From a virus, in the IMG/VR virus record IMGVR_UViG_3300030117_007551, positions 1 through 33,167 of that record: a DNA stretch of 33,167 nt; one strand, given 5' to 3'. Positions 1 to 33,167 of the stretch are shown here, one piece after another. Under the pieces are notes generated by a model, which was not told where the DNA came from, did not search any database, and saw only the letters and a program-made list of their open reading frames with translations. Every line of letters begins with the position of its first letter. Position 1 is the stretch's first letter. The translations under genes were made by a program, and so were the position numbers.

Positions 1-2
1 CT

Positions 3-3000
3 GAATTCATTTACCATGCTGGTAACACAACAACAAAATTTGGATTCCCTACTGATGACACCATAACATTTGAAACTGCAAGTACAGAAAGACTTCGCAT
101 CACATCAGGTGGAAATGTTGGTATCGGAACTCATACTCCCTATACAACTGGTGCTGTTTCGAGTCATAAGTTAACAATAACAGGTGATGATGTATTAGGA
201 ATTGGAAGAGCAAACACTGATATGTTCTATGTTAGAAGAGAATATGCAGCTGGGAAATATACTTTACAAACAATAAATGGTGGAAATGATGGTTCTTTCT
301 TGTTACAACCTTTCGGTGGTAAAGTTGGTATCGGAACTGATAACCCACAAACAACATTGGAAGTTGTTGGTGCTGGAGTATCAGTTTTTAATGAAGCTAA
401 AAATGCAGCAGTGGATATATCTGGTTCTGGTAAAATAGAATTAATTAGAAGTGACAGTGTTGCATATATTGATTTTAAAACATCATATGGTGAAGATTTT
501 GATTGTCGTATTCAACAATATAGTAATGGATTAAGATTTTATACTGGTGGTCATGGTAGCACAGATGAAAGACTTCGCATCATGTCAACTGGAGTGATTG
601 GTATTAACACAACGACAGGAACTAATACTGTAAATATTGGAGGAGCATCAGGATTAGGACTTAAGTTTCATAACTTTACTTCAGGTAATTCATCATATAT
701 TACTGTCGAATCAGGAGATAAATTACAATCAAATGTTGGTGGAAGTGGATATTACACTTGGGTAACAGGTGGTTCTGAAAAAGTTCGCATCACAAATGAC
801 GGTAAAGTTGGTATCGGAACTAATAATCCAGGTACTAAATTAGATGTTAGAGAAGGAAGTATTCTTGTAGACGCATTCAATACTTCTGGTGATCATGGTC
901 TCTTTTTCAGAAGAGGATTCACAGTTGCAGATAATAATTCATATAATGTATCAATTCTTGCATATGATCATAGTGGTTCAAGTAAAGATGGATTGAGCAT
1001 CAATGCTTTTGATGGTATATCTTTCTGTACTGGATCAAATACAAGAAATGAGAAACTTCGCATCACACAAGCAGGACTAGTTGGTATCGGAACTACAAAT
1101 CCAGCATCATTACTCCATGCACAAAATGATAGTGTAACTGATACAAAGATAATTATTGAATCAACTGGAACTAACTCATATCCAACCTTTAGATTGAAGA
1201 ATGATGCACAAACGTATGATTTAGGAATAGATGGTTCCACAGATGCGCTCCGTATTTATGACGTAACAGCAACACAGGAAAGAATTCGCATCCAATCAGA
1301 TGGTAAAGTTGGTATCGGGACAGATTCTATCAGTTATCCTCTAGTTGTTCAAGGTTCCGCGCAACTTAGATCAAGTGATGCAGATACTATATTGATGTTC
1401 CAAAGAACAGTTACGGGTGCAGCATCTAATGGTTGGATAGGAATTCCAAATTGGAATCCTGATGCTCTTTACATTTACGGTCCTACAGCAACTAGTAACG
1501 AAGCAGCTGCTTCATATACACAAGGATCTTGGAATTTTAAAGCAAGTGGTAGTGATGCTCTTAGAATTACATCTACAGGTGAGGTAAACATTGGTGGTGA
1601 TTATAGTCAGACATCTAAACAATTAAAGGTTACTGGTGATGGAGAATTCACTGGAAGTCTCACAGTTGGTGGTAATGTATCAATTGGTGGAACATTAACA
1701 TATGAAGATGTTACTAACGTAGATGCAATAGGATTAGTCACTGCAAGAAATGGAATTCATGTTATTTCACAAGGAATTGTTGTAAATGGAAACTCAAATA
1801 ATTCTGCATCAACAAATGCAAATGATGTTGTTGTTGGAACTGTAAGTGATGTTAATACAGGAATATCCATACTAGGTAATGCCTCAACTGGTGTTGGAAG
1901 AATCATGTTCTCTGATGGAGTTGGTTCTTTTAATCAAGGTTCTATTGAATATCGACATGTTGACGACAGTATGCGTTTTTCAACATCTACAGCGTCAAAC
2001 AGGTTAACTATTTTAGGAAATGGTAATGTTGGTATCGGAACTGACATAGCACCTCAAAAATTAAATGTTAAGGGCACCATCTCTATGATAAGTGGTGCGA
2101 GTCAAACACAAATAGTAAATATATCACAAGATGGTTCAAATAATGGAAATATAATAATTAATCAGAATGGTGGAGTAACAAGAGTCAAATTAGATTCTGT
2201 AGGTGATAGTTATTTCAATGGTGGTAATATTGGTATTGGAAGTGCAAATCCAGCATATACTTTAGATTTTGGTGAATCATCATCTACGATTCGTCTTGTG
2301 AGTGAGAACGACGGAACAGCAATACGTATTGGTCCTGGTGGTGGTGCTAATGATGTTACTTTGTTAAGAGTTGATGGTGTAAGTGCAAATCATGACGGAG
2401 AAAGTGATAGTTCTGCGAATGGATTTTCTCTCAAATATATGGGATCAAGAACTGGAAATAATAATAGTTTTTCACTTTTTTCAGATGTTGAGAATCAGTT
2501 AAATCAAATTGAAGCAATTACAGTTCTTCAGGATGGTAAAGTTGGTATTAATAGCACAGTACCACAAGCATTATTAGATGTAGAAGGAACTGGAACAATA
2601 GCAAAATTTGGTAGTACTGTTCCTGGAACATATGAAACACTGTTTATCAGAAATAATACTACAAGTTATCCTGCAATCTGTAATGATTCTTCTGATGATA
2701 CAATTGAATTAAGATCTGCAGGTTCTGTTCAGGTAGCGATTGATTATAATAACAATAAAACGGACAAGTACTTCCGTGTCGTATCAAATCAACAAGGTTC
2801 AGCTGGTACTGAAGTATTCAGAGTTCAGGAAGATGGTAAAGTTGGTATCGGAACTAATGATCCTTACTACAACCTTCAAGTTAATTTTAATAATGCAAAT
2901 ACATCCTTATCTGGTGGAACTAGTGGTAATTGGGGTGGAAATGGTATAAGAATTGAAAACGATAATGACACAGTTGGTGCCATGGCACTGGCACATTTTA

Positions 3001-5303
3001 GGGTTCATACTGCTGATTGGCATATTGGAAATAAATTCGTTTCAACTGTTGGTGCAGTTGATAAATCAGATTTTGTTTTCAATCATGAAGGTTCTGAAAA
3101 ACTTCGCATCGACTCAGAAGGCCGATTTGGATTTGGAACAGGAAGTAATATTGATGAAAGAGGTCATGTACAGGTTAGTACTGGAAATTGTAGAATAAAA
3201 CTTGAAACAGGTAACACAGCTGTAGCTGGTTTAGTTCTTCAAACTTCAGCAAGAAGATTTGATGTTCAAGCACAAAATAATTTCTTCCAAATATATGATA
3301 ACACTGCAAGTACAGAAAGACTTCGCATCAACTCTGATGGTGATTTTTTACCTGGTGGTACTTCACAAGATCTTGGATCCTCTACTAACAAATGGGACGT
3401 AGTATATGCCAATGAGTTTGTTGGTGAAATTAATACAATTCAAGAAAATTTAGTTACAGGTAATTTATTTGTATCTGGAATTAGTACTTTCGTTGGTGTC
3501 TCAACATTTAGTCAAATTGGAATTGGAACAGATCCTTCATTATTCATAGCAAATGATTTGGTTGTTGGTGATGGTCAGGGTAGTCGTGGATTAACTGTTA
3601 ATAGTGATGGAACAACGGGTCGCATTTTGTTTGCTGACGGGTCAAGTGGTGATGATCGAAAGAGTGGTGAAATAACTTATGATCATTCAAATAACACTTT
3701 AAATTTTTACACTAATGCAGTTAGTACACCAAGAATTTTAATTAAACAAGGTGGTAATGTAGAAATTGATAGAAATTTAGATGTAGATGGTCACACATAC
3801 TTAGATAATGTTAATGTCTCTGGAGTATCTACCTTCAGTTCAGTTATTAATGCAAATCTAGGAATTAACATAACAGATTCTGATAATAAGAGTATATTAT
3901 TGGGTTCGCAAGATGATTTGCGTATCAGGCATACGGGTAGTAATGCGGAAATAACTGACGAAGGAAGAGGATCTCTACGATTAGGTGGAGATCAAATAGT
4001 AATAGGTAATGTTGGTTTTACTGAAACTAACGCAGTCATTAAACAGGGAGCAGCAGGATATGTTGTATTAAAGCAGAATGGAACCACAAGACTTCAAACC
4101 ACTAGCACTGGAGTTGTCGTAACGGGAATCCTAACTGCTTCAAGTGCTAATTTTACTGGTAATGTTTCGATTGGTGGTACATTAACTTATGAAGATGTTA
4201 CCAACGTTGATGCAATTGGTCTTGTTACCGCAAGAAATGGAATCCGTGTGCTTGCAAATGGTATAGATGTTGTAGGGGTATCTACATTTGATGATAAGGT
4301 TGGTATTGGAAACACAGTTCCAAATGCAACACTCGAAGTTAACGGTCCTATAAAAACAAATTCAGGAACTTATAAATCTCCTGACCCTTCTGGAGACCAG
4401 AAAGGCGATACAGCTTTAGTAATGCCCTATAATTCATCAATCTACACTGAACATTCAATTGCTGGTCTTGGTACTTATCTAAGAACGATGATTGGAGTCA
4501 AAGAAGACTCTTCTTCTCAAGTAATTCAAATTGGTCAAGATGGCACCGCATTAATTGATGAGATAAGAATGATGCCAGGTAACGCTGGATTCTTTAGTGT
4601 ATACAACGATGCTGATGAAGCATTCCGTGTTGATAGTAATGGTAGAGTCGGTATTGGAAGTGAAAATCCAGCATATACTTTAGATTTTGGTGAATCAGCC
4701 TCAACCATACGTCTTAATGGTGGTGGTAACGGAACAGCAATACGTATGGGTGCTGGTGGTTCTGGTAATGATTTTACTTTAATTCGAGTTGATGGTGCAA
4801 CTGATGATCATGATGGAGAATCTAATAATTCAAACTTTGGATTCTCATTGAAATACATGGGATCAAGAACTGGAAATAATAATAGTTTTTCACTTTTCGC
4901 AGATAATTCAGAGGGAACTCAGTTTGAGGCAATCACAGTTCTTCAGGACGGTAAAGTTGGAGTTAAAGCTTCATCACCTTCATATGAATTAGAAGTTAAT
5001 GGAACTGTTGCAGCAACTAATTTTGATTCATTATCAGATCGTAGATATAAAACAAATATCCAAGTCATTGAAAATCCAATTGAGAAGATAATGAAAATTG
5101 ATGGTGTTTCATTTAATTGGAAAGAAACAAATCAACCATCACTTGGTGTGATTGCAGATAATGTTCTGGAGGTATTACCAGAGATTGTCAGTGGTGAGGA
5201 CACTAAATCGGTCAATTATAATGGACTGATTGGATTATTAATTGAGACTGTTAAAGATCAACAAAAACAAATTGACGAATTGAGAGGTCTTCTTGATAAA
5301 TAA
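3..5303 (+). CDS. Giant tail fibre protein with C-terminal S74 chaperone domain (5' end outside window)
   Basis: The reading frame is open to the left edge, so the gene begins upstream; the ATG at 222 is only an internal Met. About 1766 residues are visible. They consist of roughly 16 modules of the type 'ERLRIxxxGxVGIGTxxPxxxLxV', typical of trimeric beta-rich phage fibres. The last ~90 codons (from about 5028) form a Peptidase_S74 intramolecular chaperone: SDRRYKTNI, then GVSFNW, GVIADNV and a coiled-coil-like tail. The Ser codon at 5034-5036 and the Lys codon at 5049-5051 have the +5 spacing of the self-cleavage dyad known from endosialidase tailspikes. By family knowledge the domain drives trimer folding and is then released. 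This S74 copy is clearly more divergent than those ending at 16785 and 25483. The gene contains an internal 317/314-nt duplication. Role as a long tail fibre or baseplate fibre is inferred; which fibre is not determinable. Confidence 0.88.
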   Translation, partial: EFIYHAGNTTTKFGFPTDDTITFETASTERLRITSGGNVGIGTHTPYTTGAVSSHKLTITGDDVLGIGRANTDMFYVRREYAAGKYTLQTINGGNDGSFLLQPFGGKVGIGTDNPQTTLEVVGAGVSVFNEAKNAAVDISGSGKIELIRSDSVAYIDFKTSYGEDFDCRIQQYSNGLRFYTGGHGSTDERLRIMSTGVIGINTTTGTNTVNIGGASGLGLKFHNFTSGNSSYITVESGDKLQSNVGGSGYYTWVTGGSEKVRITNDGKVGIGTNNPGTKLDVREGSILVDAFNTSGDHGLFFRRGFTVADNNSYNVSILAYDHSGSSKDGLSINAFDGISFCTGSNTRNEKLRITQAGLVGIGTTNPASLLHAQNDSVTDTKIIIESTGTNSYPTFRLKNDAQTYDLGIDGSTDALRIYDVTATQERIRIQSDGKVGIGTDSISYPLVVQGSAQLRSSDADTILMFQRTVTGAASNGWIGIPNWNPDALYIYGPTATSNEAAASYTQGSWNFKASGSDALRITSTGEVNIGGDYSQTSKQLKVTGDGEFTGSLTVGGNVSIGGTLTYEDVTNVDAIGLVTARNGIHVISQGIVVNGNSNNSASTNANDVVVGTVSDVNTGISILGNASTGVGRIMFSDGVGSFNQGSIEYRHVDDSMRFSTSTASNRLTILGNGNVGIGTDIAPQKLNVKGTISMISGASQTQIVNISQDGSNNGNIIINQNGGVTRVKLDSVGDSYFNGGNIGIGSANPAYTLDFGESSSTIRLVSENDGTAIRIGPGGGANDVTLLRVDGVSANHDGESDSSANGFSLKYMGSRTGNNNSFSLFSDVENQLNQIEAITVLQDGKVGINSTVPQALLDVEGTGTIAKFGSTVPGTYETLFIRNNTTSYPAICNDSSDDTIELRSAGSVQVAIDYNNNKTDKYFRVVSNQQGSAGTEVFRVQEDGKVGIGTNDPYYNLQVNFNNANTSLSGGTSGNWGGNGIRIENDNDTVGAMALAHFRVHTADWHIGNKFVSTVGAVDKSDFVFNHEGSEKLRIDSEGRFGFGTGSNIDERGHVQVSTGNCRIKLETGNTAVAGLVLQTSARRFDVQAQNNFFQIYDNTASTERLRINSDGDFLPGGTSQDLGSSTNKWDVVYANEFVGEINTIQENLVTGNLFVSGISTFVGVSTFSQIGIGTDPSLFIANDLVVGDGQGSRGLTVNSDGTTGRILFADGSSGDDRKSGEITYDHSNNTLNFYTNAVSTPRILIKQGGNVEIDRNLDVDGHTYLDNVNVSGVSTFSSVINANLGINITDSDNKSILLGSQDDLRIRHTGSNAEITDEGRGSLRLGGDQIVIGNVGFTETNAVIKQGAAGYVVLKQNGTTRLQTTSTGVVVTGILTASSANFTGNVSIGGTLTYEDVTNVDAIGLVTARNGIRVLANGIDVVGVSTFDDKVGIGNTVPNATLEVNGPIKTNSGTYKSPDPSGDQKGDTALVMPYNSSIYTEHSIAGLGTYLRTMIGVKEDSSSQVIQIGQDGTALIDEIRMMPGNAGFFSVYNDADEAFRVDSNGRVGIGSENPAYTLDFGESASTIRLNGGGNGTAIRMGAGGSGNDFTLIRVDGATDDHDGESNNSNFGFSLKYMGSRTGNNNSFSLFADNSEGTQFEAITVLQDGKVGVKASSPSYELEVNGTVAATNFDSLSDRRYKTNIQVIENPIEKIMKIDGVSFNWKETNQPSLGVIADNVLEVLPEIVSGEDTKSVNYNGLIGLLIETVKDQQKQIDELRGLLDK
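2231..2547 (+). repeat. Intragenic duplicated fibre module, copy A
   Basis: Encodes a module running from GIGSANPAYTLDFGES through GFSLKYMGSRTGNNNSFSL to ITVLQDGKVGI. The partner copy lies at 4650-4963 in the same frame of the same gene. Two long stretches are identical at DNA level, one around AATCCAGCATATACTTTAGA and one of about 40 nt around the MGSRTGNNNSFS codons, while the middle has diverged. The pattern is that of a duplication partly homogenised by recombination. Confidence 0.85.
4650..4963 (+). repeat. Intragenic duplicated fibre module, copy B
   Basis: Second copy of the module at 2231-2547 (GIGSENPAYTLDFGES through ITVLQDGKVGV). It lies just before the S74 chaperone domain. The two copies differ mainly in the central loop residues (for example SENDGTAIRIGPGG against GGGNGTAIRMGAGG), consistent with a conserved scaffold and varied exposed loops. 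Confidence 0.85.
5295..5302 (+). promoter_or_regulatory. T4-late-type promoter box (GATAAATA)
   Basis: GATAAATA matches the NATAAATA form of the T4 late promoter (TATAAATA in T4) and lies 38 nt before the ATG at 5341. It overlaps the last codons and stop of the preceding fibre gene. The same arrangement recurs before the genes at 19832 and 25494, which raises confidence. In AT-rich DNA an end such as 'GATAAATAA' can also arise by chance from Asp-Lys-stop codons. Confidence 0.5.
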
Positions 5304-5340
5304 AAGAAATTACCCAGTGGAAACACGAAGACGGTAGAAA

Positions 5341-8300
5341 ATGGCAATTAAAATATCAGGCTCAACTATTATTGATGATAGTAGAGTTATACTAAATTCA
5401 GATAAAATAGGAATTGGAATCACATCACCAGATCGTGATTTGGATATTCTCTCAAACGTTGCTCTTGTTTCAGATTTTCCATCAGCTGGTATAGGTATAA
5501 GTGCTAATACTACTTTAACTTCTAATACCCCAAAAGCATTTCAGGTTTTTAATAATAGTTCGACGACGCAGGTTGCAATAAGTTATACAGGAAGAATAGA
5601 CGCAAACGAATATTTTGGAATATTTAAAGGAACTATTGATTCTGGTGTTGCAGTAAACAATGCAAATAATGTACGTATTAATTATGAAACAACTGATTCT
5701 CTTTTCAATATCCCATTTATTGATGCCTCTGTATCAGATAATTCATATCAAGAAATAAAATATGATTCCGTACGCAGTCTGGGATATAATCCAAACACAG
5801 GACAACTTAGAGTATTTGGTAATGGACGTGATTTACTTTTATTAAAATCAAATAGTAATTCATCTGATCGTGGACTTGCATGGCAGAACAGTGGAGATAG
5901 TTATGTTGCTGCAATAAATGCTGAAAATGTGGGATCTAATGCAGCTGATTTAGTATTTCATGTAGAAGATCCTAATACCAACAATAACTCAACAAACGTA
6001 TCATCACTCGCAGAGAGGATGAGAATCACAAAAGATGGTTATGTCGGTATCGGAACTGATGATCCAGGAGGAACATTAGATGTACTAACATCTATGGGAA
6101 GAATAAAGTTTAATAATTCAGGAAGTATAGGATCTAGAATTGATTTTGCAAATGCAGACGGAACAGTAAGATCATCAATTCATAATTACGGTGGATCTAA
6201 TGAAATCTTAGCATTAAACTCTTCAGGTTCTATTCTATTTAATATTGCTAATTCAACTAAAATTAACCTAGCATCAAATGGTTATGTTGGTATCAATGAA
6301 TCAAGTCCAATTCATCAACTATCAGTAGGAATAGACACTTCAACTGCATGGGATTCAACTAAAAATATATCTAACACAACAAATAATGACTTTATAGGAT
6401 TAAATATTGATAATAGCAATTCAGGTACTAATCCTGAAGTTGGAATAATGCTTCAAGCAGGTGCAAGTGGTAGTGGACAATATACTGTAAATTGTAGAAG
6501 ATCTGGCAGTAATACTGCTGATTTAATTTTTAGAACAAGAGATGGTGGTGCTGCAAGTAAAGAAACGGTTCGATTCACATCGGGTGGAAATGTTGGTATC
6601 GGAACTGATAATCCAGATCATAGACTACACGTTTATAAGGAAGGTGGTGATTCTGTAATATCAATAGAATCTACAGGTAATGGTAAGCATGCTGCACTTG
6701 AATTTCTTCGTACTTCATCTGGTGGAAATAGTATGGGTGCGGGATCAATTTATGTAACTGGTGATACGAGTGCAAGTGAAGCAATAATGAAGTTTGCTGT
6801 TGGTCATAACGTTGGTCATTCGCATACACCAAGCATGGTCATTATGGGTAACGGTGAGGTTGGTATCGGAACTGATAATCCAGCAGAAAAACTTGATGTT
6901 GTAGGTAATGTAACAATTACTAATACAGGAGATCCTATTTTAAAGGTAATTGGTTCAGGTCATGCACAATTAACTTTAACAAATACAAGTGGTGCTGATA
7001 ATTGTGGAGTGAATTTTGGTGATAGTGATGATCATAATGCTGGTATGATCCAATATACCAATGGGACAAATAACGATTTTATGGTATTCCATACTGCTGG
7101 TAATGAAAGATTTCGCATTACAAAAGATGGTAAGTTTTCTTTAGGAACTATTAACGCAACTCCATCAGCAGCATTTCATCTTGATTATGATTCAAATAAT
7201 TTGTTGATGTTGGACAACTCAACATCATCTACTCAAAAGATGTTCTTTGCTCAAAATGGAGGAACACACGCACAAATATATGCAACCTCTGCGAGTGGTG
7301 CATTAACAATTGAATCAGACCCAAGTAATAATCACACTGATTCGTACATAGACTTTAGAGTTGACAATGATGAAAAACTTCGTATTTTAGATGATGGTAA
7401 TGTTGAGCCAGGTAATAATGGTTCACAAAATCTTGGAGCTTCTAATAAAAGATGGAATATATTATATGCAAATGATATTGATATAAGTGGTGATATTTCT
7501 TTATCAGGTGACATTAATGCAGATGATTTATATGTTTCTGGAATTGCAACTTTTGCTAACGATATACATGTTGCTGATGCCATAATGCATCTTGGAGATA
7601 CAGATACTCAAATAAATTTTGGCACTAATACAATAAAATTTGATACTGCTTCTTTAGAAAGACTTCGCATCGCATCTGATGGTAACATTGGTATCGCAAC
7701 TAATAATCCACTAGTACAATTAGATGTTCGTGGATCTCTAGGTATTTCTGCTGTAACTGATACAAATGTTAGAACAACAATATCGTCTTCTTCTGCTGGA
7801 TTAATTATAAATCATGGTGATAATAGTCCTACTATTTTCCAGAATGCAGGAATAGAAAGAGTTCGTTTCGAAGATACAGGTGAAGTTGGTATCGGAACTG
7901 ATGCTCCAATTGCAAAATTAGATGTCAATGTTGGATCATCTGTAACTGCTTTCAATATTGAAGGTAGTGAAGGGCAATTATTCTCGGTTACAAATAACTT
8001 ATCATCAGGTTCGATATTTGCTGTAAATGATATCAGTGGAACACCAAGCATAAATGTTGATGCGGATGGAACGATATCATTAGCACCATTTCTTTCAAGT
8101 GACAAAATTGGTATTGGAACTACTAATCCAACAAATAAGTTGGATGTAATTGGAGATGTCTTCGTCTCAAGTAAAGTTGGTATTAATAGCACTTCTCCAA
8201 GGGAAAAACTTGATGTCGCTGCTGGAAGAATTATCTTAGATGAAGGATATCAATTAACTTGGGCAAATGGAACAACAAATAGAGCAAGAATACATGGTGA

Positions 8301-11300
8301 TAGTGGAAGTAATTTTATAATTGAAACTGGTTCATCTAATGCAGAAGCACTTCGCATCAACTCAAGTGGTGCGGTGATGATAAACACCACTAACTCATCA
8401 TCAAGAACATTAAATCTAAAAGGAACTTTTGGAATATTAAGTGCAAGTCAGACTGGTGTAATTGATATGTCTGTAACTGATGCTGGTGAAGCATCAATCG
8501 CACCTTATGTTGCTGGTGGTTCAACATTAGTACTCAAAACTAATGTATCTGGTCAAGGTGCAGCAGAAAGACTTCGTATCACATCTGATGGTTTTGTTGG
8601 TATTAATGAAACATTAGTAGTAAATGGATTAACTATCAATAAGAGTGGTGATTATTCTCATTCTGATGGAAATACATATTATCAACCTGTTGGTAAATGG
8701 TTGAGTGCTTGGGGTCAAGCTAATTTAGCTGACGGTGAAGATCATTGGGTAGGTTTTACTGGTCAATATGGTAATACTAGTGCCTCTGTAAACATATCAT
8801 TAGCACCACAATTCAACAATACTTCTCAGCAAGCAGGTATGTATATTGCTGCTGAAGCCTTAGATTCTGATGCCTCAGATTTCACTGTTGGTAAAATTGT
8901 ATCTGGTAGTGCAACTGGTCAAGGAACCTCTGGTAATGTAAGAGCAACAAAATCTGAATTATTCCGCATTGCACGAACAGGTAATGTTGGTATCGGAAGC
9001 ACAATTCCTACAGAAGCATTAGATGTTGCTGGTAATGTAGTCATAACGGGAACAATAAATGCAAGTTCATTTGTAGGACCTGTTACTGGTTCTGCATCTC
9101 AGATCACGGTAACTGACGAAACAACTGATACCATATGTTTCCCAGTATTCGTTGAGAATGCAGCATCAGCAGATCAAGAACCTCATACTTCAACCTCTTT
9201 TGAATACAATTCTTCGTCTAAGGTTTTAATATCACAAATTTTCCAAGCAAGTAATGGTAACTCTCCTAACGTAGCATCGAGAGACAAATATCGACTTTGG
9301 AATAGTAATGCATATGCAATTGGTTTTGATAATGCCATGAGTTATGGTGGGTTAAATGACTACGCAACAACCTTCCAGATGAACAGTACAAATGATCGTG
9401 GTTGGGTATTCTTAGATAACGCACATAGTGATGCACAAGGTGCAATGTCATTGACCACCAATGGTAAGATGACTCTTGCTCACTCCTTACGATTGGGTTA
9501 CGGTGAAAGTGATACAACAACACCAGGTGCAACTTATCGTCTTGATGTCAGTGGAAATGCTGCCATAAACTCAACAAGTAATCAAGCACTATATTTAAAC
9601 AACACCAATACAAATGGTCAAACATCTATTGCTTTCCAAAGTGCAGGATCCACCAAATTTATTGTAGGAAGTAACAAAGATGGTGATGGTAATCCAGATT
9701 TCTTTATCTTTGATGATACGAATGATAAACACAGATTTAATATTACAAAAGATGGTTTCGTTGGTATTAACACTGATAATCCTGGCGTAACCTTTGATGT
9801 ACATGGAACTTCACAGGTAAGGGACGCATCAGGCAATCAAAATTTCATCGTAACTGCTTCTGAATTTAAAGTATCTCAATCACCTTCTAATTGGAATAAT
9901 TTAGATTATGATTCTTCTCCAATACTTGCTTGGGATTTTAAATCTGGACCTGGTGATTTAATGTATATGGCATCTGGTGGTAACACTGCGATTGCCACTC
10001 AAATGGCATTGGTGGTTTCTGATAATCATGGATTTAAAGTTGGAAGATCAGGGTATGATGGAACAGACTTTGATGTGGATTCTTCTAATGAGTATCTAAG
10101 AATCACCACTTCAGGTTCAGTAAACATCGGTGGTGATTATACTCAGACAACAAGAGAATTAAAGGTCACTGGTGATGCAGAGGTCACTGGAACATTATAT
10201 GCAAACATTAGTGGATCCATCACACCAACTGGAAATGTAACCATAACTGGTAATCTACAGGTAGATGGAAATACGACATTAGGAGATGCAACTTCAGATA
10301 CTCTCACTATAAATGCTGCTCCGACAATTATTAATGACAATGGACTTTACTTAAAAACGGCATCTAATAATCCTACCAATGGTGCTCAAATTAGATTTAG
10401 TGATAATCAAAGTCAAAATTACATTCAAATTGGTCATATCAGATATAGACACGCTGATGGTGCTGTAGCACCAGGATCAAATGATGGTTTTATAATCGGA
10501 GGAACTGAAAATCTTACAGTTGTTAAAGTTGAAGGTCGTGTACTTGTAGATGAGAAGGTTGGTATCGGAACTAATACTGCATCTGACATTTTACATATTC
10601 ACAGTTCATCTCCAGGAATTCGTTTATCTGATAGTGGTAATGTAGGAGACAATAATCCAGATCCAAGTCCATATGCCTTTGCATATTTTGATGCTAATGC
10701 TGCAAATGCGATTATTCATGCAGACAAAGGTAATGATGTTGCTAATAGTCGTGTTGCTTTTGCAGTTGATAATTCCGAAAAAATGCGTATTGAATCGGAT
10801 GGTAAAGTCGGTATCGGAACTGTTGATCCACAACATCAACTTGATGTCTTTCAATTTACAAATACAAATAATAGTAATACTGGCACTACATTATTACGTT
10901 TAAACAATCATGTTGGATCATCAGATGCTAATGGAGATATCTTAGGTCTTAATGGACAAAGAAGTTACATTGATTTTAGATTTGTAGATACTAATGTAAA
11001 CTTCATTCCACAAGTAAGAATTGGAGCTCAAGTCGGAACAACTAGTGGTGCTGACACTGGTATTGCAGGTGAGGGATCTGGATCATTTGTTGTTTATACT
11101 TCTAAAGGATCTGGAAATGCTGGAGCTGGTACTTTAAGTGAAAAATTTCGAGTTGATCCAGATGGTAATGTTGGTATTAACAGAGTAAATCCAGATCAGA
11201 GATTAAATGTAAGTGGTAATATTGAAACTAATGCATATGATAGTGCTAATGGTAGTGGTGGATATTATACATCAAAAGGATTAATCATTGGTAATGCCTA

Positions 11301-14300
11301 TGATGCTGGTAAAACTGGTCTCACTGATGATCGTAATGGAATCATCTGGCAAGAGAGAGGTTTAGATCTTGACTTTGCAACGAATGATACTTTCAGAATG
11401 AAGATAACATATGATGGTAAAATTGGTATTGGAACTCATATTCCATCATATAGACTTCAAGTTCAAAGTGATGGAACTAGCACAACTGCTGCTGGAAATA
11501 TAGTTGCAAGATTCCAATCAAATGGTTCTGGTAGAGATGCAACAATTCAGTTAAGTGATAATGTTGCCCACTCAGCAACTATTTCTATGTTGAGTAGTAA
11601 TCTCATATTCAAGCAAGCAGGTGCAGAAACACTTCAAATCAGATCAGGTGGACAAGTAAACATTGGTGGTGATTATACTCAGACAAATAGAATGGTTAAA
11701 ATCACTGGTGATGCAGAAGTCACTGGAACTTTATATGCATCTACTGTAAGTGGTAATATATCAGGAGCTGCCGATGAAATTAAAACCCAATCTAGAAGCA
11801 CCAATGCAGATCATTATGTAACATTTGTTGACTCAAACAATAATAGTGCATCTGCAGAAAGTCTCTATACTGATGCTGGAATCAAATATAATCCAAGTAC
11901 AAATAATTTGACCATTGATGGTGATATGACTGTTGGTGGTGTTTTGACATATGAAGATGTTACGAACGTAGATTCAATAGGAATTATAACTGCTCGTGCT
12001 GGTGCTGATATAAAGGGTGCTAGACTTGATGTTGAATCAGGAGTCATATTGCTTACGAAGCAAGGTGCATCGAATAGGATCGAAATAGGTTCTGGGCAGA
12101 ATCAAAATGAATATGCATATGTTGATTTAATTGGTGATTCGACTTACACTGATTATGGACTGAGATTACTTAGAGGTAACACTGGTGAAAACGCAGCCTC
12201 TAATTTATATCATAGAGGAACAGGTGATTTACTCATTAAAACAGTTGACGCTGGTGCTCTAAAATTAAAAACAAATAATAGCACAACTAATGGAATTACA
12301 ATCACATCAAATGGTAAAGTAGGTGTTAATAATAACAGTCCACAACAAGCTCTTCAAGTTGATGGATTTATATACCTAGGTCCTAATAATACTGGTAGTT
12401 TTGTACATGGTGGAGCAAGTGTAACTTACAGTTCTGATTCAGATATTTTCTTTGTTTGTGATTCAAATGATACTAGTGGAACAGCACCAGGCGGTGAATT
12501 TATATGGGGTGGTGGATCGAATACAAACACCGATTCAAACCGAGACTTTACAGCAGCAGAATTTGGAAATAGTGGTAAACCAAGAAATGAATATTTAATT
12601 CTTGACGAAACTAGTCTAAGACCAGCAAGTAACAATGGTTTAGATTTAGGAACATCATCCCTTAAATTTAACGAAATATTTGCAACTACAGTAACTGCAG
12701 ATAGTATTACTGGTACACTCGCATCACCAGGTAGTGATACTCAAGTTTTATTCAATGATGGTGGAACCAATGTGGGTGCAGATGCAGGGTTAACATTTAA
12801 TAAGACCTCAGATAAATTAACCGTTGGTGGTGATGTTAAACTTGGTGGGACTTTATTTTTTGATGAAAGTTCGGGCAATGTATCAAAGATAGTAGGAGGT
12901 GCGTCAAATTTAGATCTGTATGCTGATTCACTTATTCAATTATATGAAAGTGATGCTAATAGATTAGGAGTAACATTTGACATTAATCAGAGTGCAACTG
13001 ATAGAGATGTCAGAATGTACTTCTTGGGTGATAGTGATACTTATTTACATAGTCCTGCTAATGATACTCTTGGATTCACTATCGGTGGAACAGAGAGACT
13101 TAGACTTCAAACTGATGCATTAAATATTAAAACACCCGTTCGATATGGTGCTTCTGACAGCACTCTTCTTACCTATCATATCTATGTTCTTGGAACTGGA
13201 TACAATAATACTGCAGGTAGACAATGCACCATAAATGGTGTAGATCAAATATCTGGTGGTAATAGTAATAATCGAGGACTTCACTTATTAATTTATAGTG
13301 CCACTAATTCTTTAACACTGGAATCTGGAACAACTTATGATACACATGCTGGTGGTACTACCGTTGTTAATAATCTAGCAACTGCCATTACTGGTATGGA
13401 TAGAACCAAAATTGGAGTTCTAGTTAGTTATGATGCATTTACTGATGATCTTAATGATACCCTTCGTTCTGCAGCACAAAAAGTTGGTCTGTTTAAATTC
13501 GCAGGAATGGGTGCTAGCACTGAAACAAGACAACCATATGCTGCGATATTCAGAGGAACAAGTGATGATGCAGCTGCAGAGGTTAATGATGCGATTGAAG
13601 TAGTACAATCAAATGATGCAGATGCTCCCACTGCGACTATTTCGACCTTTATAACAGTTAAAGGAAATGGTGAAAATGCCACAATCACAGGAGCATACTC
13701 AGTTAGTGCTCTTGTTGCTCCTGCAGGAGGTTACGAATCACCACTTCTACAAGGTAAATCATCAACTGATTCAGCATCAACACTAACAATAGGAGCAGGA
13801 GTTCATCTTCTACCATCTGGATCTGCTTCAAACGGTACTGACTCGAACGGTGTTGATCTTGGTGGAGGAAGTAATTATCTAAGACAAATATATGTTCGAC
13901 AATTAAATGCTGATTCTGTTGTTGGAACTGTATCAGGTTCAGCATCACAGGTAACATTAGCAGATGATACTTCTGATGCTGACGGATATATAACATTTTC
14001 AAATGGAGCAACAGGTAATCAAAGCATCAAGACAAATGCAAATTTAAGATATGACGCAGTTGATGGAATTTTAGAAGTAACAAAAGGAGACGGTGGAATA
14101 AAATTTGGACCTGGTACTGCTGCAAATGATGATGCACATATTGAGTGGAAAGGTACTAATAATGCTGGATATTTAAGAATATCTACATCTGATGATTCTG
14201 ATAGCACTGGCACAAATGAATATATTGAAATTGGAGACTATGGTTCAACAAATAGAGGAGGATCATTTGTTCAACACGTACGTATTGCTCGTAATGAATT

Positions 14301-16785
14301 TTTAGTTCGCACGGGATCAAATACAATAACTCAGGCAGATCGTTTGAAAATTAATGAAAATGGACGATCACTTTTCACAGGAGATGTAACTGAGATATTA
14401 CGTCTCTCTCAAGATGTTGATGCAGCAACTCAACAAGAATTTGGAATTGGTTTTGCTGCTAATGCCACTCATACTCATCCAGCAGCTCAAATTACATATA
14501 AAGAATTTGATGCTTCAGATTCAAGAGGTAGTTTATTATTCTATACAAGAAATTCAAATAGTGATGCTGCACCAGATGAAAGATTTCGCATCACAAATGA
14601 CGGTAAAGTTGGTATAAATGAACCAAGTCCAGATTCTCAACTTGTTGTAAGGGCAACAACTGATGATAATCCAGGTATCAAAATATATAGAAACTCTGGT
14701 GGTGGTGATGTTGGTACTCTTGCTTGGGGATCCAGTACTGGTACTAATGCGAGAATCAATTGGAGAGGTGGTGGTGGAAATATGGGATTACAATTCCATA
14801 CCAGTGATAATGGTAATGATGGAACTGTAACAGAAAAACTTCGCATCACATCAACTGGACAAGTAAACATTGGTGGTGATTACGCACAAACAACTAAGAG
14901 ATTAAAAGTCACGGGTGATGGAGAATTCACTGGAAATCTCACGGTTGGTGGACAGATAACTTATCAAGACGTAACAAATATAGAATCAGTTGGTATCATC
15001 ACCGCACCTGCATTTAGAGCTACTGGTGCAACATTCATCAATTCAACTGGATCAGAGTCTGATCCAACTAATGTTGCAATTATGATGGAGAAGGGTGATT
15101 ACATTTATACATTTGATGGTACGTCTTCTAAGAGAAGATTGATTGGAAAATCAAGTACTGAAATAATAGAGATTGGTCAATCTGGTACAGCATTAATTGA
15201 TGAGATCAGAATGTCACCAGGTAATGCTGGTAAATTTACAGTTTATAATGATACTACAAAAAAATTCGAAATTACGAATGAAGGTATGGTAAGGATTGGA
15301 GAATCTTCTCCAATTGTTGTTGATGCGACTAATGAAGAAGCAGTATACCTCAAAGCTGATCTTCGAAATGCAAACGCAGATACTGTATATGGGATGAGAC
15401 TGGACATTGATGATGATAATCTTGGAACGGCAACTGCTCAAAGAGAAAGAGGATCAATATTGTTAGATTTTGATGGTTTTAATTATGGTGGTGATACAAC
15501 GAATGAATTAAGAGTTTATAATATATGGAATGATGTGGACATAAACGCTGACAATGATATTGTAAGAGGAATTTATAATGATGTTAATATTAATTATTCA
15601 ACAGGAACGACATCTCAAGCAGTTGGAACATATAATTTACCAAGATCCACCAGTGCTGCAACAGTCACTAATATGTATGGATCGTTTAATGATGCGTACA
15701 AATATGGAGCTGGTTCGACTAGTAGTATAAGTGGCATGTATGGTGGATTTTTCTTGTCAAGAAATATTAATGGTGCCACTGGAAGTGTAACCTCCATGTA
15801 TGGAATCAGGGCTGAGTGTCGTATATCTGATGGTAATAGTGGTGGTACTTCCCCTAACTTGAATGCAAATACAAACGTTGATGTAACAAATGCCTATGCT
15901 GTTTATGCTCGAATGGAGAATGATAATTATACGAATACCAACATGGGAACAAGTGGTATGACAGCACTTTTCTATGGTACCTATGGAGGAAATGGAGGAA
16001 CAAATGGATTAAACACTCCTTATGGTCTATACATTACCTCAGCTGCACCTAACAATTATCTTGGTGGTAATTTAGAAGTTAATGGTAATCTTGTCATAAA
16101 TGGTACAATTACAGGTGATACTGGTATTTCTGACGTAGCAGTATCATATACAAATAGAGCTAATAGTTGTTCTAATCCAATTACAATTAGTGGAACCAGT
16201 ACAAAAACTATCAATATTCCTAACACAAGTAATGCCGATGGTCACAAGTATGTTCAAAGCACAGAACCAACTGGAAGTTCAGTATGTAATGGTGATATAT
16301 GGTATGATACTTCTAGTACTGGCGCTGGCGGTGGTGGTGGAATTAGTCTATCAAATTCTACAGATTCATCATATCGTAATATTACTTTTGCCGATGGTTC
16401 ATCAGCAACTACTTTAAAAATTAATGATTCTGGTAAACTTCAAGTTAGACCAAGTGATGGTAATCTTAAAGTTGAAGGTGACGTAATTGCATTTGCCAGT
16501 TCTGATATAACTTTAAAGAATAATATTTCTCCAATTAAAAATGCTCTTGAAAAAGTTAACTCACTTAGTGGTAATACATTTGAATGGAATGAAAAATCAC
16601 TGAACACTGGAATGGATACTGGTGTTATTGCACAAGAAGTTGAAAAACTTGAATTACCTGGTCTTACAATGACAAGAGAGGATAATGGCACAAAAGCAGT
16701 TAGATATGAAAGGTTAATACCACTTTTAATTGAAGCTATCAAAGAACTTAAAGGTGAAATTGATGAACTTAAACGTACTAAATAA
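5341..16785 (+). CDS. Giant 3814-residue tail fibre protein with ILEI-like domain and S74 chaperone
   Basis: One uninterrupted 11.4-kb frame. Residues ~20-2600 carry about 20 VGIG/VGIN-type modules ('KVGIGTxxP', 'ERLRITSDG', 'VNIGGDYTQT'). Residues ~2608-2745 form a separate globular segment resembling the ILEI/FAM3 carbohydrate-binding-like fold: RGLHLLIYS, YDTHAGG, GVLVSYDAFTDDLND, then GLFKFAGMG and YAAIFRG. More fibre modules follow. Residues ~3328-3576 hold a different repeat built around 'xxMYG' / 'xxYG' at about 30-residue spacing. A 'STEPTGSSVCNGDIWYDT' linker follows. The S74 chaperone begins at Ser3721 with Lys3726 at +5 and ends in a Lys/Glu-rich helix. Autocleavage after residue 3720 would release a chaperone of about 94 residues. 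The S74 domain is closely related to the one ending at 25483. No strong Shine-Dalgarno is seen; a late promoter box lies upstream. Role as a distal long fibre is inferred. Confidence 0.9.
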   Translation: MAIKISGSTIIDDSRVILNSDKIGIGITSPDRDLDILSNVALVSDFPSAGIGISANTTLTSNTPKAFQVFNNSSTTQVAISYTGRIDANEYFGIFKGTIDSGVAVNNANNVRINYETTDSLFNIPFIDASVSDNSYQEIKYDSVRSLGYNPNTGQLRVFGNGRDLLLLKSNSNSSDRGLAWQNSGDSYVAAINAENVGSNAADLVFHVEDPNTNNNSTNVSSLAERMRITKDGYVGIGTDDPGGTLDVLTSMGRIKFNNSGSIGSRIDFANADGTVRSSIHNYGGSNEILALNSSGSILFNIANSTKINLASNGYVGINESSPIHQLSVGIDTSTAWDSTKNISNTTNNDFIGLNIDNSNSGTNPEVGIMLQAGASGSGQYTVNCRRSGSNTADLIFRTRDGGAASKETVRFTSGGNVGIGTDNPDHRLHVYKEGGDSVISIESTGNGKHAALEFLRTSSGGNSMGAGSIYVTGDTSASEAIMKFAVGHNVGHSHTPSMVIMGNGEVGIGTDNPAEKLDVVGNVTITNTGDPILKVIGSGHAQLTLTNTSGADNCGVNFGDSDDHNAGMIQYTNGTNNDFMVFHTAGNERFRITKDGKFSLGTINATPSAAFHLDYDSNNLLMLDNSTSSTQKMFFAQNGGTHAQIYATSASGALTIESDPSNNHTDSYIDFRVDNDEKLRILDDGNVEPGNNGSQNLGASNKRWNILYANDIDISGDISLSGDINADDLYVSGIATFANDIHVADAIMHLGDTDTQINFGTNTIKFDTASLERLRIASDGNIGIATNNPLVQLDVRGSLGISAVTDTNVRTTISSSSAGLIINHGDNSPTIFQNAGIERVRFEDTGEVGIGTDAPIAKLDVNVGSSVTAFNIEGSEGQLFSVTNNLSSGSIFAVNDISGTPSINVDADGTISLAPFLSSDKIGIGTTNPTNKLDVIGDVFVSSKVGINSTSPREKLDVAAGRIILDEGYQLTWANGTTNRARIHGDSGSNFIIETGSSNAEALRINSSGAVMINTTNSSSRTLNLKGTFGILSASQTGVIDMSVTDAGEASIAPYVAGGSTLVLKTNVSGQGAAERLRITSDGFVGINETLVVNGLTINKSGDYSHSDGNTYYQPVGKWLSAWGQANLADGEDHWVGFTGQYGNTSASVNISLAPQFNNTSQQAGMYIAAEALDSDASDFTVGKIVSGSATGQGTSGNVRATKSELFRIARTGNVGIGSTIPTEALDVAGNVVITGTINASSFVGPVTGSASQITVTDETTDTICFPVFVENAASADQEPHTSTSFEYNSSSKVLISQIFQASNGNSPNVASRDKYRLWNSNAYAIGFDNAMSYGGLNDYATTFQMNSTNDRGWVFLDNAHSDAQGAMSLTTNGKMTLAHSLRLGYGESDTTTPGATYRLDVSGNAAINSTSNQALYLNNTNTNGQTSIAFQSAGSTKFIVGSNKDGDGNPDFFIFDDTNDKHRFNITKDGFVGINTDNPGVTFDVHGTSQVRDASGNQNFIVTASEFKVSQSPSNWNNLDYDSSPILAWDFKSGPGDLMYMASGGNTAIATQMALVVSDNHGFKVGRSGYDGTDFDVDSSNEYLRITTSGSVNIGGDYTQTTRELKVTGDAEVTGTLYANISGSITPTGNVTITGNLQVDGNTTLGDATSDTLTINAAPTIINDNGLYLKTASNNPTNGAQIRFSDNQSQNYIQIGHIRYRHADGAVAPGSNDGFIIGGTENLTVVKVEGRVLVDEKVGIGTNTASDILHIHSSSPGIRLSDSGNVGDNNPDPSPYAFAYFDANAANAIIHADKGNDVANSRVAFAVDNSEKMRIESDGKVGIGTVDPQHQLDVFQFTNTNNSNTGTTLLRLNNHVGSSDANGDILGLNGQRSYIDFRFVDTNVNFIPQVRIGAQVGTTSGADTGIAGEGSGSFVVYTSKGSGNAGAGTLSEKFRVDPDGNVGINRVNPDQRLNVSGNIETNAYDSANGSGGYYTSKGLIIGNAYDAGKTGLTDDRNGIIWQERGLDLDFATNDTFRMKITYDGKIGIGTHIPSYRLQVQSDGTSTTAAGNIVARFQSNGSGRDATIQLSDNVAHSATISMLSSNLIFKQAGAETLQIRSGGQVNIGGDYTQTNRMVKITGDAEVTGTLYASTVSGNISGAADEIKTQSRSTNADHYVTFVDSNNNSASAESLYTDAGIKYNPSTNNLTIDGDMTVGGVLTYEDVTNVDSIGIITARAGADIKGARLDVESGVILLTKQGASNRIEIGSGQNQNEYAYVDLIGDSTYTDYGLRLLRGNTGENAASNLYHRGTGDLLIKTVDAGALKLKTNNSTTNGITITSNGKVGVNNNSPQQALQVDGFIYLGPNNTGSFVHGGASVTYSSDSDIFFVCDSNDTSGTAPGGEFIWGGGSNTNTDSNRDFTAAEFGNSGKPRNEYLILDETSLRPASNNGLDLGTSSLKFNEIFATTVTADSITGTLASPGSDTQVLFNDGGTNVGADAGLTFNKTSDKLTVGGDVKLGGTLFFDESSGNVSKIVGGASNLDLYADSLIQLYESDANRLGVTFDINQSATDRDVRMYFLGDSDTYLHSPANDTLGFTIGGTERLRLQTDALNIKTPVRYGASDSTLLTYHIYVLGTGYNNTAGRQCTINGVDQISGGNSNNRGLHLLIYSATNSLTLESGTTYDTHAGGTTVVNNLATAITGMDRTKIGVLVSYDAFTDDLNDTLRSAAQKVGLFKFAGMGASTETRQPYAAIFRGTSDDAAAEVNDAIEVVQSNDADAPTATISTFITVKGNGENATITGAYSVSALVAPAGGYESPLLQGKSSTDSASTLTIGAGVHLLPSGSASNGTDSNGVDLGGGSNYLRQIYVRQLNADSVVGTVSGSASQVTLADDTSDADGYITFSNGATGNQSIKTNANLRYDAVDGILEVTKGDGGIKFGPGTAANDDAHIEWKGTNNAGYLRISTSDDSDSTGTNEYIEIGDYGSTNRGGSFVQHVRIARNEFLVRTGSNTITQADRLKINENGRSLFTGDVTEILRLSQDVDAATQQEFGIGFAANATHTHPAAQITYKEFDASDSRGSLLFYTRNSNSDAAPDERFRITNDGKVGINEPSPDSQLVVRATTDDNPGIKIYRNSGGGDVGTLAWGSSTGTNARINWRGGGGNMGLQFHTSDNGNDGTVTEKLRITSTGQVNIGGDYAQTTKRLKVTGDGEFTGNLTVGGQITYQDVTNIESVGIITAPAFRATGATFINSTGSESDPTNVAIMMEKGDYIYTFDGTSSKRRLIGKSSTEIIEIGQSGTALIDEIRMSPGNAGKFTVYNDTTKKFEITNEGMVRIGESSPIVVDATNEEAVYLKADLRNANADTVYGMRLDIDDDNLGTATAQRERGSILLDFDGFNYGGDTTNELRVYNIWNDVDINADNDIVRGIYNDVNINYSTGTTSQAVGTYNLPRSTSAATVTNMYGSFNDAYKYGAGSTSSISGMYGGFFLSRNINGATGSVTSMYGIRAECRISDGNSGGTSPNLNANTNVDVTNAYAVYARMENDNYTNTNMGTSGMTALFYGTYGGNGGTNGLNTPYGLYITSAAPNNYLGGNLEVNGNLVINGTITGDTGISDVAVSYTNRANSCSNPITISGTSTKTINIPNTSNADGHKYVQSTEPTGSSVCNGDIWYDTSSTGAGGGGGISLSNSTDSSYRNITFADGSSATTLKINDSGKLQVRPSDGNLKVEGDVIAFASSDITLKNNISPIKNALEKVNSLSGNTFEWNEKSLNTGMDTGVIAQEVEKLELPGLTMTREDNGTKAVRYERLIPLLIEAIKELKGEIDELKRTK
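16777..16784 (+). promoter_or_regulatory. Possible late-promoter-like box (ACTAAATA)
   Basis: ACTAAATA differs from NATAAATA at one position and sits over the end of the giant fibre gene, 19 nt before the collar gene start. Its placement matches the stronger boxes elsewhere in the window, but the mismatch makes it doubtful. Confidence 0.25.
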
Positions 16786-16789
16786 CGTT

Positions 16790-16795
16790 AGGAGG
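16790..16795 (+). promoter_or_regulatory. Strong Shine-Dalgarno (AGGAGG) for the collar gene
   Basis: A full AGGAGG lies 8 nt before the ATG at 16804 and fixes that start. It is the best ribosome binding site in the window. Most other genes here have weak sites or depend on stop/start overlap, so the collar protein is probably translated at a high level. Confidence 0.8.
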
Positions 16796-16803
16796 ATTTT
16801 GTT

Positions 16804-17343
16804 ATGCCAGTAAAAGTAAGATCAGGTGGAGCATGGGTTCAAGTAGCAGGAGACGGTGCTGACGGACAAGATGGTGCTGGTGGTGATACTATACCAGTTG
16901 GTACGATTGTCATGTACAATGGAAACAGTGCTCCATCTGGATGGGCATTGTGTGATGGTGGTGGTGGAAGACCAGATTTAAGAGATAAATTTATTGTTGG
17001 TTCTGGTAATAGTTACAACAGAGGTGATCAAGGTGGTGCTGCAAATATAACACTAGCTACTAATAACATACCATCTCACACTCATGGTGCTGGTAACTTT
17101 GCTGCAGGATCACAAGGTTCTCACCAACATGACATAACAGACTCGTCATCTCAAGATAGTGGTGATGGATATTCTGGTTATCAACCTGGTGGTGGTGGTG
17201 AAGGTAGTAATAACATCTTTTCTAGTGTTAATGGTGCTCACACTCACTCTATTACAGGTACCTCTGGTGCCAACTCAACACAGGGTGCAGCTTTTAATAA
17301 TAGACCACCATACTATGCTATAACATTTATAATTAAAGTTTGA
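16804..17343 (+). CDS. Short tail fibre-like protein with phage tail-collar domain
   Basis: 179 residues. A short Gly-x-x stretch (GDGADGQDGAGG, residues 16-27) is followed by a tail-collar signature: IPVGTIVMYNG (30-40), APSGWALCDG (43-52), PDLRDKFIVG (57-66), and a C-terminal NRPPYYAITFIIKV. Three His-x-His pairs occur at 92-94, 107-109 and 146-148. In T4 gp12 (short tail fibre) and related fibres, His-x-His motifs from the three chains bind metal ions inside the trimer, so the same is inferred here. It is much shorter than T4 gp12 and probably represents mainly the receptor-proximal head. It follows the giant fibre by 18 nt and overlaps the next gene by one base, so it belongs to the same transcription unit. 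Confidence 0.85.
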   Translation: MPVKVRSGGAWVQVAGDGADGQDGAGGDTIPVGTIVMYNGNSAPSGWALCDGGGGRPDLRDKFIVGSGNSYNRGDQGGAANITLATNNIPSHTHGAGNFAAGSQGSHQHDITDSSSQDSGDGYSGYQPGGGGEGSNNIFSSVNGAHTHSITGTSGANSTQGAAFNNRPPYYAITFIIKV

Positions 17344-17837
17344 TGGGTAAAAATTTGACAAGTTTGACAGCAATAAATCGTATTAGAGAAAGAGTAGAGA
17401 GTTATAATTATAAACTTAAAAAAATAGTCACTTGTGAGACTCCAGAGATTGCACAAGCAATAATTAAAAAATTTGATAGATTAAAAAAAGATAATTTTGA
17501 TCGTGTATTAGTACCAGATTTTGATTATACAATTAAAGACAACATTATTAAGTACGACCAAGAATATATTAAGGGATATGCATTAGGAACAATTAGTAAG
17601 TATAGCCAAATAATTTATGAAGATGTTGTAATAAGGGAATCTGACTGGACATTTGATGATTATAGTATGGGTAATTTTGTAGTTGAAATTTATACTAATA
17701 AAATTTACATGGTGGATATATTAGCCTACTGTTATTATCCAGATGTTGACAGAAGACTTAAAGCATGGTATCTTTATAAAGAGAGGAATACAAGAGATCT
17801 AAAAAAATTATTAGATGATACCCAGAAAATATTGTAG
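17343..17837 (+). CDS. Unrecognised 164-residue protein with weak kinase-like motifs
   Basis: The frame could start at TTG 17340, but ATG 17343 (sharing one base with the TGA of the collar gene) is preferred. I do not recognise a family with confidence. Visible features are a basic N-terminal helix (residues 10-27), a segment YDQEYIKGYAL (71-81), then DDYSMGNFVVE (105-115) and KIYMVDILAY (120-129). The spacing Asp106-x4-Asn111 followed by a hydrophobic-Asp125 motif copies the catalytic loop and metal-binding Asp of the protein-kinase fold. However, the protein is too short for a full kinase, and there is no clear glycine loop or catalytic-loop His. It could be a degenerate phosphotransferase-like fold or an unrelated protein. 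It overlaps the next gene by 23 nt, which suggests coupled translation with the oxygenase that follows. Confidence 0.7.
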   Translation: MGKNLTSLTAINRIRERVESYNYKLKKIVTCETPEIAQAIIKKFDRLKKDNFDRVLVPDFDYTIKDNIIKYDQEYIKGYALGTISKYSQIIYEDVVIRESDWTFDDYSMGNFVVEIYTNKIYMVDILAYCYYPDVDRRLKAWYLYKERNTRDLKKLLDDTQKIL

Positions 17838-18501
17838 ACAACTTATTCCAACCGAGGAATGTAATCATATTGAAAATACTTTAAAAAATCCTTCTTGTCA
17901 ATGGATAGATGGTCTTCAAACTGTTAATATTGCAAATGAAAAATTTGATTGGACAGAAATAAAAAAAGTTGGTGAGACTTTTAATGAAGATTTATTTAAA
18001 ATAATCATGAATAATCTTGATGCTGACAAGGAATTTATTGCCATGTCATGCCCCAAGATCACAACAAATTCAATTTTTTCTAGAATTACTAGAGGTGGAT
18101 TCTATAAACCTCATGTTGATGATGTCTCCACATATCATTACAGCACTACGGTATTTTTAAATGACCCTGATGAGTATAAAGGGGGTGAATTGCAATTGTT
18201 AATTGATGGTGAAATGCATGATATAAAATTAAAGAAAGGATGGGCTGTAACTTACTCTACAGGTATACCACATCAAGTTAAAAAAGTTACGTCAGGAAAA
18301 AGATATGTTAGTGTCTTCTGGACAACTTCGAGAATACCTGATATAGTAGATAGAGAGTTATACTATGAATTATCAAAAATTGAAAAAAGTTTAAAAATTT
18401 CTTACAAAATACATGATAATGTTGATGATTTTATTAATGATCCTGTGAACAGAATTGTCACCTTAAAAAATTTATTGATACAAAAATATTTCGGTAACTA
18501 A
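17815..18501 (+). CDS. 2OG-Fe(II) oxygenase, PKHD-type hydroxylase-like
   Basis: 228 residues. The double-stranded beta-helix core shows FYKPHVDD (iron ligands His100 and Asp102), YHYSTTVFLNDP, then YKGGELQLL, and PHQVKKVTSGKRYVSVFW with the distal His153 and the 2-oxoglutarate-binding Arg163. This order and the 'GGEL' turn are those of PKHD/PiuC-type prolyl-hydroxylase-like dioxygenases, which couple oxidation of a substrate to decarboxylation of 2-oxoglutarate. All catalytic residues are present, so it is probably active. The C-terminal ~55 residues form a helical tail common in the family. The ATG lies inside the end of the preceding gene and no strong ribosome site is seen. The substrate is unknown; fibre proteins, host proteins and small molecules are all possible. 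Confidence 0.87.
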   Translation: MIPRKYCRQLIPTEECNHIENTLKNPSCQWIDGLQTVNIANEKFDWTEIKKVGETFNEDLFKIIMNNLDADKEFIAMSCPKITTNSIFSRITRGGFYKPHVDDVSTYHYSTTVFLNDPDEYKGGELQLLIDGEMHDIKLKKGWAVTYSTGIPHQVKKVTSGKRYVSVFWTTSRIPDIVDRELYYELSKIEKSLKISYKIHDNVDDFINDPVNRIVTLKNLLIQKYFGN

Positions 18502-18502
18502 G

Positions 18503-19117
18503 ATGATTTTTTCAGATACTCTTTATGATAAAATCTTTTTTGATTTTTTAATTTCAACTAAAATGAATGTATCTTTAAAAAAAATTAAAGATGAAATATA
18601 TGAGTTAAAGAATACTTCAAGAAATGATACAAGATCAGGGAGAAATAGTTTTCAGACTCCCTCCTGTCAAAACACTCATAAGGAGGAATTACAAAAATTA
18701 AAAAATTATGTTGTGCGTTTCACTAATGAATTTTTGAATGGTGATGAAAAATTTAGAGATCTAGAAGTTGATTGGTGTTCTTGGTGGATTAATATTAATC
18801 CTCCCAACGGATACAATGTGATTCATCAACATGGTAACGTTGAATTTGTGGGTAATTTTTATGTGCAAACTGGAAAAGATCATGGATTACTTGAAGTTCT
18901 CCGTAATGATGGATCTGTATATAATAAGATTGGTGTGAGAGACTCAAACTTTAAATGTGATTGTGAACTTGGAAGATTTTATCTATTGCCAGGTCATCTT
19001 TGGCATTATGTTTCTAATAACCACTCAGATGAAGATAGAATATCAATTTCATATAACATAGCATTAAAATCAAAAAGTTCAAGAAAATCAAAACCCCATC
19101 TCAATAAATTAAAATGA
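18503..19117 (+). CDS. Putative 2OG-Fe(II) oxygenase, Oxy_5-like, with HxH metal motif
   Basis: 204 residues. The C-terminal two-thirds resemble the 2OG-FeII_Oxy_5 type (PF13759): WCSWWININ, YNVIHQHGN (His108-x-His110), VGNFYVQT, then GRFYLLPGHLWHYV (His168), and EDRISISYN with Arg179 and Asn185. The usual iron-binding HxD appears as HxH, as in other proteins with this 'H.H...P..l.H.v..n....RisisfN' pattern, so iron binding is plausible but activity is less certain than for its neighbours. The N-terminal ~80 residues are charged and helical. The gene starts 1 nt after the previous stop and overlaps the next by an ATGA. The protein ending at 32075 has the same architecture. Confidence 0.75.
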   Translation: MIFSDTLYDKIFFDFLISTKMNVSLKKIKDEIYELKNTSRNDTRSGRNSFQTPSCQNTHKEELQKLKNYVVRFTNEFLNGDEKFRDLEVDWCSWWININPPNGYNVIHQHGNVEFVGNFYVQTGKDHGLLEVLRNDGSVYNKIGVRDSNFKCDCELGRFYLLPGHLWHYVSNNHSDEDRISISYNIALKSKSSRKSKPHLNKLK

Positions 19118-19797
19118 TAACAAACGATTCTCCACCACCAAATGTAAAGTTAAGTGATTATATAGTTGTTTTTGAAAAAACACTCACAAAAACTTTTTGT
19201 AGAAAATTATCTATGAGGATGAAAAATGATCATAGAAAACAAATGGGTGTTGTAGGTAGAAGTAAAAGTTTAAGAGAGGACATAAAAAATTCTTATGATT
19301 TACACCTCAGTCCTTTAGATGATTATAAAGAAGAAGACGATGTTCTTTTTAACTGTCTCTCAAAATACAAGGATCTTTATCTTGATGTTGTACAGGAGAA
19401 AACTGGAATAAATCCTAATTTTCTATCAGGATTTGGATATGGATACACTTCACCTAGTGATGTGTGCTCTGATACTGGATATCAACTTAAGATGTATAAG
19501 ACTGGTATGAGGTATAGATGGCATCATGATTACATTATAGACGCTTTGGAGGGGACAAGAGCATTGACTTATATTTGGTATTTAAATGATAATTTTGAGG
19601 GTGGTGAGACTGAATTTATAGATGGCACAATAATCAAACCAAAAACTGGTAACATGCTAATTTTTCCAGCATCTTGGTTATATGTTCATCGAGGTGTAGA
19701 AGTAACTAAGGGATATAAGGTAATTGCAACAGGGTGGTATCATCATCAACACCCAAAAACTTTTGATATAATGACTAACTCAAATCTGAATACATAA
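19114..19797 (+). CDS. 2OG-Fe(II) oxygenase, prolyl-4-hydroxylase-like
   Basis: 227 residues. The core reads QLKMYKTGMRYRWHHDY with His137-x-Asp139, then ALTYIWYLND, FEGGETEF, KPKTGNMLIFPASWLYVHRG with distal His192, and KGYKVIATGWYHH with Lys202 in the 2-oxoglutarate-binding position. This is the classic prolyl-4-hydroxylase-like arrangement ('YLN..FEGGET.F...G.ll.FP....H'). A complete facial triad implies an active dioxygenase. The N-terminal ~110 residues are not recognisable beyond a helix-rich segment. It overlaps the upstream gene by the ATGA at 19114. The substrate is not evident; the position between two structural blocks makes a virion-protein or cell-surface substrate possible but unproven. 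Confidence 0.86.
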   Translation: MITNDSPPPNVKLSDYIVVFEKTLTKTFCRKLSMRMKNDHRKQMGVVGRSKSLREDIKNSYDLHLSPLDDYKEEDDVLFNCLSKYKDLYLDVVQEKTGINPNFLSGFGYGYTSPSDVCSDTGYQLKMYKTGMRYRWHHDYIIDALEGTRALTYIWYLNDNFEGGETEFIDGTIIKPKTGNMLIFPASWLYVHRGVEVTKGYKVIATGWYHHQHPKTFDIMTNSNLNT

Positions 19798-19800
19798 ATA
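19793..19800 (+). promoter_or_regulatory. T4-late-type promoter box (CATAAATA)
   Basis: CATAAATA matches NATAAATA and lies 31 nt before the ATG at 19832, overlapping the stop of the oxygenase gene. The spacing leaves a leader of about 25 nt. Identical boxes occur before 25494, and GATAAATA before 5341. Confidence 0.55.
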
Positions 19801-19805
19801 GAACA

Positions 19806-19825
19806 TAGAATCATAGTAGAATCAT
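19806..19825 (+). repeat. Short direct repeat (TAGAATCAT x2) in the leader of the 1883-residue gene
   Basis: TAGAATCAT occurs at 19806-19814 and again at 19817-19825, an 11-nt period, in the 34-nt gap between genes. It lies just downstream of the late promoter box, so it would be in the 5' leader. It could be a protein-binding site or a chance duplication. Confidence 0.4.
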
Positions 19826-19831
19826 TGTGTC

Positions 19832-22800
19832 ATGCCACTGAATAAGTTAGATAATTTCCTAAAAAACGTAGAAGGTCGTATTCTTTATGTAAGTCCAAGT
19901 GATTTAGATGCAACTGATGCGATGTCAAATCAGGGTAATTCCCAGACAGCACCATTCAAAACTGTGCAGAGAGCACTGATTGAAGCAGCAAGATTTTCAT
20001 ACATTCAAGGAAACAATAATGATATAACAGAGAAAACAACAATATTGTTGATGCCTGGTGAGCATATCATTGATAACCGACCAGGATTTAGGATCCAAAA
20101 ATCGGGTAATAATGCTCAAATTGTAAATCAATCAGGATCTGTTGTATCCACAGATTCGATTAGTCTTAATTTAGAATCAGATTTTGATTTAAACAATAAA
20201 GATAATTTATTACATAAGTTTAATAGTGTAGAAGGTGGTGTCATTGTTCCTCGTGGAACTTCTATTGTAGGTCTTGATTTAAGAAAAACAAAAATCATAC
20301 CAAAATATGTTCCAAACCCCACAGATCCATCAGTTCCTAATTCTGCAATTTTTAGAATTACAGGTGCTTGTTATTTTTGGCAGTTCTCAATATTTGATGG
20401 TAAAGAAACTGAGTTAGTTTATACAGATAACACAACTTTTGATGGAGAAAAATTATGCACACCAACTTTTTCACATCATAAGTTGACAGTATTTGAATAT
20501 GCAGATGGTGTTAATAAAGATTTAACAACTTCTGGTATAACTGACTTGAATATGTATTATTATAAGCTTTCAATAGCTTATGGTACTGCGACAACAAATC
20601 GAAATATTATTGACAAGTTCCCTGCAAGCACTGATGGTTTTGCTGCAAGAAGACCAGAATTTGAGATTGTTGGTGCTTTTGCTGCAGATCCAATTAACAT
20701 AACAAGTCTTAAATCTGGAGATGGTTCAAATGTATCTCCTGTTGTTACTGTAACTACGCAACAAGATCATAAGTTAGATGTTGGAACACCTATTAAAATT
20801 TCAGGAGTTGTTCCATTAGATTATAATGTTTCATCAAAAGTTACAGCTGTAAGTGTAACTAATCCAAAAGAATTTACATATACTCTTGAATCTGTCCCTG
20901 ATGAATTGCCAGCAACTGCTACAAACGTAACTGGTGGAACTGTTACAGTAGAAACTGATACTGTTGGTGGTGCTTCACCATATATCTTTAACATATCACT
21001 AAGATCTGTTTATGGTATGAATGGTATGCATGCCGATGGTTCAAAAGCAACTGGTTTCCGTTCAATGGTTGTTGCACAGTTTACAGGTGTATCACTTCAG
21101 AAAGATGATCGTGCCTTTGTAAAATATAGTAAAACAGGTAGAAGTTACACTGGTCTTAGTATAGATCCAGCAGTATATGGTGAAACATTATCCTCTCAGT
21201 CATCTGCAGTCGATACTGACAAGGTATTTCATTTAGATTCTGATGCGATTTATAGGGATGGATGGCAAACAAGACATGTAAAAATATCAAATGATGCTGT
21301 ATTACAAATTGTATCTGTATTTGCAATTGGATATGGTGTTCATTTTGAAGCACAGTCAGGTTCTGATGCTTCTATCACTAACTCAAACTCCAACTTTGGT
21401 CAATTAGCACTGGTATCTGATGGATTTAAGAAACATGCCTTTGAAAAAGATGACAGAGCATTTATAACACATATAATTCCACCAAAGGCAATAACAACTG
21501 CCGAAGAGGAGATAGATTGGATTTCAATTGATATCGACAAAACAAAGGTTAAGGCTGACGATAAAAGATTATATCTTTTTGGATTTAATTCAGAAGATAT
21601 TAAACCCCCATCTGTAACACAGGGATTTCGTGTTGGTGCAAAAATAGATGATGAATTATTTGTAAATATATCTGGTCAAGAACGATCTGCAAAGATCTTC
21701 ATGCAAGAATTTGGAACAGGTGATCCATCTATAGTGAGTGTAAAAGAATCTAACATCAGTGAACCATCTGATGGTGTCTTTACCAGTTCTACAATACATA
21801 GATTATCAACTGGAGAGAAAGTAATCATTATTAGTGATAGTGGTGACTTGCCAGAAAATTTATCTGAAAAGACAACATATTTCGCAATTCGTGAATCAGG
21901 AACTCAATTTAAACTTGCATCATCAAAAACAAATGCTGACAATGAAGAGTTTATAAACGTATATAAAGGTACAAATCTAAGAGTTTTAAGTCGTGTGAGT
22001 GACAGAGACTCAGGAGAACTTGGTCATCCAGTTGAATTTGACCCTTCTAGTGTATCAGTTACTAGAAATGGTGTCACAACGACAGAAATTGCTGGATGGT
22101 ATATAAACGTAGAGGGAAATAATTCAATATTTAACAATATTTCTTCATTAACTGGTAGAACTGAACCTTCATATGTGAAGAGAAGATCTGACACAAGATC
22201 TCTTGATGATAAAATTTATAAAGTTAGACTTGCAATACCAAAGGAGATATCAAACTCAAAAAATCCAGAGAATGGATTTGTGATACAGGAATCGAGTTCA
22301 ACTGGATTTACATCAAATAATGATTTTACAAAGGATGATACTCTTACAAGAGCTGACTTTGGATTTAAGAGAAATCCTAGATTTATAAGCAGTTGCACAT
22401 ATAATAGTGGCACTGGAGTAATTACTATTACTGCTGAAAAACCACATAATTTGGCAACGGGTGATTTAGTTTCAATAAAAAATGTTAAAGATGCTGGAAC
22501 TGGTGGAAGTGCTCTTGGTGAGTTTGAAAAAGGATATAATGGAGAGTTCACTGTCACCAATATTGTTAATAACTTAACATTTGAGTATAAAACAACAAGA
22601 GATAATTTGGGTGCAAATGCGTCAAATAATTTTGATGTGAGAGATACGACTCTACCAAGATATGAGAGAACTGATCTAAAATCTAATATTTACTTGTTTA
22701 GAAATACGATTGTATCCGAGTACATTGATGGCACTCAAGATGGTGTGTATCAAGTATTTGCACTTAACTCTAGTAATTCCATTGAAGGTGAATATAGTAA

Positions 22801-25483
22801 TTTAAATTATAGTCAGAATGTTGTTGACTTATATCCTCAATTGGATAGGGATAATATAAATGAAAATCCACAAGCATCGACATCTTTTGCTGTTAGATCT
22901 CCTTTAGGACAAGTTGTCACGAATGATCCACTAAAAAGTCTTACAAGAGAAACTAATGATAAATTAATGAGATCCATAGGTGTGGGTGCAAGTATATTTT
23001 CATACACAGACAGTGCATCTACAGGTATAGTATCATTTACCCATGAACATAATTTTGCAGGTATTACGACTGCTACTCTCACTGGTGGTGCGAATTATAA
23101 TCCTTCGTCAGGAACTGCAACATATCATAATGTTAAAGTTTTCAAATCCACAACACAAAATGATAATAATTGGAACGGTACTTTAGCTAAAGTTATCGTA
23201 GATAATGGTGTTGTAAGTTCATTTGAGATAACTAATCCTGGTTCAGGATGGACAGCAGGAACTAGTAGTCGAGGTTATTTTGACACAACTCGAATTGGAT
23301 CTGGTGATGGTAATGCAAAAATAGATGGTTTAGCTGGAACTGGACTAACCGCACCTAACATTGGAATTTCAAGTGACTTAGTTCTTCAATTTACTGGAAT
23401 TGGAACACAACCCGATTCATATTTTAGATTGAAAGAGGTTACTGATAAGAAACAAATAGTTATTCACAAGTCTGCATCAGACACAAGTCTTCCATTACAA
23501 AATCAATATTGTTTCATTGTAAGTCCATCATCTAAAATAAGTGCCTCTGGTAATAATTATTCTGATGGTGTTAAAACTATCGTAACATCAGAACCTCATG
23601 GACTTGTTGCTGGAAATAAATTCCAAATAAACGATGCATCTAATGTTAATAAGGGATCATATATTGTTAAAACAAAAGTTAGTGTCACTTCATTCACATT
23701 TGAATCAACTTCTGATGTTAGTGTAGATAATGGATTTGTACTCAAGCATGGATTGTCTGCGAATGATGGTATATCTGATCAAGGTCAAGAAAATCTTGCG
23801 ATAAGGGGTGTTGATTTATTTGATATTGAACATGGAAAGTTACAAGTTGTAATGGGATCTTCAGATTCTACCTGTCAATTAGACTTATCTACCACAAGTA
23901 ATTTATTACAAAGATTCCCATATGGATCATATATTTTGATTGATGAAGAAATAATGAGGGTGTCTACAAATACAATTGAAGGTATTGATGAAAATCAAAT
24001 TCCAGTAATTCGTGGTATTTTTGGTACAGTTATTAAAGATCATGCGCTTGGTTCACTGGTCAAAAAGATAAAACCATTCCCGATACAATTTAACCGACCA
24101 TCTATTCTTAGAGCATCAGGTCATACATTTGAATATCTTGGTTATGGTCCTGGTAACTATTCAACTGCACTTCCACAAGTTCAGGTCAAAACAATTTCTG
24201 AGAAGGAAGAGTTCTTATCACAGTCACAGGAAAGAGCAGGTGGTGCCGTTGTTTACACTGGAATGAACAACAAAGGTGATTTCTATATTGGAAACCAGAA
24301 GAAATCTGCACTCACAGGTGAGGAGACATCTTTCGATACTCCAATACCATCAGTTACAGGTGAAAATCCTGGTAGATTGAGCGTTGTGTTTGATGAATCA
24401 ACAATTAAAGAAAGACTTGTAGTTGAAGGTGGTAAATCTAAAACATCATTATCTGAATTTGATGGTCCTGTTACATTTAATAATGAAGTTCAGATCAAAG
24501 AAAGTTCACTCAAAATTAAATCAACTACAGATTCAACTTCATCTACTACAGGATCTCTTGTTGTATCTGGGGGAGTTGGCATTGGTAAAACTGTTAATCT
24601 TCCTGATGATGCTGCAATAAAATTTGGTAATTCAGGAGATTTATTACAAATATTCCATAGTGAATCTCAAAGTACCATTCAGCAGGTAGGACTAGGAACT
24701 TTACAATTAAAGGGAGAAACTGTTAAGTTAATTCATAGTGGAAATGAACGTTTAAGAACCACTGGATATGGTGCCACAGTAACAGGTGACATATATGCCA
24801 CTAACTTCTATGGTAATGGTGCTGCATTAGAGGGTATTGATAACACTAAATTAGTTGATGATAATATTGCTACAAGAGCACAAGCAACGACATCTGGTGT
24901 TGTAATCACTGGAATTACTACAGTTAATGGTAATATACAACTCACTGCTGCAACCCCAGAAATAGAATTGAATGATGGAGGTCCAAGATTTAGAGTTCCA
25001 TCTGCAAATACACTTAGTATTCATACTGGTGGTGGACTCGATAGCACAGATAATGAAAAGATGCGTATTGATTCATCTGGTGTTCAAGTTTTATTTAATG
25101 ACACTGCAACTCTTGATGTTCAAAGCACACTTGTAAAAATTGGTGACCCATCTGAGGCTGATGTTACTTTGCGAGTTACAGGTGACATAGTTGCTTTCTC
25201 TAGTTCTGATAGAAACTTAAAAGAAAATATATCACCCATAACAAAAGCACTTGAAAAAGTTAACTCTATAAATGGAGTGACATTTACCAAAAAATTTGAC
25301 GGAACTCCACTCACAGGAGTTATTGCACAGGAAATTGATGCACTTGGTTTACCAGGTATCACAACTACAAGAAGTAGTGGATACATGGCAGTGGATTATG
25401 AGAAATTAGTTCCACTTTTAATTGAAGCTATTAAAGAGTTATCCACAAAGGTCGATGTGCTTGAAAACAACATAAATAATTAA
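19832..25483 (+). CDS. Large virion/tail fibre protein (1883 aa) with beta-helix-like N-terminus, repeated PHxL modules and S74 chaperone
   Basis: The N-terminus (about residues 19-53) has the capping pattern of pectin-lyase-like fibres (SPSDLDATDAMSNQG, then TAPFKTVQRALIEAARF). The body contains beta-rich segments and four modules built on 'HxL..G..V.I' at about residues 306, 650, 869 and 1253, for example AEKPHNLATGDLVSI and SEPHGLVAGNKFQI. A 'GYGPGNYSTALPQV' motif lies near 1436. A fibre section (KTTDST...GSLVVSGGVGIGKTV, then ERLRTTG) leads to the S74 chaperone with Ser1792 and Lys1797 at +5. This S74 domain is a near paralogue of the one in the 3814-residue fibre, sharing NISPI..ALEKVNS, GVIAQE and PLLIEAIKEL. 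Autocleavage would release about 92 residues. It is probably a structural component of the tail or baseplate periphery; the exact position cannot be read from sequence. Confidence 0.88.
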   Translation: MPLNKLDNFLKNVEGRILYVSPSDLDATDAMSNQGNSQTAPFKTVQRALIEAARFSYIQGNNNDITEKTTILLMPGEHIIDNRPGFRIQKSGNNAQIVNQSGSVVSTDSISLNLESDFDLNNKDNLLHKFNSVEGGVIVPRGTSIVGLDLRKTKIIPKYVPNPTDPSVPNSAIFRITGACYFWQFSIFDGKETELVYTDNTTFDGEKLCTPTFSHHKLTVFEYADGVNKDLTTSGITDLNMYYYKLSIAYGTATTNRNIIDKFPASTDGFAARRPEFEIVGAFAADPINITSLKSGDGSNVSPVVTVTTQQDHKLDVGTPIKISGVVPLDYNVSSKVTAVSVTNPKEFTYTLESVPDELPATATNVTGGTVTVETDTVGGASPYIFNISLRSVYGMNGMHADGSKATGFRSMVVAQFTGVSLQKDDRAFVKYSKTGRSYTGLSIDPAVYGETLSSQSSAVDTDKVFHLDSDAIYRDGWQTRHVKISNDAVLQIVSVFAIGYGVHFEAQSGSDASITNSNSNFGQLALVSDGFKKHAFEKDDRAFITHIIPPKAITTAEEEIDWISIDIDKTKVKADDKRLYLFGFNSEDIKPPSVTQGFRVGAKIDDELFVNISGQERSAKIFMQEFGTGDPSIVSVKESNISEPSDGVFTSSTIHRLSTGEKVIIISDSGDLPENLSEKTTYFAIRESGTQFKLASSKTNADNEEFINVYKGTNLRVLSRVSDRDSGELGHPVEFDPSSVSVTRNGVTTTEIAGWYINVEGNNSIFNNISSLTGRTEPSYVKRRSDTRSLDDKIYKVRLAIPKEISNSKNPENGFVIQESSSTGFTSNNDFTKDDTLTRADFGFKRNPRFISSCTYNSGTGVITITAEKPHNLATGDLVSIKNVKDAGTGGSALGEFEKGYNGEFTVTNIVNNLTFEYKTTRDNLGANASNNFDVRDTTLPRYERTDLKSNIYLFRNTIVSEYIDGTQDGVYQVFALNSSNSIEGEYSNLNYSQNVVDLYPQLDRDNINENPQASTSFAVRSPLGQVVTNDPLKSLTRETNDKLMRSIGVGASIFSYTDSASTGIVSFTHEHNFAGITTATLTGGANYNPSSGTATYHNVKVFKSTTQNDNNWNGTLAKVIVDNGVVSSFEITNPGSGWTAGTSSRGYFDTTRIGSGDGNAKIDGLAGTGLTAPNIGISSDLVLQFTGIGTQPDSYFRLKEVTDKKQIVIHKSASDTSLPLQNQYCFIVSPSSKISASGNNYSDGVKTIVTSEPHGLVAGNKFQINDASNVNKGSYIVKTKVSVTSFTFESTSDVSVDNGFVLKHGLSANDGISDQGQENLAIRGVDLFDIEHGKLQVVMGSSDSTCQLDLSTTSNLLQRFPYGSYILIDEEIMRVSTNTIEGIDENQIPVIRGIFGTVIKDHALGSLVKKIKPFPIQFNRPSILRASGHTFEYLGYGPGNYSTALPQVQVKTISEKEEFLSQSQERAGGAVVYTGMNNKGDFYIGNQKKSALTGEETSFDTPIPSVTGENPGRLSVVFDESTIKERLVVEGGKSKTSLSEFDGPVTFNNEVQIKESSLKIKSTTDSTSSTTGSLVVSGGVGIGKTVNLPDDAAIKFGNSGDLLQIFHSESQSTIQQVGLGTLQLKGETVKLIHSGNERLRTTGYGATVTGDIYATNFYGNGAALEGIDNTKLVDDNIATRAQATTSGVVITGITTVNGNIQLTAATPEIELNDGGPRFRVPSANTLSIHTGGGLDSTDNEKMRIDSSGVQVLFNDTATLDVQSTLVKIGDPSEADVTLRVTGDIVAFSSSDRNLKENISPITKALEKVNSINGVTFTKKFDGTPLTGVIAQEIDALGLPGITTTRSSGYMAVDYEKLVPLLIEAIKELSTKVDVLENNINN
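25471..25478 (+). promoter_or_regulatory. T4-late-type promoter box (CATAAATA)
   Basis: A second CATAAATA, again over the final codons of the upstream gene (ending 25483) and 15 nt before the ATG at 25494. A start site 6-7 nt downstream of the box would give a very short leader of about 8-9 nt with only AGAAG as a weak ribosome site, so it may instead augment read-through transcription. Confidence 0.45.
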
Positions 25484-25493
25484 AAAAGAAGTA

Positions 25494-27503
25494 ATGTCTA
25501 ATTATAACAAATCATACAATTTTACGAACGGACTACAGGTAGACGACAGCAATTTTGTTGTCACCGCAAACGGATTGGTTGGTATCGGAACTACGGTGCC
25601 TCAAAAAACTTTAGATGTTCGAGGAAATGCACAGATAAATGGTGGACTAGATTTAAATAGTTTAAATGTCACTGGTATAGTAACTGTTGGTGCTGGAATC
25701 ACACTTGATGCCACGAGTGGAATTATAACCGCAACTAAATTTATTGGAGATGCTTCTAGTCTAACAAATATTGTTGCAATTTCCACAATTGGTTTGATAG
25801 CAAATGCTGGATCTTTATCAACAACTGCAAAACTTGGTATTGGATCTATAACACCAACAAAACAATTAGATGTCATAGGAGACTCAGAATTTAATGGTGA
25901 TGTAAATATATCTGGTATCTTAACCACAGGAGAGGGAGTTAAAATTCTCTCTGGTGGAATAAATGCATCTGGTGTTATAACTGCCCCATCATTAGTGATA
26001 GATGATTACATATATCATGCAGGAGATACGAATACTTTTATTGGATTTGAAAGTAATGACACCATTAGATTCAACACAAATAATTCTGATAAGTTAAAAA
26101 TTAATGCTTCAGGACATTTAATTCTTTTAGATGATCAAGACACTTACATTTATCATCCCTCTGAGGATATAATATCAGTTGTAACTGGTGGTAGTGAAAG
26201 ATTTAGTGTCTCTGGTACTGGTGTTACAGTAACTGGAGAAGTAAGTGCAACAGGTGCTATAAGAGCTACATCTTTTTCTGGACACAGTGGTGTACCCGCA
26301 GACTTTTCAAATGGGTTAATTGCAACAGCATCCACATTCACTGATGATGTTGAGTTTCATGGTGTCAGTGGAATTACATCAATAAGTTTTGATAAGTCAG
26401 ATAATTCTCTGAAGTTCGTTGATGATGCAAAATTAAAATTTGGTAGTACCGATGGTCTTGAGATTTATCATAGTCAAAATTTAGCAGGTACTAATGATAG
26501 CTACATAGATTCTTCAGCAAGAAATCTTTATGTAAGATTGAATACAGGGACAGACAATGGTGGAAATATTGCACTTCAAGCAAAGAAAGATGAGCATGGT
26601 GTTTTAATTGAAGATGATGCTGGTGTAAAATTATATTTTAATGGTGATCTTCAATTTGAAACAATCGGAGCAGGTGCATCAGTTTATGACCAGATAAATG
26701 TAGCAAGGTTGAATGGAGGAACATCAGGTTTATCATCACACTTTGGTTCATTAAGATATGGTAATGAATCTGGATCTTCACCATATAGTACAAGAAAGTC
26801 ACTGGATATAATAAACACTGATAGTGGAAATATTAACTTCTATATTGATGCAGAGAATAGGGGAAGTGCTGGTGACTTCCATTGGCATAAAGGATTTAAT
26901 AATGATCGGTTAATGACCTTAACCAGCACAGGTCTTCTTGGTATAGGGGAGACACAACCGAATTCGACACTCCATGTAAATGGTATTTCAACAGTGACGG
27001 GTGCTTCTTATGTTAATGGTAATTTCTATGCAAAATCAAGTGTAGAAATTGATGGTAGTGCAGATATTCAAGGAAATTTAAGTGTAAATGGTACTTTTAC
27101 TTTAAATACTACTTTAAATGCAGATGTAATTGGAGGTGTAACTGGAGATTTAGCAGGTAATGTTGTTGCAACAGGAAATACCTCAATATTTCATCAAGTA
27201 GGTATAAAAACAGATTTAGATAAAGTACTTTCTTCAGCTGCTCTTGATGTATCACAAGGCAGTGCAGTATTTAAAAATGTTGGTATTGGTTCAACTTCAC
27301 CCGACTGTATATTAGATGTTTCAGGAGGGACATCCGCACCATCTAAGAAATTTATTTTACTACCAAAAGTGTCTGCTGGTGGTACATCTGTTTTACAGTC
27401 AGATAGTGTAGAGGGAGGAGCATTAATTTATAATACCACACTTAGAAAATTACAATTTTTTAATGGAAATAATTGGGAAACAGTTACTAGTGTTGAGGCA
27501 TAA
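25494..27503 (+). CDS. Fibre protein of the VGIGT family (669 aa), without S74 domain
   Basis: Starts MSNYNKSYNFTNGLQV and carries the same modules as the giant fibres: LVGIGTTVPQKTLDVRG, LGIGSITPTKQLDV, GIGETQPNSTLHVNG and NVGIGSTSPDCILDVSGG. Between them are beta-rich stretches with FGSTDGLEIYHS and LFKFGS-like repeats. It ends in KFILLPKVSAGG, then GGALIYNTTLRKLQFFNGN and WETV, a closing motif often seen at the C-terminus of phage and bacterial fibre proteins. There is no S74 chaperone, so trimerisation must use another device, or it is an adaptor that joins the adhesin encoded next. The DNA repeat GGTATCGGAACT also occurs here at about 25580. It ends 5 nt before the next start. Confidence 0.85.
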   Translation: MSNYNKSYNFTNGLQVDDSNFVVTANGLVGIGTTVPQKTLDVRGNAQINGGLDLNSLNVTGIVTVGAGITLDATSGIITATKFIGDASSLTNIVAISTIGLIANAGSLSTTAKLGIGSITPTKQLDVIGDSEFNGDVNISGILTTGEGVKILSGGINASGVITAPSLVIDDYIYHAGDTNTFIGFESNDTIRFNTNNSDKLKINASGHLILLDDQDTYIYHPSEDIISVVTGGSERFSVSGTGVTVTGEVSATGAIRATSFSGHSGVPADFSNGLIATASTFTDDVEFHGVSGITSISFDKSDNSLKFVDDAKLKFGSTDGLEIYHSQNLAGTNDSYIDSSARNLYVRLNTGTDNGGNIALQAKKDEHGVLIEDDAGVKLYFNGDLQFETIGAGASVYDQINVARLNGGTSGLSSHFGSLRYGNESGSSPYSTRKSLDIINTDSGNINFYIDAENRGSAGDFHWHKGFNNDRLMTLTSTGLLGIGETQPNSTLHVNGISTVTGASYVNGNFYAKSSVEIDGSADIQGNLSVNGTFTLNTTLNADVIGGVTGDLAGNVVATGNTSIFHQVGIKTDLDKVLSSAALDVSQGSAVFKNVGIGSTSPDCILDVSGGTSAPSKKFILLPKVSAGGTSVLQSDSVEGGALIYNTTLRKLQFFNGNNWETVTSVEA

Positions 27504-27508
27504 GAATA

Positions 27509-28600
27509 ATGGCATTACAAGCATCAGGAAACTCAATATCATTTTCTCAAATCGAAACCGAATTTGGACAGAATACTGGTAGAACTCTTGGTAATTATCG
27601 GATGAATGATCTCAATATTGGATCTTTAACTGAGGTTTCATTATCAAGAGATGGTTGTGGTATAAATGCAAATAGTAATATTCCAGTCGATGATAATGAA
27701 ATAAAATTTAGTGATTTTTACAATGCGAAACAAAATATAATTATTGATTGTTTTAGTAGTAATCAAAATAGAATCAATGCCAAGAATGATAAGTATAATG
27801 CTGCATCTTCTTCTGGGAATTATGTTGTTGTCGGACCAGGTTCAAAACCATCAAATACAAATGGTAAAAAAGTAATTATACATGTAACAAAATTAATTGG
27901 TAGTGCTACTGGTAATGCAACCAATGTAGCATTAAGAACGGGATCTTTTGATACTGGAACTGATCTCTTAATAGAAGTTGCAACTGGTGGTGTGATTGCA
28001 GGTGCTGGTGGTAATGGTGGTAATGGTCGTGAGTCAGCGTCAGGATTACCAGGATCGGATGGTACAAGTGGATTAGGTATTGATTATAATGGAACGAAGA
28101 TACAAACTACTGGCACTGGAACGATCATCGCTGGATTTGGTGGTGGTGGAGCAGGTGGTGGTGGAGAGACAAAGAAAGAAGGAGGTACATGGGGAGGAGG
28201 AAGAGGACCTGAAGTGAAAGCTGGTGGTGGTGGAGGTGGCGGTGGCCAAGGAATACCTGGTGGTTCTGGAGGTACAAGTCCCGAAGGAAATGCACATGCT
28301 GGAGCAGCAGGAGATCATGAAGAAGCAGGAAATGGAGGGGAAGGAGCAGAAGTTGCTAGTCGTGGTGATGCAACTATAAATGGTGGACAAGGTGGACAAG
28401 GTGGTTGGATAGGAGATTTCACTGCTGATACAGGAGCAAATGCTTTTTTAAGTGGTAATAGACACGAAAATCCTTCCACCACAGCTGGAGGAATTGGAGG
28501 TTCAAATGGTGCAGCAATAAGAACTGGTTCTGGTATAAACTTTACTTTGATTGGTACTCCAACTATAAATGGTGATACAAATGCTACAGGTGTAACTTAA
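27509..28600 (+). CDS. Glycine-rich adhesin-like receptor-recognition protein
   Basis: 363 residues. The N-terminus (ISFSQIETEFGQN, then IKFSDFYNAK, residues 10-74) is a short attachment module common in marine and enteric phage tip proteins. Residues 75-157 form a beta-rich segment. Residues 158-334 are extremely glycine-rich (blocks such as GAGGNGGNG, GFGGGGAGGGG, AGGGGGGGGQG and NGGQGGQGG) separated by variable linkers, ending in a short beta tail. This layout resembles the gp38-type adhesins of T-even phages, in which glycine-rich motifs pack as a polyglycine-II lattice and the variable loops contact the receptor. GAGG at 27495-27498 may act as the ribosome site. The position straight after a fibre without S74 fits a tip adhesin. 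The homology is by architecture, not by clear alignment, and the receptor is unknown. Confidence 0.75.
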   Translation: MALQASGNSISFSQIETEFGQNTGRTLGNYRMNDLNIGSLTEVSLSRDGCGINANSNIPVDDNEIKFSDFYNAKQNIIIDCFSSNQNRINAKNDKYNAASSSGNYVVVGPGSKPSNTNGKKVIIHVTKLIGSATGNATNVALRTGSFDTGTDLLIEVATGGVIAGAGGNGGNGRESASGLPGSDGTSGLGIDYNGTKIQTTGTGTIIAGFGGGGAGGGGETKKEGGTWGGGRGPEVKAGGGGGGGGQGIPGGSGGTSPEGNAHAGAAGDHEEAGNGGEGAEVASRGDATINGGQGGQGGWIGDFTADTGANAFLSGNRHENPSTTAGGIGGSNGAAIRTGSGINFTLIGTPTINGDTNATGVT

Positions 28601-29227
28601 TTATTTTTTCTTCTCTTTACAATTAATAAAAGAAGTAATTGCATATCTACCCCATCCATCATAGTAATCAGAATCTTCAATACTAACCTCTGATACACCA
28701 TGTTCTACCCAACCTGGCATAATTATGACAGAGTTGTTGTTACATTCATACTCATAATTATATTTTGGGAAGATTAGATTTCCACCTTTAAATTTTTTAG
28801 GTTCTCTGAAAAAATAAGAAAATGCGAGAAAATGCATAGTATAATCAGTATGCGGTTCATAATATTCACCATCATGATAATATCTTACTTTGGTAATATC
28901 GTCATTACACCATTTAAATATACTAAAACTACCACCAATATTTGATATTGTATTGAGAATTTCTTTATCAAATAATTTTCTGTTGACTTTTAAAATATTT
29001 GAAACTTCTCTCTGACCAGAGTATAAACCATCTAGTTGTAGTGCAAGGGCATTTGTTGACCCAACTATACCACCGTAATCTTTTGCAGGAACTAATTTAT
29101 TAGGATATGTGTAGAAATCTAATTCTTGCCATATTAATTTTAATTCTTCCTCGTTATAAAAATTATCAATAATAACGTGTGGGAATGGGTCAGTGTTTAA
29201 AATAGCTTGTATATCTTCTTTTTCCAT
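28601..29227 (-). CDS. 2OG-Fe(II) oxygenase (leftward)
   Basis: 208 residues from ATG 29227 (MEKEDIQAIL). A GTG at 29242 would add five residues, but it lies upstream of the transcription start expected from the promoter at 29245-29272, so the ATG is preferred. The core shows YYEPHTDYTM with His126-x-Asp128, FSYFFREP, FKGGNLIFP, IIMPGWVEHGVSEV with distal His176, and GRYAITSFI with Arg194. All facial-triad and 2-oxoglutarate residues are present. The N-terminus has FPHVIIDNFYNEEEL, the usual entry to this oxygenase type. It is the only leftward gene in the window. Its stop codon directly abuts the stop of the adhesin gene (28598-28600), leaving no room for a terminator between them. Confidence 0.84.
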   Translation of the reverse strand: MEKEDIQAILNTDPFPHVIIDNFYNEEELKLIWQELDFYTYPNKLVPAKDYGGIVGSTNALALQLDGLYSGQREVSNILKVNRKLFDKEILNTISNIGGSFSIFKWCNDDITKVRYYHDGEYYEPHTDYTMHFLAFSYFFREPKKFKGGNLIFPKYNYEYECNNNSVIIMPGWVEHGVSEVSIEDSDYYDGWGRYAITSFINCKEKKK

Positions 29228-29244
29228 ACAACAGGTTTTCACTT

Positions 29245-29272
29245 ATTATAACATATATATTATACTTGTCAA
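29245..29272 (-). promoter_or_regulatory. Leftward sigma70-type extended -10 promoter
   Basis: Read on the minus strand: -35 TTGACA (29272-29267, full consensus), 16-nt spacer, TGT directly before -10 TATAAT (29250-29245). This is close to ideal for host sigma70 polymerase and typical of phage early promoters. The predicted start near 29238 gives a leader of about 11 nt to the ATG at 29227. The -35 overlaps that of the divergent rightward promoter. Confidence 0.75.
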
Positions 29273-29294
29273 ACAAGAATTTTTTTGATATAAT
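29266..29294 (+). promoter_or_regulatory. Rightward sigma70-type extended -10 promoter, probably leaderless
   Basis: -35 TTGTCA (29266-29271), 17-nt spacer, TGA directly before -10 TATAAT (29289-29294). The expected transcription start (29300-29302) coincides with the ATG at 29301, so the first mRNA would be leaderless. It drives the oxygenase-halogenase-oxygenase-oxygenase run up to 32075. Confidence 0.75.
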
Positions 29295-29300
29295 ATTCGT

Positions 29301-29819
29301 ATGAAATTTGTTTTAACTAAAGATAATTATTTTGACAATGCAGAAGAATTGAGAAATTTAGCATTATCTACTAGATTTTATACTCCTGAAGAAATGACAT
29401 ACGAGGTCGGGTGGAGAGGATATCGAACTGATGAGTTGAGAGAGTTGAACAACGACATGTTAGAAATTTGTTGTCAAAAAATTAGAGATGAATTGATGAA
29501 ATTTTATGAATTTAAAATTGATAAAGAAGAGGGTAATTTTTATTTTCATATTGCATCGACTGCTACAAAAAATACTCTAGAAGACTTTGATTTAAATAAA
29601 TTTCATACTGATAATTCTAGATATGCAGGTATTGTTTATCTTAATCACAATCCACCACCAAAAACTGGAACTACAATTGTAATTAATGACCAATCTAATG
29701 ATATAGAAAATAAATTTAATAGATTTGTGACATATCCTTCCTTTTATACTCATGCTCCAACAGATTTATTTGGTGATGATATGGAAACAGGGAGATTAAC
29801 TCTTTCGTTTTTCATATGA
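29301..29819 (+). CDS. Putative 2OG-Fe(II) oxygenase, small DSBH protein
   Basis: 172 residues. The N-terminal half is helical (NAEELRNLALS, residues 13-23). The C-terminal half has the beta-helix pattern: LNKFHTDNSRYAGIVYLN with His102-x-Asp104, KTGTTIVIND, YPSFYTHAP with His151, and METGRLTLSFFI with Arg165. The four key residues are present with the normal order, though the spacing between the second and third ligands is short, as in many phage oxygenases. The start is fixed by a promoter whose expected start site falls on this ATG. It overlaps the halogenase gene by ATGA. The substrate is unknown, and immediate coupling with the halogenase suggests they act on the same material. Confidence 0.75.
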   Translation: MKFVLTKDNYFDNAEELRNLALSTRFYTPEEMTYEVGWRGYRTDELRELNNDMLEICCQKIRDELMKFYEFKIDKEEGNFYFHIASTATKNTLEDFDLNKFHTDNSRYAGIVYLNHNPPPKTGTTIVINDQSNDIENKFNRFVTYPSFYTHAPTDLFGDDMETGRLTLSFFI

Positions 29820-30904
29820 AATATAAAATTGCTATTATTGGTGCTGGAAATGCAGGATGTATTACTGCCCTGCATTTTTATAAACATCTTCGAGATAGTG
29901 GTGACATAGATAAAATTGAGATTACGATATATCATAGTCCAGAATACCACCCCATCGAGAAAGTAGGGCAGGGAACTACTTTGTTAGTTCCAGAATTGAT
30001 TGCTGATGCACTAGATATAAATTGGTACAATAATCCCATAGGTGCTACGTTTAAAAGTGGTATTTTATATGAGAATTGGGGAAAAAAACAAGATAAAATT
30101 TTTCATCCATTTTTATGGCACGATATGGGTATACATTTTGTTCCTAAAAAGTTATCAGAATTAGTTTTGAAGTTTGGTTTTTTTAATATTGTAGAAAAAA
30201 CCATAACAAATCCAGAGAAAGAGATTGACGCAAATGTTATATTTGATTGTAGAGGAAGACATAATCGTGATTTGGAAAATTATGAGGACTTAGTTAATCC
30301 TCTAAATTCTGTTTTATTATCTAAAAAATTTGAGAGAGATACTGGATTAATCTATACAAAATGTGTTGCAACTCCAAATGGATGGACATTTATCATCCCA
30401 AATCAAGATAGTGTGTCTTATGGATATTTGTTTAATAATACCATAACAAAAAAACAAGATGCGATAGATGATTTTACTACTAGATTTAATTTAGATTATG
30501 TTACAGATACACTTGAGTTTAGTAATTATGTTGCAAAGGATTTCAGAGTTGGAGAGAGAACTATACTTCAGGGTAATATGTATGGATTTATTGAACCGAT
30601 GGAAGCAACAGCAGTGGGTATGTACCATAGGTTATGTAAATGTGCTTGGGATGGAATATTTGATAAAGTTTCATTTGAAAAGTGCAACAAAAATATTAAA
30701 AGTGAAATGATAGAGACACAGAATATTGTTTTGTGGCATTATCAGTATGGGTCAAAGTTTGACACTCCCTTTTGGGAATATGCAAAATCTTTACCATTCA
30801 GTCCAGATCAAAGATTTAATGATGTTGTAAATGGAAATATAGATGAAGAATATGGACAATGGAAAAAATGGAATTTTGATAATTGGAAGATGGGGGTAGA
30901 GTGA
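29816..30904 (+). CDS. Flavin-dependent tryptophan-halogenase-like protein (compact)
   Basis: 362 residues. N-terminal FAD-binding motif AIIGAGNAG (Gly9-x-Gly11-x-x-Gly14). GATFKSGILYENW places Lys80 where the tryptophan halogenases PrnA/RebH have catalytic Lys79. GWTFIIP (Trp190-x-Phe192-x-Ile-Pro195) matches the halogenase signature WxWxIP except that the second Trp is Phe. GFIEPMEATAVGMYH (258-271) matches the conserved Glu-Pro-Leu-Glu-Ser/Ala-Thr segment near the chloride/flavin site. Known family members use FADH2, O2 and halide to make a hypohalous species that travels to the Lys. Family members are usually about 500-540 residues, so this one lacks much of the C-terminal substrate-binding region. 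No flavin reductase is visible nearby, so reduced flavin would have to come from the host. It could also be a monooxygenase-like relative. ATGA and TGATG overlaps tie it to both neighbours. Confidence 0.85.
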   Translation: MKYKIAIIGAGNAGCITALHFYKHLRDSGDIDKIEITIYHSPEYHPIEKVGQGTTLLVPELIADALDINWYNNPIGATFKSGILYENWGKKQDKIFHPFLWHDMGIHFVPKKLSELVLKFGFFNIVEKTITNPEKEIDANVIFDCRGRHNRDLENYEDLVNPLNSVLLSKKFERDTGLIYTKCVATPNGWTFIIPNQDSVSYGYLFNNTITKKQDAIDDFTTRFNLDYVTDTLEFSNYVAKDFRVGERTILQGNMYGFIEPMEATAVGMYHRLCKCAWDGIFDKVSFEKCNKNIKSEMIETQNIVLWHYQYGSKFDTPFWEYAKSLPFSPDQRFNDVVNGNIDEEYGQWKKWNFDNWKMGVE

Positions 30905-31524
30905 TGTTTGAGTTAAATGATAATTTAGAAATAAAAAAAGAATTATTTTATGAGTCAATAATCTATACGATTGACAATTTCTATAAGTATCCACAAGATA
31001 TTAAAAATTATTTGTTCGGTGAACCAGCACCATTACATAAGATTAATGAGACACCATCTAATAATAATGTTTATTTTGAAGATAGAAGATTGTTTAAAGA
31101 TGATGAGAGATTAAATTCTGTCGTTGATTTTTTAGGAAGTTTGGTATCTCAAAAACCTTGGACTTACGAGATAATTACAAATCAAACTAAATTTTACAAT
31201 CATGAATTTAATGATATAGATAACTGTTACTGGTGGCCACATCTTGATGAAGGATATAATGGAATTGTATATTTTAATGATGATGAGGAAAATGGTACAA
31301 ACATTTACTATGAAAGAAATGAACAAAAAATATTAACGGAGCATCACCAACCTTGGAGACCAAAGGGAGACTTTAGAGTACTGAAACATCTTCAACCAAA
31401 ATTTAATAGATTAGTATTCTTTGATGGTTATAAATTCTTACATGGTATGAATATTACAAATAGAAGATATTTTTCAGATGAATATCGAAACAATCAAGTT
31501 TTTTTCTATAAACAGGAGAATTAA
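30904..31524 (+). CDS. DSBH protein, probable 2OG-oxygenase-like
   Basis: 206 residues from ATG 30904, which overlaps the halogenase stop (TGATG); an ATG at 30883 would add seven residues inside the upstream gene and is less likely. The pattern is CYWWPHLDEGYNGIVYFND with His113-x-Asp115, ENGTNIYYERN, then RLVFFDGYKFLHGMNI with His180, followed by NRRYFSDEYRNNQVFFY with Arg188 or Arg196 as candidate 2-oxoglutarate ligand. The architecture resembles the DUF6445-type oxygenase-like proteins ('H.DE....lvYLn....GTn.y ... f.g...H'). An insert at about 137-160 (charged, with EHHQPWRPKGD) separates the strands. It is probably a non-haem iron enzyme, but the assignment is by pattern only. Confidence 0.7.
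   Translation: MFELNDNLEIKKELFYESIIYTIDNFYKYPQDIKNYLFGEPAPLHKINETPSNNNVYFEDRRLFKDDERLNSVVDFLGSLVSQKPWTYEIITNQTKFYNHEFNDIDNCYWWPHLDEGYNGIVYFNDDEENGTNIYYERNEQKILTEHHQPWRPKGDFRVLKHLQPKFNRLVFFDGYKFLHGMNITNRRYFSDEYRNNQVFFYKQEN
31514..31518 (+). promoter_or_regulatory. Shine-Dalgarno AGGAG
   Basis: AGGAG lies 8 nt before the ATG at 31527, inside the last codons of the upstream gene. It is the only clear ribosome site in the rightward oxygenase-halogenase run. Confidence 0.7.
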
Positions 31525-31526
31525 TT

Positions 31527-32075
31527 ATGTTTAGTATACCTTTTTATCAATACGAGATTAAAAATTGGCAAGAAAAGAAACAAAAATTGCTAGAAATATG
31601 TTCAACGATTGACTTCAAGAATCAAGATATAGGTAATAGGAAACTCAATAGTTATAATGCAGATAATCTTTATACTGATTATCGAAGTGGTAATCATAAT
31701 TTATATCGAGATGATGTGATAAGCACATTAAAAGATGAATTACATAATTTTAAGAAAGATGCAAAATTAGATTTTATGAGGGTAGGAGAGGTTTGGTTTC
31801 AACAATATTATAAGACACAATTTCATCAACCACATAATCATGGTAATTGTGGATATAGTTCAGTTACATATATTAAATTTAATAAAGATAAACATGTACC
31901 CACTATCTTTATAGCACCATTTACAGACCCAAGAGGTGATATAATAAACTTTGTACCAAAAGTGGATGAGGGTCATATTATCTTTTTTCCATCAATGATT
32001 ACTCATTATGTGCAACCTAATAAGTCAAATGATATAAGAATAATACTTTCATTCAATGTAAATTTGTGTAATTGA
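31527..32075 (+). CDS. Putative 2OG-Fe(II) oxygenase, Oxy_5-like, with HxH metal motif
   Basis: 182 residues. It starts MFSIPFYQYEI, the usual opening of this family, in which the N-terminus begins with a 'pvy.y.i' strand. The core is VGEVWFQQYYKTQFHQPHNH (His100, His103, His105), GYSSVTYIKFN, then EGHIIFFPSMITHYVQPN with His160, and NDIRIILSFN with Arg171 and Asn177. The family resembles PF13759 and the protein at 18503-19117. The place of the usual HxD is taken by a His-rich HxxHxH cluster. It is the last gene of the rightward enzyme run and is followed by a terminator at 32182-32206. Confidence 0.75.
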   Translation: MFSIPFYQYEIKNWQEKKQKLLEICSTIDFKNQDIGNRKLNSYNADNLYTDYRSGNHNLYRDDVISTLKDELHNFKKDAKLDFMRVGEVWFQQYYKTQFHQPHNHGNCGYSSVTYIKFNKDKHVPTIFIAPFTDPRGDIINFVPKVDEGHIIFFPSMITHYVQPNKSNDIRIILSFNVNLCN

Positions 32076-32181
32076 ATCAGTTGTGAAGAGAAGTCAAAGT
32101 AACATAATTTATACATACTCTGTATGGTTTGTTCGGGAGATACTATAAATTTTTAGAAGAGATCAGTTGGGAAACTGTCAC
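32076..32181 (+). other. Non-coding gap with two short hairpins
   Basis: No credible gene is seen between the oxygenase and the helicase. CATAC-TCT-GTATG can pair at 32114-32126, and CAGTT-GGGA-AACTG at 32164-32177 forms a 5-bp stem with a GNRA-type tetraloop. TATAAATT at about 32144-32151 is one base off the late-promoter consensus. Together with the terminator downstream this could be a structured 3' end of the enzyme-run mRNA or a small RNA, but each hairpin alone is weak. Confidence 0.35.
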
Positions 32182-32206
32182 ACTCTCTTTACCAGAGGGT
32201 TTTTTT
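32182..32206 (+). terminator. Rho-independent terminator
   Basis: ACTCTCT (32182-32188) pairs with AGAGGGT (32194-32200), with one T-G wobble and a 5-nt loop TTACC, followed by a run of seven T (32200-32206). It is well placed to end the rightward enzyme transcription unit about 105 nt after its last stop. Confidence 0.75.
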
Positions 32207-32216
32207 GTGCTATGAT
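32188..32216 (+). promoter_or_regulatory. Possible sigma70 extended -10 promoter for the helicase
   Basis: -10 TATGAT (32211-32216) is preceded directly by TGC, an extended -10. TTTACC at 32188-32193 is a poor -35 with a 17-nt spacer. The -35 lies inside the terminator hairpin. The predicted start near 32223 gives a leader of about 17 nt with only a weak GAG ribosome site. Confidence 0.5.
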
Positions 32217-32239
32217 ATGTACATATCAATGAGTTTCAC

Positions 32240-33167
32240 ATGCAATTAAGACCCCATCAAGAGCAAGCAGTTAAAGCAATGCTTCGTAACACTAAAGGTC
32301 AGATAATTGTTCCCACAGGTGGTGGTAAAACAATGTGTATGATTGATGATGCTATGAATGAATTTAGTAGATCATACGTCAATAAGACTATTGTGGTTGT
32401 TGCACCTCGCATTTTACTTGCCAACCAATTATCATCAGAGTTTCTTGAGTTTATCACGAATGTTGATGTAGCACATGTTCATAGTGGAGAGACACATCAT
32501 TTCAGTACAACTAAAACCGATGAACTTGAAAAATGGTATCATAACAGCACCAAGAACATATTAATATTCACAACATATCACTCACTACACAAGATACAAG
32601 AGTCACTTGACATTGAGGTTGACACTATCTATTTTGATGAGTCACACAATGCAGTTCAAAAGAACTTTATTGAACCAGTAGAGTATTTCTCAATATATGC
32701 TGAGAGATCATACTTCTTTACAGCAACACCAAAGCACAGTCTCACACCTTTCAAAGTTGGTATGAATGATACTGACATCTTTGGTAATGTTATATGTCAA
32801 GTACCTGCACCTAAGTTGGTCAAGCAGGGATATATACTACCACCAAAGGTTGAAGTTTACAAGACCAGAATACTTGAGAAAGATGAGTTGGTTGCAGACA
32901 GAGACAATGAGCAGATGATTGATGCTATTGATAACCTAGACAAAGAGAAAGTGTTGATATGTGCCAAGTCAACAAAACAAATTGTTGCACTTGTATCACA
33001 GACTGACTTTGTAAAACAGTTGGCAGTTCGTGGTTACTCTTACATGTTCATCACATCTAAAACTGGTGCAGTTATTGATGGTGAAAAGGTGGACAGAGAG
33101 ACATTCTTTGATACACTTAATGAGTGGGGTAGAAATGACAGAAAGTTTGTTGTTCTTCACCACAGCA
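32240..33167 (+). CDS. SF2 (DEAD/DEAH-like) helicase, N-terminal part, truncated by window edge
   Basis: 309 codons are open to the right edge. Start MQLRPHQEQAVKAML gives the Q-motif-like entry at once. Motif I is PTGGGKT (residues 25-31, Lys30), motif Ia APRILLANQL (55-64), motif II DESH (133-136) and motif III TATP (161-164). The second RecA-like domain then begins, with KEKVLICAKSTKQI. This is the type III restriction/ResIII-like branch of superfamily 2, which uses ATP to unwind or translocate on nucleic acid. T4 UvsW has a long N-terminal domain before motif I, so this is a UvsW-like or other phage SF2 helicase rather than an UvsW orthologue by architecture. It is likely a replication, recombination or repair gene, transcribed from its own promoter behind the terminator at 32182-32206. 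Confidence 0.88.
   Translation, partial: MQLRPHQEQAVKAMLRNTKGQIIVPTGGGKTMCMIDDAMNEFSRSYVNKTIVVVAPRILLANQLSSEFLEFITNVDVAHVHSGETHHFSTTKTDELEKWYHNSTKNILIFTTYHSLHKIQESLDIEVDTIYFDESHNAVQKNFIEPVEYFSIYAERSYFFTATPKHSLTPFKVGMNDTDIFGNVICQVPAPKLVKQGYILPPKVEVYKTRILEKDELVADRDNEQMIDAIDNLDKEKVLICAKSTKQIVALVSQTDFVKQLAVRGYSYMFITSKTGAVIDGEKVDRETFFDTLNEWGRNDRKFVVLHHS

Follow-up and report, generated by a model that had tools for sequence, protein, structure and literature searches.

Since 2010 or earlier, it has been an open question what role the many 2OG-Fe(II) oxygenases of marine cyanophages play. In the Kyanoviridae AMG literature (PMC3037559, PMC9602691), 24 such genes are reported for S-SCSM1, and the Pfam families and high copy number are the same as in the locus described here. 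The parts of these reports available to us treat the oxygenases as metabolic or repair genes and mention no pairing with an adhesin, of which we found no earlier description in the open-access literature searched. On the side of host recognition, gp38 of T2-type phages (PP01, PDB 9V85) is predicted to have its polyglycine-rich fold in common with the adhesin of our locus, whereas the N-terminal attachment part of the latter appears different and its gene leads directly into oxygenases (a neighbourhood compared on our side only). In T5, Llp, an early receptor blocker, is encoded beside the receptor-binding gene oad (PMC4728585, PMC9586334); the likeness lies in a gene with an early-type promoter adjoining a late fibre unit, but Llp, unlike the oxygenase that is the partner in our locus, is an FhuA-blocking lipoprotein.

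The stretch of DNA analysed, hereafter the window, comprises 33,167 nucleotides (positions 1-33,167 of IMG/VR record IMGVR_UViG_3300030117_007551) from an uncultured marine cyanophage-like virus. An earlier note had described seven DSBH proteins and one halogenase in two islands among fibre genes, and this layout held: all seven ORFs are present, the genes flanking the oxygenases are fibre-type by PHROG and Pfam matches, and the nearest relative, a contig of 54.7 kb, carries the same two islands. Since DSBH genes account for about 3% of all genes (10/307) in one related contig of 236 kb, seven of them within 14 kb is well above chance. Its gene content marks the locus as a fibre-tip module: behind the genes for predicted host-recognition proteins come those for 2OG-Fe(II) oxygenases.

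By profile and motif, the seven proteins, named here by the lowest position of their genes, belong to the 2OG-Fe(II) oxygenase superfamily, with catalysis predicted. Five of them exceed the Pfam cut-off of a 2OG-Fe(II) oxygenase profile, either PF13640 (17815, 19114 and, on the minus strand, 28601) or PF13759 (18503 and 31527); 29301 lies over the cut-off of DUF6445/PF20043, the product starting at 30883 or 30904 scores 22.3 bits, short of the cut-off at 24, and both of these also match PF13640 weakly. The distal H and the R/K are found in 7/7 and H-x-D in 5/7 (17815, 19114, 28601, 29301 and 30883), with H-x-H in its place in the two PF13759 proteins, 18503 and 31527, so that most do retain the HxD...H...R/K residues claimed for them. 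The DSBH fold is supported by a structural model for 28601 and assigned by profile for the remaining six, and among solved structures 17815, 19114 and the 28601 model come closest to PiuC-type PKHD hydroxylases and prolyl 4-hydroxylases. The count of at least four sequence types stands at the level of sequence clusters, of which there are seven at 38% identity, but not at that of Pfam families, of which there are three. The view that none of the proteins arose recently by copying of another was borne out, and recent duplication is ruled out, by pairwise similarities that are near nil (22% identity, E 7e-5, in the best pair).

In the downstream island, the glycine-rich product of 27509..28600 (plus strand) is predicted to be a gp38-like receptor-binding adhesin, its AlphaFold2 model (mean pLDDT 83.6) having as its sole PDB fold match in Foldseek the receptor-binding domain of PP01 gp38 (9v85, E 4.9e-7; TM-score 0.58 on target). 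Convergent with this gene and abutting it lies that of oxygenase 28601 (28601..29242, minus strand; PF13640), whose model (pLDDT 90.7) is nearest in fold to prolyl hydroxylases (PDB 6t8m, E 4e-9), with P4Hs and PiuC also matched. As far as gene order tells, this island is a conserved pairing, with one to three oxygenases placed immediately behind a gp38-like adhesin. In locus sets made up of the best 80 matches to seeds, which came partly from DSBH loci, and containing many related contigs, 141 distinct cases were counted, and in 131 of them the gene immediately 3' of the adhesin codes for a DSBH, against the baseline of about 3%; the DSBH assignments in these related contigs were checked with Pfam. 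At the first, second and third positions downstream a DSBH is found in 58/65, 50/63 and 19/57 cases, and directly upstream of the adhesin in 3/67. Conversely, when the enzyme served as query, 58 of the 78 loci had the adhesin as the adjacent gene and 66 had it no more than three genes away. The adjacency label requires about ten changes on the tree, and a few adhesins are without an adjoining oxygenase (contigs of L108-L110, L118, L135, L139, L141, L152 and L153). A comparison of the adhesin N-terminus with cultured phages returned two single-cell virus records only, neither with an oxygenase directly after the adhesin. Because this neighbourhood recurs in more than 100 related virus fragments, the enzymes may modify the gripping tip or its receptor, and the near-fixed pairing points to concrete candidates for the substrate, namely the fibre tip or the receptor that it binds.

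The neighbourhood would say nothing about the substrate if the fibre region were simply a recombination hot spot, in which oxygenases settle as abundant cargo. The fibre region of S-ShM2 is flanked by other cargo (talC, CP12, cpeT, petE and gnd), and in cultured Kyanoviridae most DSBH genes lie elsewhere, only about one third (51/150) being within 16 kb of the anchor fibre of PHROG 529, roughly twofold the 24.4 expected. A hot spot, however, predicts mixed genes, and the first slot downstream of the adhesin holds a DSBH in about nine cases out of ten, quite unlike the slot upstream; moreover, this one slot is filled by several DSBH subfamilies in both orientations. We regard such passive settlement as unlikely on balance.

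A different neighbour, uvsW, lies behind an earlier inference of DNA repair. For cyanophages, it has been proposed (PMC3037559; reviewed in PMC2984593) that the enzymes serve host metabolism, lowering 2-oxoglutarate so that the NtcA response is kept on, or AlkB-like DNA repair. A repair or replication role would fit the 28601 orthologues that also occur in replication loci without fibres, beside genes read as gp59, gp33 and gp32, and the early-type promoters of the window (see below) would suit either function. Where at least three genes separate the adhesin from uvsW, however, the adhesin-side gene is a DSBH in 31/32 cases and the uvsW-side gene in 13/32; DSBHs therefore track the adhesin and not uvsW, which undercuts the older repair reading, and uvsW was rejected as the main cause of their position. 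The 28601 model, furthermore, resembles prolyl hydroxylases, and a drawdown of 2OG needs no fixed position beside an adhesin. Taken together, a metabolic or repair role seems improbable to us. The expected co-occurrence of oxygenases with fibre genes is limited by the enrichment in cultured phages, which is only twofold, and by the fibre-less replication loci.

The reading that we tentatively favour, and hold to be a serious possibility, is that the adhesin-adjacent enzymes are protein hydroxylases acting on the fibre tip, adhesin and enzyme constituting one cassette. They would hydroxylate fibre-tip residues inside the infected cell, either in the adhesin loops or in the fibre that the adhesin caps, and the hydroxylation would tune the stability of the tip or its receptor binding, while adhesin and enzyme would be transferred between phages as a single unit. 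The broader claim, that each gp38-like adhesin of marine cyanophages travels with its own hydroxylases for dedicated post-translational adhesin tailoring, is possible, if somewhat doubtful; if true, host recognition would gain a chemical layer on top of variation in sequence. Enzyme and adhesin do co-diversify when uvsW is corrected for (partial r 0.77, p 0.001), with a partial r of 0.80 for the receptor-binding part of the adhesin and 0.54 for its N-terminus. Two neighbouring oxygenases, taken as a control, reach 0.93, so that cassette linkage alone could explain the co-diversification; its value as proof of function is thereby weakened, and the equal co-diversification of linked genes also agrees with a recombination hot spot. 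The single conserved proline of a G-x-P-x-G motif was considered as the substrate explaining the enzyme and found no support, since adhesins have it whether or not the enzyme accompanies them. Besides the adjacency itself, the prolyl-hydroxylase-like fold of 28601 and the late-type motif of same-strand adjacent enzymes (see below) speak for tailoring; the adhesins that lack an adjoining oxygenase, the fibre-less loci of 28601 orthologues and, in the window, the convergent orientation and early-type promoter of the enzyme speak against it.

Between 28601 and 29301, at 29243..29300, two sigma-70-type promoters stand back to back and share part of their -35 elements (12/12 on the minus strand, 11/12 on the plus strand), a divergent, overlapping arrangement kept in most relatives inspected. 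The window thus has early-type promoters on the adjacent enzyme and on the halogenase operon, and a late motif before the fibre genes; the late motif also precedes 72/85 homologues of the fibre gene 25494..27503. These early-type promoters, together with a virion proteome of S-SCSM1 that includes no 2OG oxygenase among the named virion proteins (13 detected proteins are without known function), keep in play an action on the host: the adjacent oxygenases might act early on the receptor or surface recognised by the adhesin, blocking superinfection and the loss of progeny on debris, like Llp of T5. Such an action would account for the pairing with one adhesin type and for the co-diversification with the receptor-binding domain, and it fits the promoters of the window's clade. 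On the other hand, a cytoplasmic oxygenase requires 2OG, Fe(II) and a reductant and would have to reach receptor precursors before export; same-strand adjacent enzymes of other clades carry a late-type motif in 25/80 cases, about ten times the 2.4 of shuffled sequences; and 28601 orthologues are found away from adhesins, too. We consider this action on the receptor rather unlikely.

The upstream island follows a series of tail fibre genes on the plus strand: 222..5303, with a chaperone-like C-terminal region, and 5341..16785, a very long protein of 3814 aa preceded by a late-type motif (ATAAATA, 5296-5302), both by PHROG tail fibre matches, and 16804..17343, a fibre tip protein with a tail-collar domain (PF07484 over cut-off; PHROG 8469, 1800). 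The gene of a small protein (17340..17837, plus strand) overlaps both of its neighbours; its homologues come after the collar gene in 4/4 relatives found and before a 17815-like DSBH in 3/4. Three plus-strand oxygenases then follow, namely 17815..18501 (PKHD-type, PiuC-like, H-x-D; PF13640 1.2e-11, PDB 3dkq and PiuC about 1e-13), 18503..19117 (PF13759 type, H-x-H; 3e-13) and 19114..19797 (prolyl-4-hydroxylase-like; PF13640 1.1e-17, PDB P4H about 1e-6), ahead of two further plus-strand fibres, 19832..25483 (PHROG 529 family; late-type motif at 19794-19800) and 25494..27503 (PHROG 3269 8.7e-35; late-type motif at 25472-25478). The PHROG 529 fibre is immediately preceded by a DSBH in only 12/76 loci and the collar gene immediately followed by one in 9/32, which gives no support to an association as tight as that of the downstream island; from these counts, the oxygenases of the upstream island are linked with fibres much more weakly. 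The expectation that oxygenases follow fibre genes in relatives was thus strongly upheld beside the adhesin and only weakly so upstream, and the tailoring hypothesis of the earlier note as a whole is supported in part, the enrichment in cultured phages being only twofold.

Beyond the divergent promoters, the plus strand encodes a DUF6445-type oxygenase (29301..29819; PF20043 over cut-off) overlapping a short halogenase (29816..30904, 362 aa), which belongs to the flavin-dependent halogenases by its PF04820 match (4.9e-34), its flavin motif GxGxxG (GAGNAG at 9-14) and, in the alignment, an invariant K80 and a nearly invariant E263. PF04820 and the catalytic K and E are common to VirX1 (PDB 6qgm), RebH and PrnA, viral members being known, whereas our protein is shorter than their approximately 500-550 aa, has W-x-F-x-I-P (W190, F192) for W-x-W-x-I-P, F replacing the second W in the alignment, and overlaps DUF6445-type oxygenases. 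In several relatives, too, the halogenase is immediately preceded by a 29301-type gene, and a genome scan with 29301 gave one relative, with the usual gene arrangement. With regard to a bacterial origin of the halogenase, a genome scan gave four weak relatives (23-29% identity), none with an oxygenase found beside it. In one genome, that of Rheinheimera sp. SA_1, each of the three DUF6445 genes has a tryptophan-halogenase gene no more than about 1 kb away, as does 29301 in the window, but those halogenases are full length. Two more plus-strand oxygenases follow, DUF6445-like 30883..31524 (PHROG 1644 7.6e-30; PF20043 just below cut-off) and 31527..32075 (PF13759 type, H-x-H; PF13759 6.8e-12, PHROG 81 1.5e-36). 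The halogenase and the overlapping DUF6445-type oxygenases may constitute a second linked set, with the same surface or a small molecule as its target. Position 30883 is the first possible start (TTG) of its ORF and 30904 an internal ATG of the same ORF, and either may be right.

The window is a virus record of 33,167 bases; fibre-type genes span its positions 222 to 28600, and a UvsW-like helicase closes its right end. The seven oxygenases (DSBH/2OG-Fe(II) ORFs starting at 17815, 18503 and 19114 upstream and at 28601 (minus strand), 29301, 30883/30904 and 31527 downstream) and the halogenase (29816-30904) proposed in the earlier note all proved to be real ORFs, each with profile support. Its HxD...H...R/K claim held on direct reading, with H-x-D in 5/7, H-x-H in the two PF13759 members and the distal H and R/K in 7/7, and comparison among the seven confirmed that they are not recent copies of one another. 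In sequence, 17815 resembles PiuC and 19114 prolyl 4-hydroxylases. The two-island layout is also present in the window's nearest relative, and large related contigs carry psbA/psbD-type genes, so these relatives are cyanophages.

The firm part of our reading is the pairing of oxygenases with the adhesin, the glycine-rich gene at 27509-28600 (+), predicted to be gp38-like. Relatives were drawn from a viral contig set by five queries (halogenase, 28601 enzyme, adhesin N-terminus, adhesin-adjacent enzyme and PHROG 529 fibre), and oxygenases were identified by iterated profile searches that started from the seven of the window and ended at about the same 390 ORFs, samples being confirmed in Pfam. 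In adhesin-selected loci, an oxygenase occupied the first downstream slot in 58/65, the second in 50/63 and the first upstream slot in 3/67, the locus sets being best matches to seeds, some of them taken from oxygenase loci, on contigs related to each other; background density was 10/307 genes (one 236 kb relative). Across relatives the oxygenases track the adhesin, in line with the co-occurrence check suggested in the earlier note: in the pooled set, the next gene is an oxygenase for 131 of 141 distinct adhesins. From the enzyme side (78 loci), the adhesin was adjacent in 58 and at most three genes away in 66, the remainder comprising six loci at contig edges and six without an adhesin. Which oxygenase subfamily was present also went with the type of adhesin C-terminus, and on the tree some ten changes are needed to account for the adjacency label. 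The neighbour tracked is the adhesin, not uvsW, which bears on the repair inference of the cyanophage literature; a search of open-access papers turned up no description of the adhesin pairing.

Three adhesins without an adjoining oxygenase (contigs of L135, L118 and G003 (L108-L110)) have variable loops that are strongly basic, at a net charge of +5 to +15, those of adhesins with one being near neutral; the adhesins of L152 and L153 also have no oxygenase next to them, yet are not basic. In L035-L037, fibre gene and adhesin are separated by one more gene, which encodes about 560 aa.

For the upstream island the link is much weaker: the gene just before the PHROG 529 fibre (19832-25483, +, in the window) was an oxygenase in 12/76 loci, and one lay directly after collar genes (16804-17343 in the window) in 9/32, which exceeds the 38/454 background in those loci, yet is far from fixed. 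Among 14 cultured Kyanoviridae with this fibre as anchor, 51/150 oxygenases fell within 16 kb of it versus 24.4 expected, with a per-genome excess in 11/14; Syn9 encodes two halogenases, and its fibre genes are followed by a series of oxygenases; S-ShM2 is arranged similarly. A small uncharacterised protein (17340-17837) overlaps both flanking genes in the window; its homologues follow the collar gene in 4/4 relatives found and precede a 17815-like oxygenase in 3.

Oxygenases also occur away from the adhesin. Orthologues of 28601 lie in a replication neighbourhood (L050, 7998-8612; similarly L041, L046, L048, L055-L057 and L060), where the neighbours read as thyX, phoH-like, gp59, gp33 and gp32 and no fibre gene is visible. 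In L071, L073 and L075, some eight oxygenase genes, including relatives of 17815, 18503, 19114 and 28601, run in one stretch in which no adhesin was detected.

The adhesin was modelled with confidence, and its fold matches a single PDB entry, the receptor-binding domain of gp38, the polyglycine-helix tip protein of phage PP01. The model of the abutting 28601(-) product (pLDDT 90.7) resembles prolyl hydroxylases, P4Hs and PiuC. After correction for uvsW distance, the distances of adhesin and adjacent enzyme correlated at 0.77 (p 0.001), more strongly for the receptor-binding part (0.80) than for the N-terminus (0.54). In a control, the correlation between the two neighbouring enzymes was no lower (0.93), so a linked cassette could account for the co-diversification without functional specificity; linked cargo is one of three readings of the enzymes, the other two being given below.

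Promoter calls here are consensus matches, and motif counts stand for sequence, not measured expression. The late-type motif ATAAATA lies just 5' of three fibre genes in the window and precedes 72/85 homologues of the tail fibre gene 25494-27503 (+). Two strong, overlapping, divergent sigma-70-type promoters occupy the 28601(-)/29301 intergenic region, an arrangement kept in most relatives inspected. By motif counts in relatives, convergent enzymes and the halogenase have sigma-70-type, not late, motifs, and same-strand enzymes after the adhesin have both. We put first the reading that the adhesin-adjacent enzymes modify the fibre tip: they are paired with a structural protein, their modelled fold is one of protein hydroxylases, and those on the adhesin's strand could, by their motifs, be expressed late. 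Close behind comes action on the adhesin's receptor, given the window's early-type promoters and the precedent of T5, in which llp, an early receptor blocker, lies beside the receptor-binding gene oad (PMC4728585, PMC9586334).

In the halogenase, the catalytic lysine and glutamate are conserved, but the protein is far smaller than halogenases of solved structure and its motif reads W-x-F-x-I-P. At least one oxygenase neighbours it in 25/37 cases, and in one Rheinheimera genome each of the three DUF6445 genes has a halogenase no more than about 1 kb away; the halogenase operon may therefore form a unit of its own that acts on a different target. In L010, L015, L024, L035 and L040, genes resembling DNA methyltransferases lie between halogenase and uvsW.
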